In this document: positions 1 through 64,000 of the stretch, one piece after another
How positions within the stretch are numbered: position 1 is the first letter of the stretch
How the letters are laid out: each line of letters starts with the position of its first letter
DNA from: Porphyrobacter sp. AAP82
Lineage (GTDB): Bacteria > Pseudomonadota > Alphaproteobacteria > Sphingomonadales > Sphingomonadaceae
Assembly (NCBI RefSeq): GCF_000331285.1
Contig: NZ_ANFX01000016.1
Location: 1-64,000 of the forward strand
DNA: 64,000 bases
Direction: 5' to 3'
Translations under genes and position numbers: made by a program
The notes under the pieces: model-generated
What the model was told of the DNA's origin: nothing
The model's database searches: none
Seen by the model: only the letters and a program-made list of their open reading frames with translations

Positions 1-1
1 C

Positions 2-286
2 AGCCGGCGAGCAGGCCGTGGGCTCGACCATGTAATGATCAGCCATGACCAGAAAGCGGCGGTTGAGCTGGTCAATCTGCCGCGCCGTTCGCAGGTGATC
101 CCCAATCACAAGCTAGCGGGCATGGGTGGGGGCACTCACGTTACGGTTGGCGTTGATCCCCGCACCGGCAACCTGATAGCCTTCACTGACGGCAGGATTG
201 CCACGAACGCGCCTTCAGTTGCCAACCTCGGCGCGCAACAGGCACAGTTGATGGCAGCGCGCAGCGCTAGAAGGAGGGTGCGATAA
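2..286 (+). CDS. Phage tail tape-measure-like protein, C-terminal end (cut by left edge)
   Basis: The reading frame is open from the first bases of the window, so only the last 95 or so residues are present and the start lies outside. The segment ELVNLPRRSQVIPNHKL followed by a Gly-rich turn resembles the C-terminal tail seen in many phage tail tape-measure proteins (GPELVNLPRGS-type motif). This is recognised by eye, not by a search. The TAA stop overlaps the ATG of the next gene (TAATG), as expected in a phage late operon. Its position beside the 3' end of tRNA-Arg suggests the end of an integrated prophage or a remnant. A hypothetical protein of another mobile element is the alternative. 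Confidence 0.5.
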   Translation, partial: SRRAGRGLDHVMISHDQKAAVELVNLPRRSQVIPNHKLAGMGGGTHVTVGVDPRTGNLIAFTDGRIATNAPSVANLGAQQAQLMAARSARRRVR

Positions 287-537
287 TGGAAGGGCGAACG
301 GAAACTGACGCATGGCTGAAGGCGCTCACCATCGCCTTCTACGCCTTGTGCGACCAGCTAGAGCGCAAGGGGGCAATTAATCAGGACTTAGTGGCGGATG
401 AAATGGCGCGCTACGATCCCGGCGATGACGACCGCCTCGCCGCCAATATGCAGGGAATTATGGCGTCGCTGCGCGCTCGCCCGTTCGCATTGCGCGGGCC
501 GACGCTGGACGTGATCGAGGGCGGGAAGGCTGACTAA
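286..537 (+). CDS. Small hypothetical protein of the phage segment
   Basis: This 83-residue protein is not recognised. It starts at an ATG that overlaps the stop of the preceding phage-like gene, with a near-perfect Shine-Dalgarno sequence (AAGGAGGG) 7 bp upstream, so it is a credible gene. The product is soluble, rather acidic, has no signal peptide or membrane segment, and is probably mostly helical. Tight coupling to a tape-measure-like gene suggests a phage-encoded accessory or morphogenesis protein. No function is claimed. Confidence 0.6.
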   Translation: MEGRTETDAWLKALTIAFYALCDQLERKGAINQDLVADEMARYDPGDDDRLAANMQGIMASLRARPFALRGPTLDVIEGGKAD

Positions 538-571
538 GTTACCCATGTGTAACCCAGCGCAATTGGGTAAC
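538..571. repeat. Inverted repeat between phage segment and tRNA
   Basis: GTTACCCA (538-545) and TGGGTAAC (564-571) form 8-bp arms around an 18-bp spacer that holds a further TGTAACCCA copy. No T-run follows, so a classical terminator is unlikely. Because it lies between a phage-like gene and the 3' end of a tRNA, it could be an integrase arm-type site or a Rho-linked hairpin. This is inference. Confidence 0.4.
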
Positions 572-600
572 ATTCAAATTAGCTCTAACCCTTTGTAATT

Positions 601-677
601 TGGCGCGCCCGGCAGGACTCGAACCTGCTGCCTCAAGATTAGAAGTCTCGCGCTCTATCCAGATGAGCTACGGGCGC
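601..677 (-). tRNA. tRNA-Arg (anticodon UCU)
   Basis: The complementary strand folds into a full cloverleaf. The acceptor pairs GCGCCCG with CGGGCGC, the D-stem is GCTC/GAGC, the anticodon stem CGAGA/TCTTG encloses the loop CTTCTAA with anticodon TCT, and the T-stem GCAGG/CCTGC holds TTCGAGT. The discriminator is G and CCA is encoded at 603-601. It reads AGA codons, which are rare in this GC-rich genome. Its 3' end faces the phage-like genes, the usual geometry when a tRNA gene serves as attachment site. Confidence 0.95.
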
Positions 678-738
678 GCGCCGGATGGGGCATTAGCGCG
701 CTTTGCGTCCCAAGGGAATCGCGCTAACCGTTCCGGCG

Positions 739-1632
739 ATGGAAAACACCGCCACGACGCAAAGCCCGCCCGATCCCGCCGCCGCCTTCGACCGCGATCC
801 CGCAGACGGCATCCTCGCCACGGCCTACGCGCCGGCGACATTCCGCTTTTATGATCTGGTGATGGCGGGCTTCGTCACCATCCTGCTGCTCTCCAACATC
901 ATCGGTGCGGCCAAGCTGACCTTCGTGAGCGTGCCGTTCTGGCCGCAAGGCTGGTGGCCCGCACCCGACGGCACCTTCATCTACGGCGCCGGGATCCTGT
1001 TCTTCCCGCTGGGCTACGTGATCGGCGACGTGCTGACCGAGATCTACGGCTTTGCCAAAGCCCGCCGCGTGATCTGGGTGGGCACGGCGGCGATGGTTTT
1101 TCTGGCGTTCATGTCGTTCATCGTCACCGCCCTGCCCCCGTTTGCCGGTTGGGAGTGCGCGGCAAGCGGGTTCGGGGGTCAGCGTCCGCCCACCACGACC
1201 GCCGACTCCGCGATCCCTGGCGGGGCGATCTGCCAGATGACCTACGAAAGCGTGTTCGGCAGCACCTGGCGCATCGTCGCCGGATCGATCATCGCCTTCT
1301 GGGCGGGCGAGTTCGTCAATTCCTTCGTGCTCGCCAAGATGAAGGTCTGGACCAGGGGCCGCGCGCTGTGGAGCCGCACGATCGGTTCGACCTTCTTCGG
1401 GCAGGCGGTCGACAGCCTGATCTTCTATCCCGTCGCCTTCCTCGGCATCTGGACGACTGAGGCCGTGCTTACCGTGATGATCACCAATTGGGCGCTGAAG
1501 GTCGCGTGGGAAGCCGCGCTGACGCCGGTGACATACGTGGTGGTGAACCGGCTGAAGAAGGCCGAGGGCGTCGACCTCTACGACATCGAGACCGACTTCT
1601 CGCCCTTCGGCAGCGAAGAGAAGCGCGCCTAG
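739..1632 (+). CDS. yhhQ: Queuosine precursor transporter, YhhQ/VUT family
   Basis: This 297-residue integral membrane protein belongs to the VUT_1/YhhQ family, which imports 7-cyano- or 7-aminomethyl-7-deazaguanine for queuosine modification of tRNA. About six hydrophobic segments are visible. The family-like FPLGYVIGDVLTEIYGF stretch is near residue 90 and a polar WAGEFVNSFVLAKMK stretch follows in the second half. I chose the ATG at 739 (MENTATT) over an upstream in-frame TTG at 703 that nearly touches the tRNA. The central loop (about residues 135-165, with two cysteines and many Thr/Pro) is longer than I expect for the family. The gene converges on ppx and the two stop codons share the bases CTAG. 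Confidence 0.85.
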   Translation: MENTATTQSPPDPAAAFDRDPADGILATAYAPATFRFYDLVMAGFVTILLLSNIIGAAKLTFVSVPFWPQGWWPAPDGTFIYGAGILFFPLGYVIGDVLTEIYGFAKARRVIWVGTAAMVFLAFMSFIVTALPPFAGWECAASGFGGQRPPTTTADSAIPGGAICQMTYESVFGSTWRIVAGSIIAFWAGEFVNSFVLAKMKVWTRGRALWSRTIGSTFFGQAVDSLIFYPVAFLGIWTTEAVLTVMITNWALKVAWEAALTPVTYVVVNRLKKAEGVDLYDIETDFSPFGSEEKRA

Positions 1633-3158
1633 AGCACGATCTGTTCGACGATATCGACCCGCCAGCCGAGCCCGAGCCGGCCGGCGAGGAGCTTCATGTC
1701 TTTCTCGGTCGGCTGGCCGAACAGCGCGGCGTGGCTGGCGGCAAGTTCGAGCACCAGCGCGCCCTCCTCGACCTTGAGGCGACTGACTTCGAGCGAGCGG
1801 GCCGACTGCGCGCCGAGCCTGCGCGCGAGCCACAGCGCAAGGCCCCAGCGCACCGCTTCCTCCAGCGCCTCCTCGCTGGCGAGCGCGCGCACTTCGGCGG
1901 GGAAGGCGAGCTGGTTGCCATTGGCCGCCACAGCCGCAGCGAGCATCGCGCGGCCCTTGCCATCGAGCCCGATCCAGCGCTTGTGCAGTGCCCAGTTGAT
2001 CGCCTGCGGCAGCCGGATGTTGGGCTCGATCTGCATCGAGGCAAGCGCGAGCATGGTCGCTGCAAGGCGCAGCCGCTCGCTCCCGTGGTCGCGCGCGGGC
2101 GCGGCATCGAGGGTCCAGGCGGCCATCCGCGCCGCGAGCGTCGGCTGGGTCCCGCGCTGACTGGCGAACACCGCCACCCCGGCAAGCAGCGGGTCCTGCG
2201 TCCGGGTATGCTCGGGCAGGCGATCGTAAAGCAGCCCTTCACGCAGGCCCCAGGAGGAAAACACCACCCGCTCGGGCGCCAGTCGCGCCAGCAGCGCTTG
2301 CAGCAACACCGCGGCATCGGGGAGCTTTTCGGCGCGCATCGTGCTGATGCGTTCGCGGGTCCTGAGCGCGTCGGTCTCGCTCGCGGAAAGCGCAAGCGCC
2401 AGCTCCTGCGCGCCGGCGGCATCAAGCTCGAAGCCGTGCGGATCGCTCAGCGGCCAGCCCCTTGCGGCCATCGCATAAACCGCCATCGCCCGCCAGGTGC
2501 CGCCCACCAGATAGAGCGTGCCGTTATCCGCCGGGGGATTGGCGGCCAGATCCCAGCCGCCCTTGCGGATCGCCTTGTCGAGCGACTTCTTCATGTCGGT
2601 CCGGTTCTTGCCGCGATGTTCGGGCAGGCGCAGCGTGCCCAAGGGCAGCGAGCTTGCGTCCGCGCATGTCCCCTGTGCGACGCGCACCAGTTCGAGGCTG
2701 CCTCCGCCGAGGTCGGCGACGATCCCGTGCGCATCGGGAAAGGCGCCGATCACGCCGTGGGCGCTGAGCAGCGCCTCTTCCTCGCCCGAAATCACCCGCG
2801 GCTTCAGACCGATCGCGCGCAGTTCGGCGACGAATTCAGGGCCGTTGGCGGCATCGCGCACCGCTGCCGTGGCAACGGTCTCGATGTCCTTGATGCCCAT
2901 ATCGGCGAGCAGCAGTGCAAAGCGCCTCAGGCCGCGCAGTGCGAGCGCCATCGCCTCGTCCGCCAGCCGCCCCGTCACCGCGATCTCGCGTCCGAGCTTG
3001 GCGGTGACCTTCTCGTTCAGCAGCACCGTCGGCGCGCGCATGGTGCCGCCATAGACGACAAGGCGCACCGTGTTCGATCCGATGTCGATGATCGCACGCT
3101 CGCCCCCGGCGCCGCCCAGCGCGCCGTTGCGGTCTGCCCGCCGCTTGCCCCAGATCAT
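1629..3158 (-). CDS. ppx: Exopolyphosphatase / Ppx-GppA phosphatase
   Basis: This 509-residue enzyme of the Ppx/GppA family (ASKHA fold) removes terminal phosphate from polyphosphate, or hydrolyses pppGpp. The N-terminal phosphate-binding motif DIGSNTVRLVVY is at about residues 25-36, and the second glycine motif VADLGGGSLELV is near 140. A helical C-terminal region follows, as in long Ppx proteins. The ATG at 3158 was chosen because it overlaps the ppk stop by 4 bp (ATGA) and the region upstream of it in frame is coding sequence of ppk. The gene is translationally coupled to ppk, giving a synthesis-breakdown pair for polyphosphate. Ppx rather than GppA is inferred from the neighbour. Confidence 0.9.
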   Translation of the reverse strand: MIWGKRRADRNGALGGAGGERAIIDIGSNTVRLVVYGGTMRAPTVLLNEKVTAKLGREIAVTGRLADEAMALALRGLRRFALLLADMGIKDIETVATAAVRDAANGPEFVAELRAIGLKPRVISGEEEALLSAHGVIGAFPDAHGIVADLGGGSLELVRVAQGTCADASSLPLGTLRLPEHRGKNRTDMKKSLDKAIRKGGWDLAANPPADNGTLYLVGGTWRAMAVYAMAARGWPLSDPHGFELDAAGAQELALALSASETDALRTRERISTMRAEKLPDAAVLLQALLARLAPERVVFSSWGLREGLLYDRLPEHTRTQDPLLAGVAVFASQRGTQPTLAARMAAWTLDAAPARDHGSERLRLAATMLALASMQIEPNIRLPQAINWALHKRWIGLDGKGRAMLAAAVAANGNQLAFPAEVRALASEEALEEAVRWGLALWLARRLGAQSARSLEVSRLKVEEGALVLELAASHAALFGQPTEKDMKLLAGRLGLGWRVDIVEQIVL

Positions 3159-5374
3159 GCCACCGCGCCCCGGCGCAAGCTGAGCTTGGGCACCGCGCCC
3201 GCCTCCAGCGATCCGCCGCGTCCCGACAACGACGGGTTGGTCATGAAATAGCGATGGCAGTTGAACGGCTTGACGCCCGCCTCGGTCTCGACCCGCGAAT
3301 AGCTGCCGTCGGGATGCAGCCACCAGCTCTGCTCGCTGTCGAGCATGTTGGCGAGCAGCACCTGCTGGAGCACCTGATCATGGACCGTGCGGTTGAGGAT
3401 CGGGATCAGCGTTTCCACCCGGCGATCAAGATTGCGGCTCATCATGTCGGCAGAGGCGATGAACACTGCGGCATGGGCGGATGGCATGGGGTGACCATTG
3501 GCGAAGGCATAGATGCGGCTGTGTTCAAGGAAGCGGCCGATCACGGATTTGACGCGGATGTTCTCGGACAGGCCGGCGATCCCGGGCCGCAGACAGCAGA
3601 TCCCGCGCACCACCAGTTCGACCTGCACCCCGGCATTGCTCGCGGCATAAAGCCGGTCGATCACGCCTTCATCGGTCAGCTGGTTGCACTTCAGCCAGAT
3701 CGCGGCGGGCTTGCCGTCCTGCGCATTGGCGATCTCGGTGTCGATGCGGTCGTAGATTTCCGTGCGCAGGTCGATCGGCGCGATGTGCAGCCGCTCCAGT
3801 GCGTGCGGTTCGACATAGCCGGTGACGAAATTGAACATCTTGGCCGCATCGCGCCCCATCTTGGCATCGGCGGTGAAGAAGGAGAGGTCGGTGTAGATCT
3901 TGGCGGTGACCGGGTGGTAGTTGCCGGTGCCGAAGTGGCAATAGGTGCGGAAGGTATCACCCTCGCGCCGCACCACCATCGCAACCTTGGCGTGGGTCTT
4001 CCAGTCGGTGAAGCCGTAGATCACCTGCACCCCGGCCCGTTCGAGCGCGCTCGCCCATTTGAGGTTCTGCTCCTCGTCGAAGCGGGCCTTCAGCTCGACC
4101 ACCGCGGTGACCGATTTGCCGGCCTCTGCCGCCTCGATCAGCGCGCCGATCACCGCCGACTGGCTGCCTGCGCGGTACAGCGTCTGCTTGATCGCCACCA
4201 CGTCGGGGTCGGCGGCAGCCTGCCGGATGAAGTCGACCACCACCTCGAAGCTTTCATAGGGGTGGTGGACGACGATGTCCTTCTCGCGGATCGCCGAGAA
4301 GGCATCGCCGTCATGCTCGCGGATGCGTTCGGGGAAGCGCGGGGAATAGGCGTCGAACTTGAGGTCGGGCCGGTCCTCGCGGACGATCTCGGCCAGCCCG
4401 TCGATGCCGATCATCCCGTCGGTCTTGATGAGCGCGGCCTCGTTGATGCCGAGCTGGTCGAGCAGCAGGCTTTCGGCCGCCGGATCGAAATCCTCGTCGA
4501 TCTCGAGCTGGATGACCTGCCCCCGGCGGCGGCGCTGGATCGCGCTGCGGAAGGTGCGCACCAGATCCTCGGCCTCTTCGGCGATTTCGATGTCGCTGTC
4601 GCGCAGCACCCGGAACAGCCCGTCGCCTTCAATCGTGAAGCCCGGAAACAGCGCCTCGGCATAGCGCTGGATGAGCCGCGCGATCGAGATGTAGAGCGCC
4701 CCGCCCTTGCCGGACCCTGCGCCGGTCACACCGTCGGGCACGCGCACGAAGCGCGGCAGGGCGCTGGGGAGCAGCACCATCTCGATCAGCTGTTCGCCGG
4801 TCGCCTCGCGCTTGAGGGTGAAGAGCAGGCCCATGCCTTCGTTCTGGACGAAGGGGAACGGGTGCGCCGGATCGAGCGCCTGGGGGGTGATGATCGGCAG
4901 GATTTCATTGAGGAAATAGCGCCCCAGCCACTTGTGCACCTCGGGGCTCACGCGTTCCTCGTCGGCGACGTGGATGTCGGCCCCGGCAAGCCCGGTGCGC
5001 AGCTGGCGCCAGATCGCCTGCTGGCGCTGCGAGAGGATCGCGAGTGTCTCGCGGATCGCGGTCAGCTGCTGGGCGGGCGAACGCCCGTCGATCGAGGGGG
5101 CATCGAACCCGCGCTGCACCTGGCCGACGAGGCCGGCGACGCGAATCATCATGAATTCGTCGAGATTGCTGCCCGAAATCGACAGGAACCGCAGACGTTC
5201 GAGCAGCGGATAGGCCTCGTTGCAGGCCTCGGCCAGCACGCGCTGGTTGAACTGGAGCCACGAAAGCTCGCGGTTGAAATAGGGGGATTCGTCCGGCCCC
5301 AGAACCGCCATCTGGGTTGTGCCCGCCGCAGCGGCCGCGGGCGCGGGATCTGTGCCGGTCGGTGACGTGCTCAT
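3155..5374 (-). CDS. ppk1: Polyphosphate kinase 1
   Basis: This 739-residue enzyme makes polyphosphate reversibly from ATP. The N-terminal domain begins at YFNRELSWLQFNQRVL. The autophosphorylated histidine lies in CHFGTGNYHP (about residue 480), and the second conserved histidine is in LEHSRIYAF (about 618). Both PLD-like halves are complete and the length is normal. I chose the ATG at 5374 (MSTSPTG), because the residues before it are low-complexity Arg-rich sequence. A 162-bp gap separates it from virB11 upstream, so it may have its own promoter. A weak GTCA-N7-GTCA direct repeat sits at 5493-5510 but in the opposite orientation. Confidence 0.95.
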   Translation of the reverse strand: MSTSPTGTDPAPAAAAAGTTQMAVLGPDESPYFNRELSWLQFNQRVLAEACNEAYPLLERLRFLSISGSNLDEFMMIRVAGLVGQVQRGFDAPSIDGRSPAQQLTAIRETLAILSQRQQAIWRQLRTGLAGADIHVADEERVSPEVHKWLGRYFLNEILPIITPQALDPAHPFPFVQNEGMGLLFTLKREATGEQLIEMVLLPSALPRFVRVPDGVTGAGSGKGGALYISIARLIQRYAEALFPGFTIEGDGLFRVLRDSDIEIAEEAEDLVRTFRSAIQRRRRGQVIQLEIDEDFDPAAESLLLDQLGINEAALIKTDGMIGIDGLAEIVREDRPDLKFDAYSPRFPERIREHDGDAFSAIREKDIVVHHPYESFEVVVDFIRQAAADPDVVAIKQTLYRAGSQSAVIGALIEAAEAGKSVTAVVELKARFDEEQNLKWASALERAGVQVIYGFTDWKTHAKVAMVVRREGDTFRTYCHFGTGNYHPVTAKIYTDLSFFTADAKMGRDAAKMFNFVTGYVEPHALERLHIAPIDLRTEIYDRIDTEIANAQDGKPAAIWLKCNQLTDEGVIDRLYAASNAGVQVELVVRGICCLRPGIAGLSENIRVKSVIGRFLEHSRIYAFANGHPMPSAHAAVFIASADMMSRNLDRRVETLIPILNRTVHDQVLQQVLLANMLDSEQSWWLHPDGSYSRVETEAGVKPFNCHRYFMTNPSLSGRGGSLEAGAVPKLSLRRGAVA

Positions 5375-5536
5375 CGCTTCCCTGTCCTGCGCGGTGCCGC
5401 CTGTGTGCGGGCCGGGCTTTGTCCTGCGCGCCATGATGCGCCGGGCGCGCATGTGTTCGCAAGCGGCTTACGTGTAAATGCGGATGCGGGGATTGTCACA
5501 TAATCGTCAAGCAGTTCGCACCGGCCAGCGCGAATA

Positions 5537-6553
5537 TCAAACAAGCGAGCGGCTATCCGCGATTGCGGTGATCCCGCGCTTGCCGTTGGCATCGCGGCCG
5601 AGCTGGACGATCACGTCGATGACGCTGGCGGCATAGGCGATGGTGTCCGAACGGGTCAGGCCGATGCCGGTCTGCATCACCATCAGCGAGAGCTGCTCCA
5701 GCGCGCCCCGCAAGGAGTTGGCGTGGATCGTCGAAAAGCTGCCGGGGTGGCCGGTGTTGATCGCGCGCAGGAAGCTGACGCTCTCGCTCCCTCGCAATTC
5801 GCCCAGCACGATGCGATCGGGACGCAGGCGGAGCGCGGCCTGGAGCAGTTCGTTGGCGGTGACCTTGGCCTCGCCGAGTTCGCCCTTGACCGCGACCAGC
5901 CCGACCGCGTTCTCACCCGGGAACCGCAGTTCGGGCGTGTCCTCCACCAGCACCACGCGTTCTTCGGGCGGAATTTCGCCGAGCATGGCGTTCAAGAAGG
6001 TGGTCTTGCCGGTGCTCGTCCCGCCCGAGATCAGGATCGTGCGGCGCGCGCGGATCGCGGCGCGCAGGTAGGCGATCGGCTGGGCCTGCGGATCGGGCAG
6101 GTCGAATTGCATCTCGCCGACCAGCGGCCCGGTGTCATAGGCGTCCAGGGGCAGATCGAGCCGGCGATGGCGGCGGATCGCCATGACCCAGTGCTTGCGG
6201 CTGGCGGGGGGCCCGCAGAATTGCACGCGCGCGCCATCGGGCAGGGTTGCGCCCAGCAAGGGGTGTTCGCGGTTGATCCCCTGGTGGCTGACCCGCGCGA
6301 CCTGTTCGGCAAGGCGCTGTACCAGCCGGTCATCGATCTCGGGCGTATCGAGCCGCTGCATCCCCGGGCTGGCGGCGTCCTCGATCCACACCTCGCCCGG
6401 GCGGTTGACCATGATCTCGGTCACGGTGTCGCGTTCGAGCCAGCGGCGGAAGGGCGCGAGATAGGCGTCGAGATAGACGCTGCGCTCGGGCGAAAGCGGC
6501 GTGCTGGCCGCCGTGCCCTCCGCCGCTTCCAGCCGGTGGATGTCCGCGGCCAT
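5537..6553 (-). CDS. virB11: Type IV secretion ATPase VirB11
   Basis: This 338-residue protein belongs to the VirB11/GspE traffic ATPases, which form a hexamer on the cytoplasmic face of the inner membrane. The N-terminal domain carries TEIMVNRPGEVWIE (residues 45-60). The RecA-like domain has Walker A GGTSTGKTTF at about 176-185, an Asp box (LVEDTPEL), Walker B region RIVLGELRG and the His box (GSFSTIHANS). All ATPase motifs are intact. It is the last gene of the virB operon, 5 bp after virB10. Confidence 0.93.
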   Translation of the reverse strand: MAADIHRLEAAEGTAASTPLSPERSVYLDAYLAPFRRWLERDTVTEIMVNRPGEVWIEDAASPGMQRLDTPEIDDRLVQRLAEQVARVSHQGINREHPLLGATLPDGARVQFCGPPASRKHWVMAIRRHRRLDLPLDAYDTGPLVGEMQFDLPDPQAQPIAYLRAAIRARRTILISGGTSTGKTTFLNAMLGEIPPEERVVLVEDTPELRFPGENAVGLVAVKGELGEAKVTANELLQAALRLRPDRIVLGELRGSESVSFLRAINTGHPGSFSTIHANSLRGALEQLSLMVMQTGIGLTRSDTIAYAASVIDVIVQLGRDANGKRGITAIADSRSLV

Positions 6554-6558
6554 GGCCG

Positions 6559-7713
6559 TCAGCCGCCGACCGCGGTGAAATCGAGATCGCGCGCGGTGTA
6601 GACGCGGATCGGCTCGCCCGCGCGCACCTTGATGGTGGGGCTGATCGGGCCCTGCGATTGCACCGCCGAATTGGCCGCGTTCTGCGCGCTGCTGCCGAGC
6701 AGAGCGCCGCCGATGCCGCCGGTCGCCACCGCGCCGAGGCCGCCGACCACCGACAGCAGCAGGCCCGATCCGAAGCGCTTGAAGAAGTGGCTGTTGACGT
6801 CGCCCTCGATCCCCGTCGCCCCGTCGAAGCTGACCGCCGGCGAGGCGAGGTTGACCGACACGCCATCGGGCCGGATCAGGCGTGTCCAGATCACGTAGGC
6901 ACGGCGCTGGCCCTGCTCCACCCCGGCGCGGTACTGGCCGATCAAGCGCGAGGAGCGCGGGACGAGCACGCGCTTGCCATCGAAGCTGCGCACGTCCTGG
7001 TTGACGACCGCGCGGACATAGCCGGGCACATCGGTGTTGATCGCGGTCTCGAGGATCGCGGGGATCAACGTGCCCTCGGTCACGGTGGTCGAGGGGTTGG
7101 CCATCGCCCGCGCCTGCGCGGGCGCACCGCCGACGCCGCCGATGCTGCTGGCAAAGGCCGATGCGCCGCCGGTGCCGCCGACGCCCGCTGCGGGGGTTCC
7201 CGGCGGAGGCGCCGAGGGTCCTTCGGCCAGGCGCAGGCCCCGCGCCGATCCGCCATCGAACACCGTGATCGGGCTGTTGTACGGATTGGCCGCGGGCACG
7301 CTCATCGCGCCCGGATTGCCCGAATAGACCGGCATCGGCGCAGGATCGGCCTGCGGCACGACCGGCACGGCACCCGGCTGGACCTGCGCGGGATCGGTCA
7401 CCGGCTGCAACTGCACCGGCGCCTGCTGGGCCGCCTGCGGTGCAGTGACGGCGGGGTTGCCGATGCCCTGCGGCTCGGCGGTGCGCGCGGCGTTCATCGC
7501 CCAGAAGGTCACCGCGCCGAGCAGACCGACCACGGCAACGCCCGCGGCAAGGCCCGCACCGTCACCCTTGGCCTTGCGGTCGGTGACCGCGGGGAAAGCC
7601 GCGCGGCTGGCAAGATCGATGATTTCGGCGCTCTCGCGGGTGCGCGGATCGACCGCCCCGTCATTCCCGTCTCCGCCACCCTTCTTGGGGGGCAAACGCA
7701 TGGCCAGACGCAT
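6559..7713 (-). CDS. virB10: Type IV secretion protein VirB10
   Basis: VirB10 (TrbI family) spans both membranes and links the outer-membrane pore to the energised inner-membrane parts. The 384-residue product has a short cytoplasmic N-terminus, one membrane segment (about residues 54-72), a long Pro/Ala/Gln-rich periplasmic linker and the conserved C-terminal beta-barrel domain with TLIPAILETAINTDVPGYV and RSSRLIGQY motifs. The ATG at 7713 was chosen because AGGAGA lies 8 bp upstream. It follows virB9 by 37 bp. Confidence 0.93.
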   Translation of the reverse strand: MRLAMRLPPKKGGGDGNDGAVDPRTRESAEIIDLASRAAFPAVTDRKAKGDGAGLAAGVAVVGLLGAVTFWAMNAARTAEPQGIGNPAVTAPQAAQQAPVQLQPVTDPAQVQPGAVPVVPQADPAPMPVYSGNPGAMSVPAANPYNSPITVFDGGSARGLRLAEGPSAPPPGTPAAGVGGTGGASAFASSIGGVGGAPAQARAMANPSTTVTEGTLIPAILETAINTDVPGYVRAVVNQDVRSFDGKRVLVPRSSRLIGQYRAGVEQGQRRAYVIWTRLIRPDGVSVNLASPAVSFDGATGIEGDVNSHFFKRFGSGLLLSVVGGLGAVATGGIGGALLGSSAQNAANSAVQSQGPISPTIKVRAGEPIRVYTARDLDFTAVGG

Positions 7714-7750
7714 CAGATGCTCTCCTTGGCAGTTCGTATCGGTTGAACGG

Positions 7751-8557
7751 TCATTGCTTGCCCTTCCCGCGCGGGCCGGACAGCGCCGCCTGCCGCGAGG
7801 ACGGCGGCATCGGGCCGGTGTTGGTGAGGGTCGCCGTGTCCTTGCCCGAGCGCAGGATGATCTGCGCGGGCACCCCGTCGACGACAACGGTATCACCGCG
7901 CGGCGTGTAGTTGACCGGGCCCTCGTCGCCTTGTGCATTGGTGATGAGGATCGCGGGGATCGGCGCACCGGGCGCCCAGGTCAGGAACACCGACTGGCCA
8001 TCGTCATAGGTGCGCGCGGGCAGCAGTTCGGGCGAACCCGCGCTTGCCCAGGCGAAGTTGAACTTGGCCGGATCGGGGGCGGCCGCCGCGGATGGCTGCG
8101 GCTCGGCGGCCGCGCGGATCGCCTGCGCCTCGGCCTCGGCGATCGCGGCAAGGCGCGCTTCCTCGGCGGCCCTTTCGAGTTCGGGATAGCGGAATTGGAG
8201 AACGTAAAGCGCGTCGGCCCTGGGGCTCGCCACCAGGTCGAACAGGTAGGTCCGCTTGTCGGTCACCACCGTCATGTTGGTGCGCGCGGCAGGCTCCAGC
8301 GGCTTCACGAACAGGATCGTCTGCGCCTTGTTGGGCTGCACCTGCCAGGCCGCGCTGTCGCCGATCGCGACGTTCTCGATGATCTCGTCGGGGGCGAACT
8401 TGATGGTGGTCTGGACCTTCACGCGGCCATCGATGCGGACCACGGCATCGGCATTGTAGACGAGCGTCTGCAACCGGCTGTCCTGCGCGGCGGCAGGGGC
8501 GGCAAGGGGGCAGGCGAAGGCGAGTGCGAGGCCCATGAGGAGCGCGGCGCGGGTCAT
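7751..8557 (-). CDS. virB9: Type IV secretion protein VirB9
   Basis: VirB9 (TrbG/CagX family) forms the periplasmic outer-membrane core ring with VirB10. The 268-residue precursor has a clear signal peptide ending near APAAAQ-D (residue 25). The VirB9 N-lobe follows (YNADAVVRIDGRVKVQTTIKF, then NMTVVTDKRTYLFDL), and the C-terminal lobe (KFNFAWASAG onward, IPAILITNAQG) binds VirB10 and normally VirB7. No VirB7 lipoprotein gene is visible beside it. The start overlaps the virB6 stop by 4 bp. The cell wall-spanning position is family knowledge. Confidence 0.9.
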   Translation of the reverse strand: MTRAALLMGLALAFACPLAAPAAAQDSRLQTLVYNADAVVRIDGRVKVQTTIKFAPDEIIENVAIGDSAAWQVQPNKAQTILFVKPLEPAARTNMTVVTDKRTYLFDLVASPRADALYVLQFRYPELERAAEEARLAAIAEAEAQAIRAAAEPQPSAAAAPDPAKFNFAWASAGSPELLPARTYDDGQSVFLTWAPGAPIPAILITNAQGDEGPVNYTPRGDTVVVDGVPAQIILRSGKDTATLTNTGPMPPSSRQAALSGPRGKGKQ

Positions 8558-9780
8558 TGGTATGTCTCCGAAGGCGTCGTCGGCTTGGGGGCGGGCGCGG
8601 ACGGGCCCGAGGCAGAAGTGGAGGTGGAGGTGGAGGTGGAGCGGAAGCGGTTCCCGATACCGCGGGTGCGCGCCGGGGCAGCGCCCAGCGCCGCCGCCTG
8701 CCCGCCCGTGCCGGTCGCAGCGATCACGCGGGTTTCGCGCGCCGCGCCGCCTGCCGCATCGGTGTCATTGGCGACCACCACCTGCGGCGGCGGGGCGACA
8801 TCGGCACGGCGCGCGGTTGCAGCAGCGGCGACGGCCGGGGCGATGTTGGTATCGCGCGGCGCGCCGGCCGGGACCTGCGGCACGGCGACGGGGCGCGGGC
8901 CTTCGGCGGGGCGCTCGCGCTCCTTGCCCGGCACCAGGCCGAACACCTGCCAGCCGGCCACCATCGTCGAGGCGACCTTCAGCGCCAGCAGCATCAGCGC
9001 GACATGCACCGCGCCGATCAGGAAGAACGCCATCGCTGCTTGCTGGTCGATCTTGCCCGGCACAGCGACCAGCGCGGCGAGCACGGGGACCGAGATCTCG
9101 AGCATGATCGATCCGCCCAGCACCGCAAAGAGCGGCGCCAGCGCCATCATCGTCAGCCCCTTGAGCCAGCCAGTGAACAGCCCGCGCGTGCCGTCGAACA
9201 GCGCCATCACCACGAAGATCGGGCCGAGCGCGAGCAGCAGCGCCAGCGCAATGCGCGCGGTGACCAGCATGCCGACCGTGCCGAGCAGCAGCAGCATCGC
9301 CCCCAGCCACATCATCCCGGGCGGCGAAAAGGCGCTGATGTTGGAGGTATCCCCGCTCGCCTGCTGGATCGCGAGGAACACCACGTCGAGCTTCTGCGCG
9401 AAGACCATGGTGGCGGATTCGTTCTGCGTGCCCGTCAGGATGCCGGCGATCTGGTCGGGCCCGCCGATAAAGATGTTGTAGAACACGCTCGAGAAGGCGA
9501 CGAAGCTGGTGGCGAAGGTCAGCACCAGCCCCAGCGTCATCATCTTCGGGACAAGCGCGCGCACCGAGATGTTCGAGCGGCCGAGCATCAGCGAGATGCC
9601 GAAGAAGCCCACGTAGAGCCCCAGCAACACCGTCAGCGCGAAGGCGAGCTGGCCATCGTCGCCGAACAGGCGGTTGAAGGCCTGTTCGCTGACGCCGCTG
9701 GCGATGCAATCGACCGCCGTCAGCGCCGCCGAAACGCCGGTGCCCATCGCCTGCGCGGCGGTATCGCAGCTCGCGCTCAT
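8554..9780 (-). CDS. virB6: Type IV secretion inner-membrane protein VirB6
   Basis: This polytopic inner-membrane component (VirB6/TrbL family, 408 residues) has about six hydrophobic segments between residues 30 and 300. These include the run ALTVLLGLYVGFFGISLML and the Ala/Leu-rich IALALLLALGPIFVVMALF. The last 110 residues are a disordered, low-complexity tail rich in Ala, Thr, Ser and Pro that includes an STSTSTSTSAS run from a 6-bp tandem repeat. The ATG at 9780 overlaps the virB4 stop (ATGA). VirB6 normally contacts VirB8, which has no visible gene here. Confidence 0.88.
   Translation of the reverse strand: MSASCDTAAQAMGTGVSAALTAVDCIASGVSEQAFNRLFGDDGQLAFALTVLLGLYVGFFGISLMLGRSNISVRALVPKMMTLGLVLTFATSFVAFSSVFYNIFIGGPDQIAGILTGTQNESATMVFAQKLDVVFLAIQQASGDTSNISAFSPPGMMWLGAMLLLLGTVGMLVTARIALALLLALGPIFVVMALFDGTRGLFTGWLKGLTMMALAPLFAVLGGSIMLEISVPVLAALVAVPGKIDQQAAMAFFLIGAVHVALMLLALKVASTMVAGWQVFGLVPGKERERPAEGPRPVAVPQVPAGAPRDTNIAPAVAAAATARRADVAPPPQVVVANDTDAAGGAARETRVIAATGTGGQAAALGAAPARTRGIGNRFRSTSTSTSTSASGPSAPAPKPTTPSETYQ
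8618..8641. repeat. 6-bp tandem repeat inside virB6
   Basis: Four perfect copies of GTGGAG (plus-strand reading) lie in the 3' part of virB6 and encode the Ser-Thr run of its disordered tail. Changes in copy number would keep the reading frame. Confidence 0.8.
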
Positions 9781-12206
9781 TCGGCGGCCTGCCACATGGA
9801 GTCGTCTTCCGGGTCACCCGGACCGTCCGGCCACGCCCTCCCGGTTAGCGGCGGATACCAGGCCGAGGGCGAATCGCCGACCGCCTCGCGCAGCAAGTCG
9901 AGCCGCCGCACCGCGCTTTCGCGGCCCGACAGGATCGTCAGCACTTCCGGCGCGCCCGACAGGTCGAGGCGCACCACCACCGACGCATCGGGCTGGCGCA
10001 CCAGGAAGCAGCGCGAATGCGCAGGGAGGCTGCGGATCAGGGCGAATTCGTGGGCCGTGAGGCCGAAGCCGTCGCAGTAATCCTCAGGCCGCGCGCGGCT
10101 GTTGGGCATGAACACCATCGTCGCGGTCTGCTCGACCAGTGCGGTCGCAATGCGGCTGTCGAGCGCGTCGCGCGCCGACTGGGTGGCAAAGCCGACCAGC
10201 GCATTGCGCTTGCGCAGGGTCTTGAGCCAATCGCGGATGCGCGCGGCAAAGACCTCGTCGTCCAGCGCCTTCCAGCCTTCATCGATCAGGATCATCGTCG
10301 GCAGCCCGTCCAGCCGCTCGTCGATGCGGTGGAAGAGATACATCATCGTCGGTGTGCGCAGGCGCGGGTTTTCGAGCAGCGCGGTCATGTCGAAGCCCAT
10401 CACCCGGGTTTCGAGATCGAGCCGGTCGGCGGCATTGTCGAACAGCCAGCTGTGCTCGCCCTCACCGATCCACGCACCAAGCCGGTCCGCAAGGTCGCCC
10501 GGCTTGGGACGGCGCGCGCCTGCCAGCAGCTCCTTGAAGTGGCGCAGGCGGCGCAGCGAGGGATCGTTCGCGTAGGTCGCATCGACCGCGGCCGAGAGCG
10601 TCGCGAATTCCTCGGGCCCGTCGGCCTTGAGCAGCACGGCGAGCCAGTCGCGCAGGAAGGCGCGGTTTGCCGGCGTGTCCGACAGCGCAAGCGGATTGAA
10701 CCCGGTCGGCTCGCCCGGCGCGATGCGGTCATAGCGCCCGCCGATCCCGCGGATGAACAGCTCCGCCCCGCGATCCTTGTCGAACAGGATGGTGCGCGGT
10801 TTGAATTTTTGCGCCTGCGCGGCGAGGAAATTCATCACCACGGTCTTGCCCGAGCCGCTCGGCCCGATCACCGAAAAATTGCCGAGGTCGCCGTGGTGGA
10901 AATTGAAGAAGAACGGCGTCGCGCTGGTCGTTTCCAGCAGCGTGACCGCATCACCCCAGTGGTTGCCGGCAGCCTGCCCCAGGGCAAACCCGTGGAAGCT
11001 GCCGAAACCGGCCATGTTCGCCGAGGAAATCAGCGCGCGGCGCACGATATACTCCTCGTTCCCCGGGAACTGCGCCCAGAAGGCGGGTTCGAGGTTGGTG
11101 TCCTCGCGCACCGCGATCGCGCCGGTATCCGCGAGCGCGGCCGCGCAGGCGGCCATCGCGTCGTCGAGTTGGGGAAGCGTGGCGGAGCGCACCAGCACGG
11201 TCAGGTGATGATCGCCGAAGCCCACCGCCCCGTTGCCGAGCAGATCGCGCGCGGCGAGCATGTCGGCGCGTTCGGCCGCGGCCTCCTCGTCCACCGAGCG
11301 CGAGCGGCGCAGCGCGAGGTCGATCCGCTCCTTGGCCGTGGTGCGCTCGTTGGGCGCGTAGCTTTCGGTGACGACCATCTCGTAGGGCAGGCGCAGCAGG
11401 TTATCGAGCAGGCCGGGCGAGGTCGCCTCGGGGTAATCCTTGAGGCCGAGGATGGCGGCGAAATCGGGCGCGGCGCTGCCGCGCAGCTCCATCGCATCCA
11501 GCCCGAAGCTCGCGCGGCGATAGGGCAGCATGTGGCCGATATCGGTCTCGGGGCTCGGCCGGCGCACCGGGCGCATCTCGCCGTTGTAGAGCGCGGAGAG
11601 CAGTTCGAGCATTTCCGAATTGGTGCCGCCACTGGCCGAGCCGGGTGCCTGGTAGTCCCCCAGCACCGCCGCGCCGTAATTCTGCAAGGATGCGACCAGC
11701 CCGGTGATCGCTGCCTTCAGGCTGCGCAGGTCCTTGGGATCGGCCTCCGGCTCGTCCTGTCCGGCGCGGCTGAACATCTTCGAAAGGCGCTCGGGCAGCC
11801 CGGTCTTGCCGCGCGCGGGCCGGCGGATCAGGGTGACGAACTGGTCATTGATGAACAGCGATCCGCCTGCCAGCCGCTGCTTCCAGCGCGCATCGATATG
11901 CCGGCTGAGCGCATCGGGGAACTCCGCGTCCAGCTCCACCTCGACCCGGCGGCGGATGACGTGGTGATACATCACGAAGCGCGCATCGAGCGTCGAGCGC
12001 AGCATCACCTCGCGCGTGGCGGCGTGGGCGTTCAGGGCATCGCTGTCCTCGGTCTCGAACAGGAGGCCGGGCACCTGGATCGCGCTCATCACCGAGCCAT
12101 CGCGCAGCAGCACGGTGTTCTCGTCGACAAGGCGCGCATAGGGCAGGCGGTCGCCGACGCGGGCTTCCCTGGCGCTCCACGCGGCGGCTCCGATCCACTT
12201 CACCAT
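9777..12206 (-). CDS. virB4: Type IV secretion ATPase VirB4
   Basis: VirB4 (CagE/TrbE family) is the large ATPase needed for pilus subunit handling and assembly. The 809-residue product has the CagE N-terminal domain (GDRLPYARLVDENTVLLRDG) and a RecA-like C-terminal half. Walker A GPSGSGKT is near residue 446 and Walker B MILIDEGW near 640, followed by KRNALVGFATQSARDAL. I prefer the ATG at 12206, preceded by AAGGTGGG, to an in-frame GTG three codons upstream. Length and motifs are those of an intact family member. Confidence 0.93.
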   Translation of the reverse strand: MVKWIGAAAWSAREARVGDRLPYARLVDENTVLLRDGSVMSAIQVPGLLFETEDSDALNAHAATREVMLRSTLDARFVMYHHVIRRRVEVELDAEFPDALSRHIDARWKQRLAGGSLFINDQFVTLIRRPARGKTGLPERLSKMFSRAGQDEPEADPKDLRSLKAAITGLVASLQNYGAAVLGDYQAPGSASGGTNSEMLELLSALYNGEMRPVRRPSPETDIGHMLPYRRASFGLDAMELRGSAAPDFAAILGLKDYPEATSPGLLDNLLRLPYEMVVTESYAPNERTTAKERIDLALRRSRSVDEEAAAERADMLAARDLLGNGAVGFGDHHLTVLVRSATLPQLDDAMAACAAALADTGAIAVREDTNLEPAFWAQFPGNEEYIVRRALISSANMAGFGSFHGFALGQAAGNHWGDAVTLLETTSATPFFFNFHHGDLGNFSVIGPSGSGKTVVMNFLAAQAQKFKPRTILFDKDRGAELFIRGIGGRYDRIAPGEPTGFNPLALSDTPANRAFLRDWLAVLLKADGPEEFATLSAAVDATYANDPSLRRLRHFKELLAGARRPKPGDLADRLGAWIGEGEHSWLFDNAADRLDLETRVMGFDMTALLENPRLRTPTMMYLFHRIDERLDGLPTMILIDEGWKALDDEVFAARIRDWLKTLRKRNALVGFATQSARDALDSRIATALVEQTATMVFMPNSRARPEDYCDGFGLTAHEFALIRSLPAHSRCFLVRQPDASVVVRLDLSGAPEVLTILSGRESAVRRLDLLREAVGDSPSAWYPPLTGRAWPDGPGDPEDDSMWQAAE

Positions 12207-12235
12207 GAGGCCCACCTTACCATGTCAGGATGTCC

Positions 12236-12547
12236 TTAAGGCGCATAGGAGTTGCACCCCCAGCGCTTGAAATTGGGCACGCGCGGGCACTTCGAAACCT
12301 TGGTGATCCACAGGTCGAAGATGCGCGGCTCGCGCAGGGATGCGAAATAGCCCACGCCGTGCATCACCGCCGGGATCAGCAGGAAGCCGAGCAGGAAAAG
12401 CCCGTTCTGGATCAGCAGGTTGCGCAGGATCAGGAAGGCGATTGTCGTCACCATCATGTTGATGATGAAGAAGTTCATCGTCACGCCCGCGAACATCTGC
12501 GGGCGGGTGAGCGCGCGGTGCACCGGGTTGCGGACGAGGTCGCTCAT
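12236..12547 (-). CDS. virB3: Type IV secretion protein VirB3
   Basis: This is a 103-residue inner-membrane protein of the VirB3 family, a small partner of VirB4. It has the typical N-terminus (NPVHRALTRPQMFAGV), then two adjacent hydrophobic segments (about 22-45 and 48-65), and the C-terminal signature REPRIFDLW. It sits 10 bp after virB2 and 29 bp before virB4. Confidence 0.9.
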   Translation of the reverse strand: MSDLVRNPVHRALTRPQMFAGVTMNFFIINMMVTTIAFLILRNLLIQNGLFLLGFLLIPAVMHGVGYFASLREPRIFDLWITKVSKCPRVPNFKRWGCNSYAP

Positions 12548-12557
12548 CAGACGCCCT

Positions 12558-12869
12558 TCAGCCTGCCGCGGCCTGGATACCGGCGACGATGGTGGTCGCG
12601 CCGAACAGGATGAAGACGCCGATGATGACGGTCGCGCCGAAGCGCCAGTTCATCCGGCCGGTGAGCATCATGAAGCCGATCGCGGCCACCGCCATCACCG
12701 CGATGGTGGTCGCCACCGTGCCGAGCAGCGTGCCCTGGAGCCACAGCAGCGCATTGTTGATCGGGCCCGAACCGGCCGGGTCGGCATTCTGCGCGAAGGC
12801 AGCGCTGTGCGCCGAGACAAGCGCAAGCGCGGCGGCGAGGCGGGCGGGGATACGGAATTGCGACATCAT
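12558..12869 (-). CDS. virB2: Type IV secretion pilin VirB2
   Basis: This is the major pilus subunit precursor (TrbC/VirB2 family), about 103 residues. It has a long signal peptide ending near SAAFAQ and then two hydrophobic helices separated by a short polar loop (TGRMNWRF), the standard pilin layout. There are two consecutive ATGs (12869 and 12866), preceded by AGGAA, and either may be used. An upstream in-frame codon would overlap virB1 and is unlikely. Confidence 0.88.
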   Translation of the reverse strand: MMSQFRIPARLAAALALVSAHSAAFAQNADPAGSGPINNALLWLQGTLLGTVATTIAVMAVAAIGFMMLTGRMNWRFGATVIIGVFILFGATTIVAGIQAAAG

Positions 12870-12913
12870 GTCTTTCCTGGTTTTCTCACATAGCGGTGCG
12901 GCGGCGCGGACGA

Positions 12914-13570
12914 TCACCGGCCCGGCGCGCGCGCATGGTTGGACAGCCGCCCCATGATGGCGGCGACATATTGCTTCGTTTCGCGGATATTGGGAACGCC
13001 GCCCGAACGCTCGACCCGTCCGGGACCGGCGTTGTAGGCGGCGAGCGCCTTCTCGATATCGCCGCCGAACCGGTCAAGCTGTTCGCGCAGATACCGCGCC
13101 CCGCCCTCGAGATTGGCGAAAGGGTCGCGCGGGTCGACCCCGAGATAGCGCGCGGTGCCCGGCATCAGCTGGGCAAGGCCCTGCGCGCCGACGGGCGAGA
13201 CCGCGTTCTCGTTCCAGCGGCTCTCCTGCCACACCACCGCTTCGAGCAGCGCGGACGAGAGGTCGAAGCGGGCGGAAAGCTCGGCGATCTTGGCGGCGTA
13301 TCGCTGCGGCACCCCGGCAGCGTGGCGCGCGGGATCGGCGATGGCGTAGTCGGGGACGCCCGAAGCCCCGGCGAGCACGGGCAGATCGGCGGGCCCGGCG
13401 GCATTCGCAGGCGCGGGCGCGGCGTCCTGCCCGGCGAGCGGACCTGCCACCCAGCGGGCACCGCCAGCGTCCAGTTCCAGCACATCGGCGCGCGCCTGGC
13501 CTGCATGGCCGAAAGCAAGCCCGGCACCTGCAACAATTGTCATGACGCGGCAAGCCGCGGCGAGAATCAT
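12914..13570 (-). CDS. virB1: Lytic transglycosylase, VirB1-like
   Basis: This 218-residue periplasmic muramidase of the SLT family opens peptidoglycan locally for assembly of the secretion channel. It has a signal peptide (residues 1-28, ending QARA-D) and an Ala/Pro-rich linker. The catalytic domain carries the glutamate in WQESRWNENAVS, then GAQGLAQLMPGTA and ALAAYNAGPGRV. GGAGGG lies about 8 bp before the ATG at 13570. It is the first gene of the virB operon and has the strong Pho-box candidate about 40 bp upstream. Confidence 0.92.
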   Translation of the reverse strand: MILAAACRVMTIVAGAGLAFGHAGQARADVLELDAGGARWVAGPLAGQDAAPAPANAAGPADLPVLAGASGVPDYAIADPARHAAGVPQRYAAKIAELSARFDLSSALLEAVVWQESRWNENAVSPVGAQGLAQLMPGTARYLGVDPRDPFANLEGGARYLREQLDRFGGDIEKALAAYNAGPGRVERSGGVPNIRETKQYVAAIMGRLSNHARAPGR

Positions 13571-13609
13571 GTCTCGGCCCTCCAGAGTGTCCCGCTTTGT
13601 CTATCCTAA

Positions 13610-13627
13610 ATGACAGACAGGTGACAG
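13610..13627 (-). promoter_or_regulatory. Pho box (PhoB-type operator) before the virB operon
   Basis: On the minus strand the site reads CTGTCACCTGTCTGTCAT: two 7-bp half-sites, CTGTCAC and CTGTCAT, separated by 4 bp. This is the classic Pho-box architecture (CTGTCAT-N4-CTGTCAY) with at most one deviation in 14 half-site positions. A possible -10 (TAGGAT) follows after 2 bp, and the virB1 ATG is 40 bp away. PhoB control is inferred from the motif alone. Confidence 0.6.
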
Positions 13628-13720
13628 TACGAGGAAAGCCCCGGGGCGATGGCAGCGGATAGCCGGGACCCATCCTGCCGCTTTTTCGCGCAGGTGTGTC
13701 CCGGGCTCCACATCAAAGGA

Positions 13721-14143
13721 TCATTGATCGCGCAGGCTCAGCTGGCCGGTCACGGCGCCAGCGCTGCGGAATTCGCCGCGATCGAGCATCTTGAGCGCCT
13801 TGCGCGCCAGCCGCCGCGAATCGGTAGCGGTGCCATCGGCGGTATCGAGCTCGATCACTTCCTCGTAGGCCAGCGCCTGTCGGAAGGCCTCGCGGGCGCG
13901 AACCTCGTCTCCGGTCTGGGCATAGGCGATGCCGAGATTGATCAGCACCGCGGCATCCTGCGGATCGGCGGCGCTGGCCTTCTGGAGCGCGGGAATGGCC
14001 TGTTCGGCGCGGCCGGCAGCGATGGTGCGCGCAGCGAGTTCGGGCGCGGCGTCGGGCGCGAGCTGCGCGGCGCCCGAGGGGGCGCCGGGAAGCGGGTTTG
14101 CAGCGGCAAGCGCCAGGGCAAGGAAGGCAACGGACATCGGCAT
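13721..14143 (-). CDS. Exported TPR-repeat protein
   Basis: This 140-residue protein has an N-terminal signal peptide (hydrophobic residues 3-15, cleavage probably near residue 20-26). About two tetratricopeptide repeats follow, visible as AEQAIPALQKASAADPQDAAVLINLGIAYAQ in pieces of A-x7-P spacing and then EVRAREAFRQALAYE. TPR domains mediate protein-protein contacts. The gene reads in the virB direction but is separated from virB1 by 150 bp containing the Pho box, so it is probably a separate unit. Its function is unknown. Confidence 0.75.
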   Translation of the reverse strand: MPMSVAFLALALAAANPLPGAPSGAAQLAPDAAPELAARTIAAGRAEQAIPALQKASAADPQDAAVLINLGIAYAQTGDEVRAREAFRQALAYEEVIELDTADGTATDSRRLARKALKMLDRGEFRSAGAVTGQLSLRDQ

Positions 14144-14457
14144 GACTCCTCTTCAGCAGACACGCATGATGCCTGCGTCGCGGAGGGAATGCAATATAAC
14201 TGTAACATTGGCTTTTATTTGTAATTTGATGGGCTATGTATCTGTTTTTGATAGATATTCATGTTACACGGGACAGGCCATCGCGGACTGTCCCATGGCG
14301 GAGGTTGGTCATAATAGTCTTTCTTCGGTCATATTACAGCAAATGCCACGCGGCTGTCATGCTGCAAGAATTCTGTCACGAACACCTCCTAGCGAGCCTC
14401 CAGCGCCTACCAAGATGCGCCTAACTCGATTCTCGGCTCAAGAGGGGACCCACGCTC
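14144..14457. promoter_or_regulatory. Divergent intergenic region with GTCA-type half-sites and an inverted repeat
   Basis: This AT-richer 314-bp gap separates the TPR gene (left) and the lipoprotein gene (right). GGGACAG (14270-14276) and CTGTCCC (14288-14294) form an inverted repeat. Nearer the lipoprotein, two Pho-type half-sites are seen: CTGTCAT (14354-14360) and CTGTCAC (14373-14379). Their spacing is 19 bp instead of 11. A degenerate box CTGCAAG-AATT-CTGTCAC (14362-14379) has correct spacing. No further gene is visible. Confidence 0.4.
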
Positions 14458-16017
14458 GTGAAAAACATCCAACGCACTCTGATCCTGGGTTGCAGCCTGG
14501 CCGCTCTGGCGGGTTGCGGCGCAGACGAGATCGTCTCGCCCGGCACCGGCGGCAACATCATCATCAACAATCCGGCGCCCACCCCGACTCCGACCCCCAC
14601 CCCGACGCCGACCCAGACCCTGGTCACCCCGGCTGCCGGCTGCCCGACCATCAACTCGACCGGCGGCCTCACCGACAGCGGCACCATCTCGGGCCCGACC
14701 GGCACCTACCGCGTTTGCAGCCTGCCGGCCGTGATCAACGTCAGCGACACCCTGCCCTACATCCAGGGTCTCCTCTACGCGCTTCCGGGCCGCGTCGACG
14801 TTGGCGTGGACCGCGGCTTTGCGAGCACCGGCAGCACCGTCACCCTGACCGTCGCGCCGGGCGTGATCGTGTTCGGTTCGACGGGTCGTTCCTACCTGCT
14901 CGTCAACCGCGGCAACGCGATCCAGGCCAACGGCACCGCCGCTCGTCCGATCGTCTGGACCAGCCGCGACAACGTGCTCGGCCTCGCCGATGACACCTCG
15001 ATCGGCCAGTGGGGCGGCGTGGTGCTGACCGGCCGCGCGCCGGTTTCGGATTGCAACAGCGGCGGCGTGAACACCGCAGCCAACCCGACCAACAACGCGA
15101 CCTGCCAGCAGTCGCTCGAAGGCGAGCCGGTGACCGTCAGCTTCGGCGGTGGCAACTCGGCCGACAGCTCGGGTTCGTTCACCTTCAACCAGATCCGCTA
15201 CTCGGGCTTCAGCCTGGCACCGGGCAACGAATTGCAGTCGCTGACCACCGGCGGCATCGGTTCGGGCACCACCATTGCCAACCTCATGTCGTTCAACAGC
15301 TCGGATGACGGCCTTGAATCCTTCGGCGGCACCGTGCGCATGCGCAACGTTGCCGTAATCGGCCACGACGATGACGGTCTTGACGTCGACACCGGCGCGC
15401 AGTTCGATGCGCAGTATGTCGTGGTTGCCCAGCGCAGCCTCGGCGACAACCTGATCGAGCTCGACTCGCCCGACGGCGCGGCGACCCCGATCGGCGCCCT
15501 GCCGCAGACCGTGATGCGGGTGTCGAACTTCACCTTCATCGAGCGTTCGACCAACAACGACCAGGTCGTGCGTGCCCGCGGCGGTGCCAAGCTGGTGCTC
15601 GCCAACGGCGTGATCGACACCAACACCGAAACCTGCGTCCGCATCGACGAGGCCGCCACCCAGGCCGCCGGCCCGCAGTTCAACAGCGTCGTCGGCGATT
15701 GCGATCCGGCTGCGCCGGTCCGCGGCACCGCCAACGACGCCACGACCAACGCTGCCGTCGCCAACGCCTTCGACAGCAACTCGAACATCGCCTTCACCAT
15801 CACCCTCACGGGCTTCGTGAACGGCACCGGCGAGAACGGCCGCACCGCTTTCAACGCCAACACGCTGTCGACCTTCTTCGAGACCACCACCTTCATCGGT
15901 GCTGCGAACGATGCGGCCGCCGCCAGCGCGCGTTTCGGCAGCTGGACCTGCAACTCGGCGACGCTGACCTTCGGCGGCACCACCAACCTGTGCAACAGGC
16001 TCCCGGTCTACTCCTGA
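14458..16017 (+). CDS. Outer-membrane lipoprotein, probable parallel beta-helix
   Basis: This 519-residue protein starts at a GTG preceded by AGAGGGGA. It has a lipoprotein signal (positive start, hydrophobic core, lipobox LAGC with Cys 20), a Thr-Pro dipeptide linker (about residues 41-52), and then a long Gly/Asn/Thr/Asp-rich region. Repeated short strands such as PIVWTSRDNVLG, GQWGGVVLTGRAP, TIANLMSFNSSDDGLES and AQYVVVAQRSLGDNLIE are typical of right-handed parallel beta-helices. Several cysteines occur. It stands 102 bp before a TonB-dependent receptor gene, so the two probably act together on one ligand at the cell surface. The ligand is unknown. No enzyme motif is claimed. Confidence 0.75.
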   Translation: MKNIQRTLILGCSLAALAGCGADEIVSPGTGGNIIINNPAPTPTPTPTPTPTQTLVTPAAGCPTINSTGGLTDSGTISGPTGTYRVCSLPAVINVSDTLPYIQGLLYALPGRVDVGVDRGFASTGSTVTLTVAPGVIVFGSTGRSYLLVNRGNAIQANGTAARPIVWTSRDNVLGLADDTSIGQWGGVVLTGRAPVSDCNSGGVNTAANPTNNATCQQSLEGEPVTVSFGGGNSADSSGSFTFNQIRYSGFSLAPGNELQSLTTGGIGSGTTIANLMSFNSSDDGLESFGGTVRMRNVAVIGHDDDGLDVDTGAQFDAQYVVVAQRSLGDNLIELDSPDGAATPIGALPQTVMRVSNFTFIERSTNNDQVVRARGGAKLVLANGVIDTNTETCVRIDEAATQAAGPQFNSVVGDCDPAAPVRGTANDATTNAAVANAFDSNSNIAFTITLTGFVNGTGENGRTAFNANTLSTFFETTTFIGAANDAAAASARFGSWTCNSATLTFGGTTNLCNRLPVYS

Positions 16018-16035
16018 TCGCGCCTTTCGAAGTAA

Positions 16036-16066
16036 GGGGAGGCGCCGCACCTGCGTGCGCCTCCCC
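16036..16066 (+). terminator. Intercistronic hairpin between lipoprotein and receptor genes
   Basis: GGGGAGGCGC and GCGCCTCCCC form a perfect 10-bp stem with an 11-nt loop just after the lipoprotein stop. Only TGTTT follows, so it may be a partial terminator or an mRNA-stabilising hairpin rather than a full stop before the receptor gene. Confidence 0.6.
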
Positions 16067-16137
16067 TGTTTCGTAATACCGGCCGCCCGTCGGCCAAATC
16101 GTTCAAAAAAGGCCTATTCATGAGGGGGTCTAGCATT

Positions 16138-18909
16138 ATGTCGACCGGCAAGCGCCTGGCAGGGCTGCTGCTTCTCACCACGTCGCTCACGTTTCCGGTA
16201 GCGCTTCACGCGCAGGATGCCGAGCCGACCGACGCGCAAGCCGAAGAGCAGGCGGGCGATCCGCTGGCCGGCGACGTCCAGACCACCGAAGAACAGGCGA
16301 TCGAAGATCCCGAGATTTCGGTCCCCGGCGGCGAGATCGTCGTCACCGGCCGTCGCAACCGCAATCCCGAACGCAATTCGACCCAGGTCCTCAACGTCCT
16401 CACCGAAGCCGACATCGCCCGCACCGGCGAAAGCGACATCGCCGGCGCGCTGAACCGCGTCACCGGCCTGTCGGTGGTCGGCGAGGGCCGCGTCTTTGTG
16501 CGCGGCCTTGGCGACCGCTACTCGCTGGCACTGCTCAACGGCCTCCCGCTGCCGAGCCCCGAGCCGCTGAGCCGCGTCGTCCCGCTCGACATCTTCCCGA
16601 CCAGCGTGGTCGCCTCCAGCCTCGTGCAGAAGACCTATTCGGCCAACTACCCGGGCGAATTCGGCGGCGGCGTGATCAACCTCACCACCAAGGCCGTTCC
16701 GCTCGAGGATTATTTCGACATCTCGTTCAGCGGCAGCGGGGACACCGAGACCACGTTCGAGAACGGTCTGACCTATTTCGGCAGCCGCTGGGACACCTTC
16801 GGCTTCGACAACGGCAACCGCGATATCCCCTCGTTCCTCCAGCAATATTTCGACAGCGGGCTGCGCCTCGGCGATCTGCCGGTCAACTACAGTGCGACCA
16901 ACCCCGCGCAGCTGACGCAGGAAGCCATCGCCGCGCAGCTGCTGCCGACCAACCTCGTCACGCTCCAGCGGCGCAGCCGCCTGCCGGCCAACTTTTCGGC
17001 CAATGCCACCGGCGGCCTGTCGATCGACCTGTCCGACGACATGACCTTCGGCATTGTCGCCACCGCAGGCATCCGCAATACTTGGCGCAACCGGTCGGTG
17101 ATCAGCCAGGTCGGCAACACCGACCTGACCGCGCTCAACGAAGATTACACGACCTTCGTCACCGACAACAAGGTGCTGGTCAACGCGATGCTCGGCTTCG
17201 GGCTCGACTTTGGCGAGCACAAGGTGCGCTGGACCAACCTCTACATCCGCGACACCCTCAAGACCGCGCGTCTCCAGCAGGGCACCAACTTCACGCTGGG
17301 CCTCGACGGCTTCGATGTCGCCAACCAGCAGACCGCCTGGTTCGAACGCCAGCTGGTCGACACGCAGCTGGTGACCGAGCTGGATTTCGACGCGCTCAAG
17401 GTCGACCTGCGCGCAGGCTACGCCCGCACCGACCGCGAGGCGCCCTTCAACGCCAACATCCGCTATACCCGCACCAACCGTGCGGATAGCCCCTTCGGCA
17501 ACTTCTTCGTCGCCTATTTCAACCAGGAATCCGACACCGGCGTCTCGACTGTCGCGTTCGAGGATTTGCAGGAAGACCTGTATTTCATCGGCACCGACGT
17601 GTCCTACGAGCTTGCCTCGGGTCTCGATCTGACGGTCGGTGGCACCTATAACGACACCGCCCGCGCTTCCTCGAACCGCGAGTTCCAGCCGCGCATCCAG
17701 GCCGATATCTCCAACCCGGTGCTCGGCCCGCTCGGCCCGTCGACGATCCCTGCCCTCGGCCTGCGCCGTCCGGGCGACATCATCAACGGGGCGACCATCG
17801 CCGGCTATGAAGTGTCGCTGACCGAAGTCACCGACTTCCCGGCCTTCGATGCCGCGCTCAAGGTCTATGCCGGTTACGGGCAGGTCCGCTGGCTGCCGAC
17901 CGAGACGATCACGATCGACGCCGGCGTGCGTTACGAAGATGCCGAACAGACGGTCGCGCTCGACCAGACGATCTTCAATACGCCGATCACCAACTCGATC
18001 CCGACCAATCTGAACAACAACTACTTCCTGCCCGGCGGGACAGTGACCTGGCAGGCGACCGACAAGCTGCAACTGCGGCTTGCGGCCTCCAAGACCATCG
18101 GCCGCCCGCAGTTCCGCGAACTGGTCGAACAGACCTACTTCGATCCGGAATCGAACCGCCGCTACCAGGGTAACCCGTTCCTCAACGACACCGAGCTGCT
18201 CAACCTCGAAGGGCGCGCGGAATATTACCTGACCTCGAAGAACCGCCTGACGCTTGCCGGCTTCTACAAGAAGCTCGACAATCCGATCGAATCCTTCGTG
18301 TTCAGCCAGTCGGGCTTCGGCAACCTGCTGACCAGCTTCGCGAACGCGCCTGCTGCCGATCTTTACGGTGCGGAAGTCGACCTGTCCTACGGGATCGACC
18401 TCTACAATGCGGGCGGGTTCTTCGAGACCAAGCAGATCCTGATCCTCGCCAACTACACCTACTCGAAGTCGAGCCTGTCGGTCGCGGCGGGAGATCTGAC
18501 CTTCCACCCGCTGGGCGGTCGCCAGACCGGGCAGCTCGCTGCCAACCAGCTGTTCCGCGACGGCGCCCCGCTGGTCGGCCAGTCGGACCACCTCGCCAAC
18601 ATCTCGCTCGGGATCGAGGACACCGAGAAGGTCCAGCAGCTGACGCTGCTCGTCAACTACGCCAGCAAGCGCGTGGTGAGCCGCGGCTTCAACCAGCCCG
18701 ACGTGATCGAGAACCCCGGCTTCACCTTCGATGTGGTGGGCCGCACCGATATCAGCCTCGCCGGCCTCGCGCTCGAGCTGAGCCTCGAGGCGCGCAACAT
18801 CTTCGGGCGCGACCACCTCGAATTCCAGCAGCTCGGGACGAACCGGGTGGAGTTCAACACCTATCAGGTGGGCACGTCCTTCTCGGTGGGCCTCAAGGCG
18901 CACTTCTGA
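16138..18909 (+). CDS. TonB-dependent outer-membrane receptor
   Basis: This receptor of about 923 residues has a signal peptide ending near LHAQ, an acidic N-terminal spacer, a TonB-box-like segment (EIVVTGRRN), the plug domain (TEADIARTGESDIAGALNRV, then VRGLGDRYSLALLNGLPLP and GGGVINLTTK) and a 22-strand barrel. The barrel ends with an aromatic terminus (SVGLKAHF), so the gene is intact. The ATG at 16138 has GAGGGGG upstream. An in-frame ATG at 16120 (six residues longer) is possible. Such receptors import scarce ligands with energy from TonB. The partner lipoprotein gene lies directly upstream, and the ligand cannot be read from the sequence. Confidence 0.9.
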   Translation: MSTGKRLAGLLLLTTSLTFPVALHAQDAEPTDAQAEEQAGDPLAGDVQTTEEQAIEDPEISVPGGEIVVTGRRNRNPERNSTQVLNVLTEADIARTGESDIAGALNRVTGLSVVGEGRVFVRGLGDRYSLALLNGLPLPSPEPLSRVVPLDIFPTSVVASSLVQKTYSANYPGEFGGGVINLTTKAVPLEDYFDISFSGSGDTETTFENGLTYFGSRWDTFGFDNGNRDIPSFLQQYFDSGLRLGDLPVNYSATNPAQLTQEAIAAQLLPTNLVTLQRRSRLPANFSANATGGLSIDLSDDMTFGIVATAGIRNTWRNRSVISQVGNTDLTALNEDYTTFVTDNKVLVNAMLGFGLDFGEHKVRWTNLYIRDTLKTARLQQGTNFTLGLDGFDVANQQTAWFERQLVDTQLVTELDFDALKVDLRAGYARTDREAPFNANIRYTRTNRADSPFGNFFVAYFNQESDTGVSTVAFEDLQEDLYFIGTDVSYELASGLDLTVGGTYNDTARASSNREFQPRIQADISNPVLGPLGPSTIPALGLRRPGDIINGATIAGYEVSLTEVTDFPAFDAALKVYAGYGQVRWLPTETITIDAGVRYEDAEQTVALDQTIFNTPITNSIPTNLNNNYFLPGGTVTWQATDKLQLRLAASKTIGRPQFRELVEQTYFDPESNRRYQGNPFLNDTELLNLEGRAEYYLTSKNRLTLAGFYKKLDNPIESFVFSQSGFGNLLTSFANAPAADLYGAEVDLSYGIDLYNAGGFFETKQILILANYTYSKSSLSVAAGDLTFHPLGGRQTGQLAANQLFRDGAPLVGQSDHLANISLGIEDTEKVQQLTLLVNYASKRVVSRGFNQPDVIENPGFTFDVVGRTDISLAGLALELSLEARNIFGRDHLEFQQLGTNRVEFNTYQVGTSFSVGLKAHF

Positions 18910-18930
18910 TCCGGCGCTGACCGCAAACGC

Positions 18931-18961
18931 AAAGGCCGCTCCCTTCGGGGGGCGGCCTTTT
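18931..18961 (+). terminator. Rho-independent terminator after the TonB receptor
   Basis: AAAGGCCGCTCCC and GGGGGCGGCCTTT pair around a TTCG loop, followed by T residues. The hairpin lies 22 bp after the receptor stop. Its A-rich left side could also terminate transcription from the opposite strand. Confidence 0.85.
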
Positions 18962-19077
18962 GCTTTGGGGGGCATTGCGGGCCGGAGCGTGGCTGCCTTC
19001 ACAACTTGCCGGCAGAGCGCGGCAGCGAACCCGCAAGCGCGATGGCGCCCGCGCCGAAGCGGCCGCGCTTCGCGTCC

Positions 19078-19752
19078 TCAGTTCAGATCGAAGACATAGC
19101 CCAGCGAGCGCACCGTGCGCAGCGGGTTGCCGCCGCCGGCCGACTTGATCGCCCGCCGGAGCCGGCCGATCCACACATCGACCGTGCGCTCGTCGATCGG
19201 CGGTTCGCGCTTGCCGAGGCCGTTGATGAGGTCCTCGCGGGTCAGCACCCGGTTGGGATTTTCGGCGAGGAAGCGCAGCAGGCGGAATTCGTTGGGTCTG
19301 AGGACAATCGGCGCCTCGTTCCAGCGCGCCTGCAAGGCCGCCATGTCGATCGTCAGCGCGCCGAGCTCGAACCACCGCGTCGCCTGGCGCTCGACCCCGC
19401 GCGATTGCAGCGCCAGCACCCGGTCGAGCACCGCGGTGCGGGTGAGCGGCCCGATCACGTAGTCGTCCGCCCCGGCGCGCAAGGCGCGGCGGCGGTCCTC
19501 GGGGTCGTCTTCCTCGAGAACCATGGTGACATGGGCATCGACCGTGCGGGCATCGGCGCGCAGCCGGCGGCACATCTCAAGCCCCGCCAGCTCGGGCATC
19601 ACCCAGTCGACAAAGGCCCACATCGGCCCCTCGACCAGCCTCCGCGGCCCCTCGGGCCCCAGCCGGTCGAAGGTGAAGCGGCGCTGGTCGTGAACGAAAT
19701 CCTCAAGGCTTTCGCCCAGTTCGCTCGTCAGGAAGATATTGACGACATCCAT
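19078..19752 (-). CDS. Orphan OmpR/PhoB-type regulator with a degenerate receiver domain
   Basis: This 224-residue protein has an N-terminal receiver-like domain (1-115) and a C-terminal winged-helix DNA-binding domain of the OmpR/PhoB family (about 125-224; NEFRLLRFLAENPNRVLTREDL, then ERTVDVWIGRLRRAI and VRSLGYVF). The phospho-acceptor position is present (VDWVMPELAG, Asp 49). However, the N-terminal acidic pair is replaced by TSE, and the conserved Lys of the KPF motif is replaced (IGPLT). Normal phosphorylation chemistry is therefore doubtful. No histidine kinase gene is adjacent. A GTCA direct repeat 42 bp upstream could be an operator. Confidence 0.85.
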   Translation of the reverse strand: MDVVNIFLTSELGESLEDFVHDQRRFTFDRLGPEGPRRLVEGPMWAFVDWVMPELAGLEMCRRLRADARTVDAHVTMVLEEDDPEDRRRALRAGADDYVIGPLTRTAVLDRVLALQSRGVERQATRWFELGALTIDMAALQARWNEAPIVLRPNEFRLLRFLAENPNRVLTREDLINGLGKREPPIDERTVDVWIGRLRRAIKSAGGGNPLRTVRSLGYVFDLN

Positions 19753-19793
19753 ATTTCAGCCAGCCCCGTTTTTTGTCGGAGTGGCGCAAGGGT

Positions 19794-19811
19794 GTGACGC
19801 GTTTGTGACTG
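19794..19811 (-). promoter_or_regulatory. GTCAC direct repeat upstream of the orphan regulator
   Basis: The minus strand reads CAGTCACAAACGCGTCAC: two GTCAC elements spaced 11 bp start to start, as in Pho boxes, with 11 of 14 half-site positions matching the Pho consensus. The distance to the regulator ATG (about 42 bp) is like that of the box before virB1. It could be a binding site for PhoB or for the regulator itself. Confidence 0.35.
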
Positions 19812-19833
19812 GTTTTCAGTTGTAGGTAATCGT

Positions 19834-19861
19834 CCGGGACGAGGCTTGCGGACTGTCCCGG
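19834..19861. repeat. GGGAC...GTCCC inverted repeat
   Basis: CCGGGAC (19834-19840) and GTCCCGG (19855-19861) flank a spacer ending in GCGGACT. The segment GCGGACTGTCCC is shared exactly with the repeat at 14270-14294, so the two look like copies of one short element. It lies just downstream of the SDR gene on the minus strand and might also act as a terminator hairpin. Confidence 0.5.
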
Positions 19862-19867
19862 ATGAGG

Positions 19868-20608
19868 TCAGGCGAGCGTCAGCCCGCCGTCGACCACCAG
19901 CGTCTGCCCGGTGATGTAGGCCGAGAGCGGCGAGGCGAGGAACAGCGCGGCGCCGGCCATGTCCTCAGGCGTGCCCATGCGCCTCAAGGGGATGCGTTTG
20001 AGGCTCGCTTCGAGCCGTTCGGGGTGGTCGGTGGTTACTGAGGTGAGCTTGGTCGGCACCAGCCCCGGGGCAATGCCGTTGACGCGGATGCCGTCCCTCG
20101 CCCAGGCCTCGCCCAGCGTCTTGGTGAGGCTCGCCGCGCCTGCTTTCGATGCCGCGTAAGCGGGGGTGCCGATGGTGGATTTGAACGCGGCGACGCTGGA
20201 GACGATGATGATCCTGCCCCCGGCCTCCGCCAGCGCGGGGTGGAAGGCGCGGGCGGCGTCCATCACCGAATTGAGGTTGATGTCGATGACCTGATCCCAG
20301 CCCTCGCGGGTGAACTCCTGCCGACCGTAGCGCACGGTGCCCTGACACAGCACCAACACATCGAGCGGGCCGAAATCCGCCGCCAAACGCCCCGCCGCCT
20401 CGCGGTCGGTCAGATCAAGCTGGCGGTAGTCGAGGCCGGTGAAGTCGGAGTCTTCGGCCTCGAGATAGTCCCCGAAATCGGGCCGCGTGCCGGTGACAGT
20501 CACGCTCGCCCCGCGTGCGCCGAAGCCGTGCGCGATGCCGTTCCCGATCCCGCTCGACCCGCCGATGACGAGAACGCGCGCACCGGTGAAGTCGAGGGGG
20601 TCGGTCAT
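19868..20608 (-). CDS. Short-chain dehydrogenase/reductase
   Basis: This 246-residue classical SDR has a nucleotide-binding GGSSGIGNG motif near residue 17, an NxxS-type region (DINLNSVMDAA), catalytic Ser in IIIVSSVAAF and the YAASK pair, and the family ending YITGQTLVVDGG. The ATG at 20608 was chosen because the sequence upstream has no family resemblance. It lies 14 bp after an acyl-CoA dehydrogenase gene, so the pair probably handles one acyl or hydroxyacyl substrate. The substrate is not known. Confidence 0.85.
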   Translation of the reverse strand: MTDPLDFTGARVLVIGGSSGIGNGIAHGFGARGASVTVTGTRPDFGDYLEAEDSDFTGLDYRQLDLTDREAAGRLAADFGPLDVLVLCQGTVRYGRQEFTREGWDQVIDINLNSVMDAARAFHPALAEAGGRIIIVSSVAAFKSTIGTPAYAASKAGAASLTKTLGEAWARDGIRVNGIAPGLVPTKLTSVTTDHPERLEASLKRIPLRRMGTPEDMAGAALFLASPLSAYITGQTLVVDGGLTLA

Positions 20609-20622
20609 GGTCAAATGCTCCC

Positions 20623-21765
20623 TCAGATCGACCGCGAGATCACTTCCTTCATGATCTCGTTGGTGCCGCCGAAAATCCGCGTCACGCGCGCATCGCGCCA
20701 CAGCCTCGCGATGGCATATTCGTTCATGTAGCCCGCCCCGCCGTGGAGTTGCAGCGCGGTGTCGCAGCATTCCCACTGGAGGTCTGTGTGCCACAGCTTG
20801 GCCGCGCTCGCCTCGTCGGTGGTGAGCTCGCCCGCGAGGTGCTTGCGGATCGCCCAGTCGAGGTGCGCCCAGCCCACTTGCAGCTTGGCCTTGAGGTCAG
20901 CGAGGGTGAACTTGGTGTTCTGGAACTCGAACACGGTCTTGCCGAAGGCCTTGCGGTCCTTGGTGAACTTCACCGCTTCATCAAACGCCCGCTGCGCCGC
21001 GGCCTGCGCGCCGACCGCGATGCCGAGGCGTTCCTGCGGCAACTCTTCCATCAGATGCACAAACCCCATGCCTTCCGCGCCGAGGATATTGGTCATCGGC
21101 ACGCGGCAATCGTTGAAGAACAGCTCGGAGGTGTCGGCGGCGTGCTGGCCGATCTTGTCGAGATTGCGCCCGCGCTCGAAGCCGGGGGTGTCGGCGTCGA
21201 CCAGCACGAGGCTGATGCCCTTGGCGCCCTTCTCGGGATCGGTCTTGGCGACCACGATCACGCAATCGGCGTTCTGGCCGTTGGTGATGTAGGTCTTCGA
21301 GCCGTTGATGACGAGGTGGTTGCCGTCCTTCTTCGCCGTGGTGCGGATGCCCTGCAGGTCGGAGCCTGCGCCCGGCTCGGTCATGGCGATCGCGGTGATG
21401 ATGTCGCCGCTGACCATGCCGGGGAGATACTTGGCGCGCTGTTCGGGGTTGCCGAGGCGTTCGAAGTAATTGGCGGTGATATCGTTCTGGAGCGTGAAGC
21501 CCGCGGAAGATCCAAGGTAGGAGAGCTCCTCGGTCAGCACGCAATTGAACCCGAAATCGAGGCCGAGGCCGCCGTTTTCTTGCCTGACCGTCATGCACAG
21601 CATCCCGGCATCGCCCATCTTCTTCCACACGTCGCGCGGGACGATGCCGTTCGCCTCATGCTCGTCCATGTGCGGGGTCAGGCTTTCCGCGAAGACCTTG
21701 CGGACAGTGTCGCGGAAGGCCTCGTGGTCTTCGTTGTAGGCGGTGCGATAGGAGGTCGCGAGCAT
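20623..21765 (-). CDS. Acyl-CoA dehydrogenase
   Basis: This is a full-length (380 residues) FAD-dependent acyl-CoA dehydrogenase. It has the N-terminal helical domain, the middle beta-domain with AIAMTEPGAGSDLQGI and ITNGQNAD, and the C-terminal domain with RKAFGKTVFEFQ, LQLHGGAGYMNEY and the end signature VTRIFGGTNEIMKEVI. The likely catalytic base region is GGAGYMNEYAIAR. It is co-directional with the downstream SDR. Chain-length preference cannot be read from the sequence. Confidence 0.9.
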   Translation of the reverse strand: MLATSYRTAYNEDHEAFRDTVRKVFAESLTPHMDEHEANGIVPRDVWKKMGDAGMLCMTVRQENGGLGLDFGFNCVLTEELSYLGSSAGFTLQNDITANYFERLGNPEQRAKYLPGMVSGDIITAIAMTEPGAGSDLQGIRTTAKKDGNHLVINGSKTYITNGQNADCVIVVAKTDPEKGAKGISLVLVDADTPGFERGRNLDKIGQHAADTSELFFNDCRVPMTNILGAEGMGFVHLMEELPQERLGIAVGAQAAAQRAFDEAVKFTKDRKAFGKTVFEFQNTKFTLADLKAKLQVGWAHLDWAIRKHLAGELTTDEASAAKLWHTDLQWECCDTALQLHGGAGYMNEYAIARLWRDARVTRIFGGTNEIMKEVISRSI

Positions 21766-21856
21766 GGGGGTTCTCTCCGGCAGATGGGTTTTGATTTGCC
21801 ACGATAGAACAGGGGGCGAGCGCGGGGGTCAAGCGCCAAAAGTGCAAGCGTCCCGG

Positions 21857-22591
21857 TCAATGCGGGATGAAACCGCGCCAGAATTCCTGCACGGCGGACG
21901 ACCGGGCGACAGGTTCGAGAAGGATCATCCCCGCATTCGCCATCACCGCCAGCACCGTGGCAGGGTGCCGCAGCTTGCCGAACCGCCACGCGAACAGCAG
22001 CGTCAACGCGATGATGATCGCCTGACACAGATACAGCGGCACATCCATCGCGGCCTTGTTTTCCGGCACGAAGCCATAGGCCATGATCCAGACGTTCTGC
22101 ATCCCCCGGCCGAGCGCGGGCATGATCAGGATGAAGGCGGTCGAGGCCATCCACCAGCCGTGATCCTCGGGCGATTTGCGCGTCACGATCGCCATCCCCA
22201 CCGCGGCCGCGAAGGCGCTGATCAGCAGCATTTCGCTCTGCATGATCCAGAAGAAGAACCACGGCTCGAACGGCCCCCAATCCTGCGGATTGTCCCGCAC
22301 GGAGTTGGCAAAGACGATGTCGCGGAACAGCTGCGAGATCGACAGCAGGATCATCGCACCTGCCAGCAACAATCCGAACAGGCCCCATGTCCGGTGCGCA
22401 GCGATCTTTCCCTTGGCCACAAACCGGGGCTGGAGGATCAGGAAGGCGTACCAGACGGTCGCGTTCCAGTAATGGACGTGTACGGCCCAGGTGTTGCTGG
22501 CGAAGTCACCCCAGTAATCCATGGCAATGCCGAGTTGCATGATCACCATCACGGCGATCATCCAGATCCACAAGGGCCGCAGATTGTCCAT
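21857..22591 (-). CDS. Polytopic membrane protein of unknown function
   Basis: This 244-residue protein has about seven hydrophobic segments. Paired or single histidines near membrane ends (HVHYWNATVWY near residue 38, AAHRTWGLFG near 65) recall haem-binding or DUF2306-like membrane proteins, but I do not recognise the family with confidence. I chose the ATG at 22591 over a GTG ten codons upstream (22621); neither has a strong ribosome site. It follows the fpr gene by 38 bp on the same strand, so an electron-transfer link is possible but unproven. Confidence 0.7.
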   Translation of the reverse strand: MDNLRPLWIWMIAVMVIMQLGIAMDYWGDFASNTWAVHVHYWNATVWYAFLILQPRFVAKGKIAAHRTWGLFGLLLAGAMILLSISQLFRDIVFANSVRDNPQDWGPFEPWFFFWIMQSEMLLISAFAAAVGMAIVTRKSPEDHGWWMASTAFILIMPALGRGMQNVWIMAYGFVPENKAAMDVPLYLCQAIIIALTLLFAWRFGKLRHPATVLAVMANAGMILLEPVARSSAVQEFWRGFIPH

Positions 22592-22629
22592 GTCCCATCC
22601 CCCCGGAGGGACGGGTATCACAAGCAGGC

Positions 22630-23445
22630 TTACCCCACAAACGCCCGCTCGATCACGAACTGCCCCGGCTTGCTGTTCGCGCCCTCTTCAAACCCGCGGC
22701 GTTCCAGATCGGCGGCGTGGTCCTTGATCATCGCCATCGAGCCGCACAGCATCACGCGGTCTTCGTCGGGCACGAAGCGTTGCGGGCCCTTGGACTGTTC
22801 GAACAGCCGGCCATCGTCGATCAGCTGCTGGATGCGCCCTTGTGTGCGGAAGCTTTCGCGGGTCACGGTGGGGACGTAGATCATCCGCGCGCGGTCTTCG
22901 TCCTCGAGCAGCGGATCGCCTTCGAGCTTCGATTCCAGCAGCTCGCGATAGGCGAGCTCGTTCACATTGCGCACGGAATGCACCACGATCACTTCCTCGA
23001 ACATCTGGTAGACCTCGGGATCGCGCACGAGGCTCATGAACGGCGCAAGGCCGGTGCCGGTCGAGAGCATGAACAGCCGCTTGCCCGGCAGCAGCGCGTC
23101 GGTGACGAGGGTGCCGGTGGGCTTCTTGCCGAGATAGATCGGATCACCCACCTCAATGTGCTGGAGCCGCGAGGTGAGCGGGCCGTCCTGCACCTTGATC
23201 GACAGGAACTCCAATTCCTCGGCATAGGACGGCGAGGCGACCGAATAGGCGCGCAGCAGCGGCTTGCCGTTGTCACCGGGCAGCCCGATCATCACGAACT
23301 CGCCCGAACGGAAGCGGAAAGCGGCCGGGCGCGTCATCTTGAGGCTGAACAGCCCGTCGCACCAGTGGTGGACATCGGTGATGGTCTCGACCGAGAGCGC
23401 GGCGCTTTCGGTGAACTGGTCGCGGGTGAGAGCGGTTTGGGTCAC
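22630..23445 (-). CDS. fpr: Ferredoxin-NADP+ reductase
   Basis: This 271-residue flavoenzyme belongs to the bacterial Fpr family. It has the FAD-binding RAYSVASPSY motif (near residue 66), the NADP-binding STGTGLAPFMSL segment (about 128-139) and VMLCGSMAMIKD (about 230). The C-terminal extension ending in VIERAFVG matches the type-II bacterial FNR layout. It moves electrons between NADPH and ferredoxin or flavodoxin. In this context it could supply reductant for the iron-sulphur reductases of bacteriochlorophyll synthesis or for oxidative stress defence. That is inference. Confidence 0.9.
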   Translation of the reverse strand: MTQTALTRDQFTESAALSVETITDVHHWCDGLFSLKMTRPAAFRFRSGEFVMIGLPGDNGKPLLRAYSVASPSYAEELEFLSIKVQDGPLTSRLQHIEVGDPIYLGKKPTGTLVTDALLPGKRLFMLSTGTGLAPFMSLVRDPEVYQMFEEVIVVHSVRNVNELAYRELLESKLEGDPLLEDEDRARMIYVPTVTRESFRTQGRIQQLIDDGRLFEQSKGPQRFVPDEDRVMLCGSMAMIKDHAADLERRGFEEGANSKPGQFVIERAFVG

Positions 23446-23577
23446 AAGGGGCCTCGAATAGGGGTGCGCGCCGCCCGGCAGGGGCGGTCAGGATGGCGGC
23501 GCCAATGAACCAGCCAGCCCCGCGCTTCAAGCTAGATTAGCGATAGGGCGTGAAAGCGGGCCTTCCCTTGTGCTGGA

Positions 23578-24630
23578 TCAATTCCACCCGGCCGCGTTGT
23601 AGAGCTCCACCGCGCGGGCCTCGTTCCGGCCGATCTCGGCCGCGGCGAGGGTGTCCGCCTTGAAGGCGCCGAGCTTCCCGACCGCCGAGGTCGGCGCGAC
23701 GCCGGTTGCGGCGGGATATTCGTTGTTGCCGTTCGCCAGCAATTGCTGGGCCTTGTCCGAGCCGAGATATTCGAGGAGCTTCACCGCGTTCGCGCGGTTG
23801 GGGGCGGTCTTGACCAGCCCCGCGCCGCTCATGTTGACATGGGTGCCGGTGGTCGCCTGATTGGGGAAGATGATGCCGATGCTCTCGAGCACCTTGCGCT
23901 TTTCCGGCGTGTCGAAGCGGGCGAGGTAATAGGTGTTGACCAGCGCAATGTCGCACTCGCCCGCCGCCACGCTTTCGATGTTCGACATGTCGTTGCCCTC
24001 GGGCGGGCGCTGGAAATTGGCGGCGACGCCCTTGGCCCAGGCCGCCGCCCTGGCCTCGCCGTCATGGGCGATCATGCTGGACAGCAGGGCGATGTTGTAG
24101 GCGCTGGAGGAGGAGCGCATGCAGATGCGGCCCTTGAACTCCGGCTTGGCGAGGTCCTCGTAGGTCGCAAGGCCCGCGGGCGCGCCCTTGGCCTTGTTGT
24201 AGACGATGATCCGCGCACGGGTGGTGAGCGCGAACCAGCGGTTCTGCGGATCGCGCAAGGCGGCGGGGATGCGTGTCGCCAGCACCTGCGATTCCACCGG
24301 CGCGAGGAACCCCGCCTGCTCGGCGCGCCACAGCCGGCCGGCATCGACCGTGACGAACAGGTCGGCCTGGCTGTATTCGCCCTCGGCCGCGATCCGCTCG
24401 ATCAGCGCGTCGGCATCGGCTTCGAGGCGGTTGACCTTGATCCCGCTGGTGCAGGTAAAATCCTCGTAGAGCGCAAGGTCGGTGTCGTAGTGACGCGAGG
24501 TGTAGACGTTGACGACGCCCGCAGGCGCGGCGCAGGCGGTCTTGCCCGCGGTGCTCTCGCTCTGCCCTGCGCAAGCGGACAGGGCGGCCAGACTGACGCT
24601 GGCGAGGGCGGCGAGGATCAGGTGCTTCAT
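23578..24630 (-). CDS. Fe(III) ABC transporter substrate-binding lipoprotein
   Basis: This 350-residue binding protein of the FbpA/FutA/AfuA type has a lipobox LSAC (Cys 19) and the mature domain VVNVYTSRHYDTDLALYEDF, with the Tyr residues common in iron-binding members. LVNTYYLARF near residue 225 contains the tandem Tyr pair typical of ferric ligands. A membrane-anchored form is likely, judging from the lipobox. The gene is 68 bp after the ATPase gene and has a Fur-like box immediately upstream, so it can be expressed alone. Confidence 0.88.
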   Translation of the reverse strand: MKHLILAALASVSLAALSACAGQSESTAGKTACAAPAGVVNVYTSRHYDTDLALYEDFTCTSGIKVNRLEADADALIERIAAEGEYSQADLFVTVDAGRLWRAEQAGFLAPVESQVLATRIPAALRDPQNRWFALTTRARIIVYNKAKGAPAGLATYEDLAKPEFKGRICMRSSSSAYNIALLSSMIAHDGEARAAAWAKGVAANFQRPPEGNDMSNIESVAAGECDIALVNTYYLARFDTPEKRKVLESIGIIFPNQATTGTHVNMSGAGLVKTAPNRANAVKLLEYLGSDKAQQLLANGNNEYPAATGVAPTSAVGKLGAFKADTLAAAEIGRNEARAVELYNAAGWN

Positions 24631-24658
24631 GTGGGGCAGGCTTTCGCGGGAGAAGTTG

Positions 24659-24675
24659 TTGCGAATGACTTGCAA
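24659..24675. promoter_or_regulatory. Fur-like box before the iron-binding lipoprotein
   Basis: TTGCGAATGACTTGCAA is a near-perfect 17-bp palindrome (outer TTGC/GCAA arms) of the kind bound by alphaproteobacterial Fur proteins. It is adjacent to an AT-rich GATAATATT stretch that could be the -10 of the binding-protein gene. It lies about 30 bp before the ATG at 24630. Confidence 0.5.
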
Positions 24676-24698
24676 TATTATCGCCCGCCGCGCAAGCC

Positions 24699-25721
24699 CT
24701 ATCCGCGCACGAACGCCCGCACGCTCCCGGGATCGGGGATGACACTGTAGGTCCGCGCAGGATCGACCGGCAGTGCGGTCTCGACCGTGATCGCCGCCCC
24801 GTCCGCACCGCCCAACAGCACGCGGGCGCGCGGGCCAACCGGGTGGATATCGCGCACCCGCCCGCCGCGCACATCGGCGACCGGCATCAGGCGGTCGGCC
24901 TGCACCAGAAGGTCGAGCCGGCTCGCCCCCTCGGGCAGATCGCCCATCAGGCTGACGAAGGGCCATAGCCCGAAGGCGGTGTCGAGGCCTCCTTCGGCGA
25001 CCATCCCGGGCACCACCTGCGCGCCCGAGAAGATCGCGCCCACCGCCGCCGTGGCGGGGGCTTCGTGCAGTTCCAGCGGCGTGCCGAACTGGACGATGCG
25101 GCCCGCCTCCATCACCGCGATCCGGTCGGCAATGTCGAGCGCCTCGGCGGGGTCATGCGTCACCAGCACCACGGTCGATCCCGCCTCGCGCAGCAGAATG
25201 CGGCACTCGCGCCGCAAGGACCGGCGCAGCACGATGTCGACGCTGGCGAAGGGCTCGTCCATCAACAGCACCTGCGGCCCCGGCGCCATCGCCCTTGCGA
25301 GCGCGGCGCGCTGCTGCTGGCCGCCCGACAATTCATGCGGGAACCGCGCGCCCATGCCCGCAAGCCCCACCCGGGCGAGCCAGCCGTCCGCCTCCCCCGC
25401 CTGCTCGCGCGGCAGGCCGAAGGCGACATTGGCGGCAAGCGTCATGTGCGGGAACAGCGCGCCGTCCTGGAACACCAGACCCACCGGGCGCGCCTCGGGC
25501 GGAGGATTGCGGTGCATGTCGGCCAGCACCTCGCCGCCCAGCGCGATCTCCCCGTGCTGGACCCGCAACAAGCCCGCCGCGAGGCCCAAAAGCGTTGACT
25601 TCCCACAACCCGACGCGCCAAGCAGGCAGGTGATCTCGCCGCCGGGCGCGGTGAAGCTCACATCCTCCAGCGCCCGCACCGCACCGTAAGCATGGGCAAT
25701 ATGACGAAATTCGAGGCTCAA
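24699..25721 (-). CDS. Fe(III) ABC transporter ATP-binding protein
   Basis: This 340-residue ATPase of the FbpC/PotA class has Walker A GASGCGKST (about 35-43), signature LSGGQQQR (about 131), Walker B VLLMDEPFA and switch His in LVTHDPAEA. A C-terminal regulatory domain follows (about 250-340). The start is a TTG at 25721, chosen because the family sequence begins at LEFRHIAHAYG right after it. That codon shares its first base with the ATG of the divergent permease gene. Confidence 0.9.
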   Translation of the reverse strand: MSLEFRHIAHAYGAVRALEDVSFTAPGGEITCLLGASGCGKSTLLGLAAGLLRVQHGEIALGGEVLADMHRNPPPEARPVGLVFQDGALFPHMTLAANVAFGLPREQAGEADGWLARVGLAGMGARFPHELSGGQQQRAALARAMAPGPQVLLMDEPFASVDIVLRRSLRRECRILLREAGSTVVLVTHDPAEALDIADRIAVMEAGRIVQFGTPLELHEAPATAAVGAIFSGAQVVPGMVAEGGLDTAFGLWPFVSLMGDLPEGASRLDLLVQADRLMPVADVRGGRVRDIHPVGPRARVLLGGADGAAITVETALPVDPARTYSVIPDPGSVRAFVRG

Positions 25722-27412
25722 TGGCGCTGCCTTCAGTTCTACCGCTAGGCCGCCTTAGGCAAATTGCAGGCGTCCCTGCAAGCAGCGCGGCGCGGGCGGA
25801 AGGCTGGACGCTCGCCGCGCTGGTGCTGGCCGGGCTCGCAGGGCTGCCGATTGCCGCGATCCTGTGGTCGGCGAGCGGCGGCGGCGGCGGGGAGGCCATC
25901 GGCGCGCTCGCAGGCACGGTGCTGCCCGCCTATATCGCCAACACCGGGCTGCTGATGCTGCTGGCCGGCACGATCGCGGGCGTCACCGGCACCGGCACCG
26001 CATGGCTGGTCGCCGCGACACGCTTCCCCGGGCGCGGCGTGCTCGGCTGGGCGCTGGTCCTGCCACTGGCGCTCCCCGCCTATCTTGCCGCCTATATCTA
26101 CGCCGGCATCCTCGACTTCGCCGGGCCGGTGCAGAGTGCCCTGCGCGGCTGGACCGGCTGGAGCGCGGGCGATTACTGGTTCCCCGACATCCGTTCGCCC
26201 GGCGGCGGGGCCTTCGTGCTCGGCTCGGTGCTTTACCCTTACGTCTACCTCCTCGCGCGCACCGCCTTTGCGACCCAGAGCCGCAGCCAGTTCCGCGCGG
26301 CCCGCAGCCTCGGCGCAGCGCCCGCCCGCGCCTTCTGGAGAGTGGCGCTCCCCGCCGCGCGCCCCGCCATCGCGGGAGGCCTCGCGCTCGTCCTGATGGA
26401 GGTCCTCGCCGATTTCGGCGTTGCCGAATATTTCGCCATCCCCACCTTCTCGACCGGCATCTTCCGCGCGTGGCTGGCGATGGGCGACAAGGCCTCCGCC
26501 TTGAAGCTTGCCGCGGTCATGCTGCTGTTCGTGATCGCGCTGGTCGCCTGGGAAGCGCGCACCCGCGCGGCGCGCAGCGACAGCCGGGACGGGCTTGCCG
26601 CGCAGCGCAGTGACGAGCCGCTGGTCGACCTCTCCCCCGCAGCCAAGGCGCTCGCCTTGCTCGCCTGCCTGGTGCCGGTGCTGATCGGCTTCCTCATCCC
26701 GGCCGGCTATCTGCTCAGCCTCGCCCTCACCCCGATTGCGCAGGCCGCTGCGGGAGACCTCGCCACCTATCTCGGCGGCAGCCTGTGGCTCGGCAGCATC
26801 GCCGCCGCAGTCTGCGTGGCGGCCGCGCTGGTGCTCGCCTTCGCCCGCGCGCGCTCGGCCTCGCGGCTGACGGCGGGCGCGATCAGGCTGGCGACGCTCG
26901 GCTATGCCCTGCCCGGCGCGCTGCTTGCGGTAGGCCTGCTCGCGCCGCTCGGGGCGTTCGACATCGCGCTGACCCGCTTCGCGCGCGATCAACTGGGCTG
27001 GGACGGAGGCCTGCTGCTGACCGGCACCAGCGCGGTGCTGGTCTATGCGCTGGGCGTGCGCTTCATGACGGTCGCCTACAACACGGTCGGCGGAGGCCTT
27101 GCGCGCATCCCCCCGGGGCTCGATGCCGCCGCGCGCAGCCTCGGCGCGCGGCCATCGCGCGTGCTGGCGCGGATCTACGCCCCGCTGCTCGCCCCGAGCC
27201 TTGGCGGAGCCGCGGCGCTGGTCTTCATCGACACCCTGCGCGAGCTGCCCGCCACCCTGATCCTGCGCCCCTTCAATCTCGAAACCCTTGCCACCCGCAC
27301 CTATCGTCTCGCGGGCGACGAGCGGCTGGTCGAGGCGGCGATTCCGGCGCTGATCTTGCTCGCGGCGGGGCTGCTCCCTGTTCTCGTGTTGAACCGTCTG
27401 GGGAAACGTTAA
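25721..27412 (+). CDS. Fe(III) ABC transporter permease (fused two-domain)
   Basis: This 563-residue permease of the FbpB type has two BPD_transp_1 halves and about twelve membrane segments. Each half carries an EAA loop: RSLGAAPARAFWRVALPAARP near residue 190-210 (in two parts) and RSLGARPSRVLARIYAPL near 470. It is divergent from the ATPase and binding-protein genes, although all three should form one importer. The ATG at 25721 leaves no intergenic space, so its promoter must lie inside the ATPase gene. A later start before the first membrane segment (about residue 30) cannot be excluded. Confidence 0.88.
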   Translation: MALPSVLPLGRLRQIAGVPASSAARAEGWTLAALVLAGLAGLPIAAILWSASGGGGGEAIGALAGTVLPAYIANTGLLMLLAGTIAGVTGTGTAWLVAATRFPGRGVLGWALVLPLALPAYLAAYIYAGILDFAGPVQSALRGWTGWSAGDYWFPDIRSPGGGAFVLGSVLYPYVYLLARTAFATQSRSQFRAARSLGAAPARAFWRVALPAARPAIAGGLALVLMEVLADFGVAEYFAIPTFSTGIFRAWLAMGDKASALKLAAVMLLFVIALVAWEARTRAARSDSRDGLAAQRSDEPLVDLSPAAKALALLACLVPVLIGFLIPAGYLLSLALTPIAQAAAGDLATYLGGSLWLGSIAAAVCVAAALVLAFARARSASRLTAGAIRLATLGYALPGALLAVGLLAPLGAFDIALTRFARDQLGWDGGLLLTGTSAVLVYALGVRFMTVAYNTVGGGLARIPPGLDAAARSLGARPSRVLARIYAPLLAPSLGGAAALVFIDTLRELPATLILRPFNLETLATRTYRLAGDERLVEAAIPALILLAAGLLPVLVLNRLGKR

Positions 27413-27481
27413 TCAAATCTGTCAGGCCAGCCTGTCACTTTCCCTTGTCCAACGTCACCCAAAGGTTCACAAGCGCGAGCA

Positions 27482-28483
27482 ATGGCACGCTTCCCCTTCT
27501 CCGCAATCGTCGGTCAGGACGAGATGAAACAGGCGCTGCTGATCGCGGCGGTGGACCCTGCGATCGGCGGGGTGATGGTGTTCGGCGATCGTGGCACGGG
27601 CAAGAGCACCGCGGCGCGCGCGCTCGCGAGCCTGCTCCCACCGATCATGGCGGCGGACGGCTGCCCCTATGGTGCCTCCAAGGAGGATCAGGCGCGCTAT
27701 CCCGAGGTGTGCGGACGCGGCAAGCTGGTCAAGCGCCCGGTCCCCTTCGTCGACATGCCGCTGGGCGCGACCGAGGACCGGGTGATCGGCTCGCTGGATC
27801 TGGAACGCGCGCTGCGCAGCGGCGAGAAGGCGTTCGAGCCCGGGCTGCTGGCCAAGGCGCATCGCGGCTTTCTCTATATCGACGAGATCAACCTTCTGGA
27901 GGATCACCTTGTCGACCTGCTGCTCGATGTCGCGGCCTCGGGCGAGAACGTGGTCGAGCGTGAAGGCCTGTCGGTCCGCCACCCGGCCAAGTTCGTGCTG
28001 ATCGGCAGCGGCAATCCCGAAGAGGGCGAATTGCGCCCGCAGCTGCTCGACCGCTTCGGGCTGTCGGTCGAGGTGCGCACCCCCAAGGATATCGAGACCC
28101 GCATCGCCATCATGAAGCTGGTTGCCGAGAACGAGGCTGACCCGGAAGGCTTTGCGGCGCGCTGGGCCGGGGCGGACGAGACGATCCTGGGGCGGGTCGC
28201 CAAGGGCAAGGCGCGCCTGCCCAAACTGACCCCGGGCGAAGATGTGCTGCGCGATGCCGCCGAGCTGTGCCTTGCCGTCGGCGCGGACGGCCTGCGCGGT
28301 GAGCTGACCCTGATGCGCGCCGCCCGCGCGCTGGCGGCGCTCGAGGGGGCGAAGAAGGTTGGCCGCAAGCACCTTGTTGCCATCGCACCCCTGGCGCTCC
28401 GGCACCGCCTCAGGCGCGACGTGCTCGACGAGACGGGCTCCACGGTGCGCATCACCCGGGCGATTGCCGAGCTGTTCGGATGA
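27482..28483 (+). CDS. bchI: Magnesium chelatase subunit I
   Basis: BchI (333 residues) is the AAA+ motor that, with BchD and BchH, inserts Mg2+ into protoporphyrin IX. Walker A GDRGTGKST is at 35-43, Walker B is FLYIDEINLLEDH near 135, and sensor motifs follow (LIGSGNPEEGELRPQLLDRF). It is the first gene of the bchIDO operon. The 69-bp leader holds TGTCCAA and TGTCAGG half-sites of the PpsR type (27420-27452) but no full TGT-N12-ACA site. Confidence 0.97.
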   Translation: MARFPFSAIVGQDEMKQALLIAAVDPAIGGVMVFGDRGTGKSTAARALASLLPPIMAADGCPYGASKEDQARYPEVCGRGKLVKRPVPFVDMPLGATEDRVIGSLDLERALRSGEKAFEPGLLAKAHRGFLYIDEINLLEDHLVDLLLDVAASGENVVEREGLSVRHPAKFVLIGSGNPEEGELRPQLLDRFGLSVEVRTPKDIETRIAIMKLVAENEADPEGFAARWAGADETILGRVAKGKARLPKLTPGEDVLRDAAELCLAVGADGLRGELTLMRAARALAALEGAKKVGRKHLVAIAPLALRHRLRRDVLDETGSTVRITRAIAELFG

Positions 28484-30183
28484 CCTCCCCCGACCCCGCC
28501 GACCCGCTGGAAGACGCGGTGCTGGCGGCGCAGCTGTTCGTGCTGGCTCCCGCCACCTTCAAGGGTCTGACCCTGCGCGGCCACAGCCCCGCGCGCGAGG
28601 CGCTGGTCGCGGCGCTTGCCGAAGCCATGCCGCTGCGCCGCCTGCCCGGCCATGTCGATGACGAGCGGCTGCTGGGCGGGATCGATCTGGCCGCCAGCCT
28701 CTCCGCCGGACAGCCGGTGCGCCAGACCGGGCTGATCGAGGAGGCGCGCGGGGGCGCGCTGGTCGCCGGGATGGCCGAGCGGATGGACGCCGGCATCGCG
28801 GGGCGGCTGGCGCAGGCGCTCGATGAGGGCGGCACGGCGCTGGTCCTGCTCGACGATGCCGCGGAAGACGGGGAAGCGCCGCCCGCCAGCCTCACCGAAC
28901 GCCTCGCCTTCGCCTGCGACCTCACCCGCTCGCGCCGCTGGCAGGGCGTCACGCTCGCCCCGCCCGCTGGCGCGCTCGCCACGGTAGCGCCGCTGGGCGA
29001 TGACGCCCTGCGGGCGCTCGCCGCCGCGGCCGAGGCGCTGGAGGTGGATGCCCTGCGCGCGCTGATCCTTGCCGGGGAAGCCGCGCGCGGCCTTGCGGCG
29101 CTCGAGGGGCGCGCCGCGGCCGGGAAGGACGATCTGGCGGGCGCGGTGCGGCTTGTGCTTGCGCCGCGGGCCACGCGCCTGCCGCCGCAGGAGGCCGCCG
29201 CCCCGCCCCCTGATGGCCCTCCCCCTGATGGCCCTCCCCCTGAAGGATCGTCCGACGACCAATCCGACAGCGATCAGCAGCAACAGCCCGAGCCCGACCT
29301 GTCCGAAATCCTCGTCGCGGCCGCGAAGGCGGCGATCCCGGCGGGGCTGCTCGAACAGCTCGCAGCTGGCAAGGCCCCGCGCCGCGCGCAGGGCAACGGC
29401 ACCGGGCAGAAGCGCAAGGCGGCGACGCGCGGCAAGCCGCTCGGCGCAAGGCCGGGGATGCCGCGCGGGGGGCACAAGCTGGCGCTGATCGATTCCCTGA
29501 GGGCCGCCGTCCCGTGGCAGGCGGTGCGGCGCAGGGAACAGGGCGGCGATGCAGGCTCTCCGATCATCATGCGCAAGGAAGACCTGCGCATCCGCCGCTT
29601 CGAGGCGCGCAGCCAGCGCGTCACGATCTTCGCCGTCGACGCCTCGGGCTCGGCGGCGGCGGCGCGGCTCGCCGAGGCCAAGGGCGCGGTCGAACTGATG
29701 CTGGGCCAGGCCTATGTCACCCGCTCGCAGGTCGCGCTGGTCGCCTTCCGGGGGACGAGCGCCGAACTGCTGCTGCCCCCCACCCGCTCGCTCACCCGAG
29801 CGCGCCGGACGCTTGCCGAACTGCCCGGCGGAGGCGGCACGCCGCTCGCGCTCGGGCTCGGCGCCGCACGCGAAGTGGCCGAGGCGGTCATCGCCAAGGG
29901 CCTGAGCGCGGCACTGGTGATCCTCACCGACGGGCGCGCCAATATCGCCGCCGACGGCTGGCCGGGCCGCCCGCAAGCCGCCAGGGACGCCGAGGCGGCG
30001 GCGAAGGCCATCGCCGCGCGGCAGATCGACGCGCTGGTGGTCGACATCTCGGCCCGCCCCGGCCCCGAGGGCGCGGCCCTCGCGCAAGCCTTGGGCGGGC
30101 GCTTCCTCGCCCTCCCCCGGGCCGATGCGCGGATGCTCAAGCAGGCGATCGACGCGGTGCAACCCCTCGGCAAGGCGGCATGA
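28480..30183 (+). CDS. bchD: Magnesium chelatase subunit D
   Basis: BchD (567 residues) is the platform subunit. It has an N-terminal AAA+-like domain without a functional Walker A, a Pro/Asp/Gln-rich acidic linker (about 235-275) and a C-terminal integrin-I domain with the metal-binding FAVDASGSAAA (near residue 384) and VILTDGRAN. The start overlaps the bchI stop by 4 bp. The linker contains a 15-bp tandem repeat encoding PPDGP. Confidence 0.95.
   Translation: MTSPDPADPLEDAVLAAQLFVLAPATFKGLTLRGHSPAREALVAALAEAMPLRRLPGHVDDERLLGGIDLAASLSAGQPVRQTGLIEEARGGALVAGMAERMDAGIAGRLAQALDEGGTALVLLDDAAEDGEAPPASLTERLAFACDLTRSRRWQGVTLAPPAGALATVAPLGDDALRALAAAAEALEVDALRALILAGEAARGLAALEGRAAAGKDDLAGAVRLVLAPRATRLPPQEAAAPPPDGPPPDGPPPEGSSDDQSDSDQQQQPEPDLSEILVAAAKAAIPAGLLEQLAAGKAPRRAQGNGTGQKRKAATRGKPLGARPGMPRGGHKLALIDSLRAAVPWQAVRRREQGGDAGSPIIMRKEDLRIRRFEARSQRVTIFAVDASGSAAAARLAEAKGAVELMLGQAYVTRSQVALVAFRGTSAELLLPPTRSLTRARRTLAELPGGGGTPLALGLGAAREVAEAVIAKGLSAALVILTDGRANIAADGWPGRPQAARDAEAAAKAIAARQIDALVVDISARPGPEGAALAQALGGRFLALPRADARMLKQAIDAVQPLGKAA
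29206..29250 (+). repeat. 15-bp tandem repeat in the bchD linker
   Basis: Two exact copies and one partial copy of CCCCCTGATGGCCCT encode PPDGP units in the disordered linker of BchD. Variation in number would keep the frame. Confidence 0.8.
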
Positions 30184-31070
30184 GCGCGCTCGACTGGAAC
30201 CGCGACGGGCTGATCTGGCCGCACCGCGAGGCAAGCCGCTTCGTGCCGGCCGGAGCGGCGCGCTGGCACGTCCAGGTGATGGGGAGCGGGCCGCCTTTGC
30301 TGCTGCTCCACGGCACCGGCGCCTCGGTCCATTCGTGGCGCGGCCTGATGCCGCTGCTGGCGCACAGCCACACGGTGATCGCCCCCGATCTTCCCCGCCA
30401 CGCCTTCACCACCGGGCACGATGCCTATGCGATGAGCCTGCCCGCGATGGCGTGCGAAGTGGCGCGCTTGCTGGCGGCGCTGGACACGCAGCCCGCCGCG
30501 ATCATCGGCCATTCGGCAGGGGCGGCGATAGCGCTGCAAATCGCGCTGGACCACGGCTGCAAGAGCCCAGTCATCGGCCTCAGTGCCGCCTTGCGCCCCT
30601 TTCCGGGCGCCCTCGCGCAGATCTTCCCCGCCATCGCCAAGACGCTGTTCGTCAACCCGCTGGTGCCGCGCATCTTCACCGGCAGCATCGATCTGGTCGG
30701 CGGCGCGGAGAAGTTCCTGTGGCGCTCCACCCATTCGCGGATCGATCGCCAGGGGATCGCCTGTTACGCGCGGCTGCTCAAGCACCCCGGCCACGCCGGC
30801 GGCGCGCTCGCCATGATGGCGAACTGGGACCTGCCCGCCCTGCGCGAACGGATGGGCGAGGTGCGCAACCGCGTCCTCCTGCTCCACGGCCAGAACGACC
30901 CCGCGATCCCCCTCGACTGGGCGAGGGACGCGGCCCGATGGCTTCCCGACGCGCGGCTGGACGTGATGCCCGGCCTCGGCCATCTTGCCCACGAAGAAGC
31001 GCCCGAGGCCACCGCGATCCGCATCGCGGCGTTCCTTGCAGCGGCGCAGCAGGAGAGCACTCAGGCATGA
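30180..31070 (+). CDS. bchO: BchO, alpha/beta hydrolase of the Mg-chelatase operon
   Basis: This 296-residue alpha/beta-hydrolase fold protein has the oxyanion region LLLHGTGASVHSW, nucleophile elbow GHSAGAA (near residue 112) and a late His in PGLGHLAHEE. BchO is always found with bchID, and its exact role in Mg chelation or pigment synthesis is not settled. The start overlaps the bchD stop (ATGA). The true start is ATG 30180, because upstream sequence in this frame is bchD coding. Confidence 0.92.
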   Translation: MSALDWNRDGLIWPHREASRFVPAGAARWHVQVMGSGPPLLLLHGTGASVHSWRGLMPLLAHSHTVIAPDLPRHAFTTGHDAYAMSLPAMACEVARLLAALDTQPAAIIGHSAGAAIALQIALDHGCKSPVIGLSAALRPFPGALAQIFPAIAKTLFVNPLVPRIFTGSIDLVGGAEKFLWRSTHSRIDRQGIACYARLLKHPGHAGGALAMMANWDLPALRERMGEVRNRVLLLHGQNDPAIPLDWARDAARWLPDARLDVMPGLGHLAHEEAPEATAIRIAAFLAAAQQESTQA

Positions 31071-31228
31071 ACTTCGGCTGGATCGAGATCGGGCTGTTCT
31101 ACGGCGTCGCTGTCGCCTTCGGGCTGTGGCAATATGTGGCGATGGACAGGAAGCTGAAGCAGACCCGCGCAGAGCGGGCCGCAAAGGACGCGGCCGAGCG
31201 CGACGGCACCGATCCGCCCGAGGCCTAG
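31067..31228 (+). CDS. Small single-span membrane protein after bchO
   Basis: This 53-residue ORF overlaps the bchO stop by 4 bp (ATGA). Residues 5-24 (WIEIGLFYGVAVAFGLWQYV) form one hydrophobic segment, followed by a strongly charged tail (DRKLKQTRAERAAKDAAERD). The overlap, the clean membrane-plus-charged-tail layout and the normal codon use support a real gene. Its function is unknown. It closes the bchIDO operon before the arsenic operon. Confidence 0.65.
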   Translation: MNFGWIEIGLFYGVAVAFGLWQYVAMDRKLKQTRAERAAKDAAERDGTDPPEA

Positions 31229-31249
31229 CCAGGCGGCAGCCTGCGCGGA

Positions 31250-31291
31250 TTGACAACCTTCGCCTCGCCCTATATTTCGATAATTATCGAA
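31250..31291 (+). promoter_or_regulatory. ars promoter with ArsR operator
   Basis: A -35-like TTGACA (31250-31255) is followed by an AT-rich TATATTT stretch and a perfect 16-bp palindrome, TTCGATAATTATCGAA (31276-31291), 16 bp before the arsR GTG. Palindromes of this AT-rich kind overlapping the promoter are standard ArsR/SmtB operators, so the operon is probably autorepressed and induced by arsenite or an organoarsenical. Confidence 0.8.
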
Positions 31292-31307
31292 TCATTGGAA
31301 TAACCAA

Positions 31308-31649
31308 GTGCAGGCCAACACCGTCATCCGCGCCATGGGCGCCCTTGCGCAGGAACACCGCCTCGCCGCCTTCCGGCTGCTGGTGCAGGCCGGCGCCGAG
31401 GGCATGGCCGCCGGGGCGATTGCCGAAAGGCTGGGCCTGCCCGCCTCATCGATGAGCTTCCACCTTGCCCAGCTTGCCCATGCCGGGCTCGTCACCCAGC
31501 GGCGCGAAAGCCGCTCGATCATCTACGCGGCCGATTATGCCGCGATGAACGGCCTGATGGCCTACCTCACCGAAAACTGCTGCGGCGGCCTGCCCTGCGA
31601 GGATGCCGCCGCCTGCCAGCCTGCCAGACCCGAGGAGACTGCCTTGTGA
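31308..31649 (+). CDS. arsR: ArsR-family arsenic-responsive repressor
   Basis: This 113-residue winged-helix repressor has an HTH at GAIAERLGLPASSMSFHLAQL (in the 37-57 region) and a beta-wing with RRESRSIIYAA. A C-terminal Cys cluster (Cys 91, 92, 97 and 103 in ENCCGGLPCED...C) is positioned like the As(III) site of AfArsR-type regulators rather than the helix-3 CVC of E. coli. The start is GTG. The stop overlaps the arsI start (GTGA). Confidence 0.9.
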   Translation: MQANTVIRAMGALAQEHRLAAFRLLVQAGAEGMAAGAIAERLGLPASSMSFHLAQLAHAGLVTQRRESRSIIYAADYAAMNGLMAYLTENCCGGLPCEDAAACQPARPEETAL

Positions 31650-32137
31650 AGCGCTTCCACCTGCATGTCGGGGTGACCGACCTCGATGCCTCGATCGCCT
31701 TCTACACCCACCTGTTCGGCGCCGCGCCCGCCGTGACCAAGGCGGATTACGCCAAGTGGATGCTCGAAGACCCGCGCATCAACTTCGCGATCTCGATGCG
31801 CGAGGGCGCTGCAAAGGGCATCGAGCATGTCGGATTGCAGGTCGAAACCGGCGAGGAGCTTGCCGAGGTCTATGCCCGGCTCAAGGCCGCCGACCGCCCG
31901 GTGCTGGAAGAGGGCGCGACCACCTGCTGCTATGCCAGGTCCGAAAAGAGCTGGATCGCCGATCCCGACGGCGTGGTGTGGGAAGCCTTCCTGACCAGCG
32001 GCGGCAGCACCACCTATGGCGGCAGCCCCGATCTCGACCAGCTGGCCAATGCCGATGCGGCCACCGGGGCCTGCTGCGTGCCGCAGGCCGCTGCCGCTCC
32101 GGCCACGCCGGCCGCGACCACCACCGGCTGCTGCTGA
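31646..32137 (+). CDS. arsI: ArsI/CadI-type dioxygenase (organoarsenical C-As lyase)
   Basis: This 163-residue protein of the vicinal oxygen chelate fold has FHLHVGVTDLDASIAFY at the start, a probable metal-site His in GIEHVGLQV (His 61) and Glu in VWEAF (Glu 113). The vicinal Cys pair C94-C95 (TTCCYARS) in ArsI binds trivalent methylarsenical before oxygen-dependent cleavage of the C-As bond to give arsenite. The C-terminus ends in Gly-Cys-Cys. A cadmium-responsive CadI role is the alternative. The ars neighbours favour ArsI. Confidence 0.85.
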   Translation: MKRFHLHVGVTDLDASIAFYTHLFGAAPAVTKADYAKWMLEDPRINFAISMREGAAKGIEHVGLQVETGEELAEVYARLKAADRPVLEEGATTCCYARSEKSWIADPDGVVWEAFLTSGGSTTYGGSPDLDQLANADAATGACCVPQAAAAPATPAATTTGCC

Positions 32138-32159
32138 ACACACATCGCGGGGGCGACAC

Positions 32160-32651
32160 ATGAACATTCTGGTGCTGTGCACGGGCAATTCCGCCCGCTC
32201 GATCCTTGGCGAGGTGATCCTCGGCCGTCTCGGCGCGGGACGGGTGACCGCCTTCAGCGCGGGGAGCCAGCCCAAGGGCGCGGTCCATCCCGGCGCCCTG
32301 CGGCTGCTGGCGGCGCGCGGGATCGATCCTTCCGGCCTCGATTCCAAGAGCTGGAACACCTTTACCGGCCCCGATGCGCCCGTGATCGATCTGGTCATCA
32401 CGGTGTGCGGCAGCGCGGCGGGCGAGGCCTGCCCGGTCTTCCCCGGCACGCCCCTGCGCGCCCATTGGGGCCTGCCCGATCCGGCGGCGGTGACGGGGGA
32501 TGACGCGGCGGTCGATGCGGCCTTCGCGCAGACCTGGGACTGGCTGACGATGCGCGCCGAGGCCTTTCTGGCGCTCCCTTTCGAGACGATGGCGCGCGAT
32601 GCCTTGCAGGCGGAGCTGGGGGCCATCGGCGCGATGGAAGGCGCTGCGTGA
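32160..32651 (+). CDS. arsC: Arsenate reductase, low-molecular-weight phosphatase type
   Basis: This 163-residue protein has the CX5R loop CTGNSAR at residues 7-13 and the late acidic region WGLPDPAAVTG. Cys 83 and Cys 91 (VCGSAAGEACP) are placed like the redox relay pair of thioredoxin-coupled ArsC. It should reduce arsenate to arsenite. The start is ATG 32160, 22 bp after arsI. The stop overlaps the aqpS start (GTGA). Confidence 0.88.
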   Translation: MNILVLCTGNSARSILGEVILGRLGAGRVTAFSAGSQPKGAVHPGALRLLAARGIDPSGLDSKSWNTFTGPDAPVIDLVITVCGSAAGEACPVFPGTPLRAHWGLPDPAAVTGDDAAVDAAFAQTWDWLTMRAEAFLALPFETMARDALQAELGAIGAMEGAA

Positions 32652-33337
32652 ACCGCGCGCTGTTTGCCGAGGCCGTGGGGAGCTTCTTCCTGTTTGCGAC
32701 CGTGGTCGGATCGGGGATCATGGCCGAAAGCCTTGCGGGCGGGAATGTCGCGGTCGCGCTCATTGGCAACACGCTGGCGACAGCGGCGATGCTGTTCGTG
32801 CTCATCACCATGCTGGGGCCGGTGTCGGGCGCGCATTTCAATCCGGCGGTGACGCTGGTTTTCGCGCTGCGGCGCGAGATCGGGGCGGGGCTGGCGCTCG
32901 GCTTCGTCGCCGCGCAGCTCGTGGGCGGCGTGCTCGGCGTGTGGACCGCGCACCTGATGTTCGATCTGCCGGTGCTGCAAGTCAGCGACACCGCGCGCAG
33001 CGGCGCCGGCCAGTGGACGGGCGAGGCGGTGGCGACCTTCGGGCTGGTGCTGACCATCCTCGCCACGATCGAGGCGCGCCGCGAGTGGGTGCCGGCGAGC
33101 GTCGCACTGTTCATTGCGGCCGGATACTGGTTCACCTCCTCGACCAGCTTTGCCAACCCCGCGATCACGCTGGCGCGCAGCGTTTCGGACACCTTCGCCG
33201 GGATTGCGCCGGGCGACGTGCCGGGCTTTGTCGCGGCGCAGATCGCCGGCGCGCTGGCGGGGCTGGGTGCGGCGCGGCTGCTGTTTCCGGCGGGCGCCGG
33301 TGCCGACGCCGGGCAGGACCGGGCAGGCAGCGCCTGA
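32648..33337 (+). CDS. aqpS: Aquaglyceroporin, AqpS-like arsenite channel
   Basis: This 229-residue MIP-family channel has six membrane segments and two NPA loops: HFNPAVT (near residue 62) and FANPAITLARS (near 165). The start is GTG, coupled to arsC. In Sinorhizobium an AqpS in an ars operon lets arsenite leave the cell down its gradient. No ArsB or Acr3 pump is encoded here, so AqpS is probably the arsenic exit route. Confidence 0.88.
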   Translation: MNRALFAEAVGSFFLFATVVGSGIMAESLAGGNVAVALIGNTLATAAMLFVLITMLGPVSGAHFNPAVTLVFALRREIGAGLALGFVAAQLVGGVLGVWTAHLMFDLPVLQVSDTARSGAGQWTGEAVATFGLVLTILATIEARREWVPASVALFIAAGYWFTSSTSFANPAITLARSVSDTFAGIAPGDVPGFVAAQIAGALAGLGAARLLFPAGAGADAGQDRAGSA

Positions 33338-33636
33338 CCGGCAGGGCCTGACCGGAAGGGCCCGGGCGCGCCGGCCTTGCGTGCGGGGGGTGCAGGACGA
33401 AAAACCGCTTTCCTACAAGGCCTTCGCCTGTCAGCTTGGGCGCATGACCCCTGCATGCCTCTTCCCCCGCCGCGCCGCCACGCATGTTGGTGCGCGTGTT
33501 GGTGCGCGTGTTGGCGCGGGGGTTGGCGCGGGGGTTGTGCGGGCGCCTGCGGGCGGTCTGGCAGGGCGCGGGATTTCCGCTCCAGGACAGTGTCTCATGT
33601 GTCTCCTACACGCCCGGCGGCCGGGCCGCGCCGGGC
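33338..33636. other. Junction between the ars operon and crtC, no gene seen
   Basis: About 300 bp of GC-rich sequence separates the convergent aqpS and crtC genes. Apart from a 12-bp tandem repeat (33485-33537) and a GCCCGG/CCGGGC hairpin near 33612-33626, no gene or RNA is evident. Confidence 0.6.
33485..33537. repeat. 12-bp tandem repeat (minisatellite)
   Basis: The unit TGTTGGTGCGCG occurs twice exactly (33485-33508), followed by two diverged copies (TGTTGGCGCGGG, GGTTGGCGCGGG) and a partial copy. It lies at the right-hand end of the ars insertion. Confidence 0.85.
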
Positions 33637-34563
33637 TCAGCGGGTGCGGCGCGGCATGCGGTAGGGGAGCATGAACTGGACGAGGCGGCTCGAGAAGCGG
33701 CGCATGTCGAGGCTCTCCTGCACCGCCACCACCTCCTCGCCCATGAAGCGCGAGGCGAGTTCGGAGCGGGCGTAGAAGGGGGTGTCCTCCCAGGTGCGGC
33801 GCACCTCGGCGACGCCGATGTCGGAACGGGTGCGGCGGGTGATGCCCCACGTGCTCGACGGGAGGGCGGCGATGGGGGGCAGCTCGACCGGCTCGGGCAC
33901 GCCGTGGCGGTCGAACCTGAGGGCGCTGGCGAAGAGCGAGCCGTCTCCGCGCTCGCCCTCGTAGCACACCAGCGCGCCCGCCTTGAGGTGTGCGCGCGAC
34001 CAGTGCCAGGTGTTGAAGCCGGTCTCGAGCGGCTCGGCCCCGCGGTTGTGATCGAGGTAGGCCTTGCCGCTCCACCGGCAGGCGGGCGAGGTCATCTCGA
34101 CCTCGATGCGGGCGCAGGGCGCCAGGCAGTGCCAGATGTGGCTCTGCCGCGGATCGAGGGCGAAGGCGGCGGTGTTGAGCATCTCGGGGTAGACCCGCAC
34201 CGTGCCCGCGACCTTGCGCTGCCAGGGGACGAACAGGCGGGTGTCACCCTCGATGATGTCGATGGCGAGCGCCCCGCCCTCCCAGCGCACGGTGCTGGGG
34301 CCGATGGCGAGGGTGGCGGCGTCGCGCTGGACGGCGCTGTGGCCGCGCTCGGTCATCACCCAGCGGTGCTGGGGGCCGTAGAGCGCGACGTTGAGGCAGG
34401 CGTGGTCGAGCGGGTCGTGGCGGCCGGAGCGCTTGTAGTAGGGCGAGAACACCGAGCCCAGAAAGGCGATGATGGTCAGCCCGTGCTGCCCGTCGTCGGA
34501 GATGGCATCGACATACCACCAGGTGTAGCCGCCGGCCGGGATCGTCTCGTCGAAGCGAGGTCC
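33637..34563 (-). CDS. crtC: Hydroxyneurosporene (carotenoid 1,2-) hydratase CrtC
   Basis: CrtC adds water to the C-1,2 double bond of acyclic carotenoids in the spheroidene/spirilloxanthin route. Family sequence runs from GPRFDETIPAGGYTWWYVDA through IIAFLGSVFSPYY to the C-terminal FMLPYRMPRRTR, about 308 residues. The 5' end is uncertain: no ATG, GTG or TTG occurs in frame near the expected start. The nearest upstream ATG is at 34845, deep inside crtD. The given end marks where family sequence begins. The gene overlaps the 3' end of crtD by roughly 90 bp. Confidence 0.8.
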   Translation of the reverse strand, partial: GPRFDETIPAGGYTWWYVDAISDDGQHGLTIIAFLGSVFSPYYKRSGRHDPLDHACLNVALYGPQHRWVMTERGHSAVQRDAATLAIGPSTVRWEGGALAIDIIEGDTRLFVPWQRKVAGTVRVYPEMLNTAAFALDPRQSHIWHCLAPCARIEVEMTSPACRWSGKAYLDHNRGAEPLETGFNTWHWSRAHLKAGALVCYEGERGDGSLFASALRFDRHGVPEPVELPPIAALPSSTWGITRRTRSDIGVAEVRRTWEDTPFYARSELASRFMGEEVVAVQESLDMRRFSSRLVQFMLPYRMPRRTR

Positions 34564-36056
34564 TTCGCGATGGCTCTCGCGGCCAGCTGCCCGGACAAGG
34601 CTGCCATGGGGACGCCGGCCGCCGGATGGGTCGCCCCGCCCGTGCAGTAGAGCCCGGGCAGCCGGGTCCTGGGCCCCTGCCGCTGGAAGGAGGCCGCCCA
34701 GCCGTGCGACGCTCGCCCATAGAGGGCGCCGCCCGTCGCCGGGAAGAGGTGCTCCCAGTCGGTAGGGGTCATGAGCCGATGCGGGAAGGACGGCTCCAGT
34801 GTCAGGCCGCAGCGCTCCAGCGTGGCCATCATGGCGCTTGTGCATCGCTCAGTCTCCTCGGGGGTGTAGGTGTGGACGTCGCCGTCGGCCGGGGCGTTGA
34901 CGATGATCTGGAGCCGCTCGCGGCCCCCAGTCGCAGAGCCGGGCGGCGGCGCGGCATGGTGGTCCGCGCCGCGGTCGATGGCGCAGACGTAGACGGTCGG
35001 CTCGCTCGGGGATCGCCCGGCGCCGATCTCGGCGAACTCGCGGGCGTAGTCGCGCGAGAAGAAGACGTTGTGATGGGTCAACCCGGCCCCGCCCGTCCCG
35101 GCATGGGCATACCAGACCAGCGCGGAGAGCGAGCGCTTGGCCGGCGGGATCGCGGGGACGGCGCGCCGCGCAGCCGCGCCGAGCCGTCCGGTGGCGAGCG
35201 CGGAAGGATCGCCGTTGCAGATGACGGTGTCGGCAGGGATGACCTCGCCCGAGGCCAGCCGGACGCCGCTGGTGCGGCCCCTTGCCGTCAGCACCTCGGC
35301 GACCGCAGCGCCGCAGCGCACCCGCGCGCCCTGCCGCTCGGCAAGGCCGGCGAGCGCCCTGGCCAGCGCATGGATCCCGCCCTCGATCAGCCACACCCCG
35401 CGCGCTTCCAAGTGCGCGATCAGCATCAGCGTTGCGGGGGCCTTGAACGGCGAGGAACCGCAATAGGTGGCGTAGCGCCCGAACAGCTGCTGCAAGCGCG
35501 GATCGGCAAAGTGTTCGCCCAGTGCTGCCCACATGCCATCGAAGGGCCGCATCGCCAGCATCTCGGGCAGCCTCGCCAGCCCCATGTGCCACATCATAGG
35601 CAGCGGGGTCGAGGCCTTGTCGCCGTGGAGGAAGGGGTCTTCGAGCACTTCGAAGATCCGCCGCGCCTCGGCCGCGAAGGCGGCATAGCCGCGCGCGGCT
35701 GCGGGTCCGGCGAAACTGCCGACCGCAGCGACGCTCGCGTCATGGTCGGAGAAGAGATCGAGATGGCCGCCCGCATCGTCCCACCAGTGGCGGGCGAGCA
35801 CCTCGGCCTTGCGCACGGTGACATGATCGTCGAGCCGCGCACCGCAGGCGGCGAAGACCTCGTCGAAGACGCCGCGATAGGTGAAGACCGTCGGCCCGCC
35901 GTCGATCTCGGCGCCGTCCACCGCGACGCGGCGCGCCTTGCCGCCGACCCAGGCCTCCTTTTCGAGCACGGTCACATCGCACCCGCGCGCGGCAAGCAGC
36001 GCGGCGCTCACCAGCCCGCCGATGCCAGCTCCGATGACGACGACTCGCCCGTTCAC
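34476..36056 (-). CDS. crtD: Hydroxycarotenoid 3,4-desaturase CrtD
   Basis: CrtD (526 residues) is a flavin phytoene-desaturase-family enzyme acting after CrtC. The N-terminal dinucleotide-binding motif VVIGAGIGGLVSAALLA is at residues 6-22, and the C-terminal FAD motif GLYCTGGATHPAAGVPMAAL is near 475-494. The start is GTG 36056. After the usual family end (AARAIAKDLA) the frame continues about 25 residues of low-complexity sequence into crtC. That tail looks unnatural and may be tied to the crtC start problem. The PpsR-type site at 36109 precedes it. Confidence 0.9.
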   Translation of the reverse strand: MNGRVVVIGAGIGGLVSAALLAARGCDVTVLEKEAWVGGKARRVAVDGAEIDGGPTVFTYRGVFDEVFAACGARLDDHVTVRKAEVLARHWWDDAGGHLDLFSDHDASVAAVGSFAGPAAARGYAAFAAEARRIFEVLEDPFLHGDKASTPLPMMWHMGLARLPEMLAMRPFDGMWAALGEHFADPRLQQLFGRYATYCGSSPFKAPATLMLIAHLEARGVWLIEGGIHALARALAGLAERQGARVRCGAAVAEVLTARGRTSGVRLASGEVIPADTVICNGDPSALATGRLGAAARRAVPAIPPAKRSLSALVWYAHAGTGGAGLTHHNVFFSRDYAREFAEIGAGRSPSEPTVYVCAIDRGADHHAAPPPGSATGGRERLQIIVNAPADGDVHTYTPEETERCTSAMMATLERCGLTLEPSFPHRLMTPTDWEHLFPATGGALYGRASHGWAASFQRQGPRTRLPGLYCTGGATHPAAGVPMAALSGQLAARAIAKDLASTRRSRPAATPGGMSMPSPTTGSTG

Positions 36057-36108
36057 TGCCCTCGCTCCCGTCGATCCTCGCGATTATCATTGACCTTACG
36101 CGGCTTGC

Positions 36109-36126
36109 TGTCCAATTATTTAGACA
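36109..36126. promoter_or_regulatory. PpsR/CrtJ site between crtD and crtF
   Basis: TGTCCAATTATTTAGACA matches the PpsR/CrtJ consensus TGT-N12-ACA exactly and is nearly palindromic. It sits 53 bp before crtD and 25 bp before crtF, so one site can control both divergent operons. Confidence 0.85.
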
Positions 36127-36150
36127 TATGGCCTGCAAAGCACCCAAGAA

Positions 36151-37275
36151 GTGAACCGTTGGGCCGCCTTCAGGCTCGGCTATGTGGCGCGCCGCAACCG
36201 GGTGTTCGCTTCCCCGCGATTCCAGCACTGGGCCGCCCGCCTGCCGCTGATCCGGTGGATCGCGCGCAGCCGGGCCAAGGGCGCCTTCGATCTGCTCGCT
36301 GGGTTTGCCTATTCGCAGGTGCTGCGCGCCTATGTGGAGGGGCGGCTGTTCGACATCCTCAAGGACGGGCCCCTCGGCGCAGGCGCGATCGCTGCGCGGA
36401 TGGGGCTGCCCGAGGATGCCGCCCTCACCCTGCTGCGCGCCGGCCGCCCGCTGATGCTGTCGGAAGAGCCCGCTCCCGATCACTGGACACTGGGCGAGCA
36501 AGGCGCTGTTTTCGCGTCCAATCCCGGTGTACAGGCAATGGTGCGTCACCACCGCCTGCTCTATGCCGATCTCGCCGATCCCCTCGCGTTGCTGCGCGCC
36601 GACCGCAAGGAGCCGTCCGCGCTGTCGCGGTACTGGACCTATGCCGGCGCGCTCCAGGGGGTGACCGAAAGGGGCGAGGACACCGCCGAATATTCCGCGC
36701 TGATGGCCGCATCGCAGCACTTTGTCGCCGACGAGGTGCTGGCGACCGTGAGCTTCGGCAAGGTCGCAAGACTGCTCGATGTGGGCGGCGGACACGGAGC
36801 GTTTCTCCGGCACATCGGCACGGCATGGCCGCATCTGAAGCTCGGCCTGTTCGATCTGCCCGAGGTCGCCGCTAAGGGCGCGCAGCTGCTGGGCGAGGCG
36901 TTGGGGCCCGCCCGCGCCACCCCGCATCCCGGAAATTTCTTCAGCGATTCCATACCACAAGGCTATGACATGGTATCGCTTGTCCGGATCCTTCACGATC
37001 ACGACGATGCCCCGGCGCAGGCGCTGCTTGCCAATATCCACAAGAGCCTTGCCCCCGGCAGCCGCCTGCTGATCGCCGAGCCGATGGCGCGCATTGCGGG
37101 CGCCGAGGCGATGGGAGAGGCGTTTTTCGGGCTCTACCTGTGGGCGATGGGCTCCGGCCGCCCCCGCAGCCCTGCCGAGATCATCGCCATGACCCGCGCG
37201 GCAGGGTTTGCATCCGCGCGCTTCGTCGCAACGGCGCAGGCCGTCAACGCAAGCGTGATCATCGCCACGGCCTGA
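36151..37275 (+). CDS. crtF: Demethylspheroidene O-methyltransferase CrtF
   Basis: This 374-residue SAM-dependent methyltransferase methylates the C-1 hydroxyl of the carotenoid. It has an N-terminal helical dimerisation region (to about 110) and a Rossmann core with LLDVGGGHGAFL near residue 207. LVRILHDHDD near 276 carries the likely catalytic histidine, and the end is YLWAMGSGRPRSPAEI. The start is GTG 36151, just after the PpsR site. Confidence 0.92.
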   Translation: MNRWAAFRLGYVARRNRVFASPRFQHWAARLPLIRWIARSRAKGAFDLLAGFAYSQVLRAYVEGRLFDILKDGPLGAGAIAARMGLPEDAALTLLRAGRPLMLSEEPAPDHWTLGEQGAVFASNPGVQAMVRHHRLLYADLADPLALLRADRKEPSALSRYWTYAGALQGVTERGEDTAEYSALMAASQHFVADEVLATVSFGKVARLLDVGGGHGAFLRHIGTAWPHLKLGLFDLPEVAAKGAQLLGEALGPARATPHPGNFFSDSIPQGYDMVSLVRILHDHDDAPAQALLANIHKSLAPGSRLLIAEPMARIAGAEAMGEAFFGLYLWAMGSGRPRSPAEIIAMTRAAGFASARFVATAQAVNASVIIATA

Positions 37276-37283
37276 GCATAATT

Positions 37284-37301
37284 TGTCCAAGTTGTTTGAC
37301 A
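37284..37301. promoter_or_regulatory. PpsR/CrtJ site before bchC
   Basis: TGTCCAAGTTGTTTGACA is an exact TGT-N12-ACA site, 9 bp after the crtF stop and 101 bp before bchC. It shares the core TGTCCAA...GACA with the crtD/crtF site. Confidence 0.85.
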
Positions 37302-37402
37302 GTGTGGAACGTAAGGCGTAGCACACAGTCGGGAGAACGTAGCTGCGGGGTTTTCGACTCGGCGTTCGCGCCTCGAATCCACCCCTCAGGGAGACCGAGG
37401 AC

Positions 37403-38350
37403 ATGAACACACTGGCCGTCATTCTCGAAGCACCGGAGCGCCTCGCTCTCCGGGCGCTTGAGATGAAGCCGGCGGAAGCCTCGGACGTGCTTGTCGAAAT
37501 CGCCTGGAGCGGGATCAGCACCGGCACCGAAAAGCTCCTCTTTACCGGCCGCATGCCGCCCTTCCCGGGCCTCGGCTATCCGCTGGTGCCGGGTTACGAA
37601 TCGGTCGGCCGCATCATCGATGCTGGACCCGATGCCCGCGCCAGGATCGGCGACTGGGTCTTCGTTCCGGGAGCAAACTGCTACACCGATGCGCGCGGCC
37701 TCTTCGGCGGCACGGCGCGCCGCGTGATAGTGCCGTCGGCGCGGGCGTTGCCGATCCCCGAACACCTCGGCGAAGCCGGGGTGCTCTGTGCCCTCGCGGC
37801 GACGGCACTTCACGCGATCAAGGGCGGCTTTGCGCGGCGCGAGGCGCTGCCCGATCTGATTGTCGGCCACGGCGTCCTCGGCCGGTTGCTGGCGCGGCTG
37901 ACGCTGGCGCTGGGCGGCGCGGCCCCGACCGTGTGGGAAGTGAACCCCGCCCGCCGTTCGGGTGCCACCGGATACGGCGTCATCGATCCTGCCGCCGACG
38001 AGCGCCGCGATTACCACGCAATCTATGACGCGAGCGGGGACGCGGGCCTCATCGACGATCTCATCATGCGCCTTTCCAAGGGCGGCGAGATCGTGCTTGC
38101 GGGCTTCTATTCCGAACGCGTCAGCTTCGCCTTTCCCGCCGCCTTCATGCGCGAGGCGCATTTCCGTGTCGCCGCCGAATGGCAGCCGGGCGACCTCGCC
38201 GAAACGCGGGCGCTGATCGAATGCGGGCGGCTCGACTTGAAGGGTCTCGTCACCAACCGGCGCTCTGCCGCAGAGGCGCTCGACGCCTACCCCCAAGCCT
38301 TCAGCGATCCCGATTGCCTGAAGATGGTCCTCGATTGGAGCGAATGCTGA
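37403..38350 (+). CDS. bchC: Hydroxyethyl bacteriochlorophyllide dehydrogenase BchC
   Basis: BchC (315 residues) oxidises the 3-hydroxyethyl group to acetyl in bacteriochlorophyllide a synthesis. It has an MDR-like fold with [12 protein letters not shown] (about 62-73) and [12 protein letters not shown], and a nucleotide-binding region near [15 protein letters not shown] (about 152). It is the first gene of the bchCXYZ-puf superoperon and its stop overlaps the bchX start (TGATG). Confidence 0.95.
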
Positions 38351-39339
38351 TGTCCGTGCTTGATACCCAGGCGGCCAACCTTCGCGACGAGGCAAGCCAC
38401 GAACCCGATCCGGTCCACACGGGCGAGGTGAAGAGCGAGACGCAGATCATCGCGATCTACGGCAAGGGCGGTAGCGGCAAAAGCTTTGCGCTCGCCAACT
38501 TGAGCTACATGATGGCCCAGCAGGGCAAGCGCGTGCTGCTGATCGGCTGCGATCCCAAGAGCGATACCACCAGCCTGCTGTTCGGCGGCAAGGCGACACC
38601 TTCGATCATCGAGACTTCGAGCCGCAAGAAACTCGCCGGAGAGGAAGTGCGCATCGAGGATGTGTGCTTCCAGCGCGACGGCGTGTTCGCGATGGAACTG
38701 GGCGGCCCCGAAGTCGGCCGCGGCTGCGGCGGGCGCGGGATCATCCACGGATTCGAAACGCTCGAGAAATTGGGCTTCCACGACTGGGGCTTCGATTACG
38801 TCCTGCTCGATTTCCTCGGCGACGTGGTGTGCGGCGGCTTCGGCCTGCCGATCGCGCGGGACATGTGCCAGAAGGTGATCGTGGTCGGCTCGAACGACCT
38901 GCAATCGCTCTACGTGGCGAACAACGTGTGCCAGGCGGTCGAATATTTCCGCAAGATGGGCGGGAACGTCGGCGTTGCCGGCATGATCGTCAACAAGGAT
39001 GACGGCACGGGCGAGGCCAAGGCCTTCGCCGAAGCGGTCGGCATTCCGGTGCTCACCGCGATCCCCGCCAACGAGGATATCCGCCGCAAGAGCGCCAATT
39101 ACCAGATCATCGGCATGCCCGGCGGCGAATGGGCGAGCCTGTTCGAACAGCTCGCCGAAAATGTCGCCACCGCCCCGCCGCTGCGCCCCACCCCGCTCGA
39201 TCAGGACGGGCTCCTCGGCCTGTTCAGCGCCGATGTGACGGGCGGCAATGTCGAGCTCGTTCCCGCAACCCAGGCCGACATGCGCGGCGGTGCGTTCGAA
39301 ACCCGCCCGAGCCTCGAAGTGGTCTACGACGAGGCATGA
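38350..39339 (+). CDS. bchX: Chlorophyllide a reductase iron protein BchX
   Basis: BchX (329 residues) is the NifH-like, ATP-using iron-sulphur dimer that feeds electrons to BchYZ for ring-B reduction. P-loop GKGGSGKS is near residue 38. Cluster cysteines are in GRGCGGRGI and DVVCGGFGL. I prefer the ATG at 38350, overlapping the bchC stop. An ATG two codons upstream is possible. Confidence 0.96.
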   Translation: MSVLDTQAANLRDEASHEPDPVHTGEVKSETQIIAIYGKGGSGKSFALANLSYMMAQQGKRVLLIGCDPKSDTTSLLFGGKATPSIIETSSRKKLAGEEVRIEDVCFQRDGVFAMELGGPEVGRGCGGRGIIHGFETLEKLGFHDWGFDYVLLDFLGDVVCGGFGLPIARDMCQKVIVVGSNDLQSLYVANNVCQAVEYFRKMGGNVGVAGMIVNKDDGTGEAKAFAEAVGIPVLTAIPANEDIRRKSANYQIIGMPGGEWASLFEQLAENVATAPPLRPTPLDQDGLLGLFSADVTGGNVELVPATQADMRGGAFETRPSLEVVYDEA

Positions 39340-40865
39340 GCGACCACGGCGCCTTTGACGCACCCCGGCGCGCGCCCGACCGGATCGACCTCGATCCGGA
39401 TGCGGGCGCATGCGCGTCGAAGGACACCATGACCGAGGCCGCCCGCGCCGCCGGCAAGAGCGAGATCCTCGATCAATATGCGGCCGATTACCCCGTCGGC
39501 CCGCATGACCAGCCCCAGTCCATGTGCCCCGCCTTCGGGTCGCTGCGGGTGGGCCTCAGGATGCGGCGCACCGCGACCGTGCTCTCGGGCTCGGCCTGCT
39601 GCGTCTATGGCCTGACCTTCACCTCGCACTTTTACGGCGCGCGGCGGACGGTGGGCTATGTGCCCTTCTCCAGCGAGACGCTGGTCACTGGCAAGCTGTT
39701 CGAGGACATCAAGGAAGCGGTCGAGGGACTCGCCGACCCAGAGAACTACGACGCGATCGTTGTCACCAACCTGTGCGTCCCCACCGCGAGCGGCGTGCCG
39801 CTGCGTCTGCTGGGCAAGGCGATCAACGGCGTGCGGATCATCGGCATCGACGTCCCCGGCTTCGGCATCCCGACCCACGCCGAGGCCAAGGACGTGCTCG
39901 CCGGCGCGATGCTGCAATATGCGCGCGAGGAAGTGATGGCGGGCCCCGTTGCCGCGCCGCGCGAACGCTCCGACCTGCCGAGCGTTGCTCTCTTGGGCGA
40001 GATGTTCCCGGCTGATCCGGTGGTGATCGGCCAGATGCTCGCGCCCCTCGGGCTTGCCGCCGGCCCCGTCGTGCCCACCCGCGAATGGCGCGAGCTTTAT
40101 GCCGCACTGGATTGCGCCGTGGTCGCCGCGATCCACCCCTTCTATACCGCCTCGATCCGCGAATTCGAAGCCGCGGGCCGCCCGGTGATCGGCTCGGCCC
40201 CCGTCGGCGCGGATGGCACCGCGGCCTGGCTGCAAGCGCTCGGCGACACGATGGGCCTGCCGCAGGCCAAGGTCGACGGCGTCAAGAACGCGATGGTCGC
40301 CGCCTGCAAGGGCGCGCTGGCGAACATGCCGGTCAAGGGGCGGATCACGGTCTCGGGCTATGAGGGCTCGGAACTGCTGGTCGCCCGCCTGCTGGTCGAA
40401 AGCGGCGCGGATGTGCGCTATGTCGGCTCGGCCTGCCCCAAGACGAAGTGGTCGGATGCCGATCGCGAATGGCTCGAAGCGCGCGGTGTCGAGGTGCGTT
40501 TCCGCGCCAGCCTCGAACAGGACATCGCCGCGGTCGAGGAATATCGCCCCGATCTCGCCATCGGCACCACGCCGGTGGTGCAGCACGCCAAGGCCAAGGC
40601 GATCCCGGCGCTCTATTTCACCAACCTGATCTCCGCGCGCCCGCTGATGGGGCCGGCAGGGGCAGGCAGCCTTGCCACGGTCATCAACGCCGCGATGGGC
40701 AACAAGGCGCGCTTCGATGCGATGCGCGATTTCTTCGAAGGCGTGGGCACCGAGCATGCCGCAGGCGTGTGGGAAGACCTCCCCGTCGACCGGCCCAAGT
40801 TCCGCAAGAAATATGCGGCCTTGAACGAAGCGGCGCGCAAGGCGTCGGAGGCGGTGGGAACATGA
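39336..40865 (+). CDS. bchY: Chlorophyllide a reductase subunit BchY
   Basis: BchY (509 residues) is one half of the NifDK-like catalytic component. Conserved cysteines are at [19 protein letters not shown] and [12 protein letters not shown]. The N-terminal 30 residues are Asp/Ala-rich and variable. An internal ATG ([12 protein letters not shown]) would give the family core, but the first ATG overlaps the bchX stop by 4 bp and is preferred. Confidence 0.95.
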
Positions 40866-42307
40866 CCCTCGTCCTCGATCATGATCGGGCAGGCGGCTAT
40901 TGGGGCGCCACCTACGTCTTCACCGCGGTGAAGGGGTTGCAGGTGATCATCGACGGCCCGGTGGGCTGCGAGAACCTGCCGGTCACCTCGGTGCTGCACT
41001 ACACCGACGCCCTGCCCCCGCATGAACTCCCCATCGTCGTCACCGGCCTTGGCGAGGAGGAGCTCGGCAAGACCGGCACCGAAGGCGCGATGAAGCGCGC
41101 CTGGCAGGCGCTCGATACCGAACTGCCCGCGGTGGTCGTCACCGGCTCGATCGCCGAGATGATCGGCGGGGGCGTCACCCCCGAAGGCACCAATATCAAG
41201 CGCTTCCTGCCGCGCACCATCGACGAGGACCAGTGGCAATCGGCTGACCGCGCGCTGACCTGGCTGTGGACCGAGTTCGGCCCCAAGAAGATGCCCGAGA
41301 AGCGCGACCGCCGCGACGGCGAGAAGCCCCGCGTCAACATCATCGGGCCCTCCTACGGCATGTTCAACATGCCCAGCGACCTTGCCGAGATCCGCCGTCT
41401 GGTGGAGGGCATCGGCGCAGAGGTCGGCATGGTCTTCCCATTGGGCAGCCACCTCGCCGATATCCGTGACCTGGCGACCGGCGACGCCAATGTCTGCATG
41501 TACCGCGAGTTCGGCCGCAACCTGTGCGAAACGCTCGAGCGGCCCTATTTTCAGGCCCCCGTCGGCCTCAGCCAGACCACCAAGTTCCTGCGCGCGCTGG
41601 GCGCCGAGCTCGGCCTTGATCCCGAGCCCTTCATCGAGCGCGAGAAGCACACCACCATCAAGCCGCTGTGGGACCTGTGGCGCTCGGTCACGCAGGACTT
41701 CTTCGGCACCGCGAGCTTCGGCATCGTTGCCAATGAAACCTACGCGCGCGGCATCCGCCACTTCCTCGAGGACGACATGGGCCTGCCCTGCGCCTTCGCA
41801 TTCTCGCGCTGTGCGGGGGTGAAGCCGAAGAACGAGGACGTGCGCGCCGCGATCCGCGCCAATCCGCCGCTGGTGATGTTCGGCAGCTATAACGAGCGCA
41901 TGTACATGGCCGAATGCGGCGCGCGCGGCATGTATATCCCCGCAAGCTTCCCCGGCGCCGCGATCCGCCGTCACACCGGCACGCCCTTCATGGGCTATTC
42001 GGGCGCGACCTATCTGGTGCAGGAAGTGTGCAATGCGCTGTTCGATGCGCTGTTCCACATCCTCCCATTGGGGACCGAAATGGACAAGGTCGAGGCCACG
42101 CCGCTGCGCGGCGAGGCGCAATTGACCTGGGACAATGACGCCAAGGCCAAGCTCGACCAGCTGGTCGAGGCCCAGCCGGTGCTGATCCGGATTTCCGCCG
42201 CCAAGGCCTTGCGCGACGCGGCCGAGCGAACCGCGCGGGCGCGCGGCGAGACCACTGTTACGGCCGACTGTCTTGCCGACAGCCTGCTCGAAGGAACGGG
42301 AGCATGA
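40862..42307 (+). CDS. bchZ: Chlorophyllide a reductase subunit BchZ
   Basis: BchZ (481 residues) is the partner of BchY. The cluster-binding region [16 protein letters not shown] is at about residue 30-45, followed by [16 protein letters not shown] and the C-terminal light-harvesting-like tail common to BchZ. It is coupled to bchY by a 4-bp overlap and leads into the puf genes after 177 bp. Confidence 0.96.
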
Positions 42308-42484
42308 CGATGATGCACCCCGCCCTTCACCACCCTTTGTCGCTGCTGCGGGTCATCCCCGCATCGGCACAAGCCCATGCCCCCACCAATAAGGGGGCTC
42401 TCCAATCCACGTGGGGGATCACGCGGGGATGCCGACGGGGGCCTTCGGGCTCCCAATCACACCCAACTGAACGGAGACAACCCA

Positions 42485-42631
42485 ATGAATGAACGCATCG
42501 GGACTCACCTGACCCCTGAAGAGGCTCAGGAAATCCACAAGGGCTTCATGGGCACCTTCACCATCTACGTGGTGATCGCCCTCGTCGCTCACGCGCTCGT
42601 CTGGGCCGACAAGCCCTGGCTGCCGATCTGA
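42485..42631 (+). CDS. pufB: LH1 antenna beta polypeptide
   Basis: This is a 48-residue antenna polypeptide with the beta signature EAQEIHKGFMGTFTIYVVIALVAHALVW. The inner histidine (AHALVW) ligates bacteriochlorophyll in the membrane. GGAGACAA precedes the ATG. No pufQ-like gene is recognised between bchZ and pufB. That 177-bp leader holds a CCCCC...GGGGG hairpin (42381-42398) and only a doubtful 62-codon ORF overlapping the bchZ stop. Confidence 0.96.
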   Translation: MNERIGTHLTPEEAQEIHKGFMGTFTIYVVIALVAHALVWADKPWLPI

Positions 42632-42728
42632 TCAATAGCCGGTTTGCTGGCGTGATGCCGGGGCGTGTCCCCGCGCATTGACGGCTGTTACCCCGACTAT
42701 TTTTGCGAAACATTCGAAGGAATTCACC

Positions 42729-42917
42729 ATGTGGAGACTTTGGTTCTACTTTGACATCCGCCGCACCCTCGTGGCGCTGCACGTTGGTCTCGCCGTCCTG
42801 GCGTTCACCATCCACTTCATCCTGCTCAGCACCGATCGTTACAACTGGCTCGAAGATGCCAGCGCTGCGCCGGCTGCGGCTGCTGTCACCTCGTCGGAAG
42901 CTCCGGCGGCGGGATAG
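42729..42917 (+). CDS. pufA: LH1 antenna alpha polypeptide
   Basis: This 62-residue alpha polypeptide has the N-terminal MWRLWFYFDIRRTLVALHVGL and one membrane span. The bacteriochlorophyll-binding His is in FTIHFILLSTDRYNWL, and the C-terminal tail is Ala-rich. The 97-bp gap after pufB contains a GGGG...CCCC hairpin. GAAGGAATTC precedes the ATG. Confidence 0.96.
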   Translation: MWRLWFYFDIRRTLVALHVGLAVLAFTIHFILLSTDRYNWLEDASAAPAAAAVTSSEAPAAG

Positions 42918-42930
42918 ACCTGCGAAATGT

Positions 42931-42957
42931 GAGGGGGCAGGTTCGCCTGCCTGCCTC
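42931..42957 (+). other. pufA-pufL intercistronic hairpin
   Basis: GGCAGG-TTCG-CCTGCC forms a perfect stem with a stable UUCG tetraloop, extended outward by GAGG/CCTC pairing. It sits 13 bp after pufA. By analogy with Rhodobacter it should protect the pufBA part of the mRNA from 3' decay and so give excess antenna over reaction centre. Confidence 0.85.
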
Positions 42958-43012
42958 CTAACACTCGTCGACAACCTTAGATACCCGCCCTTGCGGCGGG
43001 GAGGATGGACCT

Positions 43013-43837
43013 ATGGCGCTCCTTAGTTTCGAGCGGAAATACCGCGTCCGCGGTGGCACATTGATCGGCGGCGACCTTTTCGACTTCTGGGTCGGGCCGT
43101 TTTATGTCGGATTCTTTGGAGTGACGACGGCAATCAGCGCCCTTTTGGGCACCATGCTGATCTTTGCCGCTGCAACCCAGGGGCCGACCCTCAACCCGTG
43201 GCTCATTTCGATCAACCCGCCGCCGATCGAATACGGCCTCAGCCTCGCTCCGATGGAGCAGGGCGGTTACTGGCAGATCATCACCTCCTGCGCTGTCGTT
43301 GCATTCAGTTCATGGGTGCTGCGGCAAGCGGAAATCTCGCGCAAGCTCGGCATGTCCTACCATGTGCCGATCGCCTTTTCCGTGGCGGTGTTCGCCTATG
43401 TCACGCTCAACGTGATCCGTCCCTTGCTGATGGGCGCGTGGGGCAACGGCTTCCCCTACGGCATCTGGACCCACCTCGAATGGGTCTCGAACGTCGGCTA
43501 CGCCTTCGGCAACTTCCACTACAACCCCGTGCACATGCTCGCGATCACGTTCTTCTTCACGAACTGTCTCGCGCTCGCGCTGCATGGCGGCCTGGTCTTG
43601 TCGGCGGTCAACCCGAGCGGGGGCACCGACGTCAAGACGCCCGAATACGAAGACACCTATTTCCGTGACTTCATCGGCTATTCGGTCGGCACGCTCGGCA
43701 TTCACCGGGTGGGGCTCTTCCTCGCGCTTAACGCCGCGTTCTGGAGCGCCATCTGCATCGTCATCTCCGGCACTCTGTATGTCGGCAGCTGGATCGAATT
43801 CTGGGATTTCTGGAAGAAGATCCCGATCTGGTCGTAA
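43013..43837 (+). CDS. pufL: Photosynthetic reaction centre L subunit
   Basis: PufL (274 residues) has five membrane helices. It starts [33 protein letters not shown], seen as two adjoining family motifs. The histidines for special pair and iron are in [27 protein letters not shown] and the later [11 protein letters not shown]. The length is normal. It forms the core with PufM and PuhA. Confidence 0.98.
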
Positions 43838-43851
43838 GGAGCACCTGAACC

Positions 43852-44823
43852 ATGGCGACTTATCAGAACATCTTCACGCAGGTGCAGGTCAAGGGGCCAC
43901 CCGAAATGGGTGTCCCGCTTGCTCCCGAGGAAGATATCCGCTTTCCCTACACGGGGTACAACTACTGGATGGGCAAGATCGGGCAGGCCCAGTTCGGGCC
44001 CGTCTATCTCGGCTGGACCGGCACGCTCAGCCTCGCCTTCGGCACGCTGGCGATCATGATCATCGGCCTCAACTTCTGGGCGCAGGTGAACTGGAGCCCG
44101 CAGGGCTTCATGCGCGAGTTCTTCTGGCTCTCGCTCAACCCTCCGGGGCCGGAATACGGCTTCAGCCCCTTCGTTCCGCTGGAAAAGGGCGGCTGGTGGA
44201 TCCTTGCCGGCTTCAGCCTGACGGTCTCGATCCTGCTGTGGTGGGTGCGCACCTACACCCGCGCCCGGGCGCTGGGCATGGGGATGCACATTCCCTGGGC
44301 CTTCGCCTCGGCGATCTGGCTCTACCTGGTGCTGGGCTTCATCCGCCCGATGCTGCTGGGCCAGTGGTCGGAGGCGGTGCCCTTCGGCATCTTCGAGCAC
44401 CTCAACTGGACGAACAACTTCTCGCTCACCTACGGGAACCTGTTCTACAACCCGTTCCACGCGCTCTCGATCGTCTTCCTCTACGGGTCGGCGGTGCTGT
44501 TCGCGATGCACGGGGCGACGATCCTGGCACTCGGCCGCTACGGCGGGGAGCGCGAGATCGAGCAGATCACCGACCGCGGCACGGCTGCCGAACGCGGCGC
44601 GCTGTTCTGGCGCTGGGTGATGGGGTTCAACGCGACCTTCGAATCCATCCACCGCTGGGCCTGGTGGTTCGCGGTGCTGACCACGCTCACGGGTGGGATC
44701 GGCATCCTGCTGACCGGCACCGTGGTCGATAACTGGTACCTGTGGGCCCAGGAGCACTACTACGCACCCGATACGATCAACTACGATCCGAGCGGCGCCG
44801 CGCAGGCTTCGCAAGGCGGCTGA
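43852..44823 (+). CDS. pufM: Photosynthetic reaction centre M subunit
   Basis: PufM (323 residues) has five membrane helices. Conserved ligand motifs are [28 protein letters not shown] (in parts) and [14 protein letters not shown]. It is 14 bp after pufL. No pufC cytochrome gene follows; a terminator comes next, so this reaction centre probably takes electrons from soluble or separately encoded cytochromes. Confidence 0.98.
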
Positions 44824-44877
44824 CACATCACCGGAGCGCCGGGCCTCGCGGGGGTCCGGTCCATCCGCAAGAATGCG

Positions 44878-44912
44878 AAACCCGGCCGGGCGGCAAGCCT
44901 GGCCGGGTTTTT
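44878..44912 (+). terminator. Terminator after pufM
   Basis: AAACCCGGCC and GGCCGGGTTT form a 10-bp stem followed by TTCTT. This ends the bchC-pufM superoperon and could also serve the converging tspO-side genes. Confidence 0.85.
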
Positions 44913-44943
44913 CTTATGGGGTCGTGCAAGGGACGCCCGGCGC

Positions 44944-45198
44944 TCAGTCGTCGAGCCGGGTGAGCAGGTCCATCAGGTGGAGCGGCAGCGAGGCGGCGAG
45001 CGGCAGCGCTATCCACCACCACGCAGCCCCGGTCAGCGCCGCCCGCAAGCCCAGCACGATCAGCGCCGCAGGGCCGAGCAGCCCGGCGATCGCGCCCCAC
45101 CGCCAGCCCCGCGCCATGCGCAGCCACGCCGCTTCGATTGCGAGCACGCCGAAGATCACATCGGCCGCCAGGCCGCCGGCGAAGAAGGCCTCGATCAT
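44944..45198 (-). CDS. Small membrane protein next to tspO
   Basis: This 84-residue hydrophobic protein has about two or three membrane segments (MIEAFFAGGLAADVIFGVLAIEAAWL, then a second Ala/Leu-rich half). The ATG at 45198 was chosen because upstream sequence in frame is Arg-rich and atypical. It follows tspO by 40 bp on the same strand, within the PGC. The family is not recognised. A role in pigment or membrane organisation is only suggested by place. Confidence 0.65.
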   Translation of the reverse strand: MIEAFFAGGLAADVIFGVLAIEAAWLRMARGWRWGAIAGLLGPAALIVLGLRAALTGAAWWWIALPLAASLPLHLMDLLTRLDD

Positions 45199-45238
45199 GG
45201 CGCCAGCCTCCCTTCCTTTCGCACGCCTCTTGCCGGCT

Positions 45239-45721
45239 TCAGCAGAACGGCGCGTTGAGCTCGACCACCGCGCGGTTGAGCGCCGCGGCAAAGCTCACCC
45301 ATGCCAGATAGGGCACCAGCAGCAGCGCGGCGGCGCGCGAGAAGCGGCCGCAAAAGAGGATCATCGCCAGGATCGAGAGCCACAGCACCGTCACCTCGTA
45401 GAAGGCCCAGTCGGGCCGCTGGAGGCGGAAGAACAGGATCGACCAGCTGATGTTGAGAAAACCGTTCAGGGCAAACAGCGCGATCACCCATTCGGCCTCA
45501 GCCGAGGTGCGCGCCGCGCGCCAGGCGGTGACGCCGGCCATGGTGATCAGCGCATAGATCAGCGTCCAGCCCATCGGAAAGGCCTGATCGGGCGGGTTCC
45601 ACGCGGGCTTGGCGAGGCCCTGATACCACGGCCCCAGATCCGTCACCGTCGCGCCCAGCGCCGCCACGCACAGCGCGGCAATGGTCGCCACGATAACCGG
45701 GATGACGAGGGTCGGCTTCAT
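45239..45721 (-). CDS. tspO: TspO/MBR tryptophan-rich sensory protein
   Basis: This 160-residue outer- or inner-membrane tetrapyrrole-binding protein has five membrane helices. Conserved motifs are GLAKPAWNPPDQAFPMGW and LNISWSILFF (Trp-rich). In Rhodobacter, TspO affects photosynthesis gene expression and porphyrin export in response to oxygen. The ATG at 45721 is chosen; residues before it are not family-like. Confidence 0.92.
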   Translation of the reverse strand: MKPTLVIPVIVATIAALCVAALGATVTDLGPWYQGLAKPAWNPPDQAFPMGWTLIYALITMAGVTAWRAARTSAEAEWVIALFALNGFLNISWSILFFRLQRPDWAFYEVTVLWLSILAMILFCGRFSRAAALLLVPYLAWVSFAAALNRAVVELNAPFC

Positions 45722-45782
45722 AGCGAGAGGTCTAGGGCGCATCGCGGCCTCCTGCAACCGGTCCGCCCGCTCTTACCCCGCG

Positions 45783-46976
45783 TCAATGCGCCGGGCTGAG
45801 GCCGAGCAGGTGGGCGGTGTCCTTGAGGAAGATCTTGACGTGGGCCATGGGCTTGGCGCGCACCAGCTGCTTGTGCATGTAGGCCTGCCAGGTCAGCTCC
45901 TGCACGTCCTTGTCGTCGCACATGGTGACGAAGCGTTCGCGGCGCTTGTCGGAGGAATACCAGAAATACTGCATCACCCCGAGCACCCAGAACACCCGCC
46001 CGTGCTCCTTCATGAAGCGCTTGCGGGCCGTCCGCAGCTGCCCGGCCTCGCCGGTCTTGAGGAAGGCCGCAGCCGCCTCGCCGACCATGCGTCCGCCGAC
46101 CATCGCGTAATAGATCCCCTCGCCCGAAGCCGGGGCGACGATCCCGGCGGCATCGCCGGCGACGATCACGTCGGCGCCATTGTCCCAGCGCTTCAGCGGC
46201 TTCAGCGGGATCGGCGCGCCTTCGCGCCGCACCGTCTCGCAGCGATCAAGGCCGAGATCGTCGCGGATCGTGGCGATCGCGCCGCGCAAGCTGAAGCCCT
46301 TGTTGGCGCTCCCCACGCCGATGCTCGCGGTCTCGCCGTGCGGGAAGACCCAGGCGTAGAAATCCGGCGAGAGGCGGCCCTGGTAATAGACATCGCAGCG
46401 CGAGGCATCGAACTGTTCGGTGTTGGCCCGCGGCGACTTGATGATCTCGTGATAGGCGAAGACGCACGGAATGCGTTCGGCGCCGACGAGGCATTGCTTG
46501 GCGACCGCCGAGCGCGCGCCGTCCGCGCCGATCACCACGCGGGCGCGCACGCTCTCGATCGGCCCTCCGCGGCTGCGGCGGAAGGTGACGAGCGGGTGGC
46601 GCTCGCCGTCGCGCTCGATCTTCTCGAAGGTGGCGGTCAGGCGTTCGGCGCCCGAAAGCCGCGCCCGCTCGCGCAGCCACTCGTCGAACTCCTCGCGGTC
46701 GACCATGCCCACGTAACCGATCTCGCCCACCGGCATGTCGACCGCGCGGCCCGAAGGCGCGATCATGCGGGCCGAACGCGCCTTGGCGACCAGCAGGCCT
46801 TGCGGAATGTCGAAATCGGCGAGCAGGCGCGGCGGCACCGCGCCGCCGCAGGGCTTGATCCGCCCCCCGCGCTCGATCAGCAGCACCGAATGACCGGCCA
46901 GCGCCAGATCGGTCGCAGCGGTCGCGCCCGAGGGCCCACCGCCGATCACCACCGCGTCATAGATAGTGTGGTTCAT
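45783..46976 (-). CDS. bchP: Geranylgeranyl reductase BchP
   Basis: BchP (397 residues) is a flavoprotein that reduces the geranylgeranyl tail of bacteriochlorophyll to phytyl. It has the FAD motif VVIGGGPSGATAATDLA at 9-25, CGGAVPPRLL, and AGDAAGIVAPASGEGIYYAM near 280. The start overlaps the stop of the upstream pucC-like gene (ATGA). Confidence 0.96.
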   Translation of the reverse strand: MNHTIYDAVVIGGGPSGATAATDLALAGHSVLLIERGGRIKPCGGAVPPRLLADFDIPQGLLVAKARSARMIAPSGRAVDMPVGEIGYVGMVDREEFDEWLRERARLSGAERLTATFEKIERDGERHPLVTFRRSRGGPIESVRARVVIGADGARSAVAKQCLVGAERIPCVFAYHEIIKSPRANTEQFDASRCDVYYQGRLSPDFYAWVFPHGETASIGVGSANKGFSLRGAIATIRDDLGLDRCETVRREGAPIPLKPLKRWDNGADVIVAGDAAGIVAPASGEGIYYAMVGGRMVGEAAAAFLKTGEAGQLRTARKRFMKEHGRVFWVLGVMQYFWYSSDKRRERFVTMCDDKDVQELTWQAYMHKQLVRAKPMAHVKIFLKDTAHLLGLSPAH

Positions 46977-48349
46977 GCGAACTGCTCCCTCTTTCCTTGC
47001 GCTGCGCTGGCCCGGATCGCGCCTGCGCCCGTTGCCTTGACCGCGAGCAGACCCGCCCAGACGAAGGCCGCTGCCTCCACCGCAAACACCAGCTGGAAGG
47101 CCGCGCCGACCTCGCCCAGAGCAGCGCGCGCCAGATCGAGCCCGACCGCGCCGAGCAGGCCGCCGAGTCCGAAGGCGATCGCCTGGCTGGCGCCCCACAC
47201 GCCCATGCGCACGCCCTCGCGCGTGGTCTCGCCGGCGCCGGCCAGGCCCATCATCGAGCCGATCGCCGCGACCGCGAAGACCCCGTTGCCGAAGCCCAGT
47301 ACGAAAAGGTTGAGCGCGAAGGGCCACGGCGGCCCGCTGATCGCCGCGAGCCCGAGCGCACCGAGCGCCGCGCCCGAAGCAAGGCAGCCGCCTACCACCC
47401 AGGGGCGCAGGGACCCGGCCGAGCGCGCCGAGAAGGCGCTCCCGCCCACCCCGGCAACGATCATGCCGATCAGGATCCCGCCCTGGTGGAACTGGCCGAC
47501 GGTCCTGGTCGAATCCCCCGGCGCCATCCCGAAGACGAGGCCCGCAAAGGGCTCGAGGATCAGGTCCTGCATCGAAAAGGCGATCATCGAGACGAAGATG
47601 AAGATCGTGAAGCGCCGCGCGGCCGGCTCGCGCCAGATCTCGGCCAGCGCCGCGCGCAAGTCGGGGGCGGGCGCGTCGTCCTGGGCGTCACGGAAATGGC
47701 CCGCCTGCTTCTCGAGCCGGAAGGTCGCCAGGACGGTCACCGCAATCATCACCGCGGCAAGACCGCCTGCGACCTCGACCAGCCGCCCGGGGCTGTAGGG
47801 CTTCAGGAGCGTGCCGACCGTGATCGCCGAGGCGACGATGCCGCCGACCATCATGATCCACGTCACCGCGGCGGCGGCCGCGCGGCGCTGCGGGGCAACG
47901 CCGCTCGCCAGCAGCGCCAGCGCCGAGGTTCCGCCCGCGCCCACCCCTGCGCCGATCAGCGCATAAGCAACAACGGCGAGTGCGAAGGCGGGCGCGAAGT
48001 TGCTTTCCATCAAGAGCGTCGCCTGCGTCGCCAGCATGCCGCCGGCGGCGAGCACCACCAGCCCGCCGATGATCCACAGCGTGCGGCTGCCGCCCCCATT
48101 GACCGCAGATTTGTCCGAGGCATGGCCCCACAGCGGGCGGCACAGCTGCACCGCATAATGCCAGGCGACCAGCCCTGCCGGGATCGCCGCGGCGAGCTCC
48201 AGTTCGACCACCATGATGCGGTTGAGCACCGTCGTCGCCAGCATCACCAGCGCGCCGATCGCGGCCTGCACCAGCCCGATGCGGATGATCGCCAGCCAGC
48301 CGAAGCCCTGCTTCGCCGTCACCGCGGGCGAGGCGAGCGGGGCGTGCAT
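46973..48349 (-). CDS. PucC-family transporter-like assembly protein (ORF428/Bch2)
   Basis: This 458-residue protein has about twelve membrane segments in the MFS/PucC family. Its place between bchG and bchP is that of ORF428 (Bch2) in Rhodobacter, thought to help deliver or insert bacteriochlorophyll. It starts with the family sequence IGLVQAAIGALVMLATTVLNRIMVVE (in parts). It is a paralogue of LhaA, encoded near the right end. Both starts and stops overlap neighbours, giving a tightly coupled bchG-orf428-bchP operon. Confidence 0.9.
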   Translation of the reverse strand: MHAPLASPAVTAKQGFGWLAIIRIGLVQAAIGALVMLATTVLNRIMVVELELAAAIPAGLVAWHYAVQLCRPLWGHASDKSAVNGGGSRTLWIIGGLVVLAAGGMLATQATLLMESNFAPAFALAVVAYALIGAGVGAGGTSALALLASGVAPQRRAAAAAVTWIMMVGGIVASAITVGTLLKPYSPGRLVEVAGGLAAVMIAVTVLATFRLEKQAGHFRDAQDDAPAPDLRAALAEIWREPAARRFTIFIFVSMIAFSMQDLILEPFAGLVFGMAPGDSTRTVGQFHQGGILIGMIVAGVGGSAFSARSAGSLRPWVVGGCLASGAALGALGLAAISGPPWPFALNLFVLGFGNGVFAVAAIGSMMGLAGAGETTREGVRMGVWGASQAIAFGLGGLLGAVGLDLARAALGEVGAAFQLVFAVEAAAFVWAGLLAVKATGAGAIRASAAQGKREQFA

Positions 48350-49275
48350 CAGATGTGCCCTCCCAGGCCCAGCGCCGCTGCCAGCATCCCGAGCACATAA
48401 AGCGTGACACCCACGCCATTATACCATGGCGCATACTTTGCCGGGTCGCGCAGCAGGCGCGGCATAGCGGCGATCTGCGCGGCAAGCACGAAGGTCACCG
48501 CCGCAGCGGAGATCGCGTGGCCCCACACGGCAAGCAGCGCGATGACGACCACCTGCGCTGCCGCCATGGTGACACAGGCCAGCCGCGCGGCGCTGCTCAC
48601 GCCAAGCACCACGGGAAGCGAGGTGAGCCCGGTCTGCCGGTCACCCTCGACCGCCTTGAAGTCGTTCAAGACCATGATCCCGTGCGCGCCGAGCGAATAG
48701 AGCACCATCACCGCGATCACGCGGGCAGAGGGCATCGCGCCGAGCATCACGGCCGCGCCGGTGAACCACGAGAGGCCCTCATAGGTCAGCCCGCACACCA
48801 GTGGCCCCAGCCAGCCATTCGCCTTGAAGCGCAGCGGCGGGGCGGAGTAGGCCCAGGCAAAGGCAAGGCCCACGAGGCCGGCGACGAACACGATCGGGCC
48901 GAGCAACCAGGCGACACTCGCCGAGATCAGGCTCGCGATGATTGCGATATAGAGCCCCCAGCGGCCCGGGATGCGGCCGGAGGGGATCGGTCGGTGGGGT
49001 TCGTTGATGGCATCGACGTGGCGGTCGAACCAGTCATTGACCGCCTGCGAGGTGCCGCACACCAGCGGTCCTGCCAGCAGCACGCCGCCCGCGACGAACC
49101 ACCAGCGCCCATCCAGCCCCGTGCCCGCAGAGACCGCGCCGCACAAGAAGGCCCACATCGGCGGGAACCAGGTGATGGGTTTGAGCAATTCGAGCACATC
49201 GCGGGCGCGCGGCGTGCCGGTCCGGCGGCGGGCCGGGGTGGGCACGGTGCGAGTCGAAGGTACCGAGTGCTCCAT
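48349..49275 (-). CDS. bchG: Bacteriochlorophyll synthase BchG
   Basis: BchG (308 residues) is a UbiA-family prenyltransferase that esterifies bacteriochlorophyllide a with geranylgeranyl diphosphate. It has the first aspartate motif NDWFDRHVDAINEPHRPIPS (about 81-100), the second motif NDFKAVEGDRQTG and about eight membrane helices. It is the first gene of the bchG-428-P operon. A PpsR-type site lies 30 bp upstream. Confidence 0.96.
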   Translation of the reverse strand: MEHSVPSTRTVPTPARRRTGTPRARDVLELLKPITWFPPMWAFLCGAVSAGTGLDGRWWFVAGGVLLAGPLVCGTSQAVNDWFDRHVDAINEPHRPIPSGRIPGRWGLYIAIIASLISASVAWLLGPIVFVAGLVGLAFAWAYSAPPLRFKANGWLGPLVCGLTYEGLSWFTGAAVMLGAMPSARVIAVMVLYSLGAHGIMVLNDFKAVEGDRQTGLTSLPVVLGVSSAARLACVTMAAAQVVVIALLAVWGHAISAAAVTFVLAAQIAAMPRLLRDPAKYAPWYNGVGVTLYVLGMLAAALGLGGHI

Positions 49276-49304
49276 GTTGTAAGGCTATGCCTGACAAAGG
49301 TAAG

Positions 49305-49322
49305 CGTCAAATTCTTTTGACA
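49305..49322. promoter_or_regulatory. PpsR-type site before bchG
   Basis: CGTCAAATTCTTTTGACA matches TGT-N12-ACA except for one base (C for T) and shares the GTC-AA...TTTGACA core with the other sites of the window. A second candidate with an 11-bp spacer, TGT-N11-ACA, lies at 49395-49411. Confidence 0.65.
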
Positions 49323-49507
49323 CTATGAATCCGCCAAAGCCCGATTTTCGCGTTCAAAATCGTCAACACGGATGATCAATGTCACTTCGGGACATGTCAG
49401 GCAGCTTGACACACGGGCAATCAGAGAGCCTCGCAGCAGGGGCGGGACGATTGTGCGATGCCGCAGATGAGCGTGAAGCCGGGCGCGTCGGGCCCGGATC
49501 TGCGGGG

Positions 49508-50929
49508 CTACTCGCCGTCGCCGGCCAGATTGCCGAGCCCGTAGCGATGGAGCTTGGAATAGAGGCTTTGGCGCGAAAGGCCGAGGATTTCGGCGGCCGA
49601 GGCGCGGTTGTCCGAGGTGTAGCTCAGCGCCGCCTCGATGCACAGGCGCTCGATCAGATCGGTGCTCTCGCGCACGATGTCCTTGAGGCTCATCCGGCCG
49701 ACAAGCTCGGTCAGCTGCTCGACCGAACGCGGCAGGTCTTGCGAGCCAGGCGGCAAATCGCGCAGCCGGCGGCCCACGGGGCGGATCACGAAGGCATAAT
49801 AGCCATCCTCGCCCGAGGTGCGAACGGCCGACAATTCAACCGGTTCGCCTTCGATATCATGGCCAACACGCAGCACCGTGGCGACATTGCGCGCCGCGCC
49901 ATGCTGGTCGATCTGGCCCTCGATCAGGTCGAGATCGATCCCCGGCCGGCCGATCGATTCCGAAAGGTGCCGCCCGCGCAGCTGGTCGACGCTCGCGGCC
50001 TGGAGCATCTCGACAAAGGCGGCATTGGCGGTGACGATCTCGAGATTGCTGTCCGCGACCACGAAAGCGTCGGGCATCTGGTCGACAAGCGCGAGAACGG
50101 GGGAAAACTCGCCTGCGGGGCGATCGGTCGCGGGGACCAGCCGCACCAGCAGGAACTGGCCGCGATCCTGGGTAAAGCCGTTGATGCTTGCCATGACCTC
50201 GCGCTGGCCGCGGGCGATGCGGATGCGCGCGGGGCTCACCGTGTCGGAGACCAGCGCCGCGCCGACGAGCGATTGCAGGGCCTCCTGCGCGCTCTTGTCG
50301 ATGAAGGTCGCCAGCTTCTTGCCCGGCAGCCCGCCGGGGCGTGCGCCGACCAGCGCATGGGCCGAAGGGTTCGCCTCGCGGATCCGCAGCGTGCCCGCCT
50401 CGACGATCATCACCGGCTCGGTCGAACGCTCGAACAGCATGCGGTAGCGCGCCTCGAGCTGACGCATCCTGAGATAGTCGCGCTCGAGCGATTGCTGGAC
50501 CTGAAGCAGGCGCTGCTGGAGCTTGCCCGCTTCGCGCAGGTCGCGGCCGAAGGCGATGCGGTGCTCGCCCCCGTTGACGCTGAGCACGGCATAGCGGATC
50601 GGCACGTCACCATCGCGCGAGGGGTGGTTCACCTGCCGCCAGTGCTGCACCTCGCCGCGCCGGGCGGCAGCAAGCATCTCCATGATCTTGGGGCGGGATT
50701 CGTCGGTGACGGTCTCGATCCAGTTGGTCCCGACCATGCCCGCAAAGCCCGGGAACTCGCGCGGATCGAAGGCCGCATCGAGGATCGTGCCGGTATCGTC
50801 GAGCACCAGGGTGATATCGCCCGCGACCATCGCCAGCTTCATCGCCGCATCGGCATCGAGCGTGTTGAACAGCTCGGCCGCCTTCCCGAACGGGTGCTTG
50901 CCTTCGATCGAGTGTTTGCGGGTGAGCAT
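49508..50929 (-). CDS. ppsR: Photosynthesis repressor PpsR/CrtJ
   Basis: PpsR (473 residues) is the redox-responsive repressor of PGC operons. It has an N-terminal PAS-like domain, a Gln-rich helical linker (LQQRLLQVQQSLERDYLRM near 140), PAS1 (about 160-270), PAS2 (about 275-390) and a C-terminal Fis-type HTH (ASAAEILGLSRQSLYSKLHRYGL). The only cysteine is near residue 430 (LIERLCIEAAL) just before the HTH. The second cysteine of the Rhodobacter disulphide model is absent. It follows ppaA by 11 bp. Confidence 0.95.
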   Translation of the reverse strand: MLTRKHSIEGKHPFGKAAELFNTLDADAAMKLAMVAGDITLVLDDTGTILDAAFDPREFPGFAGMVGTNWIETVTDESRPKIMEMLAAARRGEVQHWRQVNHPSRDGDVPIRYAVLSVNGGEHRIAFGRDLREAGKLQQRLLQVQQSLERDYLRMRQLEARYRMLFERSTEPVMIVEAGTLRIREANPSAHALVGARPGGLPGKKLATFIDKSAQEALQSLVGAALVSDTVSPARIRIARGQREVMASINGFTQDRGQFLLVRLVPATDRPAGEFSPVLALVDQMPDAFVVADSNLEIVTANAAFVEMLQAASVDQLRGRHLSESIGRPGIDLDLIEGQIDQHGAARNVATVLRVGHDIEGEPVELSAVRTSGEDGYYAFVIRPVGRRLRDLPPGSQDLPRSVEQLTELVGRMSLKDIVRESTDLIERLCIEAALSYTSDNRASAAEILGLSRQSLYSKLHRYGLGNLAGDGE

Positions 50930-50940
50930 CTGGTCCGAAC

Positions 50941-51825
50941 CTACCCGAGGTTCAGATCACGGGCAGCAGCAGTCTTCACCAGGCCATTCGCAAGCTCGAG
51001 CGCGGCAAGCGCGTCTGCCCCTGTGCCGTCGGCCCCAACTTCCATCACCATTCCGGGATTCTCGTTGATCATTCGTCCGCCGACAAGCACGATGATGTGG
51101 GGATTGGCGGACACGTTGCGCACCGCCTTGATGAGATTGCTTAAAGCGGCGCTAGGGCAATCGCGGGCGAGCGTCAATCCTAGCAGGTCGAAGGGCTGGC
51201 GGGCGAGGCGATCGAGCAGTTCGCGGCGTTCGGGCTTGACCAGCGCCTCGCTGCGCCAGCCGCCGCGGGCGAAGACCTCATCCAGCATCAACGTGCCGAA
51301 ATTGTGGTGATCGCCCGGCATCGGCGAGAACAGCGCGGAAAACGGGAGCGCAAGGCCCGCAAGATCCACCGGCGAGCGCACCGCGACTTCCCGCATCACT
51401 TCCTGAAGACGCCACAAACCCATTGTGACATCGAGAAAATCGCACTCGTCATGTTCCCACATCTCGCCCAGCTTGCGGGCGGCGGGGGCAAGCAGATCGA
51501 GGCAGATGGTCTCGACGCTTGCGCCCTTGGCGATGAAGGCGTCGACCTCTTCGAGGAGGCTGGCAGCCTCGAGCCGGAGCGGGAGTTCGGCAAAGCGCGA
51601 GGCTTCGTCCGGGGCGATCGCGCGCAGCCGGCGCGGGCGGGCGGGGGCTGCGGTGGCGGAATGGGCCATCAACAGGCGCGGGATGATCTCGCTCTCGATG
51701 ATGGTGTTGACGGTTTCGATCTGGTCGACCTGCCCCGTTGCCCGGCGTCGCACCGCTTCGAGCGGGGCTGCGATGACCCCGCGCAAGCCGGCGCCGAACA
51801 TCCCTGATGCCTTGGACTCTCCCAT
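50941..51825 (-). CDS. ppaA: PpaA/AerR cobalamin-binding antirepressor
   Basis: This 294-residue protein has the B12-binding-2 helical cap (ETICLDLLAPAARKLGEMW, near 105) and a cobalamin-binding fold with MPGDHHNFGTLMLDEVF (near 168), LLGLTLARD and GGRMINENP. PpaA/AerR proteins sense light or oxygen through cobalamin and modulate PpsR. The gene order ppaA-ppsR in one unit is typical. It is divergent from bchF across a 243-bp control region. Confidence 0.93.
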   Translation of the reverse strand: MGESKASGMFGAGLRGVIAAPLEAVRRRATGQVDQIETVNTIIESEIIPRLLMAHSATAAPARPRRLRAIAPDEASRFAELPLRLEAASLLEEVDAFIAKGASVETICLDLLAPAARKLGEMWEHDECDFLDVTMGLWRLQEVMREVAVRSPVDLAGLALPFSALFSPMPGDHHNFGTLMLDEVFARGGWRSEALVKPERRELLDRLARQPFDLLGLTLARDCPSAALSNLIKAVRNVSANPHIIVLVGGRMINENPGMVMEVGADGTGADALAALELANGLVKTAAARDLNLG

Positions 51826-51995
51826 ACGTCAGACCCTCCCAGGTCGTGCGGACGAACCTTCCGCAGGAGGTAGTGACCGCCCCTCCAGGCGGCCCAGGCT
51901 CTGATCCCGAAAAGCCAGCGACTCCTATCTACGCCTTTTTCCGCAGGCTGGCAAACGACCTTACCCATGATAGGCGAGTCGTCAACAGAACTGAA

Positions 51996-52013
51996 CGTCC
52001 AATTCAGTTGACA
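51996..52013. promoter_or_regulatory. PpsR-type site between ppaA and bchF
   Basis: CGTCCAATTCAGTTGACA fits TGT-N12-ACA with one change (C for T) and has the same core as the crtD/crtF and bchC sites. It lies 55 bp before bchF. A nearby inverted repeat, AACTGAA (51988-51994) and TTCAGTT (52003-52009), overlaps it. Confidence 0.7.
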
Positions 52014-52046
52014 CATAGGTTGGAAAGCGTAAATCTCCGAGTCTGA

Positions 52047-53930
<1,884 letters not shown>

Positions 53931-53934
53931 GCCC

Positions 53935-55509
53935 ATGCAGCTCGCCGTCTGGACCTATGAAGGCCCCCCGCATGTCGGCGCGATGCGCGTGGCAACCGCG
54001 ATGGAGCAACTCCACTACGTGCTTCACGCGCCGCAGGGCGATACCTATGCGGACCTCCTGTTTACGATGATCGAACGGCGCGGCAAGCGCCCGCCGGTCA
54101 CCTATACCACCTTCGAGGCGCGCGACCTCGGCAAGGACACCGCGCAGATTTTCCAGGACGCCGCGAGGGAAGCCGTCACCCGCTTCAACCCCCAGGCGAT
54201 CATCGTCGGCGCGTCCTGCACCGCCGAGCTGATCCAGGACGATCCGGCGGGCCTTGCCGAAGCGATGGGCCTGCCGATCCCGGCGATCCCGCTCGAACTG
54301 CCGAGCTACCAGCGCAAGGAAAACTGGGGCGCGGCCGAGACCTTCTACCAGATCGTGCGGCACCTTGCCGACACCACGGTGACGCGTGCCCCGCGTGAAG
54401 GCCGCAAGGCCCGCGCCAATATCCTCGGCCCCTGCGCGCTTGGCTTCCGCCACCGCGACGATCTGGTCGAGATCAGGAAGATTCTCTGCCTGCTGGATGT
54501 CGAGATCAACCTCGTCGCCCCGCTGGGCGCCACCCCGCAGGACATCGCGAGGATCGGCCATGCCGACTTCAACATCGTCCTCTACCCTGAAATCGCAGAT
54601 GAGGCCGCCCGCTGGCTTGAGCGCACTTTCGCTCAACCCTGTGTGCGGACCATCCCTATCGGCGTGGGAGCAACTCGCTCTTTCATTGCCGACGTCGCCG
54701 AGCTGGCAGGTGCAGATCCCACGCCTGCCCTCGGCGACACCTCTTCCCGGCTCCCGTGGTGGAGCCGATCCGTCGATTCGACCTACCTCACGGGCAAGCG
54801 CGTCTTCATCTTCGGCGATGCGACCCACGCGGTCGCCGCCGCCCGGATCGCGCGCGAGGAGCTGGGCTTCGAGGTGTGTGGCCTCGGCTGCTACAACCGC
54901 GAATTCGCCCGCGAGATCAGGGCCGAGGCCGCGGCTTGCGGGGTCGAGCCGCTGATCACCGACGATCACCTCGCGGTCGAGGACGCGATTGCCGCTGCCT
55001 GCCCGGAACTGGTGCTCGGCACGCAGATGGAACGGCACATCGCCAAGCGCTTCGGCCTGCCCTGCGCGGTCATCTCCGCGCCGGTCCACGTGCAGGATTT
55101 CCCCGCGCGCCACTCGCCCCAGATGGGCTTCGAGGGCGCGAACGTGATCTTCGACACCTGGGTCCACCCGCTGGTGATGGGGCTGGAGGAACACCTCCTC
55201 ACCATGTTCCGCGAGGATTTCGAGTTCTCCGACGAGGCAGGCGCATCGCACCACGCTGCGCATAGCCCGCGCAAGGCGCCGGTGGCCGATGCAGTTTCCG
55301 AGGCCCCGGTCGCGGATATCCCCGCGCCCGCCATGGCGGACGAACCCGGCTCTCTGTGGACCGCCGAGGCCGAGCGCGAGCTGAAAAAAATCCCCTTCTT
55401 CGTGCGCGGCAAGGCGCGCCGCAACACCGAGAATTTCGCCGCTGCCGAAGGGCGCCGCCAGATCGATCTCGAAACGCTCTACGATGCCAAGGCGCATTAT
55501 GCACGGTAG
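53935..55509 (+). CDS. bchB: Light-independent protochlorophyllide reductase subunit B
   Basis: BchB (524 residues) has Asp 36 (PQGDTYAD), the unusual aspartate ligand of the shared 4Fe-4S cluster, followed by [13 protein letters not shown] and GVGATRSF. A small C-terminal domain ([23 protein letters not shown], near 460-482) is normal for BchB. A linker before it is Ala/Pro-rich. The bchH start lies within its last codons (11-bp overlap). Confidence 0.97.
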
Positions 55510-58500
55510 TGTGCCCTCCGCTTCCTCGGTGAACCCGCAGGCCCCCGTCAGGGTGGTGATCGTCACGCTCGACAATCACCTCAAAGGCGCGGTCGACCGG
55601 GCCGAGGCGGCGCTGGCCAGGGAAGGTATCGACCTCAGCCTGCACGCCGCGAGCGAGTGGGGCAGCAATGCCGGCGACCTCGCAGCGGTCAGATCCGCCA
55701 TCGCCAGCGCCGACATCGTCATCGCCACGATGCTGTTCCTCGACGATCACATCCGCATGGTCCTCCCCGATCTCGAAGCGCGGCGCGAGGATTGCGACGC
55801 GATGGTCTGCCTGATGAGCGCGGGCGAGGTGGTGCGCCTCACCAAGATGGGCGGCTACCGGATGGACGCGCCGGCCAAGGGGCCGCTCGCCCTGCTCAAG
55901 CGGCTGCGTGGTTCCTCGGGCAAGGACGGCAAGCCCAATTCGGGCGCAGGGCAGATGAAGATGCTGCGCCGCCTGCCCAAGATCCTGCGCTTCATTCCCG
56001 GCACCGCGCAGGACGTGCGCGCCTATTTCCTCACCCTGCAATACTGGCTCGCGGGCTCGGACGAGAACGTGGTGGCGATGGTGCGCGCGCTGATCGACCG
56101 TTATGCGGCCGGCGCGCGGATGTATCGCCGCGGCATCACCAAGGCCGACGCCCCGCTCGAATATCCCGAGACCGGGGTGTATCATCCGGCGACGCAGCAA
56201 CGCATCTCGGAAAGCCTGCGCCTGCTGCCTGCAAGCAAGGGCCGCGAGGGCACCGTGGGCCTGATCCTGCTGCGCTCCTACCTCCTTGGCCGCGACTGCG
56301 CGCATTATGACGGCGCGATTGCCGCTTTCGAGGCAGCGGGCCTCAAGGTCGTTCCGGTCTTCGCCGCAGGCCTCGACGCGCGCCCGGCGATCGAGAAATT
56401 CTTCCTCGGCCCCGATGGCCGCCCGACGGTCGATGCGATCGTCAACCTCACCGGCTTCAGCCTGGTCGGCGGCCCCGCCTATTCCGACGCACAGGCGGCG
56501 CGCGCAATGCTGGGCGGGCTCGACCTGCCCTATCTTGCCGCCCACGCGATCGAGTTCCAGACCATCGAGGACTGGGCGCACCGTCCGCAGGGGCTGCTGC
56601 CGCTCGAATCCACCATGATGGTCGCCCTTCCCGAGCTTGACGGCTCGACTGTCCCGCACGTGTTTGGCGGACGCGCGGGACAGTCGGGGACAGGCTGTTC
56701 TGGCTGCGAGCGGCGCTGTCCGCGCCCGCAATCGCACGAGGCGCGGCCGATGCAGGCCTGCCCCGAACGTGCCGAGGCGCTCGCCGCCAAGACGCTGAAG
56801 CTGATCCGCCTGCGCCGCGCCGAGCGTGCGAGCCGCAAGCTCGCCATCGTCGTCTTCAACTTCCCGCCCAATGCCGGCGCGACCGGCACGGCGGCCTTCA
56901 TGGCGGTGCACGAAAGCCTCTACGCCACCCTCGGGCGCCTCGCGGCCGAGGGCTACCAGGTCGAAGTCCCCGAAAGCCTCGATGCGATGCGCGTGAGCCT
57001 GCTCGAAGGCAACCGCGAGCGGTTCGGCAGCGACGCCAATGTCGCCCACCGCATCCCTGCCGACGAACACGTCCGGCGCGAGCCGCACCTTGCCGAGATC
57101 GAGGCTGCCTGGGGCCCGGCGCCCGGCAAGCAGCTTGCGGACGGCGGGCATATCCTCGTTCAGGGCGCGCACTTCGGGAACGTTTTCGTCGGCGTCCAGC
57201 CGGGCTTCGGCTACGAGGGCGATCCGATGCGGCTGCTGTTCGAGGGCACTTTCGCGCCGACCCACGCCTTCAGTGCCTTCTACCGCTTCATCCGAGAGGA
57301 TTTCGGCGCCCATGCCGTGCTGCATTTCGGCACCCACGGCGCGCTCGAATTCATGCCCGGCAAGCAGGCGGGGATGAGCGGCAAGTGCTGGCCCGACCGC
57401 CTGATCGGCGACACGCCCAATTTCTACCTCTACGCCGCCAACAACCCGTCCGAAGGGATGCTGGCCAAGCGCCGCTCGGGCGCGACGCTCATCAGCTACC
57501 TCACCCCGCCGCTGGCGCAGGCCGGGCTCTACAAGGGCCTCGGCGAGCTGAAGGCGAGTGTCGAGCGCTGGCGGGCCACGATTGACGATGCCGACCATGC
57601 CGGCGAGCGCGCTGATCTGGCCGCATTGATCGCCGACCAGTGCGCTGGGCTCGACATCACCTATGCCGAGATCGGCGAGCTTCCCGCGCGGCTCTACGAG
57701 ATGGAGCAGGCGCTGATCCCGCACGGCCTTCATGTCTTCGGCCGCAACCCTTCGGGCGCGGAGCGCGAGGACGTGCTCGACGCGATGATGGAAGCGGGCA
57801 GCCACGATGGCCCGACGCCTGACCGCGCACGCCTTGCTGCAAGGCTTGATTCCTCGGACGAGATGGCCGCGCTGATCCACGCATTGGATGGCGGCTACGT
57901 TGCGCCCGCCCCCGGCGGCGATGTGGTGGTGAACCCCGATGTGCTGCCTACCGGGCGCAACATCCACGGCTTCGACCCCTTCCTCATCCCCTCGCCCTTC
58001 GCCTGCCGGATGGGCAGCGAGCAGGCCGAAGAGCTGATCGCGCGCCATGTCAACGGCGGCCAGCCCTTCCCCGAAAGCATCGCGATGGTGTTGTGGGGCA
58101 CCGACAACATGAAGTCCGAAGGCGTCCAGATCGCGCAGGCGATGACGCTGATGGGCGCGCGCCCGCGCCGCGACACCTATGGTCGCCTCGCGGGCGCGGA
58201 GCTGATCCCGCTCGCAGAGCTCGGCCGCCCGCGGATCGATGTGGTGGTGACGCTTTCGGGCATCTTCCGCGACCTGCTGCCGATGCAGACCAAAATGCTC
58301 GCCGAAGCCGCCTTGCTGGCAAGCCGCGCGCTGGAGCCCGAGGAAGCGAACTTCATCCGCAAGCACACCCTCATTGCGATGGACAAGCACGGCTGCGATC
58401 TCGAAACGGCGGCGCTGCGGGTCTTCTCCAATGCCGAAGGGGCCTACGGCGCCAACGTCAACCAGATGATCGAGGGCGGTGTCTGGGCCGATCCCGACGA

Positions 58501-59140
58501 ACTGGCCAATGCCTTCGAGAGCAACAAGGGCTTTGCCTATGGTGTCTCGGGCAAGCCGGTGCAGCAGCGCGAACTGCTCCAGAGCGCGCTGGGCACGGTC
58601 GATTTCACCTACCAGAACCTCGAGAGCATCGAGCTCGGCATCAACGATGTCGACCAGTATGTCGATGGCCTGGGCGGCGTGACCCGTTCGGTCGCGCGGG
58701 CCAAGGGCGCCGAAACGCCGGTCTACATCCTCGATGCGACCCGCGGCAGCACCAAGGTGCGCACGCTTTCCGAACAGATCGACCTCGAGGCGCGCACCCG
58801 CACCCTCAATCCCAAGTGGTTCGAGGGCCTGCTCGAACACGGCTATGAAGGCGTGCGCCAGATCGAAGGACACGTGACCAGCACGCTGGGCTGGTCGGCC
58901 ACCACCGGCCAGGTCGCGCCGTGGGTCTACCAGAAAATTTCCGAGACCTTCGTGCTCGATGCCGAAATGCGCCGGCGGTTGTCGCAGCTCAATCCCAAGA
59001 GTGCCGGGCGCGTGGCTGGGCGACTGCTCGAAGCCTGCGACCGCAATCTGTGGGCCCCTGACGAAGCGACGCTTGCCGCCTTGCGCGAAGCCAATGACGA
59101 GCTGGAGGACCGCCTCGAAGGCGTGTTCCCGGCTGAATGA
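55499..59140 (+). CDS. bchH: Magnesium chelatase subunit H
   Basis: BchH (1213 residues) is the porphyrin-binding subunit. Family regions run from [14 protein letters not shown] through [21 protein letters not shown] and [13 protein letters not shown] to [14 protein letters not shown] and the C-terminus. A Cys-rich stretch near residues 400-427 (CSGCERRC plus a later ACPERAEAL) is the region linked to iron-sulphur binding in bacterial BchH. The ATG at 55499 overlaps bchB. A 12-bp inverted repeat lies in the coding DNA just before the Cys-rich stretch. Confidence 0.97.
56646..56686. repeat. GGGACAG-type inverted repeat inside bchH
   Basis: CGACTGTCCCGC (56646-56657) and GCGGGACAGTCG (56675-56686) are perfect 12-bp arms with a 17-bp spacer. 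Another GGGACAG copy follows directly at 56687-56693. The core GACTGTCCC/GGGACAGTC is shared with the inverted repeats near 14270 and 19834. Confidence 0.7.
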
Positions 59141-59151
59141 CCAAGGGATAG

Positions 59152-60053
<902 letters not shown>

Positions 60054-60054
<1 letters not shown>

Positions 60055-60758
60055 TGGCGACCCGCAACCCTTCCGAATATGACGACCGCCGCGAGGCGCT
60101 GGCGACCTATTTCGACAGCACTGCGCGTCAGGCGTGGATCGACCTCACCTCGGACACCAAGGTCTCGGGCATCCGCGCCACGGTGCGCGCGGGGCGCGAT
60201 GCGATGCGCAGCCTCCTGATGGGCTGGCTGCCGACCGACCTGAGGCGCACGCGTCTCCTCGATGCGGGCTGCGGCACGGGCTCGCTCGCGGTCGCGGCGG
60301 CCTGCCGCGGCGCGGAAGTGACCGGCATCGATATCGCCGCCGGCCTCGTCGAAGTCGCCCGCCAGCGCACGCCGTCATTCATCGGCCACGGACGGATTCA
60401 TTGGCGTTCGGGCGACATGCTCGATCCCGAGCTCGGCACCTTTGCCCATGTGGTCGCGATGGATTCGCTGATCCATTACGAGCCCGAGGATCTGGTCGCC
60501 GCCCTCGCCAAGCTGGCGCAGCGCACCACCGGCTCGATCCTCTTCACCTTCGCCCCGCGCACCACGCTGCTCGCCGCGATGCACACGGTCGGCAAGGCCT
60601 TCCCCAAGTCCGACCGTTCGCCCGCCATCGTGCCGGTGGCCGAAGGCGAGCTGCGCGAGCGGCTGGCGCGCCTCAATGGCTGGAGCATCGGCCGCAGCCA
60701 GCGCATCTCGTCCGGATTCTATACCTCGCAGGCGCTGGAACTGGTGCGGCACGGATGA
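60054..60758 (+). CDS. bchM: Mg-protoporphyrin IX methyltransferase BchM
   Basis: BchM (234 residues) transfers a methyl group from SAM to the ring-C propionate of Mg-protoporphyrin IX. SAM motif I LLDAGCGTGSLAVAAA is at about 68-83. The family start YFDSTARQAWIDLTSDTKVSGIR is seen near residue 19 in two parts. It is complete and coupled on both sides. Confidence 0.95.
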
Positions 60759-62200
60759 ACCGCCCCGCTCGCCCCGATGCTCCGCAGAGCTTTGCCGAAC
60801 TGCTGTTCCGGCTGCTGCCCTTTGCGGACGCGGCGAGTGTCGATCTGCCCCTGCCGCGCCTGTTGCGCCTGTCGCTGTTCCAGTTCAGCGTCGGCATGGC
60901 GACGGTGCTTTTGAACGGCACATTGAACCGCGTGATGGTGGTCGAGCTCGGCACGCCGACCTGGCTGGTCGCGCTGCTGATCGCGGTGCCGCTGCTCGCA
61001 GCGCCGTTCCGCGCGCTGATCGGCCACAAGTCCGACACCCACCGCTCGGTGCTCGGCTGGCGGCGGGTACCCTATATCTGGTTCGGCTCGCTGATGCAGT
61101 TCGGCGGCCTGGCGATCATGCCCTTCGCGCTGCTGTTGCTGAAGGGCGAGGAGAACTTCACGCTCGGCATGGTCGCGGCGGCGGCAGCCTTCCTGCTGAC
61201 CGGCGTGGGCTTCCACACCACCCAGACCGCAGGTCTCGCGCTGGTCGCCGACCTTGCGCCCGAAGACAAGCGGCCGCGCGCGGTGGCGCTGCATTACGTG
61301 ATGCTGCTGGTCGGCATGATGTTCTCGGCCTTCGTGATCGGCGGCGTGCTGGCGGATTTCTCGAACACCAAGCTGGTGCAGGTGATCCAGGGCTGCGCCG
61401 TGCTGACGGTCATCCTCAACACCGTCGCGATCTGGAAACAGGAAGCGCGCAACCCGCGCTTGACCAAGGGCCTCCAGCCCGGCGCACCCACCTTTTCGCA
61501 GCTGTGGCACGATTTCGTGAAGAGCGGGCGCAATGCCCGCCTGCTGACCGCGATCGGGATCGGCGCGGCGGGATTTGCGATGCAGGACGCGCTGCTCGAA
61601 CCCTATGGCGGCGAGATTCTCGGCCTGTCGGTCGGGGCGACCACCGGGCTGACCGGCGCATGGGCGCTGGGATCGCTGCTGGGCTTCATGCTGTCGGGCC
61701 GGGCGCTGGCGCGCGGGTGGGACCCGCTGCGGCTGGCGGGCGCTGGCCTCGTGGTCGGGATCAACGCCTTCCTCGTCGTGCTCTTCGCCGGGCCCTTCGC
61801 TGCGCCGCTGATGCTTTATGCCGGCGCGCTCGGGATCGGGGTCGGGCTGGGGCTGTTTTCGGTCGGCACGCTGATGGAGGCGATGAACATCGCCGATGGC
61901 GAGACCGCCGGCCTTGCGCTGGGCGCATGGGGCGCGGTGCAGGCGACCTGCGCAGGCCTCGGCATTGCGGTCGGCGGGCTCCTGCGCGACGCGGTCGCCG
62001 CGCTTGTGCAAAGCCACGATGCCGCCGCCACGATGGCGATGCGGGCCACCGGCTATGGCACTGTCTACATTCTCGAAATCGCGCTGCTCCTGGCCGGCCT
62101 TGCCGCCATCGGGCCCCTTGTGGGCTACCAGCGCCAACCTGCCTCGGGGGAAGGGGATCCCCTCGCGCGGCCGTTCGGACTTGCGGAGTTTCCGACATGA
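60755..62200 (+). CDS. lhaA: LH1 assembly protein LhaA (PucC family)
   Basis: This 481-residue polytopic protein has twelve membrane segments. It has the family regions LSLFQFSVGMATVLLNGTLNRVMVVE (in parts), GHKSDTHRSVLGWRRVPYIW and AMQDALLEPYGGEILGLSV. LhaA helps assemble LH1 around the reaction centre. It differs from the ORF428 paralogue and holds the usual place before puhA. The start overlaps the bchM stop (ATGA). Confidence 0.94.
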   Translation: MNRPARPDAPQSFAELLFRLLPFADAASVDLPLPRLLRLSLFQFSVGMATVLLNGTLNRVMVVELGTPTWLVALLIAVPLLAAPFRALIGHKSDTHRSVLGWRRVPYIWFGSLMQFGGLAIMPFALLLLKGEENFTLGMVAAAAAFLLTGVGFHTTQTAGLALVADLAPEDKRPRAVALHYVMLLVGMMFSAFVIGGVLADFSNTKLVQVIQGCAVLTVILNTVAIWKQEARNPRLTKGLQPGAPTFSQLWHDFVKSGRNARLLTAIGIGAAGFAMQDALLEPYGGEILGLSVGATTGLTGAWALGSLLGFMLSGRALARGWDPLRLAGAGLVVGINAFLVVLFAGPFAAPLMLYAGALGIGVGLGLFSVGTLMEAMNIADGETAGLALGAWGAVQATCAGLGIAVGGLLRDAVAALVQSHDAAATMAMRATGYGTVYILEIALLLAGLAAIGPLVGYQRQPASGEGDPLARPFGLAEFPT

Positions 62201-62235
62201 ATACCCGTGCCCGCCTGACAATCCCGTCCCTTTGC

Positions 62236-62256
62236 CCCGGCTTCGCCTCAGCCGGG
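62236..62256 (+). other. Hairpin before puhA
   Basis: CCCGGC and GCCGGG form a 6-bp stem with a 9-nt loop in the 79-bp lhaA-puhA gap, without a T-run. It could stabilise the puhA mRNA rather than end transcription. GAGAGGAATATGAA with a Shine-Dalgarno lies before the puhA ATG. Confidence 0.5.
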
Positions 62257-62279
62257 CTCTTCCATGAGAGGAATATGAA

Positions 62280-63089
62280 ATGAATGCTGCCTATATCGTC
62301 GGCACCTTCGATGTTGCCGAACTCGCCTTCCTGCTGTTCTTCGGCTTCTTCGTTGCGCTGGTCTTCTATCTCAACAAGGAAAGCCGCCGCGAGGGCTACC
62401 CGCTCGAAGACGAGGTGACCGGCACGGTCGAGCCCGACACCCGCCTGTTCGATGGCGCCAAGAAGAGCTTCCCGCTCCCCCATGGCCGCGGCACCTATGT
62501 GCCCGAGGACGTCGCGCGCGACGATGTGAACGTGCCTGCGGTCCAGGCCTTCCGCGCCGGCGGCGCGCCCTGGGTCCCGACCGGGGATGCCATGGCCGAC
62601 GGCATGGGCCCGGCTGCCTTCGCCAACCGCGCGAAGTATCCCGATCTCACCTTCGACGGCCGCCCGCGCATCGTGCCGATCGCGCAGAGCCACGAGCTGG
62701 CGATCGCCCCCAATGATCCGCAGCTCGTCGGCTACCCCGTGGTCGCAGCCGATGGCGTCACCGTCGGCACGGTCACCGACATCTGGGTCGACCAGGCCGA
62801 GCACATGGTCCGCTATCTCGAAGTCGAGACGACCGGCGGCAAGAAGGTGCTCGCGCCGATGAACGTCGCGGTGGTCCACGGCAACAGCCTGCTTGCCAAG
62901 ATCCTGCCGACCACCAGCGACGAGAAGCAATTCGTCGAGATCGACGCGATCACCGCCGCGCAGTTCGACGGCGTTCCCGCGCTCGAGACCGCCGGCACGA
63001 TCACCCGCTACGAGGAAGATCGCATCCAGGCCTATTTCGGCGGGGGCTACATGTATGCGACGCCGGAAAGGTCGGAAGCATGGATCTGA
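62280..63089 (+). CDS. puhA: Photosynthetic reaction centre H subunit
   Basis: PuhA (269 residues) has one N-terminal membrane helix (AELAFLLFFGFFVALVFYL, about 13-31), the motif RREGYPLEDE, and a cytoplasmic PRC-barrel domain (YPVVAADGVTVGTVTDIWVD, near 152). It caps the PufLM core near the quinone sites. The last codons overlap the puhB start by 10 bp. Confidence 0.97.
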   Translation: MNAAYIVGTFDVAELAFLLFFGFFVALVFYLNKESRREGYPLEDEVTGTVEPDTRLFDGAKKSFPLPHGRGTYVPEDVARDDVNVPAVQAFRAGGAPWVPTGDAMADGMGPAAFANRAKYPDLTFDGRPRIVPIAQSHELAIAPNDPQLVGYPVVAADGVTVGTVTDIWVDQAEHMVRYLEVETTGGKKVLAPMNVAVVHGNSLLAKILPTTSDEKQFVEIDAITAAQFDGVPALETAGTITRYEEDRIQAYFGGGYMYATPERSEAWI

Positions 63090-63862
63090 CAGCTGAGGCA
63101 AAGGTGACGGCAGCAGCGCGGGCAGCGGCGGAAACGCCGCTGCCCGCCGGCGGCTTCGATCACTCGGCGCTCGAAAATGACGGCCCCAAGGCCTTCGGTG
63201 ACCGCATGGGCACCCCGCAGAGCGACGAGCGGGTGCTGTGGAAGGGCCGTCCGCAGCTCGGCCTGCTGGCGCGCACCGCGTTCCATGGCCGCAGCGCCGG
63301 CGCCTATATGGCAGCGCTGGTGGTGGTCGCCCTGGTGCTGGGCCGCAATGATGCCGCGATCGTCGCGGCGCTGCTTGGGGTGGCGCTCGCCGCGATCCTG
63401 CACCTGCTCGCCTGGGCGAGTGCGCGCTCGACGCTCTACATCCTCACCGACCAGCGCCTCATCATGCGCATCGGCATCGCGATCGAGACGCGGGTGAATA
63501 TTCCGCTGAAGCAGATCACCGCCGCGCATCTCGCGGTGCTGACCAAAGACGGCCACGGCGATATCGCCTTCGAACTGGCCGGCGAACGCCTGCTCGGCAC
63601 GCTGCTGCTGTGGCCGCATGTGCGCCCCTGGCACTATGCCATGCCGCAGCCGATGCTGCGCTCGGTGCCCGATGCCGCAGCGCTCGCGCAGATGATCGCC
63701 GAGGCCCGCGCACGGTTCGGCGCGATCGAACGCAATTTGAGCGAGATCAAGGAAGCCGCTCCCGCCGGCGGGCAGACCGCAGGCGCGGGCATGCCCGTGC
63801 CCCCGCGCCTTGCCCCGGTCATGGCCCGCGGCGAGCCGGGTCTGGAAGGAGCCCCCGCATGA
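63080..63862 (+). CDS. puhB: Reaction centre assembly protein PuhB
   Basis: PuhB (260 residues) has two or three membrane segments (about 68-110) and a PH-like domain (STLYILTDQRLIMRIGIAIE, near 116, then IPLKQITAAHL). It aids reaction-centre assembly. The N-terminal 25 residues are Ala-rich and may be dispensable. Confidence 0.93.
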   Translation: MDLTAEAKVTAAARAAAETPLPAGGFDHSALENDGPKAFGDRMGTPQSDERVLWKGRPQLGLLARTAFHGRSAGAYMAALVVVALVLGRNDAAIVAALLGVALAAILHLLAWASARSTLYILTDQRLIMRIGIAIETRVNIPLKQITAAHLAVLTKDGHGDIAFELAGERLLGTLLLWPHVRPWHYAMPQPMLRSVPDAAALAQMIAEARARFGAIERNLSEIKEAAPAGGQTAGAGMPVPPRLAPVMARGEPGLEGAPA

Positions 63863-64000
63863 TCGTTCGCGAATACGAGAAGGACGAGATCACCGTCCAC
63901 CGCGCACCGCTGATCCTGATGGGCGGGATCATCGCCATCTCGCTGGTGCTGACCGCATCCGTGACGCTGGGCTTCGTGCCCAAGCAGTCGGTCCCCGCCG
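63859..64000 (+). CDS. puhC: PuhC, 5' end (cut by right edge)
   Basis: Only the first 47 residues are in the window: a short polar start (MIVREYEKDEITVHRAPL) and one membrane segment (LILMGGIIAISLVLTASVTL), as in PuhC. The ATG overlaps the puhB stop by 4 bp. Position after puhB is the main support. Confidence 0.85.
   Translation, partial: MIVREYEKDEITVHRAPLILMGGIIAISLVLTASVTLGFVPKQSVPA

Follow-up and report, generated by a model that had tools for sequence, protein, structure and literature searches.

A Pho box kept almost family-wide before virB1 points to phosphate-starvation control of a type IV secretion operon in Erythrobacteraceae

The sequence CTGTCACCTGTCTGTCAT, at 13610–13627 on the minus strand of a 64,000-nucleotide stretch of Porphyrobacter sp. 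AAP82 DNA (the window), and thus on the strand of the virB genes, is likely to be a genuine Pho box within a PhoB-activated promoter of a virB type IV secretion system (T4SS) operon. Because this box precedes the operon and is kept across almost the whole family, the secretion machine probably belongs to the phosphate-starvation response of the bacterium. The features on which this reading draws, as predicted from sequence, are listed in Table 1.

Table 1. Positions of the virB1 promoter elements, the virB–ppk–ppx genes and other Pho-related features in the window.
Feature	Position	Strand	Remarks
Pho box	13610..13627	(-)	half-sites CTGTCAC (13627-13621) and CTGTCAT (13616-13610), 11-bp register
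Weak third half-site CTTTCCT	13632..13638	(-)	11 bp upstream of Pho box; retained only in some near relatives
-10-like hexamer CAAAGC	13594..13599	(-)	exactly 10 nt after Pho box
virB1, lytic transglycosylase	12914..13570	(-)	PF01464
virB2 pilin	12558..12917	(-)	PF04956
virB3	12236..12547	(-)	PF05101
virB4 ATPase	9777..12215	(-)	PF03135; Walker A GPSGSGKT
virB6	8554..9795	(-)	PF04610
virB9	7751..8557	(-)	PF03524
virB10	6559..7968	(-)	PF03743; true start probably within ORF
virB11 ATPase	5537..6553	(-)	PF00437; Walker A GGTSTGKT
Inverted Pho-like site TTGTCACATAATCGTCAA	5493..5510	(+)	virB11–ppk gap; second-best site of the pst-derived matrix in the window
ppk, polyphosphate kinase 1	3155..5452	(-)	84 nt after virB11
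ppx, Ppx/GppA exopolyphosphatase	1629..3323	(-)	PF02541; overlaps ppk
Divergent PhoB-like response regulator, atypical receiver	19078..19752	(-)	rival or accessory regulator
Pho-like site CAGTCACAAACGCGTCAC	19794..19811	(-)	before PhoB-like regulator; CA 10 nt after it

Measured from its nearer edge, the box is 39 nt away from the ATG of virB1 (13570), and the sequence is exactly as described in the original prediction, which had placed it 40 bp before the gene. The upstream neighbour of virB1 is a TPR gene on the same strand. Two 7-bp half-sites with the 4-bp spacer that characterises a Pho box are present, and their bases agree with CTGTCAT-N4-CTGTCAT at 13 of 14 positions and with CTGTCAY-N4-CTGTCAY at all 14, as had been claimed (13 to 14 of 14). 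A likeness to the proximal box of E. coli pstS, put forward in the original prediction, also proved sound, since that box (CTGTCACCTGTTTGTCCT) is identical to the virB1 box at 16 of 18 positions. A perfect CTGTCAY-N4-CTGTCAY is expected by chance ~0.001 times per 64 kb, in agreement with the earlier rough estimate of well under once, and ~0.05 times per 2.9 Mb; the virB1 box is the sole perfect example in the 2.9-Mb genome. When the window was scanned with a matrix derived from 37 pstC and pstS sites of the genomes compared, aligned on their boxes, with virB1 excluded, the virB1 box was the top site. With the same matrix the phoA, phoB and pstS boxes of E. coli also scored high. The best of 1.9 million Markov-shuffled positions fell just short of the virB1 box (17.2 bits versus 17.4).

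The means of reading such a box are encoded in the same genome, where phoR, the pst genes, phoU and phoB are clustered (L072) and PhoB scores above its NCBIfam cut-off. In its recognition helix, RTVDVHIRRLRKA, this PhoB does not differ from E. coli PhoB, giving a PhoR–PhoB pair with an intact DNA-reading helix. PhoB was present in all genomes of the genus set (described below) but two incomplete ones (G013 and G034). The motif of the virB1 box also occurs at the genome's own pst promoters, the pstC and pstS sites being weaker than the virB1 site (~11/14 each). A composite promoter pattern placed virB1 first with no mismatches, pstC among five sites with one mismatch and pstS among those with two. 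This pattern matched 35 times in the genome versus 9 times for its reverse, and many of the weaker matches are likely to be chance. Among the other sites matching the pattern, four precede TonB-dependent receptors (L240, L241, L248 and L255; C33, C34, C12 and C17), which are candidates for the phosphate regulon of the organism. Receptors of this class also occur in the PhoB regulon of Caulobacter (PMC11208175). A point against PhoB control of virB is that many PhoB sites in E. coli are transcriptionally inert, though these are mostly intragenic ones (PMC10294691).

The geometry of the promoter fits the same picture. In E. coli phoA, phoB and pstS, the -10 hexamer (TATAGT, CATAAT and TATAAC, respectively) starts exactly 10 nt after the box. 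At this fixed distance virB1, pstC and pstS of the bacterial group studied here all carry a YA dinucleotide, which is TA in pstS and CA in both pstC and virB1, and CA stands 10 nt past the virB1 box in 32/34 loci of the genus and 73/80 named ones. The virB1 hexamer itself matches TATAAT poorly, although pstC carries CATGGC at this position. TAGGAT and TAGACA, which lie nearer the box, were considered as the -10 element and dropped, since the aligned pstS, pstC and E. coli promoters place it at 10 nt. The distance from the box to the -10 region argues that PhoB would activate virB rather than repress it.

Conservation was assessed in two sets of sequences. In the first (the genus set), virB1 upstream regions from 37 genomes were oriented and compared; the second, which partly overlaps it, comprised 80 named Erythrobacteraceae loci from Erythrobacter, Porphyrobacter, Qipengyuania, Tsuneonella, Pelagerythrobacter, Aurantiacibacter, Pontixanthobacter, Altererythrobacter, Croceibacterium and Citromicrobium. 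A box matching at least 12 of 14 positions was found within 100 nt of virB1 in 32/37 genus genomes, versus 3/1,336 control windows taken from these loci. When half-site gaps of 0–11 were compared, only a gap of 4 was enriched (32 versus 0–3 loci). Scrambled half-sites (n = 200) were matched in a mean of 0.17 loci, with one reaching 27/37, presumably as a near-repeat of the real motif. The half-site cores carried ~1.6–2 bits per column and the upstream flank ~0.1. Across the named loci, the box scored at least 10 bits with the pst-derived matrix in 75/80, and one of the five below this value (L167) simply lacks upstream sequence. The box was weak, displaced or absent in 5/37 genus genomes, and has been lost or altered in a few lineages (e.g. 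G005, G017 and G030). Since the loci are related by descent these counts are not independent events, and the argument is instead the contrast with the flank. The comparison of close relatives with the same operon, proposed as a check in the original prediction, thus found the box to be kept family-wide. When searched for elsewhere, the whole virB1 promoter motif occurred at most once per genome, and therefore no effector list was obtained.

The operon that follows the box has the order virB1-2-3-4-6-9-10-11, after which come ppk and the overlapping ppx. VirB4 and VirB11 with intact Walker A motifs, together with VirB2, 3, 6, 9 and 10, identify a VirB-type T4SS. No match to VirB8 (PF04335) was found in the whole genome, with no room for it between virB6 and virB9, and none to the VirD4 coupling protein (PF02534), so that the apparatus does not qualify as a VirB/VirD4 conjugation system. 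For a T4SS that almost all members of a family retain, the lack of both proteins is unusual. The VirB apparatus is already on record as vertically inherited: such a T4SS occurred in each of the 14 Erythrobacter genomes that PMC4919336 compared, and an incomplete set (virB2-3-4-6-9-10-11) was described in Citromicrobium (PMC3338782), where the conserved chromosomal T4SS was guessed to import DNA. A broader reading, which we offer as speculation and hold to be doubtful, is that this minimal apparatus without VirB8 and VirD4 is a family-wide phosphorus-acquisition device, switched on by PhoB together with polyphosphate metabolism, that gains phosphate by importing extracellular DNA or exporting scavenging proteins.

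Further genes in the window were noted. A 519-aa lipoprotein-like ORF (14458–16017, plus strand) with no Pfam or NCBIfam match lies beside a TonB-dependent receptor and is preceded, at ~100 nt, by two low-scoring Pho-like half-site pairs. Genes of magnesium-chelatase type (ChlI and a VWA subunit; 27482–30183, plus strand) suggest that a photosynthesis gene cluster adjoins the T4SS, an arrangement described for Group I Erythrobacter (PMC4919336).

In the mechanism that we propose, low external phosphate would lead PhoR to phosphorylate PhoB, two molecules of which would occupy the tandem CTGTCAY half-sites, these standing in for a -35 element. Bound PhoB would then recruit RNA polymerase, a step suggested by the -10 region exactly 10 nt beyond the box, and virB1–virB11 would be transcribed. 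In genomes such as that of AAP82, transcription would probably read on into ppk–ppx.

A different protein could be the main reader of the box, namely the PhoB-like regulator encoded ~5.5 kb upstream of virB1, which might sense something other than phosphate. The DNA-binding domain of this protein is closest to that of PhoB and keeps the RTVDV..RLR of the recognition helix, its gene is near virB1 in 15/20 relatives, and its own promoter shows the same spacing of two half-sites and CA. However, its helix departs from that of PhoB by H to W and R to G changes, its own promoter prefers CGTCAC half-sites, and its gene is absent from eight genus genomes (G004, G009, G018, G019, G027, G030, G036 and G005), six of which have a virB1 box of at least 12/14 all the same. 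We rejected the regulator as sole binder because genomes without it retain the box, and we regard it as an improbable main reader. Since 6/8 genomes without the paralogue retain the box and PhoB is near-universal in the genus, PhoB is the simplest reader, and the paralogue may be an accessory one. The receiver of this regulator lacks the usual acidic pair and the conserved lysine, and its conserved promoter takes the form NCGTCACAAACGCGTCAC-N10-CA; a site similar to its Pho-like site precedes the gene in 15 of the 20 relatives examined. Outside the genus, the sampled genomes gave only ordinary PhoB-like matches to it (31–40% identity).

Other OmpR-family regulators likewise use tandem repeats in an 11-bp register. 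One of these, such as ChvI, might control virB in the way that BvrR does in Brucella, where it binds the virB1 promoter (PMC9491525), and a paper title (Mantis and Winans 1993, cited in PMC4086400) has the ChvI of A. tumefaciens complementing an E. coli phoB mutant. By contrast, the published ChvI motifs, TTGC-N3-GCAA and GCC-N8-GCC (PMC9731502), and the CenR motif, TGA-N8-TGA (PMC9275681), are not the CTGTCAY repeat found at pstS and pstC of these genomes. Reading of the virB1 box and core promoter revealed neither ChvI motif. This difference in published motifs led us to discount ChvI and CenR, and we consider control of virB by a regulator of this kind decidedly improbable.

The box could also exist for the sake of ppk–ppx, with the virB genes as passengers in the transcript. 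Polyphosphate genes are classic phosphate-response genes, and wherever a genus genome has both genes on one contig, ppk follows virB1 at a distance of 7–8 kb. A scan of the 84-nt gap between virB11 and ppk found no terminator-like or promoter-like site, which makes read-through from virB into ppk plausible; the inverted Pho-like site in this gap is kept in several near relatives and not in distant ones. Yet among 26 named genomes ppk was 7.9–8.2 kb downstream of virB1 in 16 and elsewhere in 10, and all 10 of the latter retained a recognisable box (11 to 14 of 14). These genomes (L145–L148, L152–L154, L159, L161 and L189) belong to Qipengyuania, Tsuneonella and Pelagerythrobacter, with one named Erythrobacter vulgaris. 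G006 of the genus set is a further case: its ppk and virB1 are on separate contigs, and its box, which is perfect, lies further upstream of virB1. Moreover, Caulobacter ppk1 is phosphate-responsive yet not PhoB-dependent (PMC11208175). The retention of the box where ppk is unlinked indicates that it goes with virB, and a box serving ppk–ppx was rejected on this comparison as very improbable. The ppk–ppx pair that the original prediction had cited is indeed downstream on the same strand; in view of the same 10 genomes, the argument drawn from it has to be revised.

That the match is a chance likeness without function has next to no probability and is already refuted as far as sequence allows: a matrix scan gives some sites in any 64-kb window, but this one is conserved in 32/37 genomes amid a randomised flank, with 4 nt as the sole enriched half-site gap. 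Taken together, the persistence of the box both without ppk linkage and without the PhoB-like paralogue makes PhoB the best candidate activator, and virB rather than ppk its likely target.

The type of box, PhoB, the T4SS of these bacteria and a phosphate input to a T4SS via virG are each already known, and what appears to be undescribed is Pho control of this T4SS. A search of the open-access literature returned no account of a Pho box in front of this virB operon. The first-copy T4SS of Erythrobacter (PMC4919336) and the virB set of Citromicrobium (PMC3338782) are most likely the same operon, having the same gene set and vertical inheritance, and neither paper, in the text searched, ties the T4SS to phosphate or a Pho box. 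The T4SS of the Erythrobacteraceae has been known for years with no condition of use assigned to it. The family-wide Pho box supplies a testable one, phosphate limitation, under which its expression, substrate and purpose can be sought.

Compared with the PhoB promoters of E. coli (pstS, phoA and phoB), the virB1 promoter has the same two TGTCA half-sites, 11-bp register and -10 position, and would be read by a PhoB with the same recognition helix. It differs from these, and from PhoB-activated pstS and pstC of Caulobacter, in preceding a T4SS operon rather than phosphate-uptake genes and in its weaker -10 region. Caulobacter crescentus offers another parallel, since PhoB there controls a type II secretion system whose exported ElpS stimulates phosphatase activity (PMC11208175). 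A secretion machine and TonB-dependent receptors in an alphaproteobacterial PhoB regulon would be common to both, whereas the system is type II with exported ElpS in Caulobacter and type IV here. In Brucella, an OmpR-family regulator likewise acts directly before virB1 (PMC9491525), but the regulator and its recognition motif differ. Finally, virG of A. tumefaciens is induced by phosphate starvation (title of Winans 1990, cited in PMC4086400), so that phosphate starvation feeding into a VirB-type T4SS would be shared with Agrobacterium. The input there passes through the regulator gene virG on a virulence plasmid, whereas here the box stands directly at virB, in a chromosomal, family-wide operon. 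If our reading is true, this would constitute direct PhoB control of a T4SS, beside the known indirect case through Agrobacterium virG.
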